From the NCBI RefSeq assembly GCF_000186705.1, contig NZ_AEUE01000004.1, positions 186,001-250,000 on the forward strand: 64,000 bases of DNA, given 5' to 3'. Each line of letters starts with the position of its first letter. The stretch's first letter is position 1. Shown here piece after piece: positions 1 through 64,000 of this stretch. Source of the DNA: Citromicrobium sp. JLT1363. GTDB taxonomy: Bacteria > Pseudomonadota > Alphaproteobacteria > Sphingomonadales > Sphingomonadaceae. Made by a program: the position numbers and the translations under genes. Under the pieces are notes generated by a model. It did no database searches. It was given only the letters and a program-made list of their open reading frames with translations, and was not told where the DNA came from.

Positions 1-363
1 CTGCCGCCCATGCTGGGCCCGAGCGTCGGCGCGAATTCCGAACTGCGCGAGAGGCTGCGCGCCATGTGCCTCGATGCCGGACTGGAAATTTTCGAGGCGC
101 AGATCGAAGCTCTGCTGGCCCGCCCGCAGGTGGACGATGTGCTCGCCAGCCTCGGCTGCCCCGCCTTGTCGGTGACGGGCGAACAGGACGCATGGTCTCC
201 GCCCGACCAGCACGCACGCATCGCGCAGGCCATCCAGGGATGTCTCCTTCGGATCGTCCCATCGGCGGGGCACATGCTGCCCGCAGAACAACCCGAAGCT
301 TTCAACGCGGTTCTGGGCGACTGGCTCGCCATGCCCGCGCGCGAAACAGAAACAACGATATAG
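1..363 (+). CDS. alpha/beta hydrolase, C-terminal part (5' end outside window)
   Basis: The reading frame is open from base 1, so the gene begins upstream of the window and only about 120 C-terminal residues are seen. These match the end of an alpha/beta hydrolase of the 3-oxoadipate enol-lactonase/esterase kind: a strand leading into the acid residue (VTGEQDAWSPP, Asp) and the catalytic His in PSAGHMLPAEQPEAF. The nucleophile elbow is not in view. It ends 20 bases before ligM and probably belongs to the same transcript, so a role in aromatic ester or ring-fission product hydrolysis is inferred. The substrate cannot be told from this part. Confidence 0.8.
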   Translation: MPPMLGPSVGANSELRERLRAMCLDAGLEIFEAQIEALLARPQVDDVLASLGCPALSVTGEQDAWSPPDQHARIAQAIQGCLLRIVPSAGHMLPAEQPEAFNAVLGDWLAMPARETETTI

Positions 364-383
364 CCCAGAACAGGAGAGGCGAA

Positions 384-1784
384 ATGAGCGAGAAGAACCT
401 CAAGCAGAAGCTTGCCGAAGCCGGCAACACGGTGGACCTGCTGCGCAACCAGCAGGTCGGCCCCAATGTCTATCCCGGCGTGCCCGGCGAATTTTCCAAC
501 TGGCGCGACGAGCAGCGTGCTTGGGCGGAAACGGCGGTGCTGTTCAACCAGTCGTACCACATGGTGGACCTGCTGGTGACCGGGCCCGACGCTTTCGAGA
601 TGCTCGCATATCTGGCGCCCAACAGCTTCAACAACTTCAAGCCGAACATGGCCAAGCAATTCGCGCCGGTGACGCCCGAAGGCTACGTCATCGGCGACGT
701 CATTCTGTTCTACCTCGCAGACGAGAAATTCGAACTGGTCGGGCGCGCGCCTGCCATCGAATGGGTCGAATACCACGCCGCCACCGGCAAGTGGGATGTG
801 ACGGTGGAACGTGACGAGCGCACCGCCGCCCGTCCCGAGGCGGAGAAGAACACGCGCCGCAACTATCGCTTCCAGTTGCAGGGCCCCAACGCCATGAAGA
901 TCCTTGAAAAGGCGATGGGCGAGACCCCGCCCGATCTCAAGTTCTTCCGCATGGCGCCGATCATGATCGACGGCGTGGAAGTGCGCGCGCTGCGTCACGG
1001 TATGGCTGGCCAGCCCGGTTACGAGCTGTTCGGACCGTGGAAAGATTACGACACCGTCCACTCCGCGCTGGTCGAGGCCGGCAAGGACGATGGCCTGAAG
1101 CTGGTCGGTGGCCGCACCTATGCGTCCAACACGCTCGAGTCCGGCTGGATTCCCTCGCCGCTGCCCGCCGTCTATACCGGCGAGGGGACCGAGGATTTCC
1201 GCGAATGGATGGGCGACAAGTCCTACGCCGGCATGTGCTCGCTCGGCGGGTCGTACGTGTCGGACAATATCGAAGATTATTACCTCACGCCGTGGGACCT
1301 CGGCTACGGCATCATGGTCAAGTTCGACCATGACTTCGTCGGCCGCGAGGCGCTCGAAAAGCTCGACAAGCAGCCCAAGCGCAAGAAGGTGACGCTGGCC
1401 CTCGACAATGAAGACATCCTGCGCGTGATGAGCTCGATGCTGCAGAAGGGCGACAAGGCCAAGTTCCTCGAATTCCCGAGCGCGGTCTATGCCATGCACC
1501 CCTATGATGCGGTGCTGAAGGATGGCGAGACCGTCGGCATTTCGACCTGGATCGGATATACGGTCAACGCCGGGCGCTTCCTCGCGCTGGCGATGGTGGA
1601 TGAATCCGTCGCCGCACCGGGCACCGAGGTATCGCTGCTGTGGGGTGAGCCCGATGGCGGGACCTCCAAGCCCACGGTCGAGCCGCATGTGCAGACCGAG
1701 ATCAAGGCAGTGGTCGCACCTGCCCCTTACTCCGAAGTCGCGCGCGACAGCTACGCCGAAGGCTGGCGCACCAAGGGCAACTGA
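384..1784 (+). CDS. ligM: LigM-like tetrahydrofolate-dependent vanillate/3-O-methylgallate O-demethylase
   Basis: The 466-residue protein belongs to the aminomethyltransferase (GcvT-like) fold family of LigM/DesA, which move the methyl group of vanillate, syringate or 3-O-methylgallate to tetrahydrofolate. LigM of Sphingobium SYK-6 is about 470 residues, so the length fits LigM better than the longer DesA. The start is the ATG after AGGAGAGG; the open frame extends much further upstream but overlaps the hydrolase gene and has no site. Tyr30 and the Tyr58-His59 pair (FNQSYHM) lie where the LigM active-site Tyr/His are expected, by my recollection of the structure. It lies upstream of ligAB, which would cleave the protocatechuate or gallate produced. 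Substrate preference between vanillate and syringate-type compounds is not resolved. Confidence 0.88.
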   Translation: MSEKNLKQKLAEAGNTVDLLRNQQVGPNVYPGVPGEFSNWRDEQRAWAETAVLFNQSYHMVDLLVTGPDAFEMLAYLAPNSFNNFKPNMAKQFAPVTPEGYVIGDVILFYLADEKFELVGRAPAIEWVEYHAATGKWDVTVERDERTAARPEAEKNTRRNYRFQLQGPNAMKILEKAMGETPPDLKFFRMAPIMIDGVEVRALRHGMAGQPGYELFGPWKDYDTVHSALVEAGKDDGLKLVGGRTYASNTLESGWIPSPLPAVYTGEGTEDFREWMGDKSYAGMCSLGGSYVSDNIEDYYLTPWDLGYGIMVKFDHDFVGREALEKLDKQPKRKKVTLALDNEDILRVMSSMLQKGDKAKFLEFPSAVYAMHPYDAVLKDGETVGISTWIGYTVNAGRFLALAMVDESVAAPGTEVSLLWGEPDGGTSKPTVEPHVQTEIKAVVAPAPYSEVARDSYAEGWRTKGN

Positions 1785-1793
1785 GACTGCACA

Positions 1794-1822
1794 CCACCCG
1801 GAGAGCGCGCCTCTTCGGGTGG
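1794..1822 (+). other. Intercistronic hairpin between ligM and ligA
   Basis: The arms CCACCCGGAGAG and CTCTTCGGGTGG form a 12-bp stem with one G-U pair and a 5-base loop. No T-run follows, so it is not a classical intrinsic terminator. In the 84-base gap between ligM and ligA it could be an RNA-stability or processing element that sets different levels of the two products, or a partial attenuator. The role is inference. Confidence 0.6.
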
Positions 1823-1868
1823 GAAGTGCTGGGACAGTGCAATTGCACCGCCTGCGAAGGAGAGGATC

Positions 1869-3133
<1,265 letters not shown>

Positions 3134-3157
3134 TCGCCCGCAAGGATGGTGGGGCGG

Positions 3158-3184
3158 CCGGCGGGTTGGCTGCAAGCCCGCCGG
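3158..3184. terminator. GC-rich hairpin between two convergent operons
   Basis: The arms CCGGCGGG and CCCGCCGG are perfect and enclose an 11-base loop that can pair further (TTG/CAA). It lies in the 69-base gap between the convergent ends of ligB and the FAH-family gene. There is no strong T-run on either side, so it may be a weak bidirectional terminator or an RNA 3'-end barrier. Confidence 0.5.
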
Positions 3185-3202
3185 TCGTCTCATCAGCGCT
3201 GC

Positions 3203-4174
3203 TCAGCCGGTGTGCTTGACGACCTGCTGTTCGATCGCTCCGAACGGTGCTCGGCCATCCTCGCTTTGTGCTTCCATGCGCACCGTATCGCCGAACCGCA
3301 TGAAGCCGGTGGTGGGCTTGCCGTCTGCGATAATCTGGATCGCGCGACGCTCTGAAATGCAGCTCGATCCGACTTGCGCGTAGCCCTTGTTGGCGACGGT
3401 GCCCGATCCGATGACGGTGCCTGCAACCAGACTGCGGGTGGTGGCTGCGTGAGCGACCAGTTCGTGGAAGCCGACCGCCATTTCGCGGCCGTTGGCGTGT
3501 CCGAACCTCTCGCCGTTCCAGTCGATGCACAGGTCCAGGGCGACGCGCCCGTCCTGCCAGGAATTGCCCAGCTCGTCCGGCGTCACAGCATAAGGCGCAA
3601 TGGTGCTGGCGGGCTTGGCGAGGATGAAGCCGAACCCGGTGACCATTTCGGGCACTGCGAAGGCGCGCAGCGACCAGTCGTTGATCTGGACGACCAGCTT
3701 GATGTGGTCGAGCGCCTCTTGCGGTGTAACGCCCATGGGCACTGCATCGACGATCACGCCGAATTCGCCTTCGAAGTCGACGCCATCTTCTTCACGCGGG
3801 AAGGCAACGTCTTCGCGCGGCGCCAGGAAGCGGTCCGACATGCCCTGATACATCAGCGGGCGTTCGTGGTGCAGCGGATCCTGCTCGAAGGCGATTTGCA
3901 TCAGCTCGCCATGGGTGTCGAAGGCCGACCCGTCGAGCCACTGCCAGCTGCGCGGCAGCGGAGCGGCGAGCGATGCGACCTCCAGCGGCTCGCCTTCGCC
4001 TTGCTCCAGCCGGTCTGCCAGTGCTTGCAGCTTCGCTGAGGCAGAGGACCAGTCACCCATGGCGGCAAGCAGGTTGGGTGCATTGCTTCCGGCAGGCAGG
4101 CAGCGCGCGCCATCCTGCGATACGACCACCAGTTCCCCGTCCGGCGTACCGTTCGCGCGGGTTGCAAGCCGCAT
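3203..4174 (-). CDS. fumarylacetoacetate hydrolase-family protein (aromatic ring-fission product hydrolase/hydratase)
   Basis: The 323-residue protein has a short N-terminal domain and a C-terminal FAH fold from about residue 110, with the acidic metal-site cluster in VDFEGEFGVIVD. Family members hydrolyse C-C bonds of acyl-pyruvates (fumarylacetoacetate, fumarylpyruvate) or act as hydratases/decarboxylases on dienoates. It is the last gene of an eight-gene reverse-strand operon. Its ATG shares an ATGA overlap with the cupin stop, so it is translationally coupled. With a GST and a ring-cleavage dioxygenase in the same operon, a late step on the ring-fission product is likely. The exact reaction is not identifiable. 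Confidence 0.85.
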   Translation of the reverse strand: MRLATRANGTPDGELVVVSQDGARCLPAGSNAPNLLAAMGDWSSASAKLQALADRLEQGEGEPLEVASLAAPLPRSWQWLDGSAFDTHGELMQIAFEQDPLHHERPLMYQGMSDRFLAPREDVAFPREEDGVDFEGEFGVIVDAVPMGVTPQEALDHIKLVVQINDWSLRAFAVPEMVTGFGFILAKPASTIAPYAVTPDELGNSWQDGRVALDLCIDWNGERFGHANGREMAVGFHELVAHAATTRSLVAGTVIGSGTVANKGYAQVGSSCISERRAIQIIADGKPTTGFMRFGDTVRMEAQSEDGRAPFGAIEQQVVKHTG

Positions 4175-4740
4175 CAGGCCAGCTCCTCGCTGAAGGTGCC
4201 GTCGATCAGGATGAAGGCGATGCGGCAGTTGCTGTCACTACGGTTGGCCCAGCCGTGGTTGGTGCCGCGCTGGATCACGATGTCGCCCGCGCGCACGGTG
4301 GTTTCGCCTTCGTCCATGATCAGCACCAGTTCGCCCTCGATCACGATGCCGTAGTCGATCGTTTCGGTGCGGTGCATCAGGGCATGCTTGGCGCCCGCCT
4401 TCGCCGCGTTGGAAGCAGAGCCTGCGCCGACTTCGGCGAAGTGGGCTGCCGCTTCCTCGGGGGTCATGTTCCTGATCCCGTCGCCTTCGGGCGGAATGTC
4501 GAGAACGCGGATGCGCGTGCCGTTCTTCGGCGGGGCGAGAACGATACCGTCTTCCTCAGGCTCTCCGCTGTCCGCGTCGATCGGGGCAGGGGTGGCGCGT
4601 GTGTTCCAGACTTCGTGGAACATCGGCCCGATATCGCCGCCAATGCGCTGCATGCGGGCAATGGGGCCGTCTTCCTGGATGATGGCGCGCCCTTCGGCGT
4701 CGTGACCGGTCACGACGCGGCGGATGGGTTGGGTGGTCAT
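4174..4740 (-). CDS. small cupin-domain protein of the aromatic operon
   Basis: This is a 188-residue single-domain cupin. The barrel shows the acidic/His positions of a metal site in the first motif region (HALMHRTETIDYGIVIEGE) and GTNHGWANRS in the second. The start is the ATG preceded by AGAGAGG; the open frame extends upstream but into the GST gene. The protein is too short for gentisate dioxygenase (about 340 residues, bicupin), so a ring-cleavage role is not assumed. It could be an isomerase, decarboxylase or small-molecule binder on the route. It is coupled to the FAH gene by a 4-base overlap and follows the GST by 16 bases. Confidence 0.8.
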   Translation of the reverse strand: MTTQPIRRVVTGHDAEGRAIIQEDGPIARMQRIGGDIGPMFHEVWNTRATPAPIDADSGEPEEDGIVLAPPKNGTRIRVLDIPPEGDGIRNMTPEEAAAHFAEVGAGSASNAAKAGAKHALMHRTETIDYGIVIEGELVLIMDEGETTVRAGDIVIQRGTNHGWANRSDSNCRIAFILIDGTFSEELA

Positions 4741-4756
4741 GGTCTTGGCCTCTCTA

Positions 4757-5452
4757 TCAGTCTGGCTTGCCGACTGGCGGCGGTTGAAAGTGCAGCCCGC
4801 GCGCCCTGAGCTCGTCCTGCGCCTTCTCTTCGTGGCGCAGCGCGGCCTGCGCGCTCGGCCGCTGCGATGCGGTGGCGTAGTGCTGCTGCAATGCGGGGAA
4901 CTTGGTCTGCTCAAAGCCTGCGCCCGTGATGCGGAACCAGATCCAGGCGAGGTAGGCATCGAGGATCGACCAGTCCTGCCCCAGCATCCAGGGCTGCGCA
5001 CTCAGCCGCTGCTCGAGCACGGTCAGCTGCATCGCCAGCCCTTCGCCAGCTTTGGCCCGGATACGCGGCGCGTCGTCCGCGTGGGTGGAAATCATCCCCG
5101 ACATGACGAAGCGCGTCACCAGTGGGTGCAGGTCGCTGGAACAGCGAAACAGCTCTTCGAGACCCTGCGTGCTCCGTGCCGCATCCTCTGGCCGGGGCAG
5201 CAGTCCAGCCTGGGGGTGACGTTGCGCCAGGAATGTCAGTATCGCGCCGTTCTGGACGATTACACCATGCGCAGTCTCGAGCGCGGGGACTTTGCCTGCG
5301 GGATTGACCGCGAGAAATTCCTCGCCGCGATGCTCGCCCGCCATAAATGCGACAAGGCGCGTTTCGAAGGGTTCGCCGATTTCCTCCAGCGCGGTCAGCG
5401 CTACCCGCGCGCAGGTTTGCGGTGCGAACCACAGGACGGGTCTGGCGCTCAC
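4757..5452 (-). CDS. glutathione S-transferase-family protein (possible ring-fission product isomerase)
   Basis: The 231-residue protein has an N-terminal thioredoxin-like GST domain (PQTCARVALTALEE, then VNPAGKVPALE with the cis-Pro, then NGAILTFLA for gamma-Glu binding) and a helical C-terminal domain. The GTG start overlaps the upstream MFS stop as GTGA. The frame runs open far upstream, but that is shadow over the MFS gene. In gentisate-type pathways a GST isomerises maleylpyruvate or maleylacetoacetate and an FAH protein then hydrolyses it, and both families occur here. That parallel suggests, but does not prove, a cis-trans isomerase role. Confidence 0.85.
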   Translation of the reverse strand: MSARPVLWFAPQTCARVALTALEEIGEPFETRLVAFMAGEHRGEEFLAVNPAGKVPALETAHGVIVQNGAILTFLAQRHPQAGLLPRPEDAARSTQGLEELFRCSSDLHPLVTRFVMSGMISTHADDAPRIRAKAGEGLAMQLTVLEQRLSAQPWMLGQDWSILDAYLAWIWFRITGAGFEQTKFPALQQHYATASQRPSAQAALRHEEKAQDELRARGLHFQPPPVGKPD

Positions 5453-6636
5453 GTTGCAGCCCTTTGGCCCGATCTCGTCTTGATGAAAGCGGCAAGCGCG
5501 CCGGCAGCAGCGGCAAGCGCGTAGACGATCAAGGCGAGCGACAGACTGCCAGCCAGACCGGTGAAGGTTGCGAGCACAAGCGGCGCGAGGAATTGCGCCA
5601 GAAAGAACGATCCTGTCCACAGGCCCATTCCCCGGCCGCGCATGGGCGCCGGGAGAGAGCGCATGGTCCAGGCCAGCATATTGGGCAGCATCAGGCCACT
5701 GCCGAAGCAAACCAGAATCGCGCCAGCGGCCAGAACGAAGAGGCTGGGGACAAGCGCCACGCCCGCGTAGCCGAGGCCGGCCACGGCCAGACCGATCGCC
5801 AGCAGGGTCGGGCCGGCATTCTGCCGCCCGCGATGGAAGGCGAAGGAACCGGCCGCGACGGCAAGATTGCAGAGCGCACCGATCAGGCCGATCTGTGCGG
5901 GAGAGACCGGCCCCGACGTTTCGAGGATCGGGCCGAGCTGAACCGTCACCGTGTAGAAGACGATGCCGATGCCGAATGTCACCAGCGAGAGCGGCAGGAC
6001 GATCCGGAAAGGGAAGGCCCCCGCATTGTCCTCTGCGTTGCTTGCCGTCGCCTCAGGCTCGAACAGGCCGATTGCTGCGGCGAGCGCGATCGGGAGCGCC
6101 AGCAGGTAGAGAAGGAACGGACCGCGCGATCCCAGGAGTTCGCCGAGCAGCCCGCCGATGGCAATCAGGATGATGGCCGCCACACTGCCAGCGGCGATCT
6201 GCGCGGCAATCCACCGCTCGCGCCGCTCGCCCGCAAAATAGTCCCCGATCAGCACCGTCGCGAGTGTCATGATGACGGCTTCGACCACGCCAAGGGCGAA
6301 GCGCGCGGCGATGATCTGGAACAGATTGTCCAGAAACCACGGAAGGATGCCGAAGACGGCGTAGAGCACCAGCGCACCCACCATCAGGTGCTTGCGTCCG
6401 ACCCTGTCCGACAGCCAGCCGGCCAGCGGCGAGAACAGCGCGACGCACAGGGCCGGTATGGTCAGCGCCATGGGCACCAGGAAGTCGCTGCTGGGTACGT
6501 CGCCGAATTCGCCGAGCAGCAGGGGCAGGACCGGGATCAGCGATACGATCGCCATGATCGGCAGGACTGCCGTTGCCAGCAGGATGAAGCCTTGCGGTTT
6601 TCCCGCCGATCGTGCGCTCGCGCCGCTGCCGATCAC
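5449..6636 (-). CDS. MFS transporter of the aromatic operon
   Basis: This 395-residue inner-membrane carrier has about 12 hydrophobic segments. The MFS loop 2-3 signature is present (GWLSDRVGRKHL) and a repeat-like motif opens the second half. The GTG start overlaps the preceding hydrolase stop as GTGA, giving a normal N-terminus just before the first membrane helix; the longer open frame upstream is spurious. Placement inside the ring-cleavage operon makes uptake of the aromatic substrate, or export of a toxic intermediate, the likely job. The substrate is unknown. Confidence 0.87.
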   Translation of the reverse strand: MIGSGASARSAGKPQGFILLATAVLPIMAIVSLIPVLPLLLGEFGDVPSSDFLVPMALTIPALCVALFSPLAGWLSDRVGRKHLMVGALVLYAVFGILPWFLDNLFQIIAARFALGVVEAVIMTLATVLIGDYFAGERRERWIAAQIAAGSVAAIILIAIGGLLGELLGSRGPFLLYLLALPIALAAAIGLFEPEATASNAEDNAGAFPFRIVLPLSLVTFGIGIVFYTVTVQLGPILETSGPVSPAQIGLIGALCNLAVAAGSFAFHRGRQNAGPTLLAIGLAVAGLGYAGVALVPSLFVLAAGAILVCFGSGLMLPNMLAWTMRSLPAPMRGRGMGLWTGSFFLAQFLAPLVLATFTGLAGSLSLALIVYALAAAAGALAAFIKTRSGQRAAT

Positions 6637-7790
6637 GCTACGTGGCCGCCCAGCGTTTCGGCAAACCAGTCGGCAATCAGATCGCGGCCATAGCTCATGT
6701 TGTCGGCCCCGACGTGCTCCACCCCGCCTTCGCGCTCGGTGAAGATCACCTTCTCGCGGCGTGGCGAATTGACGAGCTGGTCGTACAGATCGTCGGCGTA
6801 ACCGACGCTGATCTGCCGGTCGTGCGCGCCGTGGGTGACGAGGAAGGGCACCTTGATCCGGTCCATGTGCCCGTTGAGGTTCATGTCGGCCGATTTCTCC
6901 AGAAAGTCTTCCTGGTCCTCGGCGCCGAACGCCCAGTGGACGTGCGCCCAATAGTGCGGGACCGGGTTTTCGCCTTCACGCTCCATCCGCTTGTCCTGCA
7001 CTTCGCGCCAGTTGTGGTTCGCACCCCACACTGCTCCGCTGGCGAAGCGCGGTTCGTAGGCGACGGCACGCGGGGCGAAATGGCCGCCGAGCGAGATGCC
7101 GGTCATGCCGAGTTTCGCGCTATCCACTTCAGGCTGCTGTTCCAGCCAGTCGACCGCCTTGCTGGCCCAGCTTTCCGAATGCGGATCGACGGGCAGGTTC
7201 TGGAGGCGCAGCGCCTCCCCGGTGCCGGGCTGATCGACGCATAGGGTGCTGATGCCGCGTCGTGCCAGGGCGGCGGGCATGCCGGTCCAGTAGAGCATCT
7301 CCTTGCAGCTATCGAGGCCATTGCAGAACACCACGCTGGGCTTCGGGCCATCGCCCGGCGCGCGGGTGAAGATGGCGGACATCGTCCCGTTATCGAGCGT
7401 GATCTCCACGCGCTCGCGGTTGATCTTGCCCAGCCTGGTGGACTTGTCGAAGGTCTCGCGAGCCAGTGCGTAGGTTTCCTCGCGACCCTTGGTGCCGTGA
7501 CCCTGCATGCGTTCGGCCACCAGCAGGTAGAGCGATGCACGCTCCAGCTTGTCGGACGCGGAGAAGTTGCGGCCCTTGGCCTCGTCCTCTGCGGCAAGCT
7601 CAAGCAGCTTGTGGCCCATCCCGGCCCAGGCCTGCATGAACTGCGGCGTACCCGCATCGGCGCCGTTATCCGCCGCGTCGAGGATCGGCTGGCACATGTC
7701 GACGATCTCGCCGATCCGCCCGCCGCTCTCCATCGCGATCGCGACGCTCAGGTTCCAGATGTAGTTCTTGAAGGGGGAATAGAGCGCCAT
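6633..7790 (-). CDS. alpha/beta hydrolase of the 2,6-dihydroxypseudooxynicotine hydrolase/FrsA-like group
   Basis: The 385-residue hydrolase has a helical N-terminal cap of about 130 residues. The alpha/beta core then shows nucleophile elbow GISLGG, acid in THGAHDRQ and His in GGVEHVGAD. This layout matches the C-C bond hydrolases related to 2,6-dihydroxypseudooxynicotine hydrolase (about 367 residues). It lies three bases after the extradiol dioxygenase gene and is coupled to the MFS gene by GTGA. The pairing suggests that it hydrolyses the meta-cleavage product of that dioxygenase. An ordinary esterase role is the alternative. Confidence 0.85.
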   Translation of the reverse strand: MALYSPFKNYIWNLSVAIAMESGGRIGEIVDMCQPILDAADNGADAGTPQFMQAWAGMGHKLLELAAEDEAKGRNFSASDKLERASLYLLVAERMQGHGTKGREETYALARETFDKSTRLGKINRERVEITLDNGTMSAIFTRAPGDGPKPSVVFCNGLDSCKEMLYWTGMPAALARRGISTLCVDQPGTGEALRLQNLPVDPHSESWASKAVDWLEQQPEVDSAKLGMTGISLGGHFAPRAVAYEPRFASGAVWGANHNWREVQDKRMEREGENPVPHYWAHVHWAFGAEDQEDFLEKSADMNLNGHMDRIKVPFLVTHGAHDRQISVGYADDLYDQLVNSPRREKVIFTEREGGVEHVGADNMSYGRDLIADWFAETLGGHVA

Positions 7791-7793
7791 CGA

Positions 7794-8696
7794 TCAGGCC
7801 TCCGCAGGCTGGAAGAGGCAGGGATCGGCTTCGGGCTTGGGCATGGTTTGCGGGCCACCGGTGCCGACGCCCCACTGGTCCATGATCTGCGGGCCGGGCT
7901 CGTGAACCTGGGGTTCGTGGGTCTCGAAATCGACGTCTTCGAGTTCGGCCGTGTATTCGACGGCAAACCCCGAAGGCGTGGTGAAATATGAGAAGGTGTT
8001 GTTGCCCGCCGTGTGCCGCCCCGGGCCCCAGCGCAGGTCCGTGCCGCGCTTGCGCAGGCGGCTGGCACCGCGCATCATGTCATCGACCGACATCATGTCG
8101 TAGGCGACGTGGTTGAGGCAGGGCGGTCCGGGAAGAAGAGCGATCCGGTGGTGGGCGCTGTTGCAGCGCAGGAAGACCATGAAGTCGCCCAGCCAGTCCG
8201 AGACTTTGAAGCCCAGCACATCGGTGAAGAATTTGACCATGGCGTGGTGATCGGGCGAGTGCAGCACGATGTGGCTGATTTTCACCGGGACGCCCTCCCA
8301 GCGCTCCATCGCCCGCTTGTCGAGCCGCTGCACATCGGCGCTGATCTCCAACGGCAGACCGTCCGGACTGAAGAAGCGGAAACCGTAGCCACCGCCAGGC
8401 GCATCCAGATCGCGCGCTTCATGGATCAGCTTGCAGCCGGCGTCGGTCACCTTGGCCTGAAGAGCGTCCACATCCTCGCGGCTATCCGCCGCCAGCGCGA
8501 TGACTTCGATGCAGTTCGTCTCGCTGCGGTGCAGGCGTACGACGTGGTGCTCATCATGGCCGTGGGTCTTGAACCACGCCATGTCGTCCTTTGCCTCGAC
8601 TTCGACGAGGCCCCAGTCGTCGGCGTAGAACTTGCGTTCGGTGTCGAAGTCCTCGACGCCGTAGCCGACGTAGCGGATTTCGGTGACTCTGCTCAT
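7794..8696 (-). CDS. VOC-superfamily type I extradiol dioxygenase
   Basis: The 300-residue protein has two vicinal-oxygen-chelate modules, as in 2,3-dihydroxybiphenyl 1,2-dioxygenase. The C-terminal module carries the 2-His-1-Glu iron site: His in HIVLHSPDH, His in CLNHVAYD and Glu in SGFAVEYTAE, followed by a long C-terminal tail. It would open a catechol ring next to a hydroxyl. The ATG overlaps the preceding Rieske stop by four bases. It is unrelated in fold to LigB, so this island carries two independent ring-cleavage chemistries. The substrate is unknown; the oxygenases just upstream in the operon presumably make the catechol. Confidence 0.9.
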   Translation of the reverse strand: MSRVTEIRYVGYGVEDFDTERKFYADDWGLVEVEAKDDMAWFKTHGHDEHHVVRLHRSETNCIEVIALAADSREDVDALQAKVTDAGCKLIHEARDLDAPGGGYGFRFFSPDGLPLEISADVQRLDKRAMERWEGVPVKISHIVLHSPDHHAMVKFFTDVLGFKVSDWLGDFMVFLRCNSAHHRIALLPGPPCLNHVAYDMMSVDDMMRGASRLRKRGTDLRWGPGRHTAGNNTFSYFTTPSGFAVEYTAELEDVDFETHEPQVHEPGPQIMDQWGVGTGGPQTMPKPEADPCLFQPAEA

Positions 8697-9721
8697 CGTT
8701 CGTTCTCTTTCTTCTTGAGTTTTTCGATCATGCGCCGGGCGCGGGTGCCGCCCGTGTCGATCCCGAGGGACACGGGCTTGCGGTCCCAGAAACCGGCACC
8801 GTCGGTATTGGCGTAGGCGGCTTCGATGATGGGCTTGTCTTCTTCGCCGAAAGCTTGCCCCATGAGCCCCGCCAGCATGGCATCGCCCTCCACCGAGGGG
8901 GCTCCATGCCGGGTCGTCGCCCAGAAATAATGGCTTGTCGTTTCGGTCTCGGGCGTGAGGATGTGAGCCTGGTGGGCGATCACGCCTTCCTCGCGCTGCC
9001 CGCCTTCCGGGCAGGCGCCAACCTGCAGATACATGCTGGCAGGCGCGTCCCAGCGCATGTCCAGCCAGTGATCGGTGATCATTTCGGGATCGTAGATGCC
9101 GAAGGTATGCGCAGGGGCGGGGATGCCCGGCATCCACCAGTTCGAGTGCAGTTGCTCACCCTCGACCTTCACTTCGTGTTCCCCGGCGAAGATTACCCCG
9201 CGGCCGGCAAACGAGCCCTTGTGGACGAATTCGATGTGGCTGAGATCCATCAGGTTGTCGGTGCCGTATTCGTAATTCGCGTCCATCGGCATCAGGCCGG
9301 TGATCGGTGCATGTCCGTCTCTCACGATGGCGGAGAAATCGGGAATGGCATCCTCATCGGCTCGTGCCGGATCGCCCGGCCAGAACCATACGATGTGGTC
9401 GCGCTCGACTACCGGAAAGGTTCGCAGCGATGCGCCTGCCGGGATCTTGTCGGAGAAGGGATTGCGCACGCATTTGCCCGAAGTGTCGAACGTCAGCCCG
9501 TGATAGGGACACGTGACGCAGTCTCCTTCGCGCTCTCCCAGCGACAGGGGGGCATATCGGTGCGGACAGCGATCCACCATGGCGACCGCCGTCCCGTCCT
9601 CCTTGCGCATCAGCAATACGGGCTCGCCCACAAGCCGGCGACGCAGCAGGTCTGCGCCAACCTCGTCGCTCCACGCCGCCATGTACCAGGCGTTTTCAAG
9701 GAAGGGTCCGGATGGGCTCAC
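8693..9721 (-). CDS. Rieske non-heme iron oxygenase, VanA-like oxygenase component
   Basis: The 342-residue oxygenase has an N-terminal Rieske [2Fe-2S] domain (CPHRYAPL and CPYHGLTFD) and a catalytic domain with the mononuclear iron motif DLSHIEFVHKG. Length and order match the vanillate O-demethylase/phthalate-type oxygenases that demethylate or hydroxylate aromatics. I chose the GTG shortly before FLENAWY, 11 bases after the monooxygenase stop; the larger open frame upstream overlaps that gene. The ribosome site is weak, so the start is uncertain. No ferredoxin or reductase gene is nearby, so electron delivery must come from elsewhere. Confidence 0.87.
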   Translation of the reverse strand: MSPSGPFLENAWYMAAWSDEVGADLLRRRLVGEPVLLMRKEDGTAVAMVDRCPHRYAPLSLGEREGDCVTCPYHGLTFDTSGKCVRNPFSDKIPAGASLRTFPVVERDHIVWFWPGDPARADEDAIPDFSAIVRDGHAPITGLMPMDANYEYGTDNLMDLSHIEFVHKGSFAGRGVIFAGEHEVKVEGEQLHSNWWMPGIPAPAHTFGIYDPEMITDHWLDMRWDAPASMYLQVGACPEGGQREEGVIAHQAHILTPETETTSHYFWATTRHGAPSVEGDAMLAGLMGQAFGEEDKPIIEAAYANTDGAGFWDRKPVSLGIDTGGTRARRMIEKLKKKENER

Positions 9722-9732
9722 GATAGCTATCT

Positions 9733-10848
9733 TCAGATCGGCTGCGCGCAGACTTCGAACATCTCTGCGGTGGCGGTGTGGTTGTCGACCGGCGGGCCCT
9801 TGCCGATCTGGCCGTGGCAAATCGCGAGCGAGCTTTCGACGATGTACTTGCAGCGTTCGAACCGGCGTTCGCGGTAGGCGGCGAAAGCCTCTTCGGGCGT
9901 GTCCGCCTTGGCGAGTTCTTCCGCCAGCACGATGCTGTCCTCGATCGCCATGCCTGCGCCCTGACCAAGATGCGGGGTCGTCGCGTGGACGGCATCGCCC
10001 AGCAGCACGACGCGGCCGTTGCTCCACGGACCGGAAAGCATCATGCCCTCCAGCGGGCGGTAGACCACGCCTTCGTCGTCGGTGATCTTGGCGGCCATTT
10101 CCTGCAGCTGGGGTGCGGTGTTCGCCAGCTTTTCGCGCATGACCTGCGCGATGCCCTTGGTGTCGTACCACGGATTGCCCGGCTCGGGTGTGGTCACGTA
10201 CATGTACATCAGCTCTTCGCTGATCGGCACCAGCCCCACGCCGGTGGGGCCGTTATAGGCATGCAGCGCGTCCAGATCGGCAGGGCGGGGCAGGTTGTAG
10301 CGCCACACCGCCTGCCCGGTATATTCGGGCTTTTCCGCGTCGGGCAGGATCTTGCTGCGCGTGTCCGAATAGACGCCGTCGGCGCCGATCACGATGTCGT
10401 AGCGACCTTCGCTGCCGTCTGAGAAGCGGACGGTAACCCCTTCGCCGTCATCGTCGATATTCTCGGCCGTGATGCCCAGCCGGACTTCTGCGCCCGAGGC
10501 GATCGTGCGGTCACCCAGCACCTTGTGCAGCGCCGGCCGGCCGATGCCGACATTGGCGGGATAGCCTTCGACCAGCCGCGGGCTGGGCACGCGTGCGACC
10601 TGCGTGCCGTCGGGCGCGTGGACGGCAACGAAGTCGAAACCGACCGAGGCGTCTATATAGGCTTCGAGCAGGCCGAGCTGGTTCATCGCCCGCAGGACAT
10701 TGCCCTGCTGGATGATGCCGACGCCGTAGACCGCCCATTCGGGGTCTTTCTCGATCACGGTGACCGTATGCCCGTCGCGGCGCAGCGCGATCGCGGCGGT
10801 CATTCCGCCGATGCCGCCGCCAATGACGAGGACTTCCAGGTTATTCAT
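9733..10848 (-). CDS. FAD-dependent aromatic monooxygenase (salicylate/3-hydroxybenzoate hydroxylase type)
   Basis: This 371-residue group A flavoprotein monooxygenase shows the dinucleotide motif GGGIGG near the N-terminus, a DG-type motif (IGADGVYSDTRS) and the FAD ribityl motif GDAVHATTPHLGQGAG. Relatives add a hydroxyl ortho or para to an existing one, using NAD(P)H. It is the first gene of the eight-gene operon, with GGGAGTT eight bases before ATG. It would prepare the substrate for the extradiol dioxygenase. The LysR gene is divergent across a 113-base promoter region. The substrate is not deducible. Confidence 0.87.
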   Translation of the reverse strand: MNNLEVLVIGGGIGGMTAAIALRRDGHTVTVIEKDPEWAVYGVGIIQQGNVLRAMNQLGLLEAYIDASVGFDFVAVHAPDGTQVARVPSPRLVEGYPANVGIGRPALHKVLGDRTIASGAEVRLGITAENIDDDGEGVTVRFSDGSEGRYDIVIGADGVYSDTRSKILPDAEKPEYTGQAVWRYNLPRPADLDALHAYNGPTGVGLVPISEELMYMYVTTPEPGNPWYDTKGIAQVMREKLANTAPQLQEMAAKITDDEGVVYRPLEGMMLSGPWSNGRVVLLGDAVHATTPHLGQGAGMAIEDSIVLAEELAKADTPEEAFAAYRERRFERCKYIVESSLAICHGQIGKGPPVDNHTATAEMFEVCAQPI

Positions 10849-10930
10849 TATCCAACTCCCTCCCGCGCGGCCTTTAGGCTCTGGCAAGAGCAATCCCACC
10901 TGCCGCTTGATCGGTCCAATTTTTTCTTTT

Positions 10931-10947
10931 GCTGACTTATCATCAGC
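10931..10947. promoter_or_regulatory. LysR-type T-N11-A dyad between the regulator and the aromatic operon
   Basis: GCTGA and TCAGC form inverted arms around seven bases and fit T-N11-A, the LysR-family operator pattern. The dyad lies 14 bases upstream of the LysR ATG and 83 bases upstream of the monooxygenase start. It probably serves autoregulation and activation of the divergent operon. Confidence 0.55.
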
Positions 10948-10961
10948 GGTATCGATGCGAC

Positions 10962-11906
10962 ATGCGGCTAGACAATTTCGATCTCAATCTGCTGGTGGCG
11001 TTCGATGTCCTGATGCAGGAACAGAATGTTACGAAGGCAGCCAACCGGCTTAACGTGACGCAATCCGCCATGAGCGCGTCGCTCAAGCGGCTGCGCGAGA
11101 GCTTCCAGGACGATATCCTCGCCCAGCATGGCAAGCGCATGATCCCGACGCCTTTCGCGCTGACCATGCAGGCTGAGGTTTCTGGCAAGATATCCGAACT
11201 GCGCGCCCTCATTGCCCGGCAGGGGCGGTTTGATCCGCGCCATGCCGAACGCCGGTTCCGGATCGCCGCGTCGGACTACATCACTACGGTGCTGTTCGCC
11301 CCCCTGCTGAACTCGCTGGCGCAGGAGGCCCCCTCGATCCGCTTTGCGTTCGAATTGCCCGGCCCGGATTCGCAGATTGCGCTCGGCAACGGGGACCTGG
11401 ACCTGATGCTGACACCCGAAGTGTTCGTGCATCCCGACCATCCCTACGAACTGGTGTTCGAGGAACGGCACGTGACCGTGGCCAGTCTCGACAATCCGAT
11501 GGTGGAGGACGGGCTCTCCCGCTCCACCTTCGTCAATTCCGGCCATGTCGGGGTGAGCGTTGCGCGCAAGCATACCTTCGCGGAAGAGTGGTTCAGTCGC
11601 CACGGGGTGGAGCGACGGATCGAGGTGCGGGCACCTTCCTTCATCCAGGCGCCGTTTCTCGTGCCGGGAACGATGCGGTTATGCGTGATGCACGAAAGGC
11701 TGGCGCATTACATGGCGCAGCTGCTTCCGCTGAAAATCCTGGAAACGCCGTTTCCCATCCCGCCCATGCGTGAAATGGTGCAGTTCCACGCCACGCGCGA
11801 AGCCGACCCTGGCCTGCAGTGGCTCCGACAGAAGATCGGCGCGATGGCATCGCGCAGCCAGGTCAGCCCAGCATCTGCGGCAGCCACAGGGACAGGCCGG
11901 GAATAG
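10962..11906 (+). CDS. LysR-family regulator of the divergent aromatic operon (NodD/LinR-like)
   Basis: The 314-residue regulator has an N-terminal winged HTH (residues about 4-62, DLNLLVAFDVLM then TQSAMSASLKRLRE) and a C-terminal periplasmic-binding-like effector domain. The opening RLDNFDLNLL is typical of the NodD/NahR/LinR branch, whose members sense aromatics. The ATG giving this N-terminus is preferred over an in-frame TTG 33 bases upstream. Divergent placement and the T-N11-A dyad in the shared intergenic region indicate control of the monooxygenase-to-FAH operon. The inducer is unknown. Confidence 0.9.
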   Translation: MRLDNFDLNLLVAFDVLMQEQNVTKAANRLNVTQSAMSASLKRLRESFQDDILAQHGKRMIPTPFALTMQAEVSGKISELRALIARQGRFDPRHAERRFRIAASDYITTVLFAPLLNSLAQEAPSIRFAFELPGPDSQIALGNGDLDLMLTPEVFVHPDHPYELVFEERHVTVASLDNPMVEDGLSRSTFVNSGHVGVSVARKHTFAEEWFSRHGVERRIEVRAPSFIQAPFLVPGTMRLCVMHERLAHYMAQLLPLKILETPFPIPPMREMVQFHATREADPGLQWLRQKIGAMASRSQVSPASAAATGTGRE

Positions 11907-12227
11907 TGATCACCAGCAGCATGCTGGTCATCGCCGGGCCCAGCAGCTCTGCCAGCTGGGCAGGGGCCTGCAATACTGCCAGCACCCCGCCGAACAGCGA
12001 TTTGCCGGTCCAGCGTGCGTAGGCAAGCGCATCGGCGTGCGCGACATGGACCACGGGATGATCCGGAAGGGTGGAACTTCGGCGGTGCGGGCGGGGCGTT
12101 CTTCCGGGCAGAAGGCATTGCTGCCCATCGGGAAGCGCCCCCCTGGAAGATACACGACATCCGTCGTTTCCGGCGGTCTGGCACCTTCCGGGCTGGCAAT
12201 TCCGCCTTGCATCTTCGTTGGGGTCAA
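11863..12227 (-). pseudogene. Composite gene scar: formylglycine-generating enzyme fragments fused to a TRAP permease C-terminus
   Basis: No intact gene fits this stretch. From 12227 to about 12060 one frame encodes the start of a formylglycine-generating (sulfatase-maturing) enzyme: VVYLPGGRFPMGSNAF then PEERP. From about 12063 to 11995 another frame encodes a later FGE segment (HPVVHVAHADALAYARWTGK), so the intervening segment is deleted and the frame shifted. From about 11994 to the stop the frame ends LVITIPGLSLWLPQML, resembling the C-terminus of TRAP transporter large permeases. The scar runs into the 3' end of the LysR gene. FGE identity is fairly secure; TRAP identity rests on a short stretch. 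Confidence 0.6.
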
Positions 12228-13210
12228 AAAGCGTCCATGTCGTCTGCAATGACGAAGGGGCCATCATAAGCCTCGGCGATCTGCCGCAGATATTCCGCAT
12301 GCCTGGCATCCGCAGCGGCCCAGCCCGAAAAATGAGTGACCGCGACCGCGCCGACCCGCGATCTGCTCGCCAGTGCGCCTACGTCCGATGCGGACAGGTG
12401 ATGATCGCTCAGATGGGTCTGCATCTGCTTCAGGATCGGTTCGGGCATGCCGGGATTGGCCATCCGCATCCGTTCGATAGTCAGGGGAATGTCCATCATC
12501 TCCGCCACCAGCAGATCCGCATCCATCGCCAGCGTCTCCACCGCATCGCTCGGCCCGGTATCCCCTGTATAGACGATCGACCGCCCGGGTAGATCGAAAC
12601 GGTAGGAGAGCGATTGGAACCGCTGCGCCAGTTCGCTTTGCGGAGGGAAACTGTAATGCGTGTTGGATGCCACTTGCACCCTCATGCCATCGACGGTGAT
12701 GCTATCGCCGTCGCGCAGCTCCACGACTTCGATCCCGGCGCGGTGATCGATTGGCGGGGCACCCGCGACCCCATAATTGGCTGTCGCTCCCGGCACCATG
12801 GAGGCAAGCAGCCCCTCGACCATCTCACGCGTGCCCGGCGGGCCGTAGATCGTGAGCGGATCGCTGGCGCTGGTCTGGAACCTGAGGCCAAGGATTGCGG
12901 CCAGCCCGCCAGTATGGTCGAAGTGCAGATGCGAGACAAAGACGCCGTCGATCATCTTGCTCTGCACTTCGACCTTGCTGATCTGCCCCGCCGTGCCGTC
13001 GCCGACATCGACGAGGTAGTCCTTGCCGGCGAAGCGCAGCAGGTTGGCAGGTTGCGACCTTCCCGGATTGGTGACCGGCCCGCCCGACGTGCCCAGCGTG
13101 ATCCACGTGCCCACACGGTCCCGCATGGTATCCGCAGATTGTGCCGCGGCGGGCCCGGCGAGCGTAATGGCAGCGGCGAGCGCGATCGGGAGGGCCTTGA
13201 ACGTCATCAC
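12224..13210 (-). CDS. exported MBL-fold metallo-hydrolase
   Basis: The 328-residue protein has a clear Sec signal peptide (ALPIALAAAITLAGPAAAQ). The metallo-beta-lactamase fold has the zinc motif SHLHFDHTGG, then SNTHYSFPP, YTGDTGPSD and a final THFSG. It resembles the RNase Z-like periplasmic MBL hydrolases, a group that includes the AtsA-type arylsulfatases and lactonases. It lies two bases after the TonB receptor stop and surely shares its transcript, so it may act in the periplasm on the compound the receptor imports. Two ATG codons occur in tandem at the start. The substrate is not known. Confidence 0.82.
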   Translation of the reverse strand: MMTFKALPIALAAAITLAGPAAAQSADTMRDRVGTWITLGTSGGPVTNPGRSQPANLLRFAGKDYLVDVGDGTAGQISKVEVQSKMIDGVFVSHLHFDHTGGLAAILGLRFQTSASDPLTIYGPPGTREMVEGLLASMVPGATANYGVAGAPPIDHRAGIEVVELRDGDSITVDGMRVQVASNTHYSFPPQSELAQRFQSLSYRFDLPGRSIVYTGDTGPSDAVETLAMDADLLVAEMMDIPLTIERMRMANPGMPEPILKQMQTHLSDHHLSASDVGALASRSRVGAVAVTHFSGWAAADARHAEYLRQIAEAYDGPFVIADDMDAF

Positions 13211-13212
13211 GG

Positions 13213-15729
13213 TCAGAACTGGAAGCCGACCCGCACGCCGAAGGTGCGCGGCGGTTCGTACTTCACCGAAGCGACATTCGCTGCGCCCAGCTGGTAAAGC
13301 GAAGGCATGGCCTCGTTCGTCAGGTTGCGCACGAAGACACCGGCGGTGAAGCCCTTGTCGTAGGAGACGAGGGAGATGCTGGCGTCCAGCGTGATATCGT
13401 CACCGCTATTGCCGGTCGGCAGATAGTTGAACCCGATGATGCGGTTGCTGCGATAGCGGCCGTCGACAGTCGCGATGATTTCGTAATCGCGCATTGCGAA
13501 GGTCTGCTGCAGGCCCAGGTTCACGGTCCACTTCGGCGCATTCAGCGCCTGCTTGCCCGAACAATCGATGGTGAACGTGCGCTGGGGCGTGAGGTTCTGC
13601 GTGTAGTCGCAGCCCGTCACCGGCGTCAGGAAGTTGGGCGGGTCGGTCGCGTCGGACAGGTCGACCTGCTCATACACGAAGCGATCGAAGGTCGCGTCGA
13701 GATACTGGACGCCGCCGCGCAGGACGGTGCTCTGTGTCACCAGCGCCTGGAAATCGACTTCGAAGCCCTTGATCGAGGATTCCCCGACGTTGCGGGTGTA
13801 GAACGAGTTGTTGCCCCGATCGTCAACGCCCAGAGCGGCCAGCTGCTGGCCGGTATAATCCCAGTAGAACGCTTCGAGGTTCACCTGCAGGCGGTTGTCG
13901 AAGAAGCTGTTCTTGGCGCCGATCGTGTAGGCGTCGATATATTCAGGATCATATTCTTCCTGCCCGAAGGTCAGGTTGAAGCCGCCTGCGCGAAAGCCCG
14001 TTTCGAAGCTGGCGTAGAGCAGGTTATCCGGCGTGACGTCGTATTCCAGTGCGGCGCGCCAGGTGACCTGGTCGTCGCTCGCGGTCCGATCGATCTGCGT
14101 CGGAGTGACGATCAGCAGTGCCTGCGGTCCCGTTGGGCCGAAGGGGCCGTACGGGAAGGTTCCGTAGGGGGACGGGCGGGTCAGCGGCGAGCCTGCGGGG
14201 AACAGCGCAGGATCGAGCTGGGAAATGGTATCCTCAAGCGTGAGGCCGACCGGTATCGTCGGGACCTGGGGGCAGCTTGGCGGGCCGGCCACGGGCTGGA
14301 TCAGGCACACCCCGGCGATCGCAACCGACAGGGCATCGATCGACCTGTTCTCGTCCGTGTAGCGGATACCGCCGACAATCCGGAAATCGTCCGTCACGCT
14401 GAAGCTTCCGCGTGCGAAGATAGCGGAGGATTCGGTCGATGTGTCGAACTCCTGCAGCGATACGGTCGAGAACTGGTTGTACGAATTCACGCCTTCCACA
14501 TTCTCGTCGAAGTAGTAGGCACCCACGAGCCATTCCAGCGGACCGGCATAGCCCGAAAGCCGACCTTCGACGCTGAACTGTTCCGCCATGTCCTGGTTGA
14601 TACCCGCCTTGAAAGGCGCGCCGTTGAACAGATTGTCGAGTCTCGATTGGCGGTATGCGGGGATGATCACCAGGTCGGCGAAACCAAGATCGGCGTTGAA
14701 TTCCGCGTTCACGCCCCAGTACTCGTCATCCCGGAACGGATAGGCATAACCGGTTACCGGCGAATACAGCGGCGCGGCCGTCGCATTGTTCTCGATGAAG
14801 TCGAGCGTCTGCGGAGCGAACAGGCCGGTGAAGGGCTCGCTCACGTTCGCAGGAGAAGGCACGAACTGCCAGTTCGGCACCGTGGCATTGGGCGTAAACG
14901 GCGAGAAGGTGTAGACGCCGTCCACATCCAGACCGGGCCCGGTACCTTTCGAAGTCGAATAGTCGGCGGACAGGCGCAGATCGATATCCGGCGACAGATC
15001 GAACAGGACTTGCCCGCGCAGGGCCAGATTTTCCGCTGCACCCGTCCCGTCGGAATAGTATCCGTCCCGGTCTGTCCATGCTCCGGCAAACCTCGCTGCA
15101 GCGCTGTCGCCCAGAGGGACGTTCACGACACCGTTGAACTCCAGCGCGTCGTAATTGCCGTATTGCGCGGAAACGCTGCCCTCGGTCACACCGAGGCGCG
15201 GAATGTTGGGAATGACGTTGACGGCACCGCCGGTCGCATTGCGACCGTAAAGAGTGCCCTGGGGCCCCTTGAGCACTTCCACTCGATTCACGTCAAGGAA
15301 GGATGCGACGGTGGACGAGGGGCGGCCGATATAGACGCCGTCCAGATTGAAGGCCACGGCCGGGTTCGTGTAGCCGTTATTGGCGAAATTGCCGACGCCG
15401 CGCACGAAATAGCCGACGTTCGCGCCACCTGCTTCGGGCACGTATAGCGCGGGGGCAACCTTGTTGAGCTGCGTCACGTCGGCCACCCCGGAGCGCGTCA
15501 GCTCTTCGCCGCTCGCCGCATTGATCGGAATAGCTGCGTCCTGCAGCGTTTCCTCGCGACGCTGTGCAGTGACGATAATTTCGTTGAGGCCGCCGCGGGG
15601 CTGCTGCTGGGCGGTGGTCGCATCCTCGCCCGTTGCGTCGGTTTGCGTTTCGTCCGCTGTTTGCGCGTGGGCGGGCATAGCCAACATCGCAAGCGCCATG
15701 GCAGTGCTCGTCAGAACACGGTTCTTCAT
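13213..15729 (-). CDS. TonB-dependent outer-membrane receptor of the aromatic island
   Basis: The 838-residue protein has a signal peptide (ending AHAQ), a TonB box-like EIIVTAQRR near residue 55, a plug domain and a 22-strand barrel ending in aromatic Phe. I chose the ATG after GGGGAGG rather than the in-frame ATG 24 bases upstream. Sphingomonads import lignin-derived aromatics through such receptors. Position opposite a PcaK-like carrier and pobA suggests a substrate such as 4-hydroxybenzoate or a conjugate. No iron-type operator is obvious at its promoter, which supports a non-siderophore role. Confidence 0.88.
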   Translation of the reverse strand: MKNRVLTSTAMALAMLAMPAHAQTADETQTDATGEDATTAQQQPRGGLNEIIVTAQRREETLQDAAIPINAASGEELTRSGVADVTQLNKVAPALYVPEAGGANVGYFVRGVGNFANNGYTNPAVAFNLDGVYIGRPSSTVASFLDVNRVEVLKGPQGTLYGRNATGGAVNVIPNIPRLGVTEGSVSAQYGNYDALEFNGVVNVPLGDSAAARFAGAWTDRDGYYSDGTGAAENLALRGQVLFDLSPDIDLRLSADYSTSKGTGPGLDVDGVYTFSPFTPNATVPNWQFVPSPANVSEPFTGLFAPQTLDFIENNATAAPLYSPVTGYAYPFRDDEYWGVNAEFNADLGFADLVIIPAYRQSRLDNLFNGAPFKAGINQDMAEQFSVEGRLSGYAGPLEWLVGAYYFDENVEGVNSYNQFSTVSLQEFDTSTESSAIFARGSFSVTDDFRIVGGIRYTDENRSIDALSVAIAGVCLIQPVAGPPSCPQVPTIPVGLTLEDTISQLDPALFPAGSPLTRPSPYGTFPYGPFGPTGPQALLIVTPTQIDRTASDDQVTWRAALEYDVTPDNLLYASFETGFRAGGFNLTFGQEEYDPEYIDAYTIGAKNSFFDNRLQVNLEAFYWDYTGQQLAALGVDDRGNNSFYTRNVGESSIKGFEVDFQALVTQSTVLRGGVQYLDATFDRFVYEQVDLSDATDPPNFLTPVTGCDYTQNLTPQRTFTIDCSGKQALNAPKWTVNLGLQQTFAMRDYEIIATVDGRYRSNRIIGFNYLPTGNSGDDITLDASISLVSYDKGFTAGVFVRNLTNEAMPSLYQLGAANVASVKYEPPRTFGVRVGFQF

Positions 15730-15804
15730 CTTAGTATCCTCCCCAGGGGTCATTTTTGACCTTCGTGAGATCAGGCTGCCGGGTTTTTACGGATTGGTCT
15801 AATC

Positions 15805-15826
15805 GTATGTTTTTGTCCTGACATAC
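15805..15826. promoter_or_regulatory. Inverted repeat in the TonB receptor / MFS-pobA divergent promoter
   Basis: GTATGT and ACATAC are separated by 10 bases. The dyad lies 75 bases from the receptor start and 138 bases from the MFS start, in a 235-base AT-richer divergent region. It could be the operator of a dimeric regulator of both transcripts. The protein that binds it is not known. Confidence 0.45.
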
Positions 15827-15964
15827 AAATCCCATCAATGGATTGGCGGGGCGGCAATTATTGCTTTGATCGCGCAGACTGGGCGGATCGCGGCGGCAAT
15901 GCCCCGTCTCGGAAAAAGTGGCGCGAAAACGCGCACTTCGCCGTGTGTGGATGAGGAGACCGGA

Positions 15965-17287
15965 ATGCACGCAGACCCGCGCGACGCCCGCTCGGTGATC
16001 GAGCAGGATGCGATGACATGGCGGCAGATGCTGATCGTCCTGCTATGTGTACTCCTCAACGGACTCGACGGATTCGACGTCCTCTCCATCAGTTTCGCCT
16101 CGCCGGGCATCGCCGCCGAATGGGGGGTCGACCGGGCAGCGCTGGGCATCATCCTGTCGATAGAACTGGTCGGCATGGCGCTGGGCTCCATCGCGCTGGG
16201 CTGGGCGGCGGACCGGGTGGGTCGCGTGCCGATCATGATCGGCAGCCTGCTGGTGATGGCTGCGGGGATGAGCGCGGCTGCATTATCCACCGGCGTCGTC
16301 ATGCTGGCATGCATCCGCCTTGTTACCGGCATCGGAATCGGCGGCATGCTTGCCTGCAACAACGCCGTGGTCGCCGAAGTCTCGTCGCTCAAATACCGGG
16401 CCGGAGCGGTCGCGCTGATGGCGGCGGGCTATCCTTTCGGTGCCATCGTCGGCGGGTCCATCGCCAGCAGCCTGCTGGTCGAGGGAACCTGGCGCGACAT
16501 CTTCTGGCTGGGTGCGGGCATGACCATCGCCTTCCTTCCCGCGATCATGCTGCTGGTGCCGGAATCGCCGGAGATCATCCTGCGTCGCAATTCTCCCGAT
16601 CGCGCGCTGGCGAAGATCAACCGCACGATGAAGCGGCTCGGCCACGCCGCGCTGGACACCGTGGTGCCGATCGCTCGGGATGAGACGGGTGACAGCTCGG
16701 GCCTCTTTCGGGGTGCCATGCGGCGCATCACCACGCTGCTCGTGATCGCGTACTTCTTCCACATGCTGATGTTCTACTTCGTTCTGAAGTGGATCCCGAA
16801 GATCGTGGTGGATCTGGGGTACGAGCCTGCGAGCGCGGGTAGCGTGCTGGTGTGGGCGAATATCGGCGGGGTGACGGGGTCGCTTCTGTTCAGCTATCTC
16901 ACCACCAGGCTTCCGCTGCGCGGCCTGCTGATCGGCGTGTTCGCGTTCAGCTTCCTCGCGCTTGTCTGGTTCGGCATGAACGCGACCGGGCTGGGCGAGC
17001 TGAAGACCGCTGCCGCCCTGGTCGGTTTCTTCGCCAATGCCGGGGTGGTGGGCCTCTACGCGCTGGTTGCGGCGTCCTACCCGGCACACCTTCGCGCGGG
17101 CGGCACCGGGCTGGTCATCGGGCTGGGCAGGGGCGGCGCGGCGGCCGGCCCGGCTGTGGCGGGTTTCCTGTTCGTCGGTGGCTTCGGCCTGCCGCTGGTC
17201 GCGCTGATGATGGGCGTCGGGTCGCTGGTGGCGGCCGGGGCGATCTTCGTGCTGCGGAGCCCTCCGAAAGCACCGGTTCGGCCATGA
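15965..17287 (+). CDS. AAHS-type MFS transporter for aromatic acids (PcaK-like)
   Basis: The 440-residue carrier has 12 predicted membrane segments. The first segment carries NGLDGFDV, the loop 2-3 motif is GWAADRVGR and the fourth helix has the RLVTGIGIGG pattern. This arrangement is typical of the aromatic acid:H+ symporter family (PcaK, VanK). The start is the ATG after GAGGAGACC; the frame is open another 33 codons upstream but without a site. Its stop overlaps the pobA ATG (ATGA), so 4-hydroxybenzoate, possibly also protocatechuate or vanillate, is the probable substrate. Confidence 0.9.
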   Translation: MHADPRDARSVIEQDAMTWRQMLIVLLCVLLNGLDGFDVLSISFASPGIAAEWGVDRAALGIILSIELVGMALGSIALGWAADRVGRVPIMIGSLLVMAAGMSAAALSTGVVMLACIRLVTGIGIGGMLACNNAVVAEVSSLKYRAGAVALMAAGYPFGAIVGGSIASSLLVEGTWRDIFWLGAGMTIAFLPAIMLLVPESPEIILRRNSPDRALAKINRTMKRLGHAALDTVVPIARDETGDSSGLFRGAMRRITTLLVIAYFFHMLMFYFVLKWIPKIVVDLGYEPASAGSVLVWANIGGVTGSLLFSYLTTRLPLRGLLIGVFAFSFLALVWFGMNATGLGELKTAAALVGFFANAGVVGLYALVAASYPAHLRAGGTGLVIGLGRGGAAAGPAVAGFLFVGGFGLPLVALMMGVGSLVAAGAIFVLRSPPKAPVRP

Positions 17288-18459
17288 GGCGCGTGCAGGT
17301 CTGCATTATCGGCGCGGGGCCGGCCGGGCTGCTTCTCGGCCATCTGCTGAGGGCTGAGGGGGTCGATTGCCTGGTGCTCGATCGGCAGAGCCCGGATTAC
17401 ATCCTCGGTCGCATTCGCGCAGGCGTGCTCGAAACGATCACGGTGTCGCTGATGGAGCGACTTGGCCTCGACGCAAGGCTGAAAGCCGAGGGGCTGTGGC
17501 ATGATGGTTTTCAGCTGGCCGACGGAGAGCGGCTGATACGCATCGACCTTGCCGACCTGACCGGCAGCCGGGTGATGGTCTATGGCCAGACCGAGCTGAC
17601 CCGCGACCTCATGCAGGCCGCGGAAGAGCGCGGGCTGGAGATCGAATACGGCGCGCGCGAGGTTGCGCTGCACGGGATGGAAGGCGACGCGCCGCATGTG
17701 ACGTGGACCGATGCGAATGGCGCGCAGCAGCGGGTGGATTGCCGCTTTATCGTGGGATGCGATGGGTTTCACGGGCCGAGCCGAAAGGCGATACCGGCAA
17801 ATGCCGGAAAGGGCTTCGAAAGGGTCTACCCCTTCGGCTGGCTTGGCATCCTTGCCGATGTGCCGCCCTGCCATCACGAACTGATCTATGCCAGTCACGA
17901 AAGGGGCTTCGCACTGGCGTCCATGCGGAGCGAGACGCGCAGCCGCTATTACATCGACGTGCCAGCGGGCGAGGACGTTGCCAACTGGCCGGACGATCGC
18001 GTGTGGGACGAACTGGCCCTGCGTCTTGGGCCGGAAGCGGCTGCCGGAATTGCGCGCGGACCGAGCATCGAAAAGAGCATCGCCCCCTTGCGCAGCTTCG
18101 TCTTCGAACCGATGCGGTATGGCAGTCTGCTGCTTTGCGGAGATGCGGCCCATATCGTGCCGCCAACCGGGGCCAAGGGCCTCAATCTGGCGGCCAGCGA
18201 CGTGCACTACGCTGCCGAGGCATTGACCGCGTTCTTCTTGCGCAACTGTGACGATGCGGTCGCCGCCTATTCGCAAAAAGCGCTGTCCAGGGTCTGGAAG
18301 GCGGAGCGTTTCAGCTGGTCGCTGACGCGGCTCATGCACCGCGATCCGTCCGGCGGCCCGTTCGAACGCAGGATGCAGCTGGCGGAGCTGGACTACATCG
18401 CATCGAGCCGTGCTGCGCAGACGGCCATCGCCGAAAACTACGTGGGCCTGCCCGTCTGA
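17284..18459 (+). CDS. pobA: 4-hydroxybenzoate 3-monooxygenase PobA
   Basis: The 391-residue flavoprotein is close to the 394 residues of Pseudomonas PobA. The N-terminal FAD motif is GAGPAGLLLG, followed by the GRIRAGVLE segment of PobA, then CDGFHGPSRK (DG motif) and GDAAHIVPPTGAKGLNLA. It converts 4-hydroxybenzoate plus NAD(P)H and O2 to protocatechuate, feeding LigAB. Translation is coupled to the transporter by an ATGA overlap. It converges on the aldo/keto reductase with only six bases between the stops. Confidence 0.95.
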   Translation: MRRVQVCIIGAGPAGLLLGHLLRAEGVDCLVLDRQSPDYILGRIRAGVLETITVSLMERLGLDARLKAEGLWHDGFQLADGERLIRIDLADLTGSRVMVYGQTELTRDLMQAAEERGLEIEYGAREVALHGMEGDAPHVTWTDANGAQQRVDCRFIVGCDGFHGPSRKAIPANAGKGFERVYPFGWLGILADVPPCHHELIYASHERGFALASMRSETRSRYYIDVPAGEDVANWPDDRVWDELALRLGPEAAAGIARGPSIEKSIAPLRSFVFEPMRYGSLLLCGDAAHIVPPTGAKGLNLAASDVHYAAEALTAFFLRNCDDAVAAYSQKALSRVWKAERFSWSLTRLMHRDPSGGPFERRMQLAELDYIASSRAAQTAIAENYVGLPV

Positions 18460-18465
18460 TCCGGC

Positions 18466-19452
18466 CTAGGCGAAATCCTCGGTATCGATCGTGTTGCGCA
18501 TGATCTCTGGATAGCGGTGGCCGCTGACGCTGTGCTGGTTGATGAGTTCACCGGCCTGCCGCAGCACGTCTGCACCAATATCCTGCGATGGCGCCGCAAA
18601 ATTCTGCTGCATGTGATCCATGCTGGTGGTGCCGGGGATCGCGTGGATATGCTCGCCATGTGACAGGACCCAGGCGAGCGCGAGCTGCGCGGGCGTTACC
18701 CCCGCATCCTTCGCAAGCGCGTCGAACCGGTTCAGCAGTTCCAGATTGTCAGGCCAGTTCTCGGCATCGAAGCGCGGCATGTTGCGGCGCAGGTCCTTTT
18801 CGCCAAGCGTGGCGGTATCCTTCAACTCACCGCCCAGCGCGCCACGCGCGACCGGGGAGAATGCCACGAGGGCAATGCCCAGCTCCTTGGTGGTCTCCAG
18901 CACGCCCAGTTCGACATTGCGCGTCCAGAGCGAAAATTCGGTCTGCACCGCAGCCATGGGATACACGCCATGCGCCTCGCGGATATGGGCAGACGACCAT
19001 TCGGATACGCCATAGGCGCCGATCTTGCCCGCCTCGATCGCACGCTGCAGCGCGCCGACACTGTCTGCGATGGGCACCTTGGGATCGAAGCGGTGCATGT
19101 AGAGCAGGTCGATATGGTCGGTTTGCAACCGGCCGAGGCTGGCGTCGATGGAGGCCGCGATGGCGTCGGGAGAACAGTCGATCCCCCGGCGCTGCCCATC
19201 CACGACGATGCCCGTCTTGCTCGCCAGCAGGAACTCGCTGCGCCGGTGCATCACCGCTTCGCCCAGCAGTTCCTCGTTCCTGCCCGCGCCGTAGATATTG
19301 GCCGTATCGAGATGATCGTAGCCCGCGTCCAGGGCCGCGTTCAGCAGGCGGACCTTGTCCTCGTGCGGGGGCGGGTCGCCATAGGCCCATGAAAGATTCA
19401 TGCAGCCCAGCCCGATGGGGTGCACCTCTCGCCCGTCAAGCTCCCGCCGCAT
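18466..19452 (-). CDS. aldo/keto reductase
   Basis: This 328-residue TIM-barrel oxidoreductase has the AKR catalytic set visible: Asp and Tyr in HLDTANIYGAG, Lys in LLASKTG and His in LLYMHRFDP. The C-terminal NADPH-binding loop is IPGTTSMDHM. The chosen ATG overlaps the ligC stop by one base, and it is the last gene of the ligR-side reverse operon. A detoxifying role on aldehyde intermediates (vanillin-like or semialdehydes) is possible. No step of the protocatechuate 4,5 pathway requires it. Confidence 0.87.
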   Translation of the reverse strand: MRRELDGREVHPIGLGCMNLSWAYGDPPPHEDKVRLLNAALDAGYDHLDTANIYGAGRNEELLGEAVMHRRSEFLLASKTGIVVDGQRRGIDCSPDAIAASIDASLGRLQTDHIDLLYMHRFDPKVPIADSVGALQRAIEAGKIGAYGVSEWSSAHIREAHGVYPMAAVQTEFSLWTRNVELGVLETTKELGIALVAFSPVARGALGGELKDTATLGEKDLRRNMPRFDAENWPDNLELLNRFDALAKDAGVTPAQLALAWVLSHGEHIHAIPGTTSMDHMQQNFAAPSQDIGADVLRQAGELINQHSVSGHRYPEIMRNTIDTEDFA

Positions 19453-20414
19453 CAGGACCATCCATCCTGCGCTTCGAGGCTCTGCGCCAGCTCCCCGATC
19501 ACGCGGTAGCAATCGAGCACGGAAGCGATGGAGGAATTGGGCTCGCGCCCCTCGTGGATCGCGGCAAGGAACTCGCGGTCCTGCAATTCGATACCGTTCA
19601 TGCTGATATCGACCTCGCTGACATCGATCGGTTCTTCCCGCCCGTCTACCAGATCGTCGTAGCGGGCAATATAGGTACCGGTATCGCCGATATAGCGGAA
19701 GAATGTGCCCAGCGGACCGTCATTGTTGAATGACAGCGCGAGCGTGAGGATCTGGCCCTGGTCGGTCTTCATCTGGATCGACTGGTCCATGGCGATCCCC
19801 AGCTTCGGGTGTTTCGGACCCTGCAGGATGTTCGCCTGAACCACCTTCGCCCCGGTCATGTACTGGAAAATGTCGATCGTATGCGCGGAGTGATGCCACA
19901 GCAGGTGGTCCGTCCAGCTGCGCGGTTCGCCCTTCGCATTGGTGTTCTCGCGCCGGAAGAAGAAGGTCTGGACGTCCATTGCCTGAATCGTGAATTCGCC
20001 GGCATCGATGCGGTTTTTTACCCACTGGTGGCTCGGGTTGAAGCGGCGGGTGTGGCCGACCATGCACACGAGGCCGGTTTCCTTCTGCTTCGCCATCACC
20101 GCCTGCGCGTCCGCCCAGCTGTCGGCGACCGGGATTTCCACCTCGACATGCTTGCCCGCGTCCATGCAGGCGATGGCCTGCCGCGCGTGCAGCTGCGTGG
20201 GAGTGCACAGGATGACCGCGTCGACATCGTCCAGCGCCAGCGCGTCCTCCAGTTCGGTGCCGGAATGCCGCGCGCCGTATTTCGCTGCAATCTCCGCCGC
20301 CTTTTCGGCCTCGCGCGAGATGACCGAGACGATCTGAGCGCCATCGATCCGCGTGAGCCCGTCGAGGTGCTTTTCGCCGAACGCGCCGGCGCCGACCAGT
20401 GCAATTCCTGTCAT
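19452..20414 (-). CDS. ligC: 4-carboxy-2-hydroxymuconate-6-semialdehyde dehydrogenase LigC
   Basis: The 320-residue Gfo/Idh/MocA-family dehydrogenase has a Rossmann motif at the N-terminus (VGAGAFGEKHLDGL) and an EIPVADSW region typical of the family. LigC of SYK-6 is about 315 residues. It oxidises the hemiacetal form of the LigAB product to 2-pyrone-4,6-dicarboxylate with NADP+. Its position between ligJ and the aldo/keto reductase, in a cluster holding ligI, ligU and ligK, makes the assignment strong. The gap to ligJ is 20 bases. Confidence 0.92.
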   Translation of the reverse strand: MTGIALVGAGAFGEKHLDGLTRIDGAQIVSVISREAEKAAEIAAKYGARHSGTELEDALALDDVDAVILCTPTQLHARQAIACMDAGKHVEVEIPVADSWADAQAVMAKQKETGLVCMVGHTRRFNPSHQWVKNRIDAGEFTIQAMDVQTFFFRRENTNAKGEPRSWTDHLLWHHSAHTIDIFQYMTGAKVVQANILQGPKHPKLGIAMDQSIQMKTDQGQILTLALSFNNDGPLGTFFRYIGDTGTYIARYDDLVDGREEPIDVSEVDISMNGIELQDREFLAAIHEGREPNSSIASVLDCYRVIGELAQSLEAQDGWS

Positions 20415-20434
20415 CTTCGTCTCCGTAATTCCGA

Positions 20435-21460
20435 TCAGAGCCCGCGTGCCGAAAGCATGGCGTCGAGGCGGGGGAAGACCCGCCGTGCATTGCCTTCGAA
20501 GATCGCGTGGCGTTCATCCTCGTCGATGTCGAGTGCGTCGACATAGCGTTTGGTATCGTCGAAATAGTGCCCGGTCCGCGGGTCGATGCCGCGCACCGCG
20601 CCCACCATCTCGCTGCCGAACAGGATGTTCTTGCTGTCGATCACCTTGGCCAGCAGGTCGATGCCCGGCTGGTGGTAGACGCAGGTGTCGAAGAACACGT
20701 TGTTCATGATGTAATCGTCGAGGCTCGGCTTCTTCAGCATGTCCGCCAGCCCGCGATAGCGCCCCCAGTGGAACGGCACGGCGCCGCCGCCATGCGGGAT
20801 GATGAAGCGCAGCTTGGGGAAGCGCGCAAACAGATCGCCTTCCATCAGCTGCATGAAGGCCACCGTATCGGCCGCAAGGTAGAACCCACCGGTGGCGTGC
20901 ATCGCGGGGTTGCAGCTGCCCGAGACGTGAATCATCGCGGGCACGTCCAGCTCGCTCATCGCTTCGTAGATCGGGAACCAGTATTCGTCCGTCAGTGGCG
21001 GATGCTCGAAATGCCCGCCGCCCGGATCGGGGTTGAGGTTGCAGCCGACCATGCCGAGTTCCTCGATACAGCGCCGCAATTCCCTGACGCTCGCCTCGAG
21101 CCCGCTCCGGGGGCTCTGCGGCAGCATGCACACGCCCGCGAAGGTGCCGGGGAACAGCTGCGTGACGCGGTAGATCAGATCGTTGCATTTCTGGGACCAT
21201 GCTTCCGATACGTCCTGGTCCCCCTGGTGATGCGCCATCCGGCTGGCCCTGGGCGAGAAGATGGTGAGGTCGGCGCCGCGCTCCTCGATCAGTTTGAGCT
21301 GGTTTTCCTCGATCGTCGCGCGGATCTCGTCGTCCGAGATATCGGGGTAGGGTGGGGGCGTCGTGCCCGATTCATAGGCGGCCAGCTGCGCGGTGCGCCA
21401 TTCGTCGTGCTGCGGCGGGGCGGTGGTGTAGTGGCCGTGGCAGTCGATCACCATCGTCAT
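20435..21460 (-). CDS. ligJ: 4-oxalomesaconate hydratase LigJ
   Basis: The 341-residue protein matches the SYK-6 LigJ length. This amidohydrolase-superfamily zinc enzyme has the HxH motif at residues 8-10 (DCHGHYTT), a mid-chain His in AMIHVSGSCNP and His in IIPHGGGAVP. It hydrates the (enol/keto) 4-oxalomesaconate to 4-carboxy-4-hydroxy-2-oxoadipate. It is an unusual hydratase built on a hydrolase fold. The ATG overlaps the upstream oxidoreductase stop by four bases. Confidence 0.94.
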   Translation of the reverse strand: MTMVIDCHGHYTTAPPQHDEWRTAQLAAYESGTTPPPYPDISDDEIRATIEENQLKLIEERGADLTIFSPRASRMAHHQGDQDVSEAWSQKCNDLIYRVTQLFPGTFAGVCMLPQSPRSGLEASVRELRRCIEELGMVGCNLNPDPGGGHFEHPPLTDEYWFPIYEAMSELDVPAMIHVSGSCNPAMHATGGFYLAADTVAFMQLMEGDLFARFPKLRFIIPHGGGAVPFHWGRYRGLADMLKKPSLDDYIMNNVFFDTCVYHQPGIDLLAKVIDSKNILFGSEMVGAVRGIDPRTGHYFDDTKRYVDALDIDEDERHAIFEGNARRVFPRLDAMLSARGL

Positions 21461-22266
21461 CGGGCGTTTCCTTCTTCATCGCTCCTGTGGGCGGCCGCGC
21501 GCTGACGAACGATCGTGGCCTGCGTCATCAGCGGATAGACCCCCAGATCGCGCAGGGTCAGCACCGCTTGCTCCATCTCTTCTGCGCGGCGGATGCCGTG
21601 CGTTTCCATCCGTTCCAGATTGTAGGCGACCCGATCGCGCCAGCTCTCCTCGCGCCAGCTAGCGTCGAGCGAGGCGAGCACCTCTTCCGCGACGCCCGCT
21701 GCCTGCGCAGCAGCGATCATCTCATCCGACAACGCTTCCAGACCCTTCACCATGACCGAACGGATCATCTTGATGGCGGAGGCTTGTCCGATCCGGTCTC
21801 CCACGACGCGGATATTGGTGAAGCCAATCCGTGCGAGCCGGTCCGAGGCCTGCGCGCCATCCTCCCCCGAAAGGAGCAGCGGCACGTTCAAGCCCGCGGG
21901 ATCGACGGGGGCCAGAACCGCCACATCGACATATCGCCCGCCCGCCTGCTGAATTGCCTTTCCTGCCTCGCGCTTGGTCTGCGGTGCCACCGAGTTCATG
22001 TCGCAGAAGATGGCGTCGGTTTCGATCGAAGCGCACGCCTCCTTCGCTGCCGCCAGCGCCTGGCCTGCAGTGACGAGGGAAAGCACGAGGTCGCTTCCGG
22101 CAAGTGCGTCTTGCGGTTCGCGGCAGGGCGTCACCCCGCTCTGCTCCATGGCGGGCATCCGGTGCGGATCGACATCGTGGGCGCGGGCGTCGCCGCCCCA
22201 CGCCCCCGCGCGAGCGAAGGTGGAGCCAGCTTCCCCGAAACCGATAAGGGTGAATTGCGTGGGCAT
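21457..22266 (-). CDS. 6-phosphogluconate dehydrogenase-like NAD(P) oxidoreductase with DUF1932
   Basis: The 269-residue protein has an N-terminal NAD(P)-binding domain (IGFGEAGSTFA) and a C-terminal DUF1932 helical domain (SAIKMIRSVMVKGLEAL, with the Lys typical of beta-hydroxyacid dehydrogenases). The ATG giving MPTQFTLIGFGEAG is chosen; the longer frame adds 20 residues of no family match. It is translationally coupled to ligJ, so it probably works in the lower lig route, for example as a dehydrogenase on a hydroxy-acid side product. No canonical lig step is assigned to it. Confidence 0.85.
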   Translation of the reverse strand: MPTQFTLIGFGEAGSTFARAGAWGGDARAHDVDPHRMPAMEQSGVTPCREPQDALAGSDLVLSLVTAGQALAAAKEACASIETDAIFCDMNSVAPQTKREAGKAIQQAGGRYVDVAVLAPVDPAGLNVPLLLSGEDGAQASDRLARIGFTNIRVVGDRIGQASAIKMIRSVMVKGLEALSDEMIAAAQAAGVAEEVLASLDASWREESWRDRVAYNLERMETHGIRRAEEMEQAVLTLRDLGVYPLMTQATIVRQRAAAHRSDEEGNAR

Positions 22267-22332
22267 GACCGGACCCGCCTGCGGCGCGATCGAACCTGCG
22301 GCAAATGGATAGGGCGGGCAGCCCATAAACTT

Positions 22333-23481
22333 CTACGAATTGTGCGGATCGAATCCCTGAAGAATCTCGACCATGTCGCGCTGGGCCGGTGTGGGGTGCC
22401 AGCCCTTGCGCGTCGTTATCCCGATACTGCGCGCAATCGGCTGGGGCGGCGGCTTGCAGGCGAGCGCGCCACTGCGCAGCTCGATCCGGATCTGTGCGGG
22501 AGACAGGATCGACAACATGTCCGTGTCGAGCAGCAATTCGCGCGCCGCCAATACCGATCCGCACTCGATGGCTACCGACGGTGGCGATTGTCTGGTGCTG
22601 CCCAGCATGTCCTCCCAGTGGGCGCGCAGCGGTGTGCCCTTCGCCGGAAGGACCCAGCCGTACTGGCGCAGGGTGTCGGGCCGCAGCACCTTCTCCCCGG
22701 CCAGCGGATGCCCGCTTCGCATCGCGATCATGGGGCGATCGACGAAGACACTATGCTGATCCAGATCGTCCGCCGGCGGGTCGCGCATCGCGCCGAGCAG
22801 AAGGTCGATATCGCCATCGCGCAGGCGCCCCGAAAGCTCGGCGAAACTGCCTTCGATCACCGCAATCTGCGTGCCGGGACGCTGGCGTGCGAACGCGACG
22901 ATCGCCCAGGGGAGCCACTGTGCGCGGGACAGCGGCATGGCGCCGACCACGATGCGGCTGCCCGATCGCCCGAGCCAGTCCGCGACTTCTTCGAAGCCGT
23001 TGCGCAGTTCCGCCATGGCCAGCCCGAAATTGCGGGCGCGCCGCCTGCCTTTGCGGGTGAGCGAGAGGTGTCGGCCCCTGCGCTCCACCAGGGTCTCGCC
23101 AAGCGCTATCGACAGGTCTCTCGCAGCGCGGTGGAGCGAGGCAGGCGACAGGCCCGAGACCTCTGCAGCCCCTGCGTAGCTGCCTGTGCGGGCGAGGGCG
23201 AGGAAGGCATTGATCTGCGTTGCGGTGACACGCGGCGATCCGATCAGATCCAGCGCGCGCTCGGCCCGCTCAGCGAGCAGCAGCGCCGGCTGCGTGGGCC
23301 GCATCCCGGCAGGTTCTCGCTCGAAAAGCTTGCATCCGACCTGTTCTTCCAGCCGGGCGATGGCCTGCGTCAGGGCTGGCTGGGTCAGCGCGATGGCATT
23401 CGCGGCCGCAGTCACGCTCCCGCAGCGCACGGTTGCCGCGAATGCAGCGAGGCGCCGGATGTTGGGGGCATGCTTCTCCAT
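22333..23481 (-). CDS. ligR: LysR-family regulator with duplicated HTH (LigR-like)
   Basis: At 382 residues it is about 80 longer than a usual LysR protein, because two winged-HTH segments are seen. The first spans residues about 5-55 ([20 protein letters not shown]) and the second about 88-140 ([20 protein letters not shown]). The C-terminal effector-binding domain follows. It lies between the ligK-ligU-ligI operon (divergent) and the oxidoreductase-ligJ-ligC operon (same strand), the place of LigR in other sphingomonads. It probably activates the lower pathway in response to protocatechuate or a pathway intermediate. The gene symbol is by context only. Confidence 0.82.
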
Positions 23482-23505
23482 CCCGTTCCTGCTATCAAAA
23501 ACTTA

Positions 23506-23527
23506 TGCAACAGCAAACGCCGTTGCA
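23506..23527. promoter_or_regulatory. Inverted repeat in the ligR-ligK divergent promoter
   Basis: TGCAAC and GTTGCA arms are separated by 10 bases, 24 bases from the ligR start and 121 bases upstream of ligK. The 167-base divergent region is the natural target for the LysR protein. The dyad is wider than a standard T-N11-A site, in keeping with a regulator that has two HTH units. Binding is inferred. Confidence 0.45.
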
Positions 23528-23648
23528 GGGTGGAGAGACGCCGAAGGTCGAAGAGCGTGGTTTGCATTTTCTTATGGCCGGCCAAGCGTTCGCATTGGCG
23601 CACCGGACGGATTCTTCCCAGGTCCTGCTGGCGAAGGAGAAGTTGCAA

Positions 23649-24312
23649 ATGCCCATCGTCGTCCAGAATATCGAGCGTGCCGGTGCAGACGTGATTGACG
23701 GGCTTGCCGAGTGCGGCGTTGCCACGGTGCACGAGGCGCAGGGCCGCAAGGGGCTGCTCGCCCACGATATCCGCCCGATCTATGCGGGCGCGCGCATTGC
23801 CGGCAGCGCGGTCACGATCAGCGCGCCGCCGGGCGACAACTGGATGGTCCATGTCGCCATCGAGCAGTTGCAGGCGGGCGACATCCTGGTGCTCGCGCCC
23901 ACGAGCCCGTGCATCGACGGCTATTTCGGCGATCTTCTGGCCACCAGCGCGCAGGCGAGGGGATGCCGTGGCCTCGTCATCGACGCGGGCGTGCGCGACG
24001 TGCGCGACCTCAAGGAGATGAAATTTCCGGTCTGGTCCAAGGCGGTCTTCGCGCAAGGGACGGTCAAGAACACGCTGGGTGATGTGAACGTGCCGGTCGT
24101 GTGCGGGGCCGCGCATATCGAGGCGGGCGATATCATCGTGGCCGATGATGACGGAGTGTGCGTCGTGAAACGGGGCGAGGCGGAAGAGGTGCTGCAAAAG
24201 GCGCGCGCTCGCGAAGCCAACGAGGAAGAGAAGCGGCAACGGCTGGCGGGAGGCGAGCTCGGGCTCGACATGTACGAGATGCGCGAGCGGCTGGAGCAGC
24301 AGGGCCTGCGCT

Positions 24313-24320
<8 letters not shown>
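23649..24320 (+). CDS. ligK: 4-carboxy-4-hydroxy-2-oxoadipate aldolase LigK
   Basis: This 223-residue class II aldolase of the RraA fold (SYK-6 LigK is about 228) splits 4-carboxy-4-hydroxy-2-oxoadipate to pyruvate and oxaloacetate and also decarboxylates oxaloacetate. The Arg-Asp metal/catalytic motif is [10 protein letters not shown] near residue 120, preceded by the substrate loop around GYFGDLLAT. The ATG follows AAGGAGA at a good distance; the open frame upstream lies in the divergent promoter. The last codons overlap ligU by eight bases. Confidence 0.94.
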
Positions 24321-26257
<1,937 letters not shown>

Positions 26258-26327
26258 GGGGACCGCTCGGCGACGCACGATTACCGCGCCCATGGAGCGG
26301 GACGCGAAGCCAGTCCGCAGGCGCGCG

Positions 26328-28202
26328 CTAACCCTGTTCGATCTCTTCGAGGGCTGCGCCGGCGGCGAGCCATGCCTCTTCGGCTTCGGCCAGGCTGTCG
26401 GCGGCATCGGCACGTTTCCTGAGCAGGTCCTGCATGGCCGATGCGCTGTCCTGCCCTGTCTGCTGCCCGCTGCGCTCGACGATCAATCCGTCGAGCCTGG
26501 CCACATCGGCTGTCAGTCGCTCGACCGCCTTTTCCGCCTTGCTCAGTTCCGACTTTGCGAAACGCGCCTTACCCTCGCTGTTCGCTGCACGTGATCCGCG
26601 AACCTTCGGGGCGCTGTCGCCACGCTCCTTCCTGGGCTGATTGCGGCCGAGAACCAGGTCGATGTAATCCTGCATGCTCCCGGCATATTCGCGCGCGGTC
26701 CCGCCATCGACCAGGATCAGCCGGTCTGCCGTCAGTTCGACCATGTGTCGGTCGTGGCTGATGAGAATGACCGCGCCCGAATAGTCGTTGATCGCCTGGA
26801 TCAGCGCCTCACGCGCATCGACGTCGAGATGGTTGGTGGGTTCGTCGAGGATCAGCAGATGCGGCGCGTCGCGCGTGATCAGCGCCAGCGCCAGCCGCGC
26901 GCGTTCCCCGCCGGAAAGCTTGTCCACCCGCTGCTGCGCGCGCGGGCCGGAGAACCCGAACCGCCCCAGCTGGGCGCGCACCGCGCTCTGCGCCGCGCCT
27001 TCCATCGCGCGGTTCATCAGGTCCAGCGGCGTATCCTCGCCCGCCAGTTCTTCCACCTGGTACTGCGTGAAATAGCCCACTTTCAGCCGTCCCGGCGCGT
27101 TCACATCGCCTTCGGCGGCGTCGAGCTGCGATGCCAGCAGCCGCGCCAGCGTGGTCTTGCCGTTCCCGTTGCGGCCCAGCAGCGCGATGCGATCGTCGGC
27201 TTCGATACGGAAGTTCAGCCGCTTGAGGATCGGCGGCGCTTCGCCATAGCCGACCGCCGCCTGTTCGAGCGTGATCATCGGCGACTTCATTTCCTCCGGG
27301 TCGGGGAAATCGAAGCTGAGGCTGGGGTCCTCCATCAGCGCCGCGATGGGCTGCATCTTGGCGAGCATCTTGGCGCGCGATTGCGCCTGCTTGGCGGTCG
27401 ACGCACGGGCGCTGTTGCGTGCGACGTAGTCCTGCAAGCGCGCCCGCTGCGCATCCTGCGAAGCCTTTGCCGCTGCCAGCTGCGCCGCGCGTTCGGCGCG
27501 CTGCTTCTCGAACGCGTCGTACCCGCCGGGGTAGAGGGTCAGCTGGCCGCCCTGCAGGTGCAGGATGTGATCGACCACCTTGTTCAGCAGGTCGCGTTCG
27601 TGGCTGATCACGACCAGCGTGGCGGGATAGGATTTGAGGAAGTTCTCGAGCCACAGGGTGGCTTCCAGATCGAGGTGGTTGGACGGCTCGTCCAGCAGCA
27701 GGATGTCGGGTTCAGAGAACAGCAGCGCGCCAAGCGCGATCCGCATCTTCCACCCGCCGGAGAAGCTGTCCACTGGGCGCTGCTGCATCTCCTCGTCGAA
27801 ACCCAGCCCGTTCAGGATTTTCGCCGCGCGGGCCGGGGCACTGTAGGCATCGATGGCCAGCAGGCGATCGTGCACGTCGCCCATCCGGTCCATGTCGGTG
27901 CAGGTCTCCAGTTCCTCGAGCAGCGCCGCGCGCTCGGTCGCGGAGGCCAGCACGACCTCTTCGGGCGTCAGATCGCCGCTGGGCGCTTCCTGTGCGATGT
28001 ATCCGATGCGCGAGCGCGAGGGTTTTGTCACTTCGCCGTCGTCGGGCTCGATTTCCCCGATCAGCGCCTTCATCAGCGTGGACTTGCCTGCGCCATTGCG
28101 CCCGATCAGGCCGACGCGCGCGCCCACCGGCACGGTCGCGCTCGCGCGTTCGAGAATGGGCCGCCCGCCCAGCCGCACTGTGACACCGTCGATGGTAAGC
28201 AT
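26328..28202 (-). CDS. ABC-F family ATPase (ribosome-associated, YheS-like)
   Basis: The 624-residue protein has two ABC ATPase domains and no membrane segment. Walker A motifs are GLIGRNGAGKST and LLGRNGNGKTT, signatures FSGGWKMR and LSGGERAR, with DEPSNHLDL and DEPTNHLDV Walker B ends. A charged linker lies between, and a C-terminal coiled coil (about residues 545-620) follows. ABC-F proteins bind the ribosomal E site and relieve stalled or rigid translation. The gene stands alone on the reverse strand and is a housekeeping flank of the catabolic island. Confidence 0.9.
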   Translation of the reverse strand: MLTIDGVTVRLGGRPILERASATVPVGARVGLIGRNGAGKSTLMKALIGEIEPDDGEVTKPSRSRIGYIAQEAPSGDLTPEEVVLASATERAALLEELETCTDMDRMGDVHDRLLAIDAYSAPARAAKILNGLGFDEEMQQRPVDSFSGGWKMRIALGALLFSEPDILLLDEPSNHLDLEATLWLENFLKSYPATLVVISHERDLLNKVVDHILHLQGGQLTLYPGGYDAFEKQRAERAAQLAAAKASQDAQRARLQDYVARNSARASTAKQAQSRAKMLAKMQPIAALMEDPSLSFDFPDPEEMKSPMITLEQAAVGYGEAPPILKRLNFRIEADDRIALLGRNGNGKTTLARLLASQLDAAEGDVNAPGRLKVGYFTQYQVEELAGEDTPLDLMNRAMEGAAQSAVRAQLGRFGFSGPRAQQRVDKLSGGERARLALALITRDAPHLLILDEPTNHLDVDAREALIQAINDYSGAVILISHDRHMVELTADRLILVDGGTAREYAGSMQDYIDLVLGRNQPRKERGDSAPKVRGSRAANSEGKARFAKSELSKAEKAVERLTADVARLDGLIVERSGQQTGQDSASAMQDLLRKRADAADSLAEAEEAWLAAGAALEEIEQG

Positions 28203-28300
28203 GCGCGCGCTCCTAGCAGCACTTTCTCACGGTCCCAAAGACCTGAATCGAAGGGATCGGGAATTGCGCCGAAATTGCGCGAAAGGAGAGGGCCGCGACC

Positions 28301-29383
28301 CTAGTGGCGGCGGAGCGTGGCCTGTCCGAGCCGCTGGAGCAGTGTCGACAGGGAACCGTAGTTCGCCTGCGGATAGGCCGAAGGCTCCGGCAGAGCGGCG
28401 CTCAGCCGGCGGTGCGCCTCGGCCAGTGAGTGGTAGGGCAGGCGGGGCAGCAGGTGGTGCAGCGCGTGGAAACGCAGACCCACCGGGGCCCACAATACGC
28501 CAGGGAAGGCGGCGGGCACGTTGGTGCTGTCACGATACTGGTCGGTCAGCGACAATTGCCCGCCATCATTCTCCCACAGGTGGGCGACCAGCGTGCGCGT
28601 CTGGTTGAGCAGCGCAACACCGGCGACAACCGCGCAATACAGCGCAAAGGCGCGCAGTGGCAGAATGCCCAGTGCGGTGGTCGCCAGGATAGTGACGGCG
28701 ACCACGCTGGCCGCGGCCTCCTGCACCTTCCAGCGGCGCGCGAAGTCGCCCTCTGGCGCGGGGCGGTGATAGGCGGGGTTCACCTCGAGCGCGGAGAACC
28801 GCTCCACGAGCACGCGCCGCAGCGGCGGGATCACCCAAGAAAGCGGCCCGAGAATTCCGAAGCGCAGGAACATCAGCGCGGGCATCGCCACCGCGGCGAT
28901 CGTGAACAGCGGCAGCGTCCACGGGCGCATGTGCGCGAGCGGCAGATATTCGGGATCGCGCTCCGTACCGTAATGCGCGCGTGAGTGGTGAACCGCGTGA
29001 ATGCCCTCGTAGAGGAACGAGGGCAGCATCAGCGGCGCGCCCACCCCGATGTTCCACGCCAGGCGGAAGCCGGGCAGCCTGCGGTGGTCAAGATGGGTGA
29101 TCTCGTGGATGAACAGCGCTGCGCGATAGAGCGTCAGGATCGAGACCAGCACGAGCGCGGCGGTGAGCCATGCATTGCCGCTCGCAATCGCGCCGAGCAG
29201 CGCGGCATAGCCGATCGCCGCCGAACCGAAGCAATCGCCCCAGTACATCGCCGGGTTGGGCGTATGCAGGTCGCGCGTCAGCATGGCAGCCTGACGCAGC
29301 ATCTCCTTGTCCTCTTGTCCGGGGGCGGGCGCTAGCAGCATTGTGTCTTCGCTCTTTTGCGTGGTGAGGTGGATACTTGCCAT
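28301..29383 (-). CDS. membrane fatty acid desaturase
   Basis: This 360-residue integral-membrane di-iron enzyme shows the three histidine boxes of desaturases: HEITHLDHR, HAVHHSRAHYG and HALHHLLPRLPYHS. Hydrophobic pairs of helices lie around residues 55-90 and 215-245. It would insert a double bond in an acyl chain of membrane lipid, or hydroxylate a related lipid. It begins two bases after the UbiH-like hydroxylase stop, so the two are one operon. Two possible ATG starts lie 14 codons apart; the first is given. Confidence 0.87.
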   Translation of the reverse strand: MASIHLTTQKSEDTMLLAPAPGQEDKEMLRQAAMLTRDLHTPNPAMYWGDCFGSAAIGYAALLGAIASGNAWLTAALVLVSILTLYRAALFIHEITHLDHRRLPGFRLAWNIGVGAPLMLPSFLYEGIHAVHHSRAHYGTERDPEYLPLAHMRPWTLPLFTIAAVAMPALMFLRFGILGPLSWVIPPLRRVLVERFSALEVNPAYHRPAPEGDFARRWKVQEAAASVVAVTILATTALGILPLRAFALYCAVVAGVALLNQTRTLVAHLWENDGGQLSLTDQYRDSTNVPAAFPGVLWAPVGLRFHALHHLLPRLPYHSLAEAHRRLSAALPEPSAYPQANYGSLSTLLQRLGQATLRRH

Positions 29384-29385
29384 GA

Positions 29386-30558
29386 TCAGTGGCGCAGCAG
29401 CAATCGGGTTATGGCGGTGTTGAGGGGGCCAATGCGCGCAGCTGCCCCCAGCGCGGCCCGCCGCGCGACATGGGCGCGCGGGCTCTCCGCCGTATATAGG
29501 TGCACCAGAAGGTTGGTGCCACTGTAAAGCGGACGCGTGGCGAGCCGATGGCGTGCCTCGTAGCGTCGCAGCAAGAGCGGCGAGGCGATCGAACGGTGCT
29601 TCTGCGCGGCATCGCGCACCAGCCCGGCGAGCGTTGCCGCCGATTGCAGGCCCAGGTTGAAACCATGCGCGGTGACCGGATGCATCCCCACCGCCGCATC
29701 CCCGATCAGCGCCGCGCCGTCACTGGCGAAGTGCCGGGCATAGGTGGTCGCCAGCGGATAGACGTGCGGGCCGGACACGAAGCGCATGGTGCCAAGGCGG
29801 CGCTCGAAGCGGTCTTCGATCTCCGCCGCGAGCACTTCGGGCGGGTAGGCCGCGATCCGATCGATCGTTGCGCTCTCAAGGGTGAGCACGGCGGACGACT
29901 GGTGCTCGCCCAGCGGCAGCATGGCGATGGTCTGCCCGTGGCCGAACCACTCGGTCGCCAGGCCGTGATTGGGCCGCTCATGCGAAAGCCGCGCGACCAG
30001 CATCGACTTGCCCAGCCGGTTGATCTCCGCAGAAATGCCCAGCTGTTCGCGGACTGCGGAAAAGCGCGAATCGGCGGCGACGAGCAACCGCGCGGTCAGG
30101 GTGCGTCCGTCGGCCAGCGTCACACGCGCGCCCGCCCTGTCGGCATGGACATGCTCGACCCCGGTGCTCGCCAGCAGGGTGACGCCATCCTGCCCTTCCA
30201 TCGCCGCGAACAGGCTCTGGCGGATCAGATGGTTGGAGACGAGGCATCCCAGCCGGTCTTCCGGGCCGCCGTCGGTATCGAAGCCGAGCGCGAGGGGGGA
30301 TTGGCCATTATAGACCCGCGCGGCGCGCAGCGCGAAGATCTGGTCGGGCGCGATCCTGCCCCACGCGCCGAGCCGCTCCAGCGTGGCAACCGATCGATGG
30401 GTGAGCGCGATTTCCCGCCCGTCGACCGGCGGCAAAGCCAGCACGTCTGAAGGCTGACGCTCGACCAGTGCGATATTCAGCCCGCTGCCTTCCAGCGCAC
30501 GGGCAAAGGCAAGCCCTGCGGGGCCGGCCCCCACCACGATGATATCGAAATCGCGCAT
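29386..30558 (-). CDS. UbiH/UbiM-type FAD-dependent hydroxylase
   Basis: The 390-residue flavoprotein of the UbiH/UbiF/COQ6 family has the FAD motif VVGAGPAGLAFARAL at the N-terminus and GDAAVGMHPVTAHGFNLGLQSA at the ribityl-binding site. The family hydroxylates ring positions of ubiquinone precursors. The short form and sequence style recall UbiM, the broad-specificity hydroxylase of some alphaproteobacteria. The first ATG compatible with the FAD fold is used. Co-transcription with a desaturase is unusual for a quinone gene, so a carotenoid- or lipid-related oxidation is the main alternative. Confidence 0.8.
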   Translation of the reverse strand: MRDFDIIVVGAGPAGLAFARALEGSGLNIALVERQPSDVLALPPVDGREIALTHRSVATLERLGAWGRIAPDQIFALRAARVYNGQSPLALGFDTDGGPEDRLGCLVSNHLIRQSLFAAMEGQDGVTLLASTGVEHVHADRAGARVTLADGRTLTARLLVAADSRFSAVREQLGISAEINRLGKSMLVARLSHERPNHGLATEWFGHGQTIAMLPLGEHQSSAVLTLESATIDRIAAYPPEVLAAEIEDRFERRLGTMRFVSGPHVYPLATTYARHFASDGAALIGDAAVGMHPVTAHGFNLGLQSAATLAGLVRDAAQKHRSIASPLLLRRYEARHRLATRPLYSGTNLLVHLYTAESPRAHVARRAALGAAARIGPLNTAITRLLLRH

Positions 30559-30680
30559 TGCTGTGTCCTTGCATCGCCTGTTTCGGGCGGCGCTAGCGAG
30601 GGTGCGGCGCGCTGGCATTGCGCGAAATCAAGTCGGCATTGTCGCGGGGCGGGCGCTTCTCTGGCCCCGTTCGATCTGGC

Positions 30681-32513
30681 ATGGCCGCCGGCATGACCGC
30701 CCAAACGCGTACCTCAGGCCTGCCTGCCGCCGAGTCCCCGCAATTGCTGGACAAGCTGCATGAAGTCTTCGGCTTCCGCTCGTTCCGGGGCGTTCAAGCC
30801 CAGGTCGTCGACCGGGTGATGGCGGGACAGTCTACGCTGGCGGTGATGCCCACGGGGGCGGGCAAATCGCTGACCTACCAGCTGCCCGCGACGCTGCTGG
30901 AGGGCACATGCGTCGTCATCAGCCCGCTGATTGCGCTGATGCACGACCAGCTGCGCAGCGCGAGCGCCAACGGCATCCGCGCCGCCACGCTGACCAGCGC
31001 GGACGAGAACCGCGCCGAGACGGTCCAGCGCCTTCGCGCGGGCGAGCTCGATCTGCTGTATGTCGCGCCCGAACGCGCGAGCCAGAGCCATTTCCGCGAT
31101 CTGCTCTCGCAATGCCGCATATCGCTGTTCGCGATCGACGAGGCGCATTGCGTGTCCGAATGGGGGCACGACTTCAGGCCCGACTACCGCCTTCTGCGCC
31201 CGCTGATGGACCAGTTCGCCGATGTGCCGCGCCTCGCGCTGACTGCGACGGCGGATGCACACACCCGGTCCGACATCCTGACCCAGCTTGGCATCGCGCC
31301 GGAGGGTCTGATCGTCGCCGGGTTCGACCGTCCGAACATTCGTTACACGATCCGCCCGCGCGATTCGCTGACTCAGCAGCTGCGCCGCCTGCTCGCCGAA
31401 AACCCCGGTCCCGGGATCGTCTACGCGCAGACCCGCGCCGCGACCGAGAGGCTGGCGGAGTCCCTGTCCGACGGGACGCGCGAAGTGCGCTGCTATCATG
31501 CGGGCCTGCCGCCCGAAGTGCGCGCCGCCAACCAGGCGGCATTCGTGGCGAGCGAGAACATGGTAATCTGCGCCACGGTCGCCTTCGGCATGGGGATCGA
31601 CAAGCCGGACGTTCGCTTCGTTGCCCATGCGGGGCTGCCGAAGTCGATCGAGTCCTACTACCAGGAAACGGGCAGGGCGGGGCGCGACGGCGACCCGTCG
31701 GCGGCGCATCTGTTCTGGGGCGCGGATGATTTCGCAAGGGCGCGAATGCGGATCGCAGAGGTCGGCGAGGCGCGCCAGCAGGGCGAACGCACGCGGCTCG
31801 CGGCGCTCGGCGCGCTGGTCGAGACCGCCGGCTGCCGCCGCGCGATCCTGCTGCGCCATTTCGGCGAGGACCCGCCCGAGACCTGCGGCAATTGCGACAA
31901 CTGCCTCAATCCGCCCAAGTCGGTCGACGCTACGGTCGTGGCGCAGAAATACCTTTCCGCCGTGGCGCGCACGCGGCAGATGTACGGCGCGGGCTATGTC
32001 GAGAGCATCCTCACCGGCCAGTCGAGCGAACGCAGCCGAGCACAGGGGCACGACAAGCTGTCGGTGTTCGGGATCGTCGAGGGGGAGGAAGCCGCGCTGC
32101 TCAAGCCGGTCCACCGCGCGCTGCTGGTGCGCGGCGCGCTGCTGCCGACCGAGCATGGCGGGATGATGCTGGGACCGGAGGCGCGCGGGTTCCTCAAGGG
32201 CGAGGAGCCGCTCGATCTGGTGATCCCGCCCAAGCGGACAGGCGGAAAGCGGGGCAGCCGGGCCGGATCGGGCCAGGCACTCAACCCCGTGGGCGATCCG
32301 CTGTTCGATGCGCTGCGCGCATTGCGGCGCGATCTGGCGAAGGAAAATCAGGTCCCGCCCTACGTCATCTTCCATGATTCCGTGTTGCGGGACATGGCCG
32401 GGCTGCGGCCGCAGACACTCGCCCTGCTGGGCGAGCTGCCCGGTATCGGGGCGAAGAAGCTGGAGGCCTATGGCGACGCCTTCCTGGAGGTCATCCGGCA
32501 GTACGAGCGGTAG
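30681..32513 (+). CDS. recQ: ATP-dependent DNA helicase RecQ
   Basis: The protein is about 610 residues. Helicase motif I is MPTGAGKS, motif II is DEAHCVSEWGHDFRP and motif VI is QETGRAGRDG. A zinc-binding domain carries CRRAILLRHF then CGNCDNC. The C-terminal HRDC domain (about residues 520-605) is complete. RecQ unwinds 3'-5' and acts in RecF-pathway recombination and fork repair. Two in-frame ATGs lie 12 bases apart and neither has a clear ribosome site. It is divergent from the hydroxylase gene over a 122-base gap. Confidence 0.95.
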   Translation: MAAGMTAQTRTSGLPAAESPQLLDKLHEVFGFRSFRGVQAQVVDRVMAGQSTLAVMPTGAGKSLTYQLPATLLEGTCVVISPLIALMHDQLRSASANGIRAATLTSADENRAETVQRLRAGELDLLYVAPERASQSHFRDLLSQCRISLFAIDEAHCVSEWGHDFRPDYRLLRPLMDQFADVPRLALTATADAHTRSDILTQLGIAPEGLIVAGFDRPNIRYTIRPRDSLTQQLRRLLAENPGPGIVYAQTRAATERLAESLSDGTREVRCYHAGLPPEVRAANQAAFVASENMVICATVAFGMGIDKPDVRFVAHAGLPKSIESYYQETGRAGRDGDPSAAHLFWGADDFARARMRIAEVGEARQQGERTRLAALGALVETAGCRRAILLRHFGEDPPETCGNCDNCLNPPKSVDATVVAQKYLSAVARTRQMYGAGYVESILTGQSSERSRAQGHDKLSVFGIVEGEEAALLKPVHRALLVRGALLPTEHGGMMLGPEARGFLKGEEPLDLVIPPKRTGGKRGSRAGSGQALNPVGDPLFDALRALRRDLAKENQVPPYVIFHDSVLRDMAGLRPQTLALLGELPGIGAKKLEAYGDAFLEVIRQYER

Positions 32514-32615
32514 CGCTTTCCCGCTTGCGGGACAGATCGCCCGGCGCCTTCTTGTGCAAACGCGGTTTCGCGGTAGACCTTGCCCGGGGGCAATCGCGGG
32601 GCGGCGAACCGGAAC

Positions 32616-35036
32616 ATGGAATGGAGCACTGCCAGCGCGCCAGACGCTTCGCTGTTCTGGAACCCGGCGGCTCTCAGCTACCTGAGCCAGCTGCTGCTTG
32701 CGCTGGTGCTGGCGGCCTATCTGGTGCGCAGGGCCACGCGCGATTCCCGGCAGGGCCGGTTCCACGCGCCGACCTGGATACTCGCCATCCTCATGCTCTC
32801 GCTGGTGCCGGTATTCTGCACCACCTTGCTGCGCGTACTGACTGCCGGCGGCTGGCTGAGCTACGCGATGCCTTGGTCCCGGCTCGACGCGTGGACCACG
32901 CTGGCCATGCCCTGGGCGCGCCCTTTCGGCAGCATCGCGCCGGTTGCGCTGGTGCTTCTGGGATACCTCTTCCCCAGGCCTCTCCCCGGCACCCGGCGCG
33001 AAATGATGCTGATCATGGCGGTGCTTTTCGCCCTGATCGTGGCCGAGACCGCGATTGCGGTGCGTGCCGACATTGCCATCGTCATGCGCGAGGCGTGGTG
33101 GCGGCCGCAATGGATCGCCGGGTGGATGCACCTGTGCATCCTTTGGTCCGCAATCGTCTTCTGGCGCCAGCTGGCCGCTGCACAGGCCGATGGGCTGTCG
33201 GCGTCCGGCTGGCGAAGGGTGCGCGCCCTGTTGGCCCTGCCGTGGCGGCCCGGCCCTTCGCGAGAGGGGCAGGTCTCGCGCGCGTTCCTGATCCTCACCA
33301 TCCTGCCGATCATCCATACAGCGACCCTGCTCGTACCCGAAGGCAGCAGAACTGCGCTCTATTCGATAGATATCCTGATCTGCTGGATGGCGCTGGTCCA
33401 GCTGGTCGGCCTGACGCTGGTGCTGGTGGGGTATCTTCCCGAACGCACCACCTTCCTGTTCAGGCTGACCGCGATCGGGCTGGCGGTGCTTCTGGCGGCG
33501 TTGACCGGGGCAAGCTGGGTGATCGCGCCAGCCTACGAAAGGCAGTTCCGCGCGCCCGATCTGGCCGCGTCGGGCGAAGCGGTGCTGTTCGTTCCGCGCG
33601 GGCCGGAGGGTGGCTATGCTGGCCAGCCGTCCGCCTTTCTGCCTGAAAGAGTGCGCGGACCTGCCCTGAACCCGCAGGGCGGGGCGGTGACGCTGCCCTT
33701 CGATTTTCCCTTCTATGGACGCGAGTACCGGCGCGTTTTCATCGACCGGTTGGGCACGATTGCCTTCGACAGGATGCCAAGGCCGGTCGATGCGGCGTTC
33801 GAAAGCGGCGTCCAGCCTGCGATCTACCCGCTGCTGGTGGATACGCCATCCGGGGGCACGCAGATCACGGCCTTCGCCAGCGACGAAAGGCTGGTGGTGA
33901 CCCGGCGCGACCGCTGCGGGCCGGAGGATGTGCGCCGCTGCTATCAGGTGCAGACCGTCCTGCATGCCGACGGGCGCATCGAGGTGCAGTTCCTCGACGT
34001 GCCGACTGCGCCCCAATTTGCGATGTTTCGCCCGCTCGATGCGCCATGGCTGACGGGGATTACCCCGGGCACCGATATGCGCGCGGGGCAGGCGCTGCTG
34101 CAGGACCATTACCGCACCTTCCTCGCCCATCTCGACCGGCTATACGCGCCCTTCGTTCCGTTCATCGCGCTCGCGGCGCTTGCCACGCTGATCGGCCTGC
34201 CGATCGTGTTCCGCAGCTTTCTGCTCGCGCCGCTCGACCGCCTGCTGCGGGGCATGCGGCGCTTCCGCGAAGGGGAGAGCGATGTCCAGGTGCCGGCCTC
34301 CTACCGGGACGAGATCGGCTACCTGATCGAAGCGTTCAACGCGCTGGTGCGCGAGCAGACCGCCCTGACGCGCCGGCTCGAAGACCGCGTGGCCGACCGC
34401 GTGGCGGAGATCGCCGACATGACGATCCAGACCACCAAGCTGGAAGAGCGCGCCCGCCTTTCGGCGGACCTGCACGATGCGGTGGCGCAGACGCTGGCTT
34501 CGGCAACGCTCCACGCCAGCGCCCTGCCGACACGGCTCCAGAACCTCGCCGGGCCCGACCGCGAAGCGGCGGAACAGGTCGCAAGGCTCAACCGCCATGC
34601 CCTGCGCGAGATGCGCCAGCTGCTGACCGAGCTGCGCGAGGATGACGCGCAATGGTCGCTCACCCACCGGCTTGGCGAACTGGTGCACAGCTTCGAGCGG
34701 CTGCATGCGCTGAAGATCGATTGCGAGCTGAACGAGGCTGCTGCGTTGCCGCCAGAGGTGTTCGCCATGTTCTACCGCGTGGCGCAGGAAGCGCTGAACA
34801 ACGTGCTTAAGCACAGCGGGGTGGACGAGGTCGCGCTGGTCTTCGATGCGCTGGAGGATCGCGCCCTGCTGAGCGTGAGCGACGATGGACGCGGTTTCGA
34901 TCCGGCCAGGGGCGACCGGCGCGAACGGCTGGGCCTTTCGATCATGCGCGACCGCGCGGAGACGATCGGCGCGACGCTTGAAATAGAAACTGCGCCGGGC
35001 AAGGGTTGCCGGGTCACCATGATCTGGGTGCGATAG
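32616..35036 (+). CDS. NarX-type sensor histidine kinase with a large extracytoplasmic beta-domain
   Basis: The 806-residue kinase has about eight N-terminal membrane helices (residues 20-310). An extracytoplasmic domain follows (about 310-505), then one helix (about 508-530), a HAMP linker and a HisKA_3 module with His620 (SADLHDAVAQT), and an HATPase domain with SDDGRGFDPARG. The outer domain includes LPFDFPFYGREYRRVFIDRLG, which resembles the FpFYG strand motif of eukaryotic nidogen/plexin-type extracellular beta-domains. The ATG follows GGCGAACCGGAAC, a weak site. The response regulator starts four bases after the stop, so they are a cognate pair. Confidence 0.9.
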   Translation: MEWSTASAPDASLFWNPAALSYLSQLLLALVLAAYLVRRATRDSRQGRFHAPTWILAILMLSLVPVFCTTLLRVLTAGGWLSYAMPWSRLDAWTTLAMPWARPFGSIAPVALVLLGYLFPRPLPGTRREMMLIMAVLFALIVAETAIAVRADIAIVMREAWWRPQWIAGWMHLCILWSAIVFWRQLAAAQADGLSASGWRRVRALLALPWRPGPSREGQVSRAFLILTILPIIHTATLLVPEGSRTALYSIDILICWMALVQLVGLTLVLVGYLPERTTFLFRLTAIGLAVLLAALTGASWVIAPAYERQFRAPDLAASGEAVLFVPRGPEGGYAGQPSAFLPERVRGPALNPQGGAVTLPFDFPFYGREYRRVFIDRLGTIAFDRMPRPVDAAFESGVQPAIYPLLVDTPSGGTQITAFASDERLVVTRRDRCGPEDVRRCYQVQTVLHADGRIEVQFLDVPTAPQFAMFRPLDAPWLTGITPGTDMRAGQALLQDHYRTFLAHLDRLYAPFVPFIALAALATLIGLPIVFRSFLLAPLDRLLRGMRRFREGESDVQVPASYRDEIGYLIEAFNALVREQTALTRRLEDRVADRVAEIADMTIQTTKLEERARLSADLHDAVAQTLASATLHASALPTRLQNLAGPDREAAEQVARLNRHALREMRQLLTELREDDAQWSLTHRLGELVHSFERLHALKIDCELNEAAALPPEVFAMFYRVAQEALNNVLKHSGVDEVALVFDALEDRALLSVSDDGRGFDPARGDRRERLGLSIMRDRAETIGATLEIETAPGKGCRVTMIWVR

Positions 35037-35040
35037 CGGC

Positions 35041-35676
35041 ATGAGCGAGACAATCCGGGTGCTGGTCGTCGACGACCACCTGATGGTGCGCAAGGGTATT
35101 GCGCAGCTGCTGGCGAGTGCTCCCGAGATCGAGCTGGTCGGCGAGGCGGACAGCGGCGAGGCCGCGCTGGAACTGTGCGCCAGCCTGTCGCCGGACATAG
35201 TGCTGATGGATCTGCGCATGCCCGGCATGGGCGGAATGGCGGCAACCCAGAGCATCCACCGCGCCCACCCCGACATCCGAATTATCGGCCTCAGCACCTT
35301 TGCCGAGGATCACATGGTCGCCAGCATGGTCGCCAGCGGTGCATCGGCGCATCTGCCCAAGTCCGTGACCTTCGAAGAGCTGACCGACGCCATCCGCAAG
35401 GTGGTGCAGGGAGGGGTGATCGAACGGCCCCTCGGCACGGCCCCCGCGCAGGCTCCCTCAAATCTCTCGGGCGCGATCACGGGGCAGCAGCGGCGGGTTC
35501 TCGCGCTGCTGGCCAAGGGCTTCACCAATCCGGAGATAGCCAGGTACCTCGGCTTCTCGGTCTCGACGGCGAATTATCACGTCGGCGCAATTCTGGCCAA
35601 GCTGGGCGTATCGAACCGCGCAGAGGCCGCAGCCATCGCGGTGCGGGAGCAGCTGATCGACGAGTTCGACCTCTAG
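35041..35676 (+). CDS. NarL/LuxR-type response regulator
   Basis: The 211-residue regulator has an intact receiver (acidic pair at residues 11-12, phospho-acceptor Asp57 in VLMDLRMPG, Thr/Ser in LSTFAED and Lys in HLPKSVTF). Its C-terminal LuxR-type HTH is GFTNPEIARYLGFSVSTANYHV. It is the cognate partner of the kinase just upstream. The gene after it encodes an exported lipoprotein behind a palindrome that suits a dimeric NarL-family protein, so this regulator is its likely activator. Confidence 0.93.
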   Translation: MSETIRVLVVDDHLMVRKGIAQLLASAPEIELVGEADSGEAALELCASLSPDIVLMDLRMPGMGGMAATQSIHRAHPDIRIIGLSTFAEDHMVASMVASGASAHLPKSVTFEELTDAIRKVVQGGVIERPLGTAPAQAPSNLSGAITGQQRRVLALLAKGFTNPEIARYLGFSVSTANYHVGAILAKLGVSNRAEAAAIAVREQLIDEFDL

Positions 35677-35708
35677 CAACGGCTTGCCCGCAACAGCCCG
35701 GCAGGCCG

Positions 35709-35726
35709 ACTAGTAGACCTACCAGT
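35709..35726. promoter_or_regulatory. 18-bp near-palindrome upstream of the secreted-protein operon
   Basis: ACTAGTAGACCTACCAGT pairs with itself at seven of nine positions, the two exceptions being one internal pair and the central pair. It ends 57 bases before the GTG of the lipoprotein gene. The string GTAGACCT is repeated 36 bases upstream of the sensor kinase gene (32573-32580). It is the best candidate operator for the adjacent NarL-type regulator, though no binding is shown. Confidence 0.55.
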
Positions 35727-35783
35727 TCCGTTCGCCGCCGGTCGCCTTACTCTCCAGACTGCTTGGACGGGAGGGGACACGGG

Positions 35784-36539
35784 GTGCGGTACTGGATTGC
35801 GATCATCCTGCCTCCCGCGTTCCTCCTTCCTGCTTGCGGGGAGCGTGCTGGCGACGATCCGTCACCGGCGGCCACCGCACAGGCATCGGTCCAATGCCCG
35901 GCACAGGGCGATCGGCTGGCGATCACCGGCCTGTGTGCCGAACGCGCGGCCAGCTACCTCGATGTTACGGGCGGGGAAGCGCCAAAGGCGCCGCAGGGAT
36001 GCGAATGGAGCGTGCAGGAAACCCGCTTCGATGAGGCCGTGCTGCTCTACCGGGCGACGCAATGCGGCGACAAGACCACCAGGCTGGCCTTTTCCGATGG
36101 CCCGCCAATGGCAGAGCTTTCCTATGATACGGCAGCCTACGGCGATCCGGAAAATGCGCTGAAGGGAGAGGTGCTGGTTCGCGTCGCCGGTCTCGACGCA
36201 AGCGACAGGACCGCCACTATCCTGCGGATTGCCCGCGATGCGATCGACGATCCGCGCGAGAGCAAGGCATGCACCGTGCGCAACGCCAGGATCGATTACT
36301 GGCCGACCGATGCGCTGGTGGTGGATGTAGGCGCGGCCCAGGCGGCACAGGCGCCGCCCGACGAGCCGCGGGCTGCCTGCGGCCCCTTCGGACTCAGCGA
36401 AGACGAATCTGCATTCTGGCGCGTGTTCCAGGGCCATAGCTGGTTTTTCCAGCTGGGGCAGGACGTGTGGCAGATCGATCCCGGCTCTTTCACCCTGCTC
36501 GCCAAGGACCGCAGCGGCACCTGGGTCCCGGTCGAATGA
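35784..36539 (+). CDS. predicted lipoprotein with a six-cysteine domain (domain shared with the gene at 37222)
   Basis: The 251-residue protein has a lipobox at Cys18 (AFLLPAC) and so is anchored at a membrane. The GTG start lies eight bases after GGAGGGG; the open frame runs far upstream but overlaps the response regulator. The mature part has six cysteines in spacing shared with the C-terminal half of the protein at 37222 (GLC, CEW, QCGD, ACTVR, ACGP), and ends FWRVFQGHSWFFQLGQDVW. Disulfides in the periplasm are likely. No known family is recognised. It is the first gene after the two-component pair. Confidence 0.75.
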   Translation: MRYWIAIILPPAFLLPACGERAGDDPSPAATAQASVQCPAQGDRLAITGLCAERAASYLDVTGGEAPKAPQGCEWSVQETRFDEAVLLYRATQCGDKTTRLAFSDGPPMAELSYDTAAYGDPENALKGEVLVRVAGLDASDRTATILRIARDAIDDPRESKACTVRNARIDYWPTDALVVDVGAAQAAQAPPDEPRAACGPFGLSEDESAFWRVFQGHSWFFQLGQDVWQIDPGSFTLLAKDRSGTWVPVE

Positions 36540-36604
36540 CGGCGGAGAAGAACCTGCGCAGCCGCTGGCGCGGAAACCACGATCACCATGAACTGGAGCG
36601 ACCG

Positions 36605-37186
36605 ATGAAGAAACGAGTGTGTGCGATGTCCTTTGCCCTGGCGCTTGCCGCCTGCGGCGATTCCTCCTCCGACGACAGCGGAGAACTGGCGACCGCGAAG
36701 GCCGAAGCCGCCGCCGCGAAGGCGGAAACCGCGGCCATGAAGGCCGAGATGGCTGCATCGGGCGCGCCCGAGAAGGCCGCCGGTTCCACCCCGGCACCAG
36801 AGGTGCAGAAGGCAGCGGCCACCAGCACGCCGAAGGTGCAGGCCAAGGGTAACGGCAAGTATCGCATGCCGACCGCAGACGAGCTCGCCAACGGGGTGAA
36901 CGCCAATTGCGAGGTCATGATCGAAGGCTACACCTATAGCGGGCCCTGCAAGTTCGACTCGCCGGGCGGGGCAAGCTTCGGCGTCGCGCGGGCGGACGGC
37001 TATCCGATGAGCTCGCAGTTCGAGGAAATCTACGTCGAGGCCGATACGCGCACCGACGGTTTCGGGCGATTCCGCGATGGCGATGGCAACTGGCAGGACA
37101 TGGGCATCCTCACCCGTGCGAACACCAGGGATGCGTGCTGGACCGGCGATCTGACCAAGGTGTGCGCCTACGGCAAGAAATTCTGA
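36605..37186 (+). CDS. small lipoprotein with three perfect heptads and a novel C-terminal domain
   Basis: The 193-residue protein has a lipobox at Cys17 (LALAAC), then an acidic linker and three consecutive heptads at residues 31-51 (AKAEAAA, AKAETAA, MKAEMAA) suited to a short coiled coil, as in Lpp-like anchors. A Pro/Ala-rich spacer and a compact C-terminal domain with four Cys (NANCEVM, GPCKFD, DACWTG, KVCAYG) follow. No known family is recognised. The ATG is 65 bases after the previous stop and the gene is part of the exported-protein operon. Confidence 0.75.
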   Translation: MKKRVCAMSFALALAACGDSSSDDSGELATAKAEAAAAKAETAAMKAEMAASGAPEKAAGSTPAPEVQKAAATSTPKVQAKGNGKYRMPTADELANGVNANCEVMIEGYTYSGPCKFDSPGGASFGVARADGYPMSSQFEEIYVEADTRTDGFGRFRDGDGNWQDMGILTRANTRDACWTGDLTKVCAYGKKF

Positions 37187-37221
37187 TCGCCGCAGTACCT
37201 CCCTTTCTAAGGAGAATTCCC

Positions 37222-38502
37222 ATGCAAATCAGATCAATCCCGGCAGCGATGGCCATGGGCGCAGCACTGGCGGCGACCGCCTGCAGTGCCCAGGCAGCCG
37301 ACGCCGTGCAGCCCGTGCTGACCGACGGTTCGGTCCCTTATGCAAGATACGGCGCCTGGACCTTGTACCAGACCAGTACCGAGGCGTTCGACGGCGCGCT
37401 CACCTGTGCGGCGGTCGCCAATCTGCCCGGGTCCTACGATGCAATCCGCATCGAACGCGGGGCGGATGGATACGCTTTCGGCGTGAACGGTTTCGACCGC
37501 GCCAGCTTCGGTGAGAACGGCGAATATCCGCTGACCTACTGGTTCCACACCGAAACCCCGATTGCAGCCGAGGGCATGGGGCGATTCATCAAGGACCCGG
37601 CCTTTCCGGACGACGACTGGCTGAGCGCCTATGCCAGTATGGAGGATCTGAACGGCGATAGCCCGTTCAGCGATATCTACAGCGCGGACGAGATCACCTT
37701 CGAGATCGAGAATCCCGGCAATCGCACGGGCGAGGACGCGGTGCGGATGACCTTCCCGGTCGGCACCGGCGAGATCCTGCTGCGCGCGCTCGATCAATGC
37801 TACGAGATGGGACTGCGCTACGCCGAGAATACCGAGGGGCCGATTGCACCGTGCCGGGACGACGGCCTGCGCCTGCCGCTCAGCGGCCTGTGCGAAAGCG
37901 CGGCCAATGCGCTGATCGAAGTGGCCGATGGGCCCGAACCTCAGCTTGCTGCGGATTCCTGCGAATGGGCGCTCGGCGAAGCGTGGCTTTCCGGAATGAT
38001 GGTGCTCTATCGCGCCGCCGAGTGCAGCGACCGGGTCTCGCGGCTCTATGGCGGGGCGGGGGCGCATATGGCCCAGCTCGAACTGATCGAGACCGCCTAT
38101 GCCGAAGATGGCAGCGCCTTCGGCAAGCTGGAGGAACCGGCGCCCTACGCGGACGTGTTCACCCGCTTCAAAAACAGCCCGGCCGCCGATGTGACGGCAC
38201 GCGCGCTTTACGGCCTGCAGGGGCAGGTCGCCAAGAGCTGCGCGGCCCGCAAGTCGGACAGGGTGGCGGATGGCTATATTGTCGATGTCAGCAAGGCGGA
38301 GCGTGCCCGCCAGCCTCAGGACGAACCGCCCGCCAGCCTGTGCGGCGAATATGGTGCGGGTGAGGATGGCGATCTCTGGCGCGTCTTCCAGGGCCACGCC
38401 GCCTACCTGCGGCTGGGGCAGGATGCCTATCAGGACATCGACTATCGCAGCCTGACCCTGATCGAGCCCGATGGCGAGGGCGGCTGGAGGCTTGTGAGCT
38501 AA
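37222..38502 (+). CDS. exported two-domain protein, C-terminal domain paralogous to the 35784 lipoprotein
   Basis: The 426-residue protein has a signal peptide, probably cut after SAQA; a lipobox at Cys21 is weaker. The ATG is preceded by AAGGAGAATTCCC. The N-terminal domain (about 30-205) opens with GAWTLYQTS and has two cysteines (TCAAV, QCYEM). The C-terminal domain (about 215-426) repeats the six-Cys pattern of the protein at 35784 and its WRVFQGH...LGQDAY ending. Thus one domain occurs twice in the same operon. The function is unknown; periplasmic sensing or binding tied to the kinase is inferred from position. Confidence 0.78.
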   Translation: MQIRSIPAAMAMGAALAATACSAQAADAVQPVLTDGSVPYARYGAWTLYQTSTEAFDGALTCAAVANLPGSYDAIRIERGADGYAFGVNGFDRASFGENGEYPLTYWFHTETPIAAEGMGRFIKDPAFPDDDWLSAYASMEDLNGDSPFSDIYSADEITFEIENPGNRTGEDAVRMTFPVGTGEILLRALDQCYEMGLRYAENTEGPIAPCRDDGLRLPLSGLCESAANALIEVADGPEPQLAADSCEWALGEAWLSGMMVLYRAAECSDRVSRLYGGAGAHMAQLELIETAYAEDGSAFGKLEEPAPYADVFTRFKNSPAADVTARALYGLQGQVAKSCAARKSDRVADGYIVDVSKAERARQPQDEPPASLCGEYGAGEDGDLWRVFQGHAAYLRLGQDAYQDIDYRSLTLIEPDGEGGWRLVS

Positions 38503-38577
38503 CGAGGCGGGGGGAGGGGCCCGCCGTCATCATCCGCGCGGGTGAGGCGGCAGGCCCGATCGCCGGGCGCGCTTAAG

Positions 38578-38606
38578 TTGATAATGCGAGTTATTCGCAT
38601 TTACAT
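38578..38606 (+). promoter_or_regulatory. promoter overlapped by a Fur-like palindrome
   Basis: A -35-like TTGATA and a -10-like TTACAT are 17 bases apart. A perfect 7-bp palindrome, AATGCGA-GTTAT-TCGCATT (38583-38601), fills the spacer. With the leading TGATAATG it resembles a Fur operator, placed so that bound protein would block polymerase. It drives the small gene at 38661. Fur itself is inferred; another repressor could recognise the dyad. Confidence 0.6.
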
Positions 38607-38660
38607 GCACGGCGAGGGGCGCTAGGGCTGTGTCATCTTAATCAGGGACACGCACTCGCC

Positions 38661-39074
38661 ATGGCTTTCGATCTCGCTCTGCTGACCAGCACCCCCGATA
38701 TCCGCACCGTCGCACCGGTTCATGCGCGGCTGGTCCGCGCACTTCGCTACACGCATATCGCACGCAGGGCCCGCAGCTTCTGCTGCGACGATCTGGCCGA
38801 GCAGCTGGGCGCGCCGCTGGCGGTGCATGCCTTTCTCGTGTTCCTGGACGAGGCCGGGCGGGCTTGGCCCGAACCGATCTCGCTCAACCCGCCATGCCAG
38901 CCGCGCATGAGCTACGACGAGATGCTGCTGGTGGATTGCGCCACCGCCGCGGCGAAGAACGAACGCGAAGCCTTCGACGAATTTCTGCGCGACATGCTCG
39001 ATGCATCCGCGCGGCGTGGCCTGTGGAATGCTGCGCGCCGACTGATGATGCGGATGGTGGTCGTGCAGCAATAG
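38661..39074 (+). CDS. small cytoplasmic protein of unknown function behind a Fur-like promoter
   Basis: The 137-residue protein has no signal or membrane helix. It has four cysteines (FCCDD, PPCQP, VDCAT) and an Arg-rich C-terminal helix (ARRGLWNAARRLMMRM). I do not recognise a family. The ATG lies 55 bases downstream of the -10 element, with no strong ribosome site. The operator suggests induction when iron is scarce; the cysteines could bind iron or haem, but that is inference. It is a single-gene unit, followed by a 97-base gap. Confidence 0.7.
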   Translation: MAFDLALLTSTPDIRTVAPVHARLVRALRYTHIARRARSFCCDDLAEQLGAPLAVHAFLVFLDEAGRAWPEPISLNPPCQPRMSYDEMLLVDCATAAAKNEREAFDEFLRDMLDASARRGLWNAARRLMMRMVVVQQ

Positions 39075-39171
39075 CCGCCAGCGCGCTCCGGCGCCGCCAG
39101 ACAGGGCCGGATTTACCCCACGGTAACCATCGCAGGCCTAGACCGGCCCCATGCGAAGGGGCCCTGGCGCA

Positions 39172-40191
39172 GTGAAACTGATTATCCAGATACCGTGCTT
39201 GAACGAGGAAGAGACGCTTCCTCAGACGCTGGTCGATCTGCCGCGCCAGATCCCGGGGATCGACAAGGTCGAAATCCTCATCATCGATGACGGGTCGAGC
39301 GACCGCACGGTCGAGGTCGCGCGCCGCTTCGGGGTGCACCATATCGTGCGCAACGGCACCAATCGCGGCCTTGCGCGCAGCTTCTCGCGCGGGATCGAGG
39401 AGGCGCTGCGGCAGGGTGCGGACATCATCGTCAACACCGATGGCGACAACCAGTATCGCGGGGCGGATATTGCCAAGCTGGTCGCGCCCATCGTCGCGGG
39501 TGAGGCGGACATCGTGATCGGCGACCGGCAGACGCAGGCAATCGCCCATTTCTCTCGCGGCAAGAAGCTGCTGCAGCGGCTGGGCAGCTATGCCGTCTCC
39601 ACGCTTGCGGGAACGCGCGTGCCCGATGCCGTATCGGGCTTTCGCGCCATCAGCCGCGAGGCGGCGATCAAGACCAACATCGTCTCCCCCTTCAGCTACA
39701 CGATCGAAACCGTGCTGCAGGCGGGTCGCAGGAAGATGACCATCCGGTCCGTTCCCGTGGCCACCAATGCCAAGACGCGCGAAAGCCGCCTGTTCACCAA
39801 TATCCCGAATTTCGTGACCCGCCAGCTCAAGACGCTGCTGCAGATGTACGTGATGTATTCGCCGCTGCGCGCCTTCAGCTCGCTGGGGCTGGGGCTCGCG
39901 CTGGTGGGCATCGCGCCGATCCTGCGCTTCGTGTGGTTCTACGCGACCGGCGACGGCTCTGGCCACCTGCAATCGCTGGTGCTGGGCGGTGTATTGTGCG
40001 TGATGGCCTTCATCGCCTTCACCGCCGGGCTTCTGGCGGACGTGGTCAGCCGCAACCGGCAACTGCTCGAGCTGACGCTGGAAAAGGTCCGGCGGCTGGA
40101 ACTGGCGCTGGACGAGCCGGACAGCGAACCCGCGCCGCTGCCCGAAGAGGGCGACACCCCGCCGCCCGTTGCGCTGCGCGCAAAGGGCTGA
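39172..40191 (+). CDS. family 2 glycosyltransferase (polyprenyl-phosphate type) with C-terminal membrane helices
   Basis: This GT-A enzyme of about 339 residues shows LIIQIPCLNEEETLP at the N-terminus, IIDDGSSDRT for nucleotide sugar binding and the DxD-like NTDGDNQY near residue 90. Two C-terminal membrane helices lie around residues 225-290. It probably transfers a sugar to undecaprenyl phosphate on the inner face of the membrane. GTG giving KLIIQIPC is preferred, with AAGGGG ten bases upstream; an in-frame ATG seven codons earlier is possible. The gene leads a set with a membrane glycosyltransferase and a flippase-like protein. Confidence 0.87.
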   Translation: MKLIIQIPCLNEEETLPQTLVDLPRQIPGIDKVEILIIDDGSSDRTVEVARRFGVHHIVRNGTNRGLARSFSRGIEEALRQGADIIVNTDGDNQYRGADIAKLVAPIVAGEADIVIGDRQTQAIAHFSRGKKLLQRLGSYAVSTLAGTRVPDAVSGFRAISREAAIKTNIVSPFSYTIETVLQAGRRKMTIRSVPVATNAKTRESRLFTNIPNFVTRQLKTLLQMYVMYSPLRAFSSLGLGLALVGIAPILRFVWFYATGDGSGHLQSLVLGGVLCVMAFIAFTAGLLADVVSRNRQLLELTLEKVRRLELALDEPDSEPAPLPEEGDTPPPVALRAKG

Positions 40192-40194
40192 GCC

Positions 40195-41868
40195 TTGACC
40201 GGAACCGCCGCCGACGCCCCGGCGCCTGCGCAGGCGGGCTCTCTTTTCGCCGGACGCGAGCGTGCGATTGCCTGTGCCGCGCTCGCCTTCGTGGGTGTGC
40301 TGCAGGCCATCCTGCTGACGCACAAGGGGATCAACTGGGACGAGTTTTTCCACCTCACCGAAATCTACCGGTTCCGGGCAGGCACGCTCACCCATCCGCT
40401 GCAGACCTTCTGGGTTCGCCCGCTGAGCTGGGTTGCGGACACGGGCGGAACCTCGGTCGACCAGATCATCCTGATCCGCCTTTTCATGCTGCTGGCCGCC
40501 TTTGCGACCGCCGCCGGGATTTTCGCAATCGCCCGCCGCTTCGCTGGAACGACGCCCGCGCTGCTATGCGCGATGGCGTACCTCACCGCAGGCTATGTCT
40601 TCACGCAGGCCTTTGCCTATCGCGCCGATCCGCTGGCGGCGGCGTGCCTCGTCTGGGTGATGTGGATTGCCGGGGCGCAGCGGCTTTCGTGGGGCAAGGT
40701 CGCGCTGGGTGCCGCGCTGACCGGGCTTGCGGGGCTGTTCACGATCAAGAGCGCCTTCTGGGTGATCCCGATAGGCGGCTACGCGCTATGGGCGTTGTGG
40801 CCCATGGTCCGCCGACAGCAGGTTTCGCGCATCATCCGGCTGGCAGTGCTGGCGGGCGGCGGCGCGGCGCTGTTCGCCATCGCGCTTGCGCTGCACGGGG
40901 CGGGTCTGCCGAGCGATACCGCAGAGGCTTCGGCCAGGGGGCTGGGCTCCGCCGGATCGGTCGTCTTTTCCGAAGGCCTGTTCCCGCAGGGGCGCTTCCT
41001 GCTGCGCCAGATTGCCATGGGGCTGCCCTTCGCCGCGCTCGCGCTGCTGGCGATCCGCGAATGGCGGCGGGAAGAGCCCTCGTGGCGCGGGCTGATCCTG
41101 CTGGCCGGGCTGTATGGAATGCTGCTGAGCCTGGTGGTCTATCGCAACGCCTACCCGTATTTCTATGTCTTCCTTCTGCCGCCGGTCGCCATCGCGCTCG
41201 CCCCGATCCTGCGCCAGGCGACGGCGCGCGGTTCTGCACCGCTCTATGCCGCTATCTTCGCCGCAAATGCCGCGATCCTCTTCATGCTGGACCCGGCAGA
41301 GCCGCTGCCCAACCAGCGCATCGTGCAGCAAGGCGTGCGCGAGGTCTTCCCGCAGCCCGTCACCTATATCGATTTCAGCGGGCATATCGGCGACTATCCG
41401 CGCGCGGTCGATTTTATGACCTCCGGCTGGGGCCTCAGGAAATACCGCGAGCGGGGCGTGGCCGAGATCAGCGAGAAGGCGCAGGCCGAGCCGATTCCCT
41501 TCCTGCTCGACAATCACTGGGTGCTGACCGCCGCGATCACCGGGCAGTCCGCGCCCGAAGAGCTGCTGCCCGAAGACGCGCGCTTCATTCGCGAGAATTA
41601 CGTCCACCACTGGGGGCCGCTTTTCGTTGCCGGCAAGCATGTTAGGCCGGGAAGCTCGACGATCCGCATCGAGGTGCCGGGAGCTTATACGGTGGAAGAT
41701 GCCGCAGTCCGCATTGCCGGGCGCGATGTCGCCGTTGGTGAGGCTCTCAGCCTGCCGCGCGGCGAATACCGCGTTGTTACTCAGGACGCGGCGACCCTGC
41801 GCTGGGGCGACGATCTGCCCCGGCCGGCCATCGCGCCGCCGGGCGGCATGATGATGTCGGACTACTAG
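40195..41868 (+). CDS. polytopic membrane protein, GT-C (ArnT/PMT-like) glycosyltransferase
   Basis: The 557-residue protein has about ten membrane helices over residues 20-380 and a soluble C-terminal part. An acidic first loop (GINWDEFFH) is typical of GT-C transferases that use polyprenyl-phosphate sugars on the outer face. TTG is the start, three bases after the previous stop and the only start that keeps the first helix whole. It would use the lipid-linked sugar made by the upstream GT2 enzyme. The acceptor (lipid, glycan or protein) is unknown. Confidence 0.78.
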   Translation: MTGTAADAPAPAQAGSLFAGRERAIACAALAFVGVLQAILLTHKGINWDEFFHLTEIYRFRAGTLTHPLQTFWVRPLSWVADTGGTSVDQIILIRLFMLLAAFATAAGIFAIARRFAGTTPALLCAMAYLTAGYVFTQAFAYRADPLAAACLVWVMWIAGAQRLSWGKVALGAALTGLAGLFTIKSAFWVIPIGGYALWALWPMVRRQQVSRIIRLAVLAGGGAALFAIALALHGAGLPSDTAEASARGLGSAGSVVFSEGLFPQGRFLLRQIAMGLPFAALALLAIREWRREEPSWRGLILLAGLYGMLLSLVVYRNAYPYFYVFLLPPVAIALAPILRQATARGSAPLYAAIFAANAAILFMLDPAEPLPNQRIVQQGVREVFPQPVTYIDFSGHIGDYPRAVDFMTSGWGLRKYRERGVAEISEKAQAEPIPFLLDNHWVLTAAITGQSAPEELLPEDARFIRENYVHHWGPLFVAGKHVRPGSSTIRIEVPGAYTVEDAAVRIAGRDVAVGEALSLPRGEYRVVTQDAATLRWGDDLPRPAIAPPGGMMMSDY

Positions 41869-41870
41869 CC

Positions 41871-42785
41871 GTGAAGCCGCTCGCCTCATCCGATTTCGTG
41901 GCTGACCGAGGGATCGCCGGCCGGATCGCCGCACGGCTGGTGCCTGCGGTGAGGGCGACGCGCGGCTTCTTCGCGCGCCGCCGCAGGCTTGCGATGGCCA
42001 TTGCGAGCATCCTGTTCGTCGGCGGCCTCGCGTGGGCAGTCGAGAGCGCGGGCATCGCGCTGGCGCAGATCGAGGGACAATGGCTGGCCGCAGTCCTCGC
42101 GCTCGGCTTTCTGGGCGTGATCCTCAACGGCATCGAACTCAGCCGCTGCGCCGGGGCGCTGGGCAAGAAAATCCCCGCGCCGGAGGCGATCAACCTTTCC
42201 AGCGTGGGCATCCTGTCCAACCTGTTGCCGATCCCGGCAAGTGCGCTGGTGCGCGGCGGCGCGCTGATGGCGACCGGTGCCACGCTGGCGCAAAGCGGAC
42301 GCATCCTGCTTTACGTTGGCCTGCTGCGGCTGTCGGTGGCGGGGGCGATTACCGGCCTTGCGCTGACCTCCGGCCCGCTCGGCTGGCCGGTTGTTGCGGG
42401 CAGTTGCCTGGCGAGCGCGATCCTGTTCGCGCTGATCGCGCAGGTTGGCGGTATCATATCGGCCTTGCGCCTGCTTGGGTTGCGGATCGCCATGCTGGCG
42501 GGAATCGCGATTCAGCTGTGGTTCTGTTTCCGGGCGCTGGGGGCGAATGCGGGGCTGGCAGACGCCGCGCTTCAGTCGATCGCGCCCGTGGTGGGATCCG
42601 CCGTCGGCATCGTGCCGGGCGGGCTGGGCGTGTCCGAGGCGATCGGCGCTGCGCTGGCCCTGCTGGTCAGCGGGTCGTCCGCGATGGCCTTCGCCGCTCT
42701 CGCTCTCAACCGGTTGGTGGGATACGCCTGCGCCGGGCTGACCGTGCTGGCGTTTCAGGCCCGCAAGGCCATGGGCGGGCGCTAG
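41871..42785 (+). CDS. flippase-like membrane protein (lysylphosphatidylglycerol synthase TM/UPF0104 type)
   Basis: The 304-residue protein has about seven membrane helices from residue 40 on. The C-terminal part has the GIVPGGLGVSEAIGAALALL motif of the LPG_synthase_TM/AglD-like family, associated with lipid-linked sugar movement or glycosylation. GTG is the start, two bases after the previous stop. The three-gene set 39172-42785 forms one operon, ending four bases into the convergent galE gene. Confidence 0.8.
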   Translation: MKPLASSDFVADRGIAGRIAARLVPAVRATRGFFARRRRLAMAIASILFVGGLAWAVESAGIALAQIEGQWLAAVLALGFLGVILNGIELSRCAGALGKKIPAPEAINLSSVGILSNLLPIPASALVRGGALMATGATLAQSGRILLYVGLLRLSVAGAITGLALTSGPLGWPVVAGSCLASAILFALIAQVGGIISALRLLGLRIAMLAGIAIQLWFCFRALGANAGLADAALQSIAPVVGSAVGIVPGGLGVSEAIGAALALLVSGSSAMAFAALALNRLVGYACAGLTVLAFQARKAMGGR

Positions 42786-43891
42786 GCTTCAGGCGCCGAG
42801 CGGCGGATGGTGGCCAGCTTCTGCTCCCACGCCAGCGCATGTTCGATGATCGTGTCCAGCCGGTCGTAGCGCGGGGTCCACGGCACGGTCCTGCGCAGCA
42901 GCGAACTGTCGGCGACCAGTTTGGCCGGATCGCCATCGCGGCGTCCGGCGAAGACACGCTCGATCCGCCCGCCGGTTACCCGATCGACCGCATCGAGCAC
43001 TTCGAGCACGGAGAAACCGCGCCCATAGCCGCAGTTCATCGTCAGCGAGCGCTCGGGCTCGGCCATTAGCGCGTCGAGCGCGAGCACGTGTGCCTGGGCC
43101 AGATCGCTGACATGGATGTAATCGCGCACACCGGTCCCGTCCGGCGTGTCGTAGTCCGTCCCGAACACGCTCACCGCCTCGCGCTTGCCCAGCGCTGCTT
43201 CCACCGCGACCTTGATGAGGTGCGTTGCTCCGGCGGTGGACTGGCCGGTGCGCGCCAGCGGGTCCGCGCCCGCGACATTGAAGTAGCGCAGCGCGCAGTA
43301 GTTGAACGGATAGGCATGGGCCGCGTCCGCCAGCATCTGCTCGGTCATCAGCTTGGACCAGCCATAGGGATTGATCGGCTGCGTCGGCGTCCGCTCGGTC
43401 ACCGGCGACACTTCGGGCACGCCGTAGGTCGCTGCGGTGGAACTGAACAGGATATGCGGCACCTTGGCAGCGACTGCTGCCTCGATCAGGCCGCGGCTCT
43501 TGCCGGTGTTGTTCTCGTAGTACCACAGCGGCCTGGCGACCGATTCCGGCACGATGATCGAGCCCGCGAAATGCATGATCGCACCTGCGCCATCGCCCAT
43601 GCCCTGCTCGGCGAAGATGCGCGCCAGCAGGTCGGTATCGGCAATGTCGCCGTGATAGAAGGGCACGTCCTCGGGAACGGCGAAGCGGAACCCCGTGCTG
43701 AGGTTATCGACCACCACCGCCTTGCGGCCTGCGTCGCGCAGCGCGTGGACCGCATGGCTGCCGATGTACCCCGCACCGCCGGTAACGAGAATGGGCGCGG
43801 CGGCGGCGGAGCCGATGCTCGCAGTGCGCGTGCTGCCCGCGCTCGCGTGGGGCGTGCCGGGGGCAGAAGCGGAGGGCCGTTCACCTTGCAT
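42782..43891 (-). CDS. galE: UDP-glucose 4-epimerase GalE
   Basis: The 369-residue short-chain dehydrogenase/epimerase has the NAD motif VTGGAGYIGSHAVHAL, the catalytic Ser/Thr in FSSTAATYG, YGWSK for the Tyr-x-x-x-Lys pair and RYFNVAGA for the substrate loop. It interconverts UDP-glucose and UDP-galactose, feeding glycan synthesis by the convergent glycosyltransferase operon. The first 33 residues are an Ala/Ser-rich extension not typical of GalE; the true start could lie nearer the NAD motif, but no ATG is available there. Confidence 0.92.
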   Translation of the reverse strand: MQGERPSASAPGTPHASAGSTRTASIGSAAAAPILVTGGAGYIGSHAVHALRDAGRKAVVVDNLSTGFRFAVPEDVPFYHGDIADTDLLARIFAEQGMGDGAGAIMHFAGSIIVPESVARPLWYYENNTGKSRGLIEAAVAAKVPHILFSSTAATYGVPEVSPVTERTPTQPINPYGWSKLMTEQMLADAAHAYPFNYCALRYFNVAGADPLARTGQSTAGATHLIKVAVEAALGKREAVSVFGTDYDTPDGTGVRDYIHVSDLAQAHVLALDALMAEPERSLTMNCGYGRGFSVLEVLDAVDRVTGGRIERVFAGRRDGDPAKLVADSSLLRRTVPWTPRYDRLDTIIEHALAWEQKLATIRRSAPEA

Positions 43892-43945
43892 GCGCCCTCC
43901 TTAGGCCGATACCTGTTTCCAAGAATTTAAGGTGCCGATGGCCCG

Positions 43946-44920
43946 TCAGGCCCGCGGCAGGTCACCCGCGTCCGCGACCACGACATTGCTGGTCCCTTCC
44001 AGAACCGCGCGTTCGTGCGCCAGGTCGGCGGCCCGCATGGCGAGCGACGGATTGGCGAAATCGAACACGTGGGCCACGCCGATATGCATGTCAATCATGC
44101 CCAGCGCCTCGTTGGAAAACTTGTCGTGCCAGCGCCGCGCCGAGAGATCGGCGATGCTTTGTTCCAGCACCGCGCGGAACTGCGAAATGGTGATCCCGCG
44201 CGCCATCATGACGAACTCCGAACCGGACTTGCGCGCGCTGTAGCATTCGCCCTTCGTCGCGTAGGAGAGCGTGGTCGCAACGCGTTCGAGCAGGCGCTGC
44301 GCGGTGCGCATGCCGTGGCTCTGCACGATCTTCTCGATCCGGCTGACCGAGCAGATCGCTACCGAGAGCGGCTCCACCTCGTTGCGCGCGATGCGGTAGT
44401 TTCTCTCCAGCTCTTCTTCGAAACTCGCGCGGTCGGGCAGGGCCAGATCGAATGCCTTGCCCGTGCCTTCGGGCGTCCGGCCTGCGTCATCGTCGCGATG
44501 GCGGCGGTTCGGCACATCGCCGCGGGCTTCCTCGCGCGGTCCGGTCTGGCGCCCTTCGACCCGGTCGACCCGGTCGGCCACGAAGCCCAGGCCCTCGGCG
44601 ATCTGGTCCATCCGGCTGGCGAGACGTGCGAAGGCATCCTCCGCCACAACCGGCGCGGCTGGCGCGCCGCGCGCTTCGTGGATGGAAACGATATTGCCTT
44701 GCGCACCCTCCGGCGAGGAATAGGTCCGCCAGAAGGCCTTGATCAGGCTTTCGAGCGTCAGCCCCTCGCCGCTTTCCACGATGATATCCGCGATCCGCGC
44801 CATCGTTTCGTGGATCTGGCCCTCGCCGGTCGATTGGCTCCCAGAAAACCCGTCGGGTACCGACGCGAGCATCGGCGCATCGTGGTTAATCCGTTCGGCG
44901 GCTCCGAATGTGTGTTGCAT
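43946..44920 (-). CDS. degenerate GGDEF-domain protein
   Basis: The 324-residue soluble protein has an N-terminal helical region (about 35-75), an acidic/basic variable linker (about 110-155) and a GGDEF-fold domain (about 160-320). The active-site loop reads RKSGSEF in place of RxGGDEF, and the metal-binding first strand is ICSVSRIEKI, lacking the usual Asp. Cyclase activity is therefore unlikely; it may be a GTP- or c-di-GMP-binding regulator or a scaffold. It is divergent from the LuxR-type regulator at 45243. Confidence 0.8.
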   Translation of the reverse strand: MQHTFGAAERINHDAPMLASVPDGFSGSQSTGEGQIHETMARIADIIVESGEGLTLESLIKAFWRTYSSPEGAQGNIVSIHEARGAPAAPVVAEDAFARLASRMDQIAEGLGFVADRVDRVEGRQTGPREEARGDVPNRRHRDDDAGRTPEGTGKAFDLALPDRASFEEELERNYRIARNEVEPLSVAICSVSRIEKIVQSHGMRTAQRLLERVATTLSYATKGECYSARKSGSEFVMMARGITISQFRAVLEQSIADLSARRWHDKFSNEALGMIDMHIGVAHVFDFANPSLAMRAADLAHERAVLEGTSNVVVADAGDLPRA

Positions 44921-45242
44921 GTTACTTCCCCCTGAAGATCAGAACGACAGGGCGAGACGGCTTTTTAGATGTGCTGTTTCGAAGGGGCGGATCGAAACGG
45001 ACGACTGCCCGAATGCCCCGGGCGGTGGTTAGACGCGCACGCCCGCCCTCACGCAGGGGCAATCTGCATCCGAAATGAACTCACCGCAGACGCAAGGATA
45101 CGGAGGCTGCACCGGGGCCGCTCACGAAGGCGGGCTGCCGGAATAGCTCCACATTGGTAGTACCTCGTATTTCTGCGAGCCGCATAAACGCGGATGTTCC
45201 CCGGCGAAGGCCCGCCACGGCCTGGCTACGGGGGAATGGGAG
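44921..45242. other. 322-base divergent intergenic region
   Basis: No convincing gene is seen here. It separates the divergent degenerate GGDEF gene and the LuxR-type regulator and should hold both promoters, but I could not place clear -35/-10 pairs. A GGGGGAA-rich end supplies the ribosome sites on both sides. Short inverted segments occur without notable length. Confidence 0.5.
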
Positions 45243-45866
45243 ATGAGCGATAGACTGGGGCTGATCGAGCCGGACGACGCCTTGCGCAGGCAAATGCTGG
45301 GCGAACTGGGCGATGCGGGGTTTCATGCCGAGCCTTTCGAGGGGCTGCGAGAATTCCTGCAGTATCGCAGCCGCGGCGATTATGCCGTGCTCGTGAATGA
45401 CGAGACGGTGGACGTGCTGGCGGTGCGCGAAAGCCTGTGCAGGGAAGGGGACTGGCTGGCGGTGATCGCCTATTGCCCGGCCCCGAACCTGCGCCGGATC
45501 GTGGCGGTGATGCGCGGCGGGGGCTATGATTACTTCTCCCTGCCGCTCGACACGGCCACGCTTGCGCGCAGCCTGTCCCAGCTGAGACAGGCCAAGAGCC
45601 CCTTTGCCGCTGCCCGCCAGAGGGCGGCGCAAGCGCGCATCAAGCTGGCCGCCCTCTCCCCGCGCGAGGCGGAAGTGCTGGCCAACATGGCGGAAGGGCG
45701 GTCCAACAAGACCATCGGCATCGATCTGGGGATCAGCCCGCGCACGGTCGAAATCCATCGCGCCAACATGCTCTCCAAGCTGGGCGTCCACTCTTCGACC
45801 GAGGCCTTGCGGATGTTCTACGAACACGCATTGCTGGAAGGCGAGGCCGCCGTGCCGGGCGAGTAA
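45243..45866 (+). CDS. LuxR-family regulator with a degenerate receiver domain
   Basis: The 207-residue protein has a receiver-like fold at 1-120 and an HTH at about 140-200 (LSPREAEVLANMAEG, then GISPRTVEIHRANM). This FixJ-like HTH is intact. In the receiver the acidic pair is shifted (EPDD) and the phospho-acceptor strand reads YAVLVNDE. The conserved Lys after strand 5 is replaced by Leu (YFSLPLD). Phosphorylation is doubtful, so it may act constitutively or bind a ligand. The ATG follows GGGAATGGGAG. It precedes the acyl-CoA dehydrogenase operon and could regulate it. Confidence 0.85.
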   Translation: MSDRLGLIEPDDALRRQMLGELGDAGFHAEPFEGLREFLQYRSRGDYAVLVNDETVDVLAVRESLCREGDWLAVIAYCPAPNLRRIVAVMRGGGYDYFSLPLDTATLARSLSQLRQAKSPFAAARQRAAQARIKLAALSPREAEVLANMAEGRSNKTIGIDLGISPRTVEIHRANMLSKLGVHSSTEALRMFYEHALLEGEAAVPGE

Positions 45867-45932
45867 CGCACGTTCTCGGCGCGCGGCAGGGTGGGCCCTC
45901 GCCGCGCAGGCATATAACGTCCATATTTCCCC

Positions 45933-45950
45933 TTTACGGAAGCGTAAAGC
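45933..45950. promoter_or_regulatory. perfect inverted repeat upstream of the acyl-CoA dehydrogenase operon
   Basis: CTTTACG-GAAG-CGTAAAG has perfect 7-bp arms. It ends 46 bases before the ATG of the first dehydrogenase, so it sits in the core promoter region. It is a typical size for a TetR- or MerR-family repressor that senses acyl-CoAs. The cognate regulator is not identified. Confidence 0.6.
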
Positions 45951-45996
45951 GGCGCGTAGGATCGAGGGGATAATCCACGATCCCGGGAGAGATAGC

Positions 45997-47208
45997 ATGG
46001 CGACCGTCGCCGAACCTGACACAAAGGCCGATCTGGACAGTTTCCGCGAAGAGGCACGCGCCTTCCTGGCCGAGAATTTTCCGCCCGAACTGCGCGGCAA
46101 GAACAACCTGCTCAGCAGCGTCGAGGAAGCCGGGGAGGAAAGCCCCGCGGAAAAGGCATGGCGCGTGGCGATGGGCGAAAAGGGCTGGGGTACACCCACC
46201 TGGCCCAAGGAATACGGCGGAGGCGGCCTGACCAAGAAACAGGCGCGCATCCTCGAAGAAGAAATGGCCAAGGTCGGCGCGTGGAACCCGATCGGCGGAA
46301 TGGGCGTGATGATGCTCGGCCCCACGCTGCTCGAATTCGCGAGCGAGGAACAGAAGCACGAGCATATCCCGCCGATCTGCAAGGGCGAGATCCGCTGGTG
46401 CCAGGGCTATTCGGAGCCCAACGCCGGGTCCGACCTCGCCAATCTGCAGACCATGGCGGAGGACAAGGGTGATCATTACCTCGTCAACGGTCAGAAAACC
46501 TGGACCAGCGGCGGCCAGTGGGCGGACAAGTGCTTCTGCCTCGTGCGCACCAGCCGCGCGGACAAGCACAAGGGCATCTCGTTCCTGCTGATCGACATGC
46601 ATGCGCCGGGTGTCGAGGTGAAGCCGATCAAGATGATTTCGGGCATGAGCCCGTTCTGCGAAACCTTCTTCACCGACGTTTCCGTGCCCAAGGAAAACCT
46701 CGTGGGCGAGGAAGGGCAGGGCTGGACCATCGGCAAGCGCCTGCTCCAGCATGAACGCACCAACCTTTCGGGCGGCGGCGCGCTCGCCGCGCTCAACTCC
46801 CAGCCGCTCGGCAAGGTGGCGGAACATTACATCGGGCTGGACGACGACGGGAAGCTGGCCGACGCCGAGCTGCGCGTGAAGATCGTCGATTTCGAAATGC
46901 GCTGGAACGCCTTCCTGCTGACCGCGCGGCGCGCGATGGAGGAAAGCAAGGCCGCCGGCGGGGTGTCCGACATCAGCTCGATCCTCAAGAAGGCGGGCAC
47001 CAAGCTGGGCCAGGAACGCGCCGAACTGATGATCGAGATCATGGGGCTTCGCGGACTCGGCTGGGAAGGCGAGGGTTTCGAGCAGAAGGAACTGGACGGC
47101 ACGCGCGCCTGGCTCTTCGGCAAGGCCACCACGATCTACGGCGGATCGACCGAAATCCAGAACAACATCATCGCCAAGCGCATCCTTGGCATGCTGGACC
47201 ACCAGTAA
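45997..47208 (+). CDS. acyl-CoA dehydrogenase, larger subunit of a pair
   Basis: The 403-residue FAD enzyme has the family layout: N-terminal helical domain, beta-domain with CQGYSEPNAGSDLA and WTSGGQWADK, and a C-terminal helical domain ending TIYGGSTEIQNNIIA. The Glu that precedes Gly-Thr in medium-chain enzymes is Gly here; the Glu in LLQHERTN is a candidate base, as in isovaleryl-type enzymes. The next gene encodes a second, smaller ACAD 14 bases on. Such pairs form heterotetramers that oxidise bulky side chains (steroid, bile acid, terpenoid or branched acyl-CoAs). Confidence 0.92.
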   Translation: MATVAEPDTKADLDSFREEARAFLAENFPPELRGKNNLLSSVEEAGEESPAEKAWRVAMGEKGWGTPTWPKEYGGGGLTKKQARILEEEMAKVGAWNPIGGMGVMMLGPTLLEFASEEQKHEHIPPICKGEIRWCQGYSEPNAGSDLANLQTMAEDKGDHYLVNGQKTWTSGGQWADKCFCLVRTSRADKHKGISFLLIDMHAPGVEVKPIKMISGMSPFCETFFTDVSVPKENLVGEEGQGWTIGKRLLQHERTNLSGGGALAALNSQPLGKVAEHYIGLDDDGKLADAELRVKIVDFEMRWNAFLLTARRAMEESKAAGGVSDISSILKKAGTKLGQERAELMIEIMGLRGLGWEGEGFEQKELDGTRAWLFGKATTIYGGSTEIQNNIIAKRILGMLDHQ

Positions 47209-47222
47209 GAGGGGCAGGACCA

Positions 47223-48287
47223 ATGGCGGTACTCAACGACGAGCAGGAAATGCTGCGCGACATGGCGCGCGAGTGGACGAAGAACGAACATCCGGTGGAT
47301 GCGTGGCGCAAGGTGCGCGACGCGGGCCAGCCGTTCGACGCCGACGCGTGGGGCGCAATGGCCGAGATGGGCTGGGCCGGGATCATCATTCCCGAAGAGC
47401 ACGGTGGCAGTGATTTCGGCTGGCTGAGCCTGGGGCTGGTGATCGAGGAACTGGGCAAGAGCCTCGCGGCGAGTCCGCTGGTCGCCTCTGCGCTTGCGGC
47501 ATCGGCGATCGTGCTGGGCGGCAGCGAGGAACAGAAGGCCGAATTTCTGCCGCGCCTCGCCGCCGGAGAATTGATCGGCACGCTCGCCTTCGATGAAGGC
47601 CCGCGCCACACCGGATTGAACGCAAGCACCAGCGTGCACGACGGGCGGCTGACCGGAACCAAGGCTTTCGTGCACGAGGCCAGCCGGGCCGGGCTGTTCG
47701 TGGTCCTTGCGCAGGACGGGGTCTACCTGGTCGAAAAGGGCAAGGGCATCTCCGTGTCGAAGCGCATGCTGGCCGACATGCGCGACCATGCGGAGATCGA
47801 TTTCAACGATGCCCCGGCGCAAAAGCTTGCTGCCGGTGGCGACGATCTGGCGCAGAAGATCCTCGACCGTGCGCGGGTGCTGACCGCGGCCGAGATGCTC
47901 GGCATGTGTCAGGCCGTGTTCGACACGACGCTCGATTACCTGAAGCAGCGCGTGCAGTTCAACCAGGTGCTCAGCTCGTTCCAGGCGCTGCAGCACCGTA
48001 TGGCGGACCTCTATACCGAGATCGAACTGACCCGTTCCGCCGTGGAAGCGGGCCTGCAGGCGATCGACAGCGGTTTTGCGGTGAGCGAGGCGGCCACGCT
48101 CGCCAAGGCGCGCGCGAACGACACGCTGCACCTCGTCAGCAAGGAAGGCATCCAGCTGCACGGCGGCATCGGGATGACCGACGAATACAGCGTGGGTTTC
48201 TATCTCAAGCGTGCCCGCGTTCTCGAAGCTGCATGGGGCTCGAGCAGTCACTTGCGGGACGCCTACGCCCGGATGAAGTCTTATTGA
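47223..48287 (+). CDS. acyl-CoA dehydrogenase, smaller partner subunit
   Basis: The 354-residue protein has the same fold as the preceding gene product but is shorter and more divergent (ILGGSEEQKAEF-type first domain; LHGGIGMTDEYSVGFYLKRA at the end). The usual catalytic-base positions are not obvious, as in non-catalytic partners of two-subunit acyl-CoA dehydrogenases. AGGGGCAGG lies before the ATG, 14 bases after the upstream stop. The two most likely form an alpha2beta2 enzyme. A TonB receptor follows, suggesting import of the same hydrophobic substrate. Confidence 0.9.
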   Translation: MAVLNDEQEMLRDMAREWTKNEHPVDAWRKVRDAGQPFDADAWGAMAEMGWAGIIIPEEHGGSDFGWLSLGLVIEELGKSLAASPLVASALAASAIVLGGSEEQKAEFLPRLAAGELIGTLAFDEGPRHTGLNASTSVHDGRLTGTKAFVHEASRAGLFVVLAQDGVYLVEKGKGISVSKRMLADMRDHAEIDFNDAPAQKLAAGGDDLAQKILDRARVLTAAEMLGMCQAVFDTTLDYLKQRVQFNQVLSSFQALQHRMADLYTEIELTRSAVEAGLQAIDSGFAVSEAATLAKARANDTLHLVSKEGIQLHGGIGMTDEYSVGFYLKRARVLEAAWGSSSHLRDAYARMKSY

Positions 48288-48545
48288 CGTTACGGAATCA
48301 ATCCCTCCCATGCCAAGTGTTACGCAGTTGCAACGGTTAACGCCTCTACGCGCAAGGGTGCTTGTAATTATGTTGCAAACGTCGCAGAACTGCGGGGCTT
48401 GGGAGTAGGCATGCCGATGACGGCGACGCGGTCTGTATCGAACGCGCGACGTCAGGGCGGAACAAAGGCGATGGCGGCTGCAGTGGCCGCCACGCCCCCG
48501 CCTGTCTCCCATCGAAAAAAAAGAATTTACGATCGGGAGATACCC

Positions 48546-51290
48546 ATGAAGGCCATACTCACTCGCACCATCGCGCTGGGCGCTCTTGCCGGCGGCCTCG
48601 CGTTTCCGCACGCGGCCGCACTGGCGCAGCAGCAGGATACCGACCCGCAGAGCGCGGTCAGCGATCTGGACGATCAGCTGGACGATGCCCCGGTCATCGT
48701 CGTCACCGCGCAGGGCCGTACCCAGGAACTGGCCGACGTGCCGGTTGCCGTGAACGTCGTGTCTTCCGAGGAACTGAAGAACTCGGGCGCGTCCGACATC
48801 CGCGAACTCAACCAGGTGGCCCCGTCGCTGCTGGTGTCCTCCACGGGTAACGAGGCGAACGGTTCGGCGCGTATCCGCGGGATCGGCACCGTGGGCGACA
48901 ACCCCGGCCTCGAAAGCTCGGTCGCGGTGTTCGTCGATGGCGTGTACCGTTCGCGTTCGGGTAACGCGCTCAGCGAACTCGGCCCGATCGACCGCGTGGA
49001 AGTGCTGCGTGGCCCGCAGGGCACGCTGGGCGGGCGCAACAGCTCCGCCGGCCTGATCAACATCTACACCGCTCCGCCCGAATTCGTGTTCAGCGGCTAC
49101 GGCGCATTCACTTACGGCAACTACGATGCGATCCGCGTCGAAGGCGGCATCAACGCCCCGCTGGGCGAGACGCTCGCCGCGCGGGTCGATGGCGTCTATT
49201 TCAAGCGCGACGGTTTCTACAACGACGTGGTCAACGATGTCCGCGTGAACGACCGCGATCGCTACCTGGTTCGCGGCCAGCTGCTGTTCGAGCCGAGCGA
49301 GACGATCTCGGCGCGCCTGACGGCCGACTATTCGAAGAAGAATGAAGCCTGCTGCGCGGCGACCTTCGTGCAGCCGTCCTTCGCCCCGCTGGCGCGTCTT
49401 GCAGACGATCTTCCGCCGGTTTCCGCTGATGCGAAGTTCGACTATCCCGGCTCGCCGACGCCTGCGCTGACCAGCACGGCGAACCCGATCGTCCCTGTGC
49501 TGCTGGCGCTGGGGCAGGATCCGCGCGCGCTGACGCAGGACACCTTCAACCGCGACATCTATGTAACCCCCGGGCGCAGCTATGCCGGCGAGACCGAGGA
49601 TTACGGCGTCGGCTTCGAACTGAACTGGGATTTCGGCGGCGCTCAGCTGACCTCGATCACCGGGTATCGCGAATATTCCAACTTCCAGGGGTCGGACACC
49701 GACTACACGCAGGTCGACATTCTCTACCGTGCTCCCGGGCCCAACGCGGGTGCACGAGAGTTCAAAACCTTCAGCCAGGAACTGCGCCTGCAGGGCGAGG
49801 CTTTCGACGGCACGCTGGACTGGTTGATCGGCGGCTACTTCGCCAATGAGAAGCTCGAAACGCGCGACAACCTGCGCTTCGGCACGCAATATGGCGCCTT
49901 CGCGCCCTGCCGCGTCATCAACGCGATCAACCCTGCGCTGGCCAATCCGGCCGCATCGGGCTGTATCTCGGCAGGTGGCCGTGCGGTCGTCGCACCGCTG
50001 CTTGGCCCGGCATCGCCGCTGATCTTCGCGGGGCTCGACAACCTCGCCACGCTGAACGACCTCGGTTCCACGACGGACGTGTATAATCAGGAAAGCAACA
50101 ATTTCGCGATCTTCACGCATAATATCGTGAACATCACGGACCGGCTCAATCTGACCCTTGGGCTTCGTTATACCAGCGAGACCAAGGACTTCGACGCGGC
50201 CTTCGGCAACGACAACACGGTGTGCCCCACCAACCGCGCGCTGCTTTCGCCGCTGCTCGGTACGGCAGCCGACGCGCTGGCGAACGGTATCATCTCGCTG
50301 TCGTGCCAGGGCAACAGCACCTCCGAACTCAACGGCGTCACGCTGTCCGACAGCCGGGACGAGGATGAGTTCACGGGAACCGCGATCCTCTCTTTCAAGC
50401 CGACCGACCGTCTGCTGACCTACGCGAGTTATTCGCGCGGCTACAAGGCGGGTGGCTTCAACCTCGACCGTTCGGCGCTTCAGGCAAGCCCGGCGGTCGG
50501 CAACCCGGCGGTGACCGGTTCCACGGCGAACCTCCAGTTCGGCCAGGAAACGGTCGACGCGTTCGAGATCGGCGCCAAGTACGACGGTAGCAGCTGGACG
50601 CTGTCTCTGGCCGGGTTCTATCAGGAGTTCTCGAACTTCCAGCTGAACACGTTCAACGGATCGGTCTTCGTGGTCCAGAACATCAACTCGTGCGGCACGT
50701 CGCTGGGCGGGGCGGATACGGACAATGATATCACGACCGGCTCGTGCAGCCCCGATGAAGTGCAGCCCGGTGTCGTCGCAAAGGGCGTCGAAGCTGAGCT
50801 GAGCCTGCGGCCGGCACGCTTCCTCACCACCAATTTCGGCCTGACCTATGCCGATACCCGGTACGAGGACGACCTGATCGGCGATGATACGGGTGCCCCG
50901 CTCGATCCGGCGCTGCGTCTGCTGCCGGGCGACAACATGTCGAACGCGCCTGAAATCACCGCGACCGCCTCGGTTTCGTACACGCCGCCCCTCGGCAACA
51001 GCGGTCTTTCGGGCCTGTTCTACCTGAACACGCGCATGACCGGCGACTACAACACCGGCTCCGATCTGCTCTACGGCAAGGAACAGGACGGCTACGTTCT
51101 GGTGAACGGACGCATCGGCATCCGTGGCCCGGACGAAAGCTGGGCGCTGGAGCTGTGGGCGCAGAACCTGTTCAACGAAGACTACACGCAGGTCGCGTTC
51201 AACACGCCCTTCGTCGCCGAACAGCAGACGTACTCGGCCTATCTGGCCGAGCCGCGGACCTACGGCATCACGGTGCGCGCGGGCTTCTGA
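48546..51290 (+). CDS. TonB-dependent outer-membrane receptor
   Basis: The 914-residue receptor has a signal peptide (ending ALAQQ), an acidic segment, a TonB box-like VIVVTAQGR near residue 55, a plug, and a barrel ending in TVRAGF with C-terminal Phe. The ATG after GGGAGATACCC is used; the open frame is 49 codons longer but lacks a match. A 258-base leader separates it from the dehydrogenase pair, so it probably has its own promoter. The substrate is unknown; hydrophobic acyl compounds are suggested by neighbours only. Confidence 0.9.
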   Translation: MKAILTRTIALGALAGGLAFPHAAALAQQQDTDPQSAVSDLDDQLDDAPVIVVTAQGRTQELADVPVAVNVVSSEELKNSGASDIRELNQVAPSLLVSSTGNEANGSARIRGIGTVGDNPGLESSVAVFVDGVYRSRSGNALSELGPIDRVEVLRGPQGTLGGRNSSAGLINIYTAPPEFVFSGYGAFTYGNYDAIRVEGGINAPLGETLAARVDGVYFKRDGFYNDVVNDVRVNDRDRYLVRGQLLFEPSETISARLTADYSKKNEACCAATFVQPSFAPLARLADDLPPVSADAKFDYPGSPTPALTSTANPIVPVLLALGQDPRALTQDTFNRDIYVTPGRSYAGETEDYGVGFELNWDFGGAQLTSITGYREYSNFQGSDTDYTQVDILYRAPGPNAGAREFKTFSQELRLQGEAFDGTLDWLIGGYFANEKLETRDNLRFGTQYGAFAPCRVINAINPALANPAASGCISAGGRAVVAPLLGPASPLIFAGLDNLATLNDLGSTTDVYNQESNNFAIFTHNIVNITDRLNLTLGLRYTSETKDFDAAFGNDNTVCPTNRALLSPLLGTAADALANGIISLSCQGNSTSELNGVTLSDSRDEDEFTGTAILSFKPTDRLLTYASYSRGYKAGGFNLDRSALQASPAVGNPAVTGSTANLQFGQETVDAFEIGAKYDGSSWTLSLAGFYQEFSNFQLNTFNGSVFVVQNINSCGTSLGGADTDNDITTGSCSPDEVQPGVVAKGVEAELSLRPARFLTTNFGLTYADTRYEDDLIGDDTGAPLDPALRLLPGDNMSNAPEITATASVSYTPPLGNSGLSGLFYLNTRMTGDYNTGSDLLYGKEQDGYVLVNGRIGIRGPDESWALELWAQNLFNEDYTQVAFNTPFVAEQQTYSAYLAEPRTYGITVRAGF

Positions 51291-51311
51291 TCCCGCCGCA
51301 AGGCCTGAAAA

Positions 51312-51350
51312 ACAAAGCGGCGCGGGAGGGAAACCTTCCGCGCCGTTTTC
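51312..51350. terminator. strong intrinsic terminator after the TonB receptor
   Basis: The arms CGGCGCGGGAGG and CCTTCCGCGCCG (51318-51345) make a 12-bp stem with one G-U pair and a GAAA tetraloop, followed by TTTTC. An A-rich run precedes the stem, so it can also stop transcripts from the reverse-strand GNAT gene. It is the clearest terminator of the window. Confidence 0.9.
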
Positions 51351-51402
51351 TTGTCGAGAGCCAGCTTCCGGGCAGGCGCCTGCGGGCGCACTTCGCCGCG
51401 AA

Positions 51403-51696
51403 TTACTGCACCACGTCGGCCCAGTCGGGGTGGCGCTGCGCCTGCGCCTTGAAAAAGGGGCACAGCGGCACGATCCGGAAGCCTTCCGCGCGCGCATCGG
51501 CCACCACCTTTTCGGCCAGCGCCGCACCCACGCCCTTGCCGCGCAGCGAATCCGGTACGCCGGTATGATCGACGATCACCAGCGTCGGGCTCGCGCGCGA
51601 AAAGGTGAGCTCGCCGACCTCGTCGAAGCCTTCGACCTGCGCGACGTAGAGACCCTTGGTGTCGTTGCCGACGCGGTTGATGGTGATCGTGCTCAT
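51403..51696 (-). CDS. small GNAT-family N-acetyltransferase
   Basis: This 97-residue YjdJ-type minimal GNAT fold has a central strand with IVDHTGVPDSLRGKGVGAAL, the acetyl-CoA loop (RGKGVG), and ends FFKAQAQRHPDW. Members acetylate small amines or are of unknown role. It is a single gene on the reverse strand whose transcript would end at the bidirectional terminator downstream. The ATG and length fit the family. Confidence 0.88.
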   Translation of the reverse strand: MSTITINRVGNDTKGLYVAQVEGFDEVGELTFSRASPTLVIVDHTGVPDSLRGKGVGAALAEKVVADARAEGFRIVPLCPFFKAQAQRHPDWADVVQ

Positions 51697-51744
51697 GACC
51701 GCTCGCTTAGCGTACTCGCCCTTGCGCGCAACCCGCAGGCGCTA

Positions 51745-52587
51745 TCAGAACTTGCCGGCCTGATGATCCCTGATCGCCTGCATGATCTCTTCGCGCGTGT
51801 TCATCACAAAGGGCCCATGCGCCACCATCGGCTCGCCGATCGGATCGGCATGGCCGTACAGAAGCAGGCAGCCATCCCTGCTCGACACCGGAACGCCATC
51901 GCCATCGGTCAGCCTGGCGAGGGTGTGTTCGGGTACATCCGCACCGTCGCTTTCCCCGCCAATCCTCGCCGTGCCGCGCACGGTGTAGAACAGGACGCTG
52001 CGGCCCTGCGGCGCCGGAAGCGTCGCCGAACTGCCCGGCGCGATTTCGACGGTCGCCAGCATAACCCCGGTCAGCGATTCAACCGGCGCATCATCGGTGC
52101 CCGATACGGCTCGCATGGTGACGCCCGGCGCCAGGTCCGCCAGCGGAATCTCGGCTTGGGTAACGGGCGTATAGGCGGGTGCGGTCATCTTCAGCCGCGC
52201 GGGCAGGTTGACCCACAGCTGCAGAATTTCGAGCGGGCCGCCGTCGCGCTTGAACTCCTCCGGCGAAAGCTCGGCATGGGTCAGCCCGCTGCCCGCCGTC
52301 ATCCATTGCACGCCGCCTGCTTCGACGATGCTCTCTCCACCGCCGGTATCGTGATGGGCAAGGCTGCCTTCGAGAATGAAGGTGACGGTTTCGAATCCGC
52401 GATGCGGATGCGGGCCGAACGGCAGCCCGCGATTGCCCGGCGGATAGGTCTGCGGGCCATGGTGGTTGAGGAACAGGAACGGATCGACCTGCTGCAGCCC
52501 GGCGCCGGGCACGGGCCTGCGGGTAACAAGCGTGTCGATATCGTCGCGCGTGGCGCGGTGGAGCGAGGCGAGGCTGCGTGTCGTCAT
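51745..52587 (-). CDS. pirin-family protein
   Basis: The 280-residue bicupin of the pirin family has the N-terminal cupin metal motif [16 protein letters not shown] plus a further His (HDTGGG) and Glu/His around [11 protein letters not shown]. The C-terminal cupin lacks the metal ligands. Pirins act as quercetin dioxygenases or as redox-linked regulators; here the role is not clear. The ATG giving [12 protein letters not shown] is chosen over a 50-codon upstream extension that runs into the tRNA region. Confidence 0.9.
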
Positions 52588-52700
52588 GGCTGACAGATAG
52601 GCACAGCGCCAGCCGATGCCAGCCCGAGCCGACGGGCGCAGATGCGAGCCGGCACGTGTCCGGCCGTCGCAGGGGTGATCATAAGGGATTGAAATTCCAC

Positions 52701-52777
52701 TGGTCGGGAAGACAGGATTCGAACCTGCGACCCCCACACCCCCAGTGTGATGCGCTACCAGGCTGCGCTACTTCCCG
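52701..52777 (-). tRNA. tRNA-Pro (anticodon GGG)
   Basis: Read on the reverse strand, the acceptor stem is CGGGAAG with CTTCCCG, followed by discriminator A and an encoded CCA. The D-arm has GCGCAGCCTGGTAGCGC and the T-loop TTCGAAT. The anticodon loop is CTGGGGG, giving GGG at positions 34-36, which decodes CCC and CCU. The gene is 77 bases with CCA and lies between the pirin gene and yajC. Confidence 0.96.
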
Positions 52778-53005
52778 AGCAGTGGAAGGGGGCCTATAGG
52801 GACGGTAACAGCGGCTGGCAATGCCTGTGCGCGCGATGATGGCAAAAGGCGCTCCACAGCCGATTGCCCTTGTGTGCCAACGCTGCTAGTCGCGCGGGTC
52901 ACGAAGGGCGTTGCGTCCCCCGATAATTCCTTTTCTCGGGCGCTTGCGCCTGCCGTTACGGCACTCCATTTTCACCTCCAGATTTCAACAGGCACCCGGA
53001 AACCA

Positions 53006-53323
53006 ATGTTCGATCTCATGACCGCCGCGGCCAGTGCAGCAGATGCGCCCCCGGCATGGCTTCAGTTCCTGCCCTTCGTGGGCATGATCCTGATCTTCTG
53101 GTTCCTCATCATCCGTCCGCAGATGAAGCGGCAGAAGGATCATCAGGCAAAGATCGGCGGCCTCAAGCGGGGCGATCGCGTGGTGACTGCGGGCGGGCTG
53201 ATCGGCAAGATCACCGCCGTGCGCGACGACGAGGTCGATGTGGAACTGGCGCAGGGCGTCAAGGTCAAGGCGGTCAAGAGCACCATCGGCGATGTGCTGA
53301 CCCCCAAGGCCAGCAACGACTAA
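53006..53323 (+). CDS. yajC: preprotein translocase subunit YajC
   Basis: The 105-residue single-pass protein has one membrane helix (FLPFVGMILIFWFLIIRPQMK), then the conserved GGLKRGDRVVTAGGLIGKI domain. It associates with SecDF at the Sec translocon. An in-frame upstream start exists but adds no family-like sequence, so the ATG before FDLMTAAAS is used. It leads the standard yajC-secD-secF order with 19 bases before secD. Confidence 0.95.
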   Translation: MFDLMTAAASAADAPPAWLQFLPFVGMILIFWFLIIRPQMKRQKDHQAKIGGLKRGDRVVTAGGLIGKITAVRDDEVDVELAQGVKVKAVKSTIGDVLTPKASND

Positions 53324-53342
53324 GCGCGAAGGACCGCAGCGA

Positions 53343-54941
53343 ATGCTCGAATTTCCGCGCTGGCGAAAGATATGGCTGTGGGCCCTCACCCTCGTGGTGG
53401 TGGCCTGCGCGATCCCCTCGCTTTTCGCAGCCGCCGGCTGGTCCTATCCCGAGGAACTGCCAGAGCCGACCGTGAACCTGGGCCTCGACCTTGCTGGTGG
53501 GAGCCACATCCTGCTGGAAGCCGAACCCGCGCAGGTTGCCGCCCAGCGGCTGGAGAACATGGAAGAAAGCGTGCGCGGCGTGCTGCGCGACGCGGAGCCG
53601 GAAATTCGCATCGGCGACGTGTCGACCGCGGACGGGCGCCTTTCGTTCATGCTCGACGATGCGGGGGAAATCGACCGGACGCGCGAACTGCTCACGCCGC
53701 TGATGAACGGCGAAGGTCTGACCCGCGAATGGGAACTGACCGTGGTGGATACCAGCCGCGTCGTCCTCACCCCTTCGCAGCAGGCGATCGACAATGCCGT
53801 CACGCAGGCGATGGACAGCGCGACCGACGTCGTGCGCCGCAGGATCGACGAACTGGGCACGCGTGAGCCGACCATCATCCGTCAGGGCGACACCCGCATC
53901 GTGGTGCAGGTGCCCGGACTGCAGGATCCGGAACAGCTCAAGGAACTGCTGGGCCAGACCGCCCGGCTCGAATTCAAGCTGGTCGATCGCGACGCGCTGC
54001 CCAGCGACGTTGCGCAGGGCATCGCCCCTCCGGGCAGCGAGATTTTTCCCTATGCAGCCGGTTCCAACTTCGAAGGACAGAACATCGCAGTGCGCCGGCT
54101 GGGTGGCATCCAGGGCGACAACCTGACCGGCGCGCAGGCGAGCGTGGACCCGCAGACGAATGAAAACGTCGTCAACATCCAGTTCGACCAGCAGGGCGGC
54201 CAGCGCTTCGCGCAGCTGACGACGGAGAATGTGGGCTATCCCTTCGCGATCATTCTCGATGGCGAAGTGCTTTCCGCACCCAATATCAACGAACCGATCC
54301 GCGGCGGCTCCGCGCAGATCGCCGGCAGCTTCACGGCGGACAGCGCGAATGCGCTTGCCATCTCGCTGCGTTCGGGCGCGCTGCCGGTAGACCTCGCCAT
54401 TGTCGAGGAACGGACCGTCGGCCCGGATCTCGGCGCGGATTCGATCCGCACCGGCCTGATCGCCATGGGCATCGGATCGCTGCTGGTGATCGGCCTGATG
54501 ATCGTGACCTACGGCCGCTTCGGCGTCTACGCCACGATCGCGCTGGGCATCAACGTGTGCATGATCCTGGGCATCATGGCCGCGCTCAACACCACGCTGA
54601 CGCTGCCGGGTATCGCGGGCTTCGTGCTGACCATCGGCGCGGCGGTGGATGCCAACGTGCTCATCAACGAACGCATCCGCGAAGAACGAAAGCGCGGACG
54701 GCGCGTGGTGACGGCTGTCGAGAACGGTTACCGCGAGGCCAGCCGCGCGATCTACGACGCCAACGTGACCAACTTCATCGCCGGTGTGCTGCTGTTCCTG
54801 TTCGGTTCGGGCCCGATCCGCGGCTTCGCGGTCGTCCTGATCATCGGCCTGTTCACCAGCGTCTTCACCGCCGTCACGCTGACCCGCATGTGGGTGGCAG
54901 GCTGGCTGAAGGCCAAGCGCCCCCGCGACATCAACATCTGA
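53343..54941 (+). CDS. secD: protein translocase subunit SecD
   Basis: The 532-residue RND-fold protein has an N-terminal helix, LGLDLAGGSHILLE (the D1 motif of SecD), a large periplasmic P1 domain and five C-terminal helices, including TLTLPGIAGFVLTIGAAVDANVLI. With SecF it uses the proton gradient to complete protein export through SecYEG. Length and motif positions are standard. The ATG lies 19 bases after yajC and secF follows by 16 bases. Confidence 0.97.
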   Translation: MLEFPRWRKIWLWALTLVVVACAIPSLFAAAGWSYPEELPEPTVNLGLDLAGGSHILLEAEPAQVAAQRLENMEESVRGVLRDAEPEIRIGDVSTADGRLSFMLDDAGEIDRTRELLTPLMNGEGLTREWELTVVDTSRVVLTPSQQAIDNAVTQAMDSATDVVRRRIDELGTREPTIIRQGDTRIVVQVPGLQDPEQLKELLGQTARLEFKLVDRDALPSDVAQGIAPPGSEIFPYAAGSNFEGQNIAVRRLGGIQGDNLTGAQASVDPQTNENVVNIQFDQQGGQRFAQLTTENVGYPFAIILDGEVLSAPNINEPIRGGSAQIAGSFTADSANALAISLRSGALPVDLAIVEERTVGPDLGADSIRTGLIAMGIGSLLVIGLMIVTYGRFGVYATIALGINVCMILGIMAALNTTLTLPGIAGFVLTIGAAVDANVLINERIREERKRGRRVVTAVENGYREASRAIYDANVTNFIAGVLLFLFGSGPIRGFAVVLIIGLFTSVFTAVTLTRMWVAGWLKAKRPRDINI

Positions 54942-54957
54942 CGGGGCCGGGAAACTC

Positions 54958-55938
54958 ATGAAACTGCTCAAGCTCGTCCCCGACGATACCAACATCAAGT
55001 TCCTGAAGTGGCGCATGCCGTTCTACATCGTCAGCATCGCGCTGATGATCGCGAGCTGGGTGGCGGTGTTCACCATGGGGCTGAACTACGGCGTCGACTT
55101 TGCCGGCGGCCAGGAAATCCGCGCCACCTTCACGCAGATGGAGGAAGCGCCGATTGGCGATATCCGCGAAACGGTCGGCTCGCTGCCGGACACGGGCGAC
55201 CCGATCGTGCAGCGCTTCGGCGCCGCGAACGAGGTATCGATCCGCGTGAAGCTGCCGCCCGAGGCGGAGGGCGACAAGGAGTTCGCCGACCGCCTGACGC
55301 GTGAGATCACCAACGCGCTCGACGCGGAATACGACAACATCCGTATCGACGGGGTGGACAGCGTTTCGGGCAAGGTCTCGGGCGAGTTCCGCACCGCCGC
55401 ACTGTGGGCTCTGCTGGCCGCGATGGGGGCCATCGCGATCTATATCTGGGTGCGTTTCGAATGGCAGTTCGGCGTGGGCGCGCTGTTCGCGCTGGTCCAT
55501 GACGTATCGCTGACGATGGGCTTCTTCGCGCTGACGCAGCTGGAATTCAGCCTGCAGATCATCGCCGCGATCCTCGCCATCATCGGCTATTCGCTGAACG
55601 ATACCATCGTCGTGTACGACCGCATCCGCGAGAACCTGAAGAAGTTCCGCAAGATGCCGGTGCCCGAACTGCTCGACCTGTCGGTCAACGAAACGCTGGC
55701 GCGCACCGTGATGACCTCGCTGACGCTGCTGGTGGCGCTGATCCCGCTGCTGCTGTTCGGCCCGGCAAGCCTGTGGGGCATGGTCGCTGCGATCACGCTG
55801 GGGATCTTCGTGGGTACCTACAGCTCGATCTACATGGCCGCGCCGATCCTGATCTGGCTGGGCGTGACCAGCACCAGCTTCGTGCCGCAGGAAGGCAAGG
55901 CCGACCAGCAGGAAAAGGTTGCACGCGGCGAAGCGTGA
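54958..55938 (+). CDS. secF: protein translocase subunit SecF
   Basis: The 326-residue partner of SecD has an N-terminal helix followed by the family motif GVDFAGGQEIR, a periplasmic domain, and five helices with GYSLNDTIVVYDRIREN. It is complete and collinear with other alphaproteobacterial SecF. The stop is 19 bases from the convergent glycosyltransferase stop, with a GC hairpin between. Confidence 0.97.
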   Translation: MKLLKLVPDDTNIKFLKWRMPFYIVSIALMIASWVAVFTMGLNYGVDFAGGQEIRATFTQMEEAPIGDIRETVGSLPDTGDPIVQRFGAANEVSIRVKLPPEAEGDKEFADRLTREITNALDAEYDNIRIDGVDSVSGKVSGEFRTAALWALLAAMGAIAIYIWVRFEWQFGVGALFALVHDVSLTMGFFALTQLEFSLQIIAAILAIIGYSLNDTIVVYDRIRENLKKFRKMPVPELLDLSVNETLARTVMTSLTLLVALIPLLLFGPASLWGMVAAITLGIFVGTYSSIYMAAPILIWLGVTSTSFVPQEGKADQQEKVARGEA

Positions 55939-55950
55939 AGCTGCGGGGGA

Positions 55951-55966
55951 GGGGGCTTCAGCCCCC
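55951..55966. terminator. weak GC hairpin between secF and the convergent glycosyltransferase gene
   Basis: GGGGGCT and AGCCCCC face each other across two bases (in practice a four-base loop). The stem overlaps the last codons of the reverse-strand gene. No T-run follows, so termination would be weak or Rho-aided. Confidence 0.35.
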
Positions 55967-57157
55967 CTTCGCAAGGATCTCCGAATATATCTGGTCGAGC
56001 GCTGCGGCATGTTCGGCCCAGCCGAATGCGTCCACCACCTGCGCGGTCTCCCTCGGGTCGCGCGGATGGTCGAGGATCGTCGCCACGCCTCTGGCGATCT
56101 CTCCGGGCTCTCGCGCCACGATGATTCCCGCTGCTGGCCCGCGCACCAGTTCGCGCGCGCCGCCGACATCGCCGATTACGATGGGCGTGCCGCAGGCAAG
56201 CGCTTCGACCCAGGCATTGGCCAGACCTTCGCTGGCTGAGGGCAATACCATCGCGTTGCTGGCCGAGAGGACCAGCGGCAGCAGATCGTGATCGAGCAGC
56301 CCGAGGAAATGCACCCGCTGCGCAAGCCCCAGGCTCCCCGCCAGCGCCTTCAGCCTGGCCTTGTCCGGCCCTTCGCCCACCAGCAGCAACCGCGTTTCCG
56401 GATAATCGCGCGAAAGCTCTGCCAGAGCGCGCAGCACCAGATCCTGCCCCTTGCGCTCTATCAGCGCGCCGACGGTGGCGAGGATCGGCTCCTTCTCGCT
56501 CAGCGGGAGCGACAGGCGATCCCCCAGCATGCGGCGCAGGCCTGCGTTCTGGAGCGGCCGGAAACGGTCCCGGTCCAGTCCGGTGTAATGCACCGCGATC
56601 TTCGCGCGATCCATGCCGAGGGTCGCCATGTCGCCCGCCAGCGCCTCGCTGACCGCAAGCACGCGCGCCGCCTGGCTCGATGTACTCAGCATCTTCCTGC
56701 GCGCAAAGCCCTTCGCTCCCCAGTAGTGGATGTCCGCCCCGCGCGCCTTGATCGCCAGCGGCAGGTCGAGCGAGCGGGCAATGGCGGCGGCGGCAGGCCC
56801 ATCGGGATAGAAGAACTGCGCATCGACCATGTCGAACGGCTGCTGTGCGTGAAGGCGCCGCACAAGCGGCAGCACCGCACGCTCTATCATCCGGGGGTTC
56901 AGCCGCCCGCCGATCTTCGGGATCAGGGTGAAGCTGGGGCGATGGACCGACACGCCGGCGCGTCGCTCGTCCACCGCTGCATCCGCAAGCGCGCGGTATT
57001 CGCCCACCTGGACCGGCGGCAGGCCGACCGGATTGATCGCCGTTACCTCCCAGTCGGGCCGGGCCGCCAGTGCTTCGAGCGAACTCGACACGAAGGTGCC
57101 GAAGCGCGGGCGCGCCGCGTTGGGATACAGCGTGGAGATCGAGAGAAGACGTTTCAT
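55958..57157 (-). CDS. family 4 glycosyltransferase
   Basis: This 399-residue GT-B enzyme has an N-terminal Rossmann domain and a C-terminal donor domain with the GT4 motif PSASEGLANAWVEALACGTPIV (Glu-x7-Glu), preceded by a KxRG-like segment and IERKGQDLVLRAL. It would transfer a sugar in exopolysaccharide or LPS assembly. It stands alone on the reverse strand, four bases from the XRE regulator gene upstream, with which it may be co-transcribed. Confidence 0.9.
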   Translation of the reverse strand: MKRLLSISTLYPNAARPRFGTFVSSSLEALAARPDWEVTAINPVGLPPVQVGEYRALADAAVDERRAGVSVHRPSFTLIPKIGGRLNPRMIERAVLPLVRRLHAQQPFDMVDAQFFYPDGPAAAAIARSLDLPLAIKARGADIHYWGAKGFARRKMLSTSSQAARVLAVSEALAGDMATLGMDRAKIAVHYTGLDRDRFRPLQNAGLRRMLGDRLSLPLSEKEPILATVGALIERKGQDLVLRALAELSRDYPETRLLLVGEGPDKARLKALAGSLGLAQRVHFLGLLDHDLLPLVLSASNAMVLPSASEGLANAWVEALACGTPIVIGDVGGARELVRGPAAGIIVAREPGEIARGVATILDHPRDPRETAQVVDAFGWAEHAAALDQIYSEILAKGG

Positions 57158-57161
57158 GATG

Positions 57162-57734
57162 CTATAACCGCCTCACGAGGCTCTCGGCCACGGCGAGCCA
57201 TGCGGGGTCCTCCACAATCACCTGTTTGCGCCCCGGTTCCGGGGGCAGCAGCGCAAGCCGCCCCGGCTCGCTGTCGACCAGCCGCCCGAAGGCGAAGCGC
57301 CCGGTGCGGCGCGGCACCAGACAATCGCGGTTAAGGGCCGTTTGTGCCTCCTCCGGCCGGATTTGTCGCAGCCAGATCTGGTCGCCCGCCAGGTAGGGGC
57401 CGGTGCTCGCACCGACCGTCACGACCATGCGCGTTTCCGCAGAAGCAATATCGGATGGCAGCAACGCCTCACGCGGCTTGTCGAGCGCCTGAGGGCCGTT
57501 CTGGTCCAGAGTGGCGACGATTGCGATGCTGCGCCCGCTTTCCGAACGGACAATCGCTTCCGGGTCGACACCCAGCGCCGCGCCGATGCGCTCCATCCAT
57601 TTGAGCGAGAGGTTGCGGGTGCCGGTCTCCAGCCGTCCGATGGTCTGCGCGGTGGTCGGCGGATCGCATGCATCGGCCAGATCGGCGAGGGTCCAGCCTT
57701 TCTGGCGGCGTATGTCGCGGATGCGGTTGATCAT
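57162..57734 (-). CDS. XRE-family regulator with a degenerate S24/LexA-like C-terminal domain
   Basis: The 190-residue protein has an N-terminal HTH_3 (residues 3-60, WTLADLADACDPPTTAQTIGRLETG). A C-terminal part resembles the LexA/CI self-cleaving fold: GASTGPYLAGDQIWL sits where GDSMxP...GD is expected, so the Ser is kept but its Met is not. The usual catalytic Lys position (FAFGRLV) has Gly. Self-cleavage is thus unlikely. The ATG before INRIRDIRRQ is used rather than an upstream 64-codon extension. The targets are unknown; the GT4 gene lies just downstream. Confidence 0.82.
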   Translation of the reverse strand: MINRIRDIRRQKGWTLADLADACDPPTTAQTIGRLETGTRNLSLKWMERIGAALGVDPEAIVRSESGRSIAIVATLDQNGPQALDKPREALLPSDIASAETRMVVTVGASTGPYLAGDQIWLRQIRPEEAQTALNRDCLVPRRTGRFAFGRLVDSEPGRLALLPPEPGRKQVIVEDPAWLAVAESLVRRL

Positions 57735-57831
57735 CGGTGCGAGGCCTCTTTCACCGGATTGGTGAATTCGCTTTCCTACAGGCAGGCGTATTTGGCAAGC
57801 GAAGCCGGTCCAGCAAAAGGGAGATATCACC

Positions 57832-58308
57832 ATGAAACGCGAGCTTGCCGAACGCGAACTGACCAGCGAGGGGCCGCGGAGAGGGGCGGATGGGGGCCGC
57901 ACGCGGCGCCGCTCCGTCACCGTCAATCTCGCGGAAAGCCCGCTCAGCTGGCTGCATGCGCGTGGCCACCTGTCCGACCGGCTGTTCGATGCGGGCGAAC
58001 GGCTGCGTGCCGATTACGAGCGTGCGCAGCTCAGCCCGTCGATCACGATGCGGTGGGACCCGGTGCGGATCAAGGGTGGGCCCGATGCGGGCCTCTCCCC
58101 AACAGAGCGGCAGGTGGCCGCGAAGGAGCGGTTCGACGGCGCGCTGGCGGCGGCGGGCAGCGGATTGTCCGACGTGCTGTGGCGTGTGGTGTGTGCCTGC
58201 GAGAGCTTGCCCGATGCCGAGCGCGCGCTGCACTGGCCCGCGCGCTCGGGCAAGCTGGTCCTGAAACTGGCGCTGGAAAGGGTGGCGGATTTCTATCGGG
58301 TGAGGTGA
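57832..58308 (+). CDS. DUF6456-domain protein
   Basis: The 158-residue protein has an Arg/Glu-rich N-terminus (RRGADGGRTRRRSVTVN) followed by the DUF6456 domain (about 33-155): SPLSWLHARGHLSDRLFDAGERLRADYERA and the closing LKLALERVADFY. This domain is common in sphingomonads and related alphaproteobacteria, where it is linked to regulatory or DNA-binding contexts; its molecular role is not established. It diverges from the XRE regulator, and an AAAGGGAG precedes its ATG. Confidence 0.8.
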   Translation: MKRELAERELTSEGPRRGADGGRTRRRSVTVNLAESPLSWLHARGHLSDRLFDAGERLRADYERAQLSPSITMRWDPVRIKGGPDAGLSPTERQVAAKERFDGALAAAGSGLSDVLWRVVCACESLPDAERALHWPARSGKLVLKLALERVADFYRVR

Positions 58309-58412
58309 GGGCGGCTTTCTCCCCCTGGACACTGTGTCAGGTGTGTCAGGGGATCGCCTCTGCCGACGGGCCGTTGTCGGGGAAAGCCCCAAAAACGAAG
58401 GAAACCGCAGTC

Positions 58413-58994
58413 ATGAAGCTCTACTACTCGCCCGGCGCCTGCAGCCTCGCCAGCCACATCGCGCTGATCGAAGGGGGCGTGCAGTTCGACACGGTGAAGG
58501 TCGATCTTGCGAAGCACCAGACCGAGGACGGAACGGATTTCTACCAGATCAGCCCGCGCGGCTACGTCCCCGCGCTCGAGACGGACGGCTATGGCCTGCT
58601 GACCGAGAACCCGGCGGTTCTTCCCTACATTGCGAACCGCACGGGCGCGCTGCCCAAGGGGGAAGGCCTCTATCGGCTGCTGGAATGGATCGGCTTCATC
58701 GGTACCGAGATCCACAAGGCCTATGCTCCGCTGTTCGGGGGTGCCGGGGGCGATGCCAAGGAGCAGGCGAAGGCGACTGTGGCCAGCAAGTACGAACTGG
58801 CCGAGACGCTGATGGAGGGCAACGCCTGGCTGGTCGGTACCGGGCCGAGCGTGGCGGACAACTACCTGTTCGTCACGCTGCTGTGGGCCGACAAGTTCGG
58901 GATCGACCTGCCGCAGTCGCTGAAGGAATACCGCGACCGCAACAAGCAGCGCGACAGCGTGCAGCAGGCGATGAAGGCCGAAGGGCTGGGCTAG
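58413..58994 (+). CDS. beta-class-like glutathione S-transferase
   Basis: The 193-residue GST opens with LYYSPGACSLASH, the beta-class active-site loop with Cys and Ser near residues 10-11, then ISPRGYVPALE (cis-Pro) and ENPAVLPYIA. The C-terminal helical domain is complete. It probably detoxifies electrophiles or protects from oxidative stress in the cytoplasm. It is not related in context to the operon GST at 4757. The stop overlaps that of the convergent UDG-family gene by four bases. Confidence 0.9.
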   Translation: MKLYYSPGACSLASHIALIEGGVQFDTVKVDLAKHQTEDGTDFYQISPRGYVPALETDGYGLLTENPAVLPYIANRTGALPKGEGLYRLLEWIGFIGTEIHKAYAPLFGGAGGDAKEQAKATVASKYELAETLMEGNAWLVGTGPSVADNYLFVTLLWADKFGIDLPQSLKEYRDRNKQRDSVQQAMKAEGLG

Positions 58995-59566
58995 GCGAGA
59001 GCTTCGGCCACGCGCTCGCGGAGCTCCGGCACAACCTCAGCCTCGAACCACGGGTGCTTGCGCATGAACAGGGTGGAGCGCCACGCGGGATGGGGCAGGG
59101 GGATGGTGCCGCCGAATTGGCGCCAGTGCTCCACGCGCCGGGCCATGGTCCAGCTCCTGGTTTCTGGCAGGTAGGCCTTCTGCGCATGCATGCCGACCAG
59201 CAGCGTCAGGCGGTCCTGCGGTAGCGTTGCGAGCACCCGCTCGTGCCACAGCGGTGCGCATTCCGGGCGGGGCGGACGGTCGCCACCGCTCGCCTTCCCG
59301 GGGTAGCAGAAGCCCATCGGGACGAGCGCGACCTGCGCAGGATCGTACATCTGGTCGCGGCTGAGCCCGGTCCACTCGCGCAGCCGGTCGCCGCTGGCAT
59401 CGTCCCACCCGATGCCGCTCGCGTGGACCTTGCTGCCGGGAGCCTGCCCGATGATGAGGACGCGCGAGGTGGCGGAGAACTGCACGACCGGACGGGGCGT
59501 GAAGCCGAGGGCCTTCTCGCACACCCGGCACGCCGCGATTTCCCGGCGTAGCGGATCGAGGCTCAA
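58991..59566 (-). CDS. uracil-DNA glycosylase-family protein (family 4/5-like, Fe-S)
   Basis: The 191-residue protein has motif A as GQAPG and a C-terminal LPHPAWRS (motif B-like). Four cysteines, CRVC near residue 13, one in MGFCYPG and one in PECAPL, match the [4Fe-4S] ligands of thermophile-type UDGs. Family members excise uracil or related lesions. Its ATG overlaps the stop of the ABC-F gene by four bases. The exact specificity, or loss of activity, cannot be judged. Confidence 0.83.
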   Translation of the reverse strand: MSLDPLRREIAACRVCEKALGFTPRPVVQFSATSRVLIIGQAPGSKVHASGIGWDDASGDRLREWTGLSRDQMYDPAQVALVPMGFCYPGKASGGDRPPRPECAPLWHERVLATLPQDRLTLLVGMHAQKAYLPETRSWTMARRVEHWRQFGGTIPLPHPAWRSTLFMRKHPWFEAEVVPELRERVAEALA

Positions 59567-61380
59567 CCCTCGACCCGCTCGGCCAGGTCGAGCCAGCGCT
59601 CCTCAGCCGCGTCCTTCTCGCTGCGCGCGTTCTCGACACCCTTGGAAATGGTGGCGAAACGCTGCGGATCCTTGGAGTAGAGTTCCGGGTCGGCGAGGAT
59701 CTCCTCCCCCCGCGCGATGGCCAGTTCCAGTTCCTCGATGCGCGCGGGAAGCGTGTCGTAATCGCGCTGGTCCTTGAAGCTGAGCTTGTCTGCGCGCGGA
59801 GGCGGGGGTGGGGGAGGCGGCGTTGGGGTGGACTTGGCCGTCTTGGACTTGCCCACGATGGGCGTGCGGCGCTTGGCCACCCAGTCCTCGTACCCGCCGG
59901 CGACCACATCGACCTTGCCCGACCCGTCGAGGCCCAAGGTGACGGTGACCGTCCGGTCGAGGAAGTCGCGGTCGTGGCTGACGATCAGCACGGTGCCCTC
60001 GTAGTCCGCGATGACCTCCTGCAGCAGGTCGAGCGTCTCGAGGTCGAGATCGTTGGTCGGCTCGTCCAGCACCAGCAGGTTGGACGCGCGGGCGAATTCG
60101 CGGGCCAGCAGCAGTCGCGAACGCTCGCCGCCCGAAAGGATGTCGACCTTGGTGTCGACGATGCCCGGATCGAACAGGAACTCCTTGAGGTAGCCCTGCA
60201 CATGCTTGCGGTTTCCGCGCACATCGATCCAGTCGCCACCCTCGGCCAGCACCTGCCGCACGGTCATCCCTGCGCCCAGCAGGCTGCGCTGCTGGTCGAT
60301 CATCACGCCGGTCAGGGTTTTGGCGATGTCCACGCTGCCGCTATCGGGCTCGATCTCGCCGGTCAGCATCTTAAGCAGCGTCGTCTTGCCCGCGCCATTC
60401 GCTCCGACGATGCCGATGCGGTCGCCGCGCTGGATGCGCAGCGAGAAGTCGCGGATGATGGTGCGCTCGTCACCCTCAGGGGTTGGGTAGCTCTTGGAGA
60501 TATGGTCGGCCACGATCACGGACTTGCTCTTGAAGTCCTCTGCCGTGGCGAGCTTGAGCTTCGCGGTGCCGCTGGTGTCGATCATCGAGGCGCGTTGCGC
60601 GCGCATCTGCCACAGCTTCTCCAGCCGGCCCTGATTGCGCTTGCGCCGCGCGGTCACGCCGCGCTCCAGCCAGTGCGCCTCCAGCTTCAGCTTGGCGTCG
60701 AGCTTCTCCGCCGCACGCGCTTCCTCGGCATAGACCTGCTCTTCCCAGGCCTCATACCCGCCAAAGCCGACTTCCTTGCGCCGCATGGTGCCCCGGTCGA
60801 GCCACAGCGTCGCGCGGGTCAGGCGCTTCAAGAAGGTCCGGTCGTGACTGATGACGATGAAGGCGCCGGTATAGCGATCCAGCCAGGATTCCAGCCAGTC
60901 GATCGCTGCGAGGTCGAGGTGGTTTGTCGGCTCGTCCATCAGCAGCAGGTCGGGGTCCTGCGCCAGCGCGCGGGCGATGGCGGCGCGGCGCTTCTCGCCA
61001 CCGCTGGCGCCCTTGGCCTCGCGGCTCATGTCGATGCCCAGCTGACCGGCGATGGCTTCCACCTCGTGTTCGGCGGGCGGGTTCTCGCCGCCCAGCGCGA
61101 AATCCATCAGCGTGTCGCAGGCGGACACGTCAGGGTCCTGTTCCAGCACGACGATTCGCGTGCCAGGTTTCACCTTGCGCTGGCCCTGATCCGCTTCGAG
61201 CTTGCCCTCGATCAGCCGGAACAGCGTGGTCTTGCCCGCGCCGTTGCGGCCGATCAGCGCCAGACGGTCGCGCGGGCCCACATGCAGATCGATATTGTCC
61301 TGGTTCGGGCCGCCGAACAGCCAGCGTCCGCCCTGCTGCAGGCCGAGGTTTTCCCAGGAAAGAATTGGAGGCTGAGCCAT
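59563..61380 (-). CDS. ABC-F family ATPase (Uup-like)
   Basis: The 605-residue ATPase has two ABC domains without membrane segments: Walker A LIGRNGAGKTT and IVGANGAGKTT, signatures ASGGEKRR and LSGGERSR, and DEPTNHLDL / DEPTNDLDL. A proline-rich spacer (eight Pro in a row) separates the second domain from a C-terminal coiled coil (about 540-605), the Uup arrangement, which binds DNA or ribosomes. It is transcribed with the UDG-family gene, a pairing that suggests a link to genome maintenance. Confidence 0.9.
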   Translation of the reverse strand: MAQPPILSWENLGLQQGGRWLFGGPNQDNIDLHVGPRDRLALIGRNGAGKTTLFRLIEGKLEADQGQRKVKPGTRIVVLEQDPDVSACDTLMDFALGGENPPAEHEVEAIAGQLGIDMSREAKGASGGEKRRAAIARALAQDPDLLLMDEPTNHLDLAAIDWLESWLDRYTGAFIVISHDRTFLKRLTRATLWLDRGTMRRKEVGFGGYEAWEEQVYAEEARAAEKLDAKLKLEAHWLERGVTARRKRNQGRLEKLWQMRAQRASMIDTSGTAKLKLATAEDFKSKSVIVADHISKSYPTPEGDERTIIRDFSLRIQRGDRIGIVGANGAGKTTLLKMLTGEIEPDSGSVDIAKTLTGVMIDQQRSLLGAGMTVRQVLAEGGDWIDVRGNRKHVQGYLKEFLFDPGIVDTKVDILSGGERSRLLLAREFARASNLLVLDEPTNDLDLETLDLLQEVIADYEGTVLIVSHDRDFLDRTVTVTLGLDGSGKVDVVAGGYEDWVAKRRTPIVGKSKTAKSTPTPPPPPPPPRADKLSFKDQRDYDTLPARIEELELAIARGEEILADPELYSKDPQRFATISKGVENARSEKDAAEERWLDLAERVEG

Positions 61381-61482
61381 TGTTGCGGCGAGTTAAGGCG
61401 CACAAGCCTATCTCACAAGCCTTCCGCAGGCTCGATCTTGCGGGTAACAATTGGAATAACAGCTTTCCTTGGAGAAACGCCC

Positions 61483-62208
61483 ATGATCCGCACCGCCATC
61501 GTTCCGACCGCCATTGCGCTTGCCGCGCTCGCCACCGCTCCTGCCAGCGCCGCCGACATTCAGGTGCAGGCCACCGGGCCGGTGATCGAACTGGTCGTGA
61601 ACGAGCAGGTGGAGGTGGAGCCGGACACGGTCACGATCAGCGCGGGCGTCACCACGCAGGCCATGACCGCATCCGACGCGCTGCGGCAGAATTCCACCCA
61701 GATGCAGAGCGTGATCGACCGGCTCCGCTCGCTCGGCATTCCCGAGCGTGACATCCAGACCACGCGGATCAATCTGAACGCCCGGTTCGATTACGATCAG
61801 CAGACCCGCGACCAGGTGTTCCGCGGATACGAAGCTTCCAATCAGGTCAGCGTGAAGCTGCGCGATACCGAAGAAGTCGGCAACGTGCTCGATGCGCTGG
61901 TGCAGGCGGGCGCGAACAACATCAACGGGCCCCGCTTCTCGGTCTCCGACGATACGCAGCCCAAGGCCGAAGCGCGCCGCCGGGCGCTGGAACGCGCACG
62001 GAGCATGGCGATGGATTACGCGCGGGTCGCGGGCTATTCGAACGTGCGCGTGCTCAAGATCGCCGAGAGCGTGCAGGGCAACGCGCGCGAATATGCGGCC
62101 GATGCCATCATGGTGACGGCGCAGCGCAGTGCCGGCGCCCCGCCTGTCCAGCCGGGCATGGTGGAAACCGGAGTGACCGTTTCCGTCACGTATGAAGCGG
62201 TCAATTAA
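61483..62208 (+). CDS. SIMPL-domain (DUF541) periplasmic protein
   Basis: The 241-residue protein has a signal peptide (ending APASAAD) and one SIMPL domain with DTVTISAGVTTQAMTASDAL near the start and RRRALERARSMAMDYARVAGY near the end. The family includes periplasmic and outer-membrane-associated stress proteins that oligomerise into rings. The ATG follows TTGGAGAAACGCCC. It diverges from the ABC-F gene over 102 bases; no operator was identified. Confidence 0.9.
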   Translation: MIRTAIVPTAIALAALATAPASAADIQVQATGPVIELVVNEQVEVEPDTVTISAGVTTQAMTASDALRQNSTQMQSVIDRLRSLGIPERDIQTTRINLNARFDYDQQTRDQVFRGYEASNQVSVKLRDTEEVGNVLDALVQAGANNINGPRFSVSDDTQPKAEARRRALERARSMAMDYARVAGYSNVRVLKIAESVQGNAREYAADAIMVTAQRSAGAPPVQPGMVETGVTVSVTYEAVN

Positions 62209-62304
62209 GGCCGCTATTCATCAAATGAGGCCGAAAGCTGAACGATTGGTGCAGGGCAACATTCAGAACCTATTCAACGCTGTTGGTGCACTACTGCTCC
62301 CATC

Positions 62305-62640
62305 ATGAAAGCTGTCTTTGCCTCCCTTCTTCTCGGTTGTGCGCTTGTCGCAACCCCCGCTCCTGCCATGGCGCAGAGCAATACGGCGCAGGAGGCGGCC
62401 CGGCGCGATCTGGGCGAGGGCCGCGTCCTCGAACTGCGCCAGCTCGAAGCGATCGGCGCCCGGGCGCTGGGCGTGCCGCGCTGCGGTGGGCGGCGCACGG
62501 GCGGCGATTGCTACGAATATCTGGGGCCGAGCTACGACGCGCAGGCAAAGGCCTATCGGCTGATCTACGTGCGCGGGCAGAGCGTGATCCACGTCTATGT
62601 CGATGCGCGAACGGGCCGCGTCATGCGGGTCGCCCGCTAG
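62305..62640 (+). CDS. small exported protein, PepSY-like
   Basis: The 111-residue protein has a signal peptide (ending AMAQS). Its C-terminal half (YRLIYVRGQSVIHVYVDARTGRVMRV) resembles a PepSY strand-turn ending; two Cys (PRCGG, GDCYEY) could form a disulfide. Small PepSY proteins often precede OmpR-type two-component genes and modulate the sensor or a protease. The response regulator starts 104 bases downstream, in line with that layout. Confidence 0.75.
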   Translation: MKAVFASLLLGCALVATPAPAMAQSNTAQEAARRDLGEGRVLELRQLEAIGARALGVPRCGGRRTGGDCYEYLGPSYDAQAKAYRLIYVRGQSVIHVYVDARTGRVMRVAR

Positions 62641-62744
62641 AGATCGGCGGGAATCTCGGGCTGGGTTGTTGACGATGATGCGCCATTCGCTTCAAGGAGC
62701 GGCCTTGTTGATGATACTTGCGAAGTGACAAGGACCAGCCGCCG

Positions 62745-63422
62745 ATGCGCATCCTGATCGTAGAAGACGAGCCTACCCTGGGCCAGCAGCTCAAATCGAC
62801 GCTGGAACAGAACGGCTATGCCGTGGACCTGTCGACCGACGGGGAAGACGGCCACTATCTGGGCTCCAGCGAGAATTACGATGCCGTCATCCTCGACCTC
62901 GGCCTGCCGGAAATCGACGGGCTGACGGTGCTGGGCATGTGGCGCAAGGAAGGCCGCACCTTCCCCGTGCTGGTGCTGACCGCGCGCGACAGCTGGTCGG
63001 ACAAGGTCGCCGGGCTGGATGCGGGCGCGGACGATTATCTCGCCAAGCCCTTCCAGACCGAGGAACTCATCGCCCGCCTGCGCGCGCTGATCCGCCGTGC
63101 GAGCGGCAATACCTCGTCCGAACTGACCGCCGGCGATGTGCGGCTCGACACGCGCTCGGGCCGCGTCACGCGCGGGGGCGATCCGGTGAAGCTGACCGCG
63201 CAGGAATACAAGCTGCTGAGCTACCTGATGCACCACAAGGGCAAGGTCGTCAGCCGCACCGAACTGATCGAGCATATCTACGATCAGGATTTCGACCGCG
63301 ATTCCAACACGATCGAGGTCTTCGTCACCCGCATCCGCAAGAAGCTGGGTGCGGAAGTCATCACAACGATCCGTGGCCTTGGTTACAGCCTCGACGACCC
63401 CGCCGACGCCCCCCGGGCCTAA
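62745..63422 (+). CDS. OmpR-family response regulator
   Basis: The 225-residue regulator has a receiver with acidic residues at 7-9, Asp51 in VILDLGLPEIDG, Thr in VLTARD and Lys in YLAKPFQTEE. The winged-helix DNA-binding domain has RTELIEHIYDQDFDRDSNTIEV and the closing IRGLGYSL. It is the PhoP/QseB type. The kinase gene overlaps its 3' end. The ATG is the first in frame. Confidence 0.94.
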   Translation: MRILIVEDEPTLGQQLKSTLEQNGYAVDLSTDGEDGHYLGSSENYDAVILDLGLPEIDGLTVLGMWRKEGRTFPVLVLTARDSWSDKVAGLDAGADDYLAKPFQTEELIARLRALIRRASGNTSSELTAGDVRLDTRSGRVTRGGDPVKLTAQEYKLLSYLMHHKGKVVSRTELIEHIYDQDFDRDSNTIEVFVTRIRKKLGAEVITTIRGLGYSLDDPADAPRA

Positions 63423-64000
63423 GTCCGCGACCGACGCACCCCGCGATGCGGGGGCCGTCGGCGCGAACCGCACGGGCAGGCGCGATCCGCGTGCGCCCGA
63501 CCGTGTTGCGGGCGAGGTGCATGACGAGCGCCCGCGCGATTTCGTCGCCCCGCATACCGGCAGCCTGACATGGCGGATGATCGCCATCTCTGCCGTGTGG
63601 ATCATGGTGTTGCTGCTGGGCGGCGGGCTGACGCTGGACCGCACGCTGACCAATCTGGTCGAGCAGAATTTCGACACGCAGCTCAACAACAACCTCACCG
63701 CACTGATCGCCTCTGCCGAGATTCAGGAGGGCAATCAGGTCTGGCTGATCCGCCCGATGGGCGACCAGCGCTTCCTGGAGCCCAATTCCGGCCTCTATTA
63801 CCAGATCAGCCCTGCGGGCGAGACGGTCAGCCTGGAGAACGAGACGGTTCTTCCCTCGCGCTCGCTGTGGGACCAGACGCTGCAGCTGCGCCGGTCCGAC
63901 CGGGTCGATGTGCTCAATTACGACAGCGCGCAGTTCGACGGCAGCTCGCTGCGCATTGCGCAGCGCGACGCCACCTTGCCGGGCAGCGATACCTTGTGGA
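63373..64000 (+). CDS. sensor histidine kinase, N-terminal part (runs off the window)
   Basis: The frame is open to the last base. After a Pro/Arg-rich cytoplasmic start comes one membrane helix (MIAISAVWIMVLLLGGGLTL, from about 63577) and a periplasmic sensor domain (NLVEQNFDTQLNNNLTALIASAEIQ). This layout suits the QseC/PhoQ-type partner of the response regulator that it overlaps. The kinase domain lies beyond the window. The GTG at 63373 is one possible start; others lie downstream, so the 5' end is uncertain. Confidence 0.75.
   Translation, partial: MALVTASTTPPTPPGPKSATDAPRDAGAVGANRTGRRDPRAPDRVAGEVHDERPRDFVAPHTGSLTWRMIAISAVWIMVLLLGGGLTLDRTLTNLVEQNFDTQLNNNLTALIASAEIQEGNQVWLIRPMGDQRFLEPNSGLYYQISPAGETVSLENETVLPSRSLWDQTLQLRRSDRVDVLNYDSAQFDGSSLRIAQRDATLPGSDTLW

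Follow-up and report, generated by a model that had tools for sequence, protein, structure and literature searches.

A probable operon for flavonoid A-ring cleavage of the fde/ifc type in Citromicrobium sp. JLT1363

Flavonoids, including their sulfated and C-glycosylated forms, are abundant plant carbon, and the aerobic A-ring cleavage routes for which we found a genetic description in the literature are fde and ifc. In the accessible text of PMC11069340, the ifc genes for daidzein encode an FAD monooxygenase (FMO), a VOC dioxygenase, an alpha/beta hydrolase (ABH) resembling 2,6-dihydroxypseudooxynicotine hydrolase (DHPONH) and two cupins; the ifc genes named there do not include an FAH-family hydrolase, and mutants and enzyme assays exist for IfcA, IfcB and IfcD1/2. 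The same text reports that disruption of the ifc ABH gene left daidzein degradation unaffected, which counts against the role proposed below for its counterpart, and that IfcB is 65.8% identical to FdeC; IfcB is therefore of the FdeC type, which the VOC enzyme described here is not. FdeD is reported as a component of a hydroxylase complex in the accessible part of PMC8552027, and that of PMC8515041 reports a cluster in Pseudomonas thivervalensis SC5 that is highly identical to the naringenin genes of Herbaspirillum seropedicae.

The DNA analysed here, a stretch of 64 kb (hereafter the window), carries an eight-gene operon that is probably a sphingomonad version of this fde/ifc type of flavonoid A-ring cleavage pathway. 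All eight genes are present on the minus strand, as an earlier note on this DNA had claimed, and each gene family that it named is backed by Pfam (Table 1). With the start codons chosen in this analysis, on which the distances depend, the junctions from FMO to FAH measure +11, -4, +3, -4, -4, +16 and -1 bp. Four-base overlaps occur at three of the seven junctions (one ATGA, two GTGA) and a single-base overlap (TGATG) at the cupin/FAH junction, so that the five four-base overlaps counted earlier shrink to three while the two GTGA stand. The eight genes plausibly form one predicted transcription unit.

Table 1. Features of the operon and its surroundings (positions in the window)
Feature	Position	Strand	Remarks
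DesA-type syringate O-demethylase	375..1784 (start approximate)	+	NF047633 838.4 bits, cut-off 800
ligA and ligB, protocatechuate 4,5-dioxygenase subunits	1869..3133	+	convergent with operon
FAH-family hydrolase, acylpyruvase-type candidate	3203..4174	-	PF01557 1.2e-33, PF18288 5.8e-22
Single-domain cupin, proposed IfcD counterpart	4174..4740	-	PF07883 1.8e-10
Glutathione S-transferase (GST), accessory, possible isomerase	4757..5452	-	PF02798 5.2e-10
MFS transporter, accessory	5449..6636	-	PF07690 2.9e-35
Alpha/beta hydrolase (ABH), FrsA/DHPONH type	6633..7790	-	proposed C-C hydrolase
VOC type I extradiol dioxygenase, HpaD/C23O-like	7794..8696	-	
Rieske oxygenase with VanA_C domain	8693..9721	-	proposed O-demethylase
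FAD monooxygenase (FMO)	9733..10848	-	proposed flavonoid A-ring (C8) hydroxylase; NCBIfam NF005313/PRK06847
Candidate LysR-type box, perfect dyad GCTGA-N7-TCAGC	10931..10947	.	LysR/FMO divergent region; fits T-N11-A
LysR-family regulator, divergent	10962..11906	+	homologue in 14/20 related loci
MBL-fold arylsulfatase homologue, probably exported (predicted)	12224..13210	-	PDB 8gyg 'Arysulfatase' 2.2e-88, residues 30-328
TonB-dependent receptor	13213..15753	-	2 bp upstream of arylsulfatase-like gene
PobA, 4-hydroxybenzoate 3-monooxygenase	17290..18459	+	TIGR02360 595.8 bits, cut-off 538.7; proposed B-ring route

The FMO scores 488.3 bits (cut-off 372) against NF005313/PRK06847, a broad model named 'hypothetical protein' by which FdeE-type FAD monooxygenases were recognised here, and the same model is matched by the FMOs of two fde-like loci, L057 (553.2 bits) and L058 (443.4 bits). 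The Rieske oxygenase carries the Pfam domains VanA_C (4.2e-43) and Rieske (1.3e-20), with dicamba O-demethylase as its top PDB match (4.2e-70). The VOC enzyme matches PDB entry 3b59 (1.7e-153) and falls below the cut-off of TIGR02295 (5.1e-31); its H142, H196 and E247, which from family knowledge we take to be metal ligands, recur in all 29 rows of an alignment of 24 sequences from sphingomonad loci and five of the FdeC type. The ABH protein is DHPONH-like (PDB 2jbw, 3.1e-19) and also resembles the pigment enzyme Ayg1, and its S233, D324 and H359 are present in 98 of 98 alignment rows. No C-C hydrolase of the BphD/MhpC type is named among its 15 PDB and six NCBIfam matches, and classical meta-cleavage of the BphC-BphD type was rejected because its best matches are FrsA-like proteins and DHPONH. 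The earlier reading looks right in that the genes resemble a coupled operon that attacks a plant phenolic by extradiol (meta) ring cleavage with C-C hydrolysis.

The operon was compared with 20 related loci, 17 from genomes and three from plasmid records. The former are all sites beyond the window where a VOC protein reaches at least 60% identity among 197 genomes (they lie in 16 of them), and the latter were taken from 12 plasmid records with such a protein; it should be noted that L041 begins at a contig end and that L033 and L051 belong to the same genome. Within about 18 kb of each locus, and at 60% identity or more, ABH is found in 19, FAH in 18, FMO in 15 and the cupin in 12 of the 20 (15 at ≥30%), and the co-occurrence in other sphingomonads that the earlier note had proposed as a check is borne out for this core. 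The MFS transporter (4/20, ≥50%), GST (3/20) and the VanA-like Rieske oxygenase (1/20) lie outside it, and the Rieske gene, being found in only one locus, cannot define it. Counter-examples are L036, which has VOC, FMO, TonB receptor and LysR without ABH, cupin or FAH, and L185, which has ABH, cupin and FAH without VOC or FMO.

Kinship with fde and ifc was judged through 86 fde-like loci of other bacteria, selected by their FdeC-type VOC (the best 80 plus six plasmid loci), rather than through the H. seropedicae fde and Variovorax V35 ifc sequences themselves. Loci of this kind carry the genes known from the fde (naringenin) and ifc (daidzein) clusters. By tblastn, FMO homologues occur in 76 of the 86 listed loci (37-63% identity, median 43), ABH homologues in 74 (44-68%, median 54), FAH homologues in 52 (median 54%) and cupin homologues in 37 (33-51%, median 47); within the stretch examined, ABH is absent from 12 and the cupin from 49. 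For instance, a P. thivervalensis strain other than SC5 (L137) has an FMO at 48% and an ABH at 54%. Quick trees place the sphingomonad FMO clade together with a Pseudomonas FMO encoded at an FdeC/FdeD locus (SH-aLRT 88), and the operon ABH in one family with the ABH of fde-like loci.

Judged from the sequences, the operon appears to depart from the known clusters in three respects, namely a VOC enzyme distant from the FdeC type, a missing FdeD and an added VanA-like Rieske oxygenase. The VOC protein is only 25-36% identical to the FdeC-type VOCs of the 86 listed loci and is not classed with FdeC/IfcB on that account. In a tree built on 44 of 134 rows, the sphingomonad and FdeC-type enzymes form separate groups (support 100/100 and 100/99); since a single clade of both was not rejected (p-AU 0.103), an old shared origin is compatible with these data. 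The small Rieske protein FdeD has no counterpart at ≥30% in any of the 20 related loci and no match in the window's genome, in a search run with positive controls; among six sources searched, G000, G002 and G044 gave no match and the other three did. Homologues of the added Rieske oxygenase in the 86 listed fde-like loci are weaker (31-42%) and present in 11.

Beside the operon, the candidate LysR box is the sole such dyad in the window, and no copy with three or fewer mismatches was found in the 20 related loci. The arylsulfatase assignment follows from a full-length match to a named enzyme together with an HxHxDH motif (HLHFDH), its activity being predicted, and the translation has a hydrophobic N-terminus; RNase Z was considered for the same gene and rejected, its models scoring far below their cut-offs. 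Homologues occur in seven of the 20 related loci (≥45%), each adjoining a TonB receptor, which is itself found in 12 (≥33%). ligA (TIGR02792, 179.7 bits against 108.6) and ligB (NF009903, 528.7 against 317) pass their cut-offs; ligB recurs in two of the 20 (L035, L040), and pobA likewise lies within L034, L040 and L056. Genes for both C-glycoside deglycosidase subunits stand near the same core in three of the 20, as do Gfo/Idh and GMC genes, these families having been verified for L052. This evidence comes from relatives only, because the beta subunit was not found in the window's own genome. The TonB receptor and arylsulfatase homologue, pobA with ligAB, and the relatives' C-glycoside deglycosidases favour a flavonoid, and the neighbouring genes point to flavonoids bearing sulfate, sugar or methyl groups as nutrients.

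On the substrate, reactions and order of steps that we infer, the TonB receptor would import a flavonoid conjugate, the arylsulfatase homologue strip its sulfate and the Rieske oxygenase O-demethylate a methoxyl. The FMO would then hydroxylate the A ring next to an existing hydroxyl (for FdeE and IfcA, at C8) and the VOC enzyme cleave the catechol so formed. The DHPONH-like and FAH hydrolases may cut the dicarbonyl side chain and set free a C3/C4 keto acid, for example oxaloacetate, the cupin may work on the leftover pyranone or lactone, and the B-ring fragment could pass via 4-hydroxybenzoate (PobA) to protocatechuate (LigAB), with the divergent LysR protein as presumed regulator of the operon.

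The adjoining DesA and LigAB genes and a Rieske protein of VanA_C/dicamba O-demethylase type could also belong with a lignin-type or simple methoxyphenol, which the Rieske enzyme would O-demethylate, the FMO hydroxylate and the VOC enzyme cut as a catechol, the products entering the DesA-LigAB route (the DesA-type protein passes the LigM model too, at 622.5 against 580). We regard this as unlikely, however: DesA-LigAB is convergent and outside the operon, the Rieske gene is nearly absent from related loci, fde-like clusters contain counterparts of FMO, ABH, cupin and FAH, and with DesA and LigAB present, vanillate and syringate to our knowledge require no VOC dioxygenase plus DHPONH-type hydrolase. 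Where the earlier note had proposed a lignin-type or plant phenolic, the plant phenolic stands, whereas a lignin monomer suits these genes less well than a flavonoid does. The same A-ring logic could serve another phloroglucinol- or resorcinol-type polyphenol (xanthone, anthraquinone, chromone, dihydrochalcone or stilbene), as suggested by the likeness of ABH to DHPONH and Ayg1, two enzymes that break C-C bonds of dicarbonyl-type compounds. C-glycoside deglycosidases, moreover, have been tested on xanthone and anthraquinone as well as flavonoid C-glycosides (PMC8563793). This reading is nonetheless rather improbable, given that a literature search gave no such gene set for these compounds and that the genes themselves match clusters of the flavonoid type. 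Very improbable is the earlier note's hybrid of meta-cleavage and gentisate-like chemistry for a monocyclic hydroxybenzoate, for although GST and FAH families are present, this downstream half does not hold together as a unit: GST occurs in few of the related loci and misses the maleylacetoacetate isomerase (maiA) cut-off (67.5 bits against 171.05), FAH reaches no equivalog cut-off (fumarylacetoacetase, 32.4 against 375.3), and the cupin, a single domain of 188 residues, falls well short of the roughly 350 residues of a gentisate dioxygenase.

If flavonoid A-ring cleavage is correct, one conserved sphingomonad core (FMO-VOC-ABH-cupin-FAH) would be combined with entry genes that can be exchanged (those for arylsulfatase, Rieske demethylase and C-deglycosidases), flavonoid use by soil, rhizosphere and marine Sphingomonadales would gain a testable genetic basis, and the ring-cleaving step would be open to very different VOC enzymes. 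More tentatively, the locus might be an island devoted to flavones of marine or coastal plants that carry sulfate and O-methyl groups, joining uptake and extracytoplasmic desulfation to O-demethylation and A-ring cleavage. The recruitment of its extradiol enzyme would have been independent of FdeC, and in sister genomes C-glycoside deglycosidases would feed the same core; Sphingomonadales would then possess a set of interchangeable modules by which flavonoid conjugates enter one conserved core.

Compared with known systems, the naringenin operon of H. seropedicae SmR1 (FdeE Hsero_1007, FdeC Hsero_1005, FdeD), taken from second-hand descriptions in the accessible parts of PMC11069340, PMC10755750 and PMC8552027, shares the FAD monooxygenase, VOC-superfamily dioxygenase, alpha/beta hydrolase and cupin. 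The operon differs from fde, as so described, in a VOC far from FdeC-type enzymes, in lacking FdeD and in the VanA-like Rieske oxygenase, TonB receptor and arylsulfatase homologue on its side. The daidzein/isoflavone cluster ifc of Variovorax sp. V35, likewise known by description (PMC11069340, accessible text), shares FMO, VOC dioxygenase, DHPONH-like hydrolase (locus 59470) and cupins, of which it has two against one here; the earlier statement that no described pathway has this set falls, as FMO, VOC, DHPONH-like hydrolase and cupin are described there for ifc and also for fde. The fde-like plasmid locus of Burkholderia anthina SO82 (L059; in order ABH, EthD, FdeC-type VOC, Rieske protein, FMO, MFS, cyclase, cupin, FAH) has ABH at 54%, FMO at 42%, cupin at 47% and FAH at 53%, but its VOC is at 26%, and among its genes are those for EthD, cyclase, epimerase and a small Rieske protein. 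Three uncharacterised clusters, found in Croceicoccus marinus (L052), Novosphingobium pentaromativorans US6-1 pLA3 (L053) and Sphingomonas sp. R1 (L056), are without a close VanA-like Rieske oxygenase (L056 has one at 35%), and L052 differs in its GH3 and C-glycoside deglycosidase genes and in having no FMO in the stretch examined. These three clusters share VOC at 69-88%, ABH at 78-86% and FAH at 62-67%, L053 and L056 likewise have FMO (73-74%), TonB receptor and LysR, and L053 also has the arylsulfatase homologue.

The eight genes that an earlier note read as one operon lie on a single strand, as it had stated, and Pfam supports the families involved: in operon order, FAD_binding_3 (the monooxygenase, FMO), Rieske plus VanA_C (the Rieske oxygenase), Glyoxalase (the extradiol dioxygenase, VOC, which this family matches in two stretches), an FrsA-like alpha/beta hydrolase (ABH), MFS_1, GST, Cupin_2 and FAA_hydrolase (FAH). 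The five four-base overlaps described there were too many, since the distances at the seven junctions (+11, -4, +3, -4, -4, +16 and -1 bp) give three, plus one overlap of a single base, and the earlier observation is confirmed in part. Most probably the operon is a variant of a known flavonoid-cleavage gene set in which the ring-cleaving enzyme is unusual and the entry genes are informative. We consider a flavonoid A-ring route its probable function, and would name any particular substrate with less confidence. No terminator is claimed between the stop codons of FAH and ligB, since the hairpin there is of ordinary stability (z -1.41; 17 of 200 shuffles were equally stable).

Features of the operon and its surroundings (window positions)
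Feature	Position	Strand	Remarks
Eight-gene operon	10848 to 3203	minus	FMO, Rieske, VOC, ABH, MFS, GST, cupin, FAH
LysR gene	10962-11906		divergent from operon
Dyad	10931		candidate LysR box only, because no conservation was found in relatives
MBL-fold protein gene	13210-12224	operon strand	2 bp behind TonB receptor gene
TonB receptor gene	15753-13213	operon strand	upstream
DesA	about 375-1784		838.4 against cut-off 800
LigA and LigB	1869-3133		ligB present in 2 of 20 related loci
PobA	17290-18459		595.8 bits against cut-off 538.7; present in 3 of 20 related loci
Amidohydrolase_2, DUF1932 protein, PcaQ-like LysR regulator	20435-23481		beyond PobA; may be further protocatechuate-route genes
FAD_binding_3 monooxygenase-type gene	29386-30618		another gene of this type

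At an E-value threshold of 1e-20, VOC has a match in 31 of 197 genomes, the window's own genome counted. The 20 related loci comprise every one of the 17 sites outside the window with VOC identity of 60% or more and three of the 12 plasmid records at that level; with a separate identity threshold for each gene, their VOC neighbours are ABH (19 loci), FAH (18), FMO (15), LysR (14), cupin and the TonB receptor (12 each), the MBL-fold protein (7), MFS (4), GST (3) and a VanA-like Rieske oxygenase (1). The conserved core is FMO-VOC-ABH-cupin-FAH. Co-occurrence of all eight genes in other sphingomonads, which the earlier note had raised, thus holds for this core, whereas the Rieske, MFS and GST genes are local additions, being so rarely near VOC. 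The core is incomplete at L036, which lacks ABH, cupin and FAH beside its VOC and FMO, and at L185, which has those three but neither VOC nor FMO. Within the genus VOC is patchy (G000 and G002 are positive among ten congeneric genomes searched), and the sources of core-bearing bacteria are marine sediment, mud sediment, soil and plant roots.

The earlier note had combined meta-cleavage with gentisate-like downstream chemistry. Classical BphC-BphD meta-cleavage is rejected on account of the hydrolase type, and a gentisate-like route on account of scores below the model cut-offs and the lack of GST conservation.

The comparison set was 86 loci resembling fde, the naringenin operon of Herbaspirillum seropedicae: the best 80 of at least 501 found by scanning named genomes with an FdeC-type alignment, plus six plasmid loci. 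H. seropedicae is absent among the best 80 of at least 501. We term their VOC FdeC-type because it adjoins a small Rieske protein and an FMO, like FdeC, FdeD and FdeE, so the label rests on gene neighbourhood. To the VOC of these 86 loci (best 80 of at least 501, plus six plasmid loci) the window VOC is only 25-36% identical. It matches the NCBIfam HpaD model at 5.1e-31, under that model's cut-off, and the one FdeC-type VOC tested had no NCBIfam match at 1e-10. In a careful 44-row tree, FdeC-type (19) and sphingomonad VOC (18) form distinct groups with support of 100/100 and 100/99; H142, H196 and E247 (window numbering) are kept in both types (29 of 29 rows). FdeD had no match in G000, G002 or G044. 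The VOC was likely swapped in from an unrelated lineage, a reading kept at that strength because a single clade of FdeC-type and sphingomonad VOC survives the AU test (p 0.103).

A firmer sign of exchange than this divergence, and the best sign that the dioxygenase may be exchangeable, is locus L071 of a SAR86 MAG, where ABH and FMO share 68% and 63% identity with the window proteins, VOC is of FdeC type and an FdeD homologue is present. Quick trees place its ABH and FMO within sphingomonad clades; these trees carry SH-aLRT support only and used chosen subsets (VOC 62 of 134, FMO 48 of 110 and ABH 45 of 98 rows). Misassembly is possible in a MAG; the genes of L071 share one 68 kb contig.

Further clusters were also seen. 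In relatives, a second cluster type (L048, L049, L050 and L191) has VOC at 46-49% to the window VOC, an amidohydrolase homologue and an FMO closer to the FdeE-type group. Some relatives carry divergent FdeC-like VOC genes (L142-L147, L186-L189; 30-36% to FdeC type), several of them close to FMO and ABH genes; they form another lineage of the pathway.

The operon Rieske oxygenase is called VanA-like by its VanA_C domain (Pfam). Four other relatives (G084, G109, G110 and G033) encode homologues at 58-65%; three of these lie near genes of the operon kind (L048; L047/L184; L192, where the homologue adjoins an ABH at 47%), and one has no such genes nearby (L190). Weaker Rieske oxygenases (31-42%) are present in 11 of the 86 fde-like loci (best 80 of at least 501, plus six plasmid loci).

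Among the entry genes, the MBL-fold protein has an arylsulfatase as its best structure match (8gyg, 2.2e-88). Its homologue adjoins the TonB receptor in all seven related loci that have one, and in four of the 20 (L034, L035, L037 and L053) TonB receptor, MBL-fold protein and FMO genes are consecutive on one strand. Sulfated flavonoids are reported to accumulate often in seagrasses (PMC11840769). Both C-glycoside deglycosidase subunits (PF19906 at 6e-36; 8qvc chains A and B) are encoded beside the VOC-ABH-cupin-FAH core of Croceicoccus marinus (L052), together with GH3, Gfo/Idh/MocA and GMC oxidoreductase genes. The beta-subunit family also occurs in the congener G002, about 14 kb from VOC, and in G044; it was not found in the window's genome, searched alongside the genomes holding it.

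C-glycoside deglycosidase and/or GH3, Gfo/Idh and GMC genes near the VOC-ABH core were seen in Croceicoccus and relatives (L052, 1-15005; L032; L033; L051; L043), which suggests use of C- and O-glycosyl flavonoids in Sphingomonadales. G044 holds this core twice (L033 and L051) with identical VOC, one copy near deglycosidase subunit genes and the second near genes for Gfo/Idh, GMC and GH3.

In H. seropedicae, FdeE is described as hydroxylating naringenin at C8; cleavage of the A ring with FdeC follows, and the ring is then lost, putatively in the form of oxaloacetate, while a lactone remains (PMC10755750). For the ifc daidzein cluster of Variovorax sp. V35, the account is that IfcA makes 8-hydroxydaidzein, that IfcB gave a peak matching the next intermediate, yet left substrate over, that IfcD1/2 act on a 2-hydroxy-4-pyranone intermediate, and that disruption of the hydrolase locus did not affect daidzein degradation (PMC11069340). 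By analogy, the window enzymes would act in the order FMO, VOC, ABH/FAH, cupin; the Rieske enzyme may remove O-methyl groups and the arylsulfatase homologue sulfate. We infer all of this operon chemistry.

Strict membership of the fde/ifc group is not claimed for the window operon: FdeC-type VOC and FdeD were both looked for, and neither was found. By title, no paper on this cluster was among the matches listed for sphingomonad plus flavonoid-type terms in full-text literature, where subscription papers are mostly outside scope; ifcA/B/D homologues are reported in Sphingopyxis among others (PMC11069340). Of the 86 fde-like loci (best 80 of at least 501, plus six plasmid loci), 76 have a homologue of the window FMO, 74 of its ABH, 52 of its FAH and 37 of its cupin, at median identities of 43, 54, 54 and 47%, respectively. 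One NCBIfam model, NF005313, matches the FMOs of both types. The window ABH resembles 2,6-dihydroxypseudooxynicotine hydrolase (DHPONH; PDB 2jbw, 3.1e-19), after which the ifc hydrolase is also named (PMC11069340). The Burkholderia anthina plasmid locus L059 reads transporter, ABH, EthD, VOC, Rieske protein, FMO, MFS, cyclase, cupin, FAH. The published account of ifc, which also covers fde, gives both clusters FMO, VOC dioxygenase, DHPONH-like hydrolase and cupin genes (PMC11069340).
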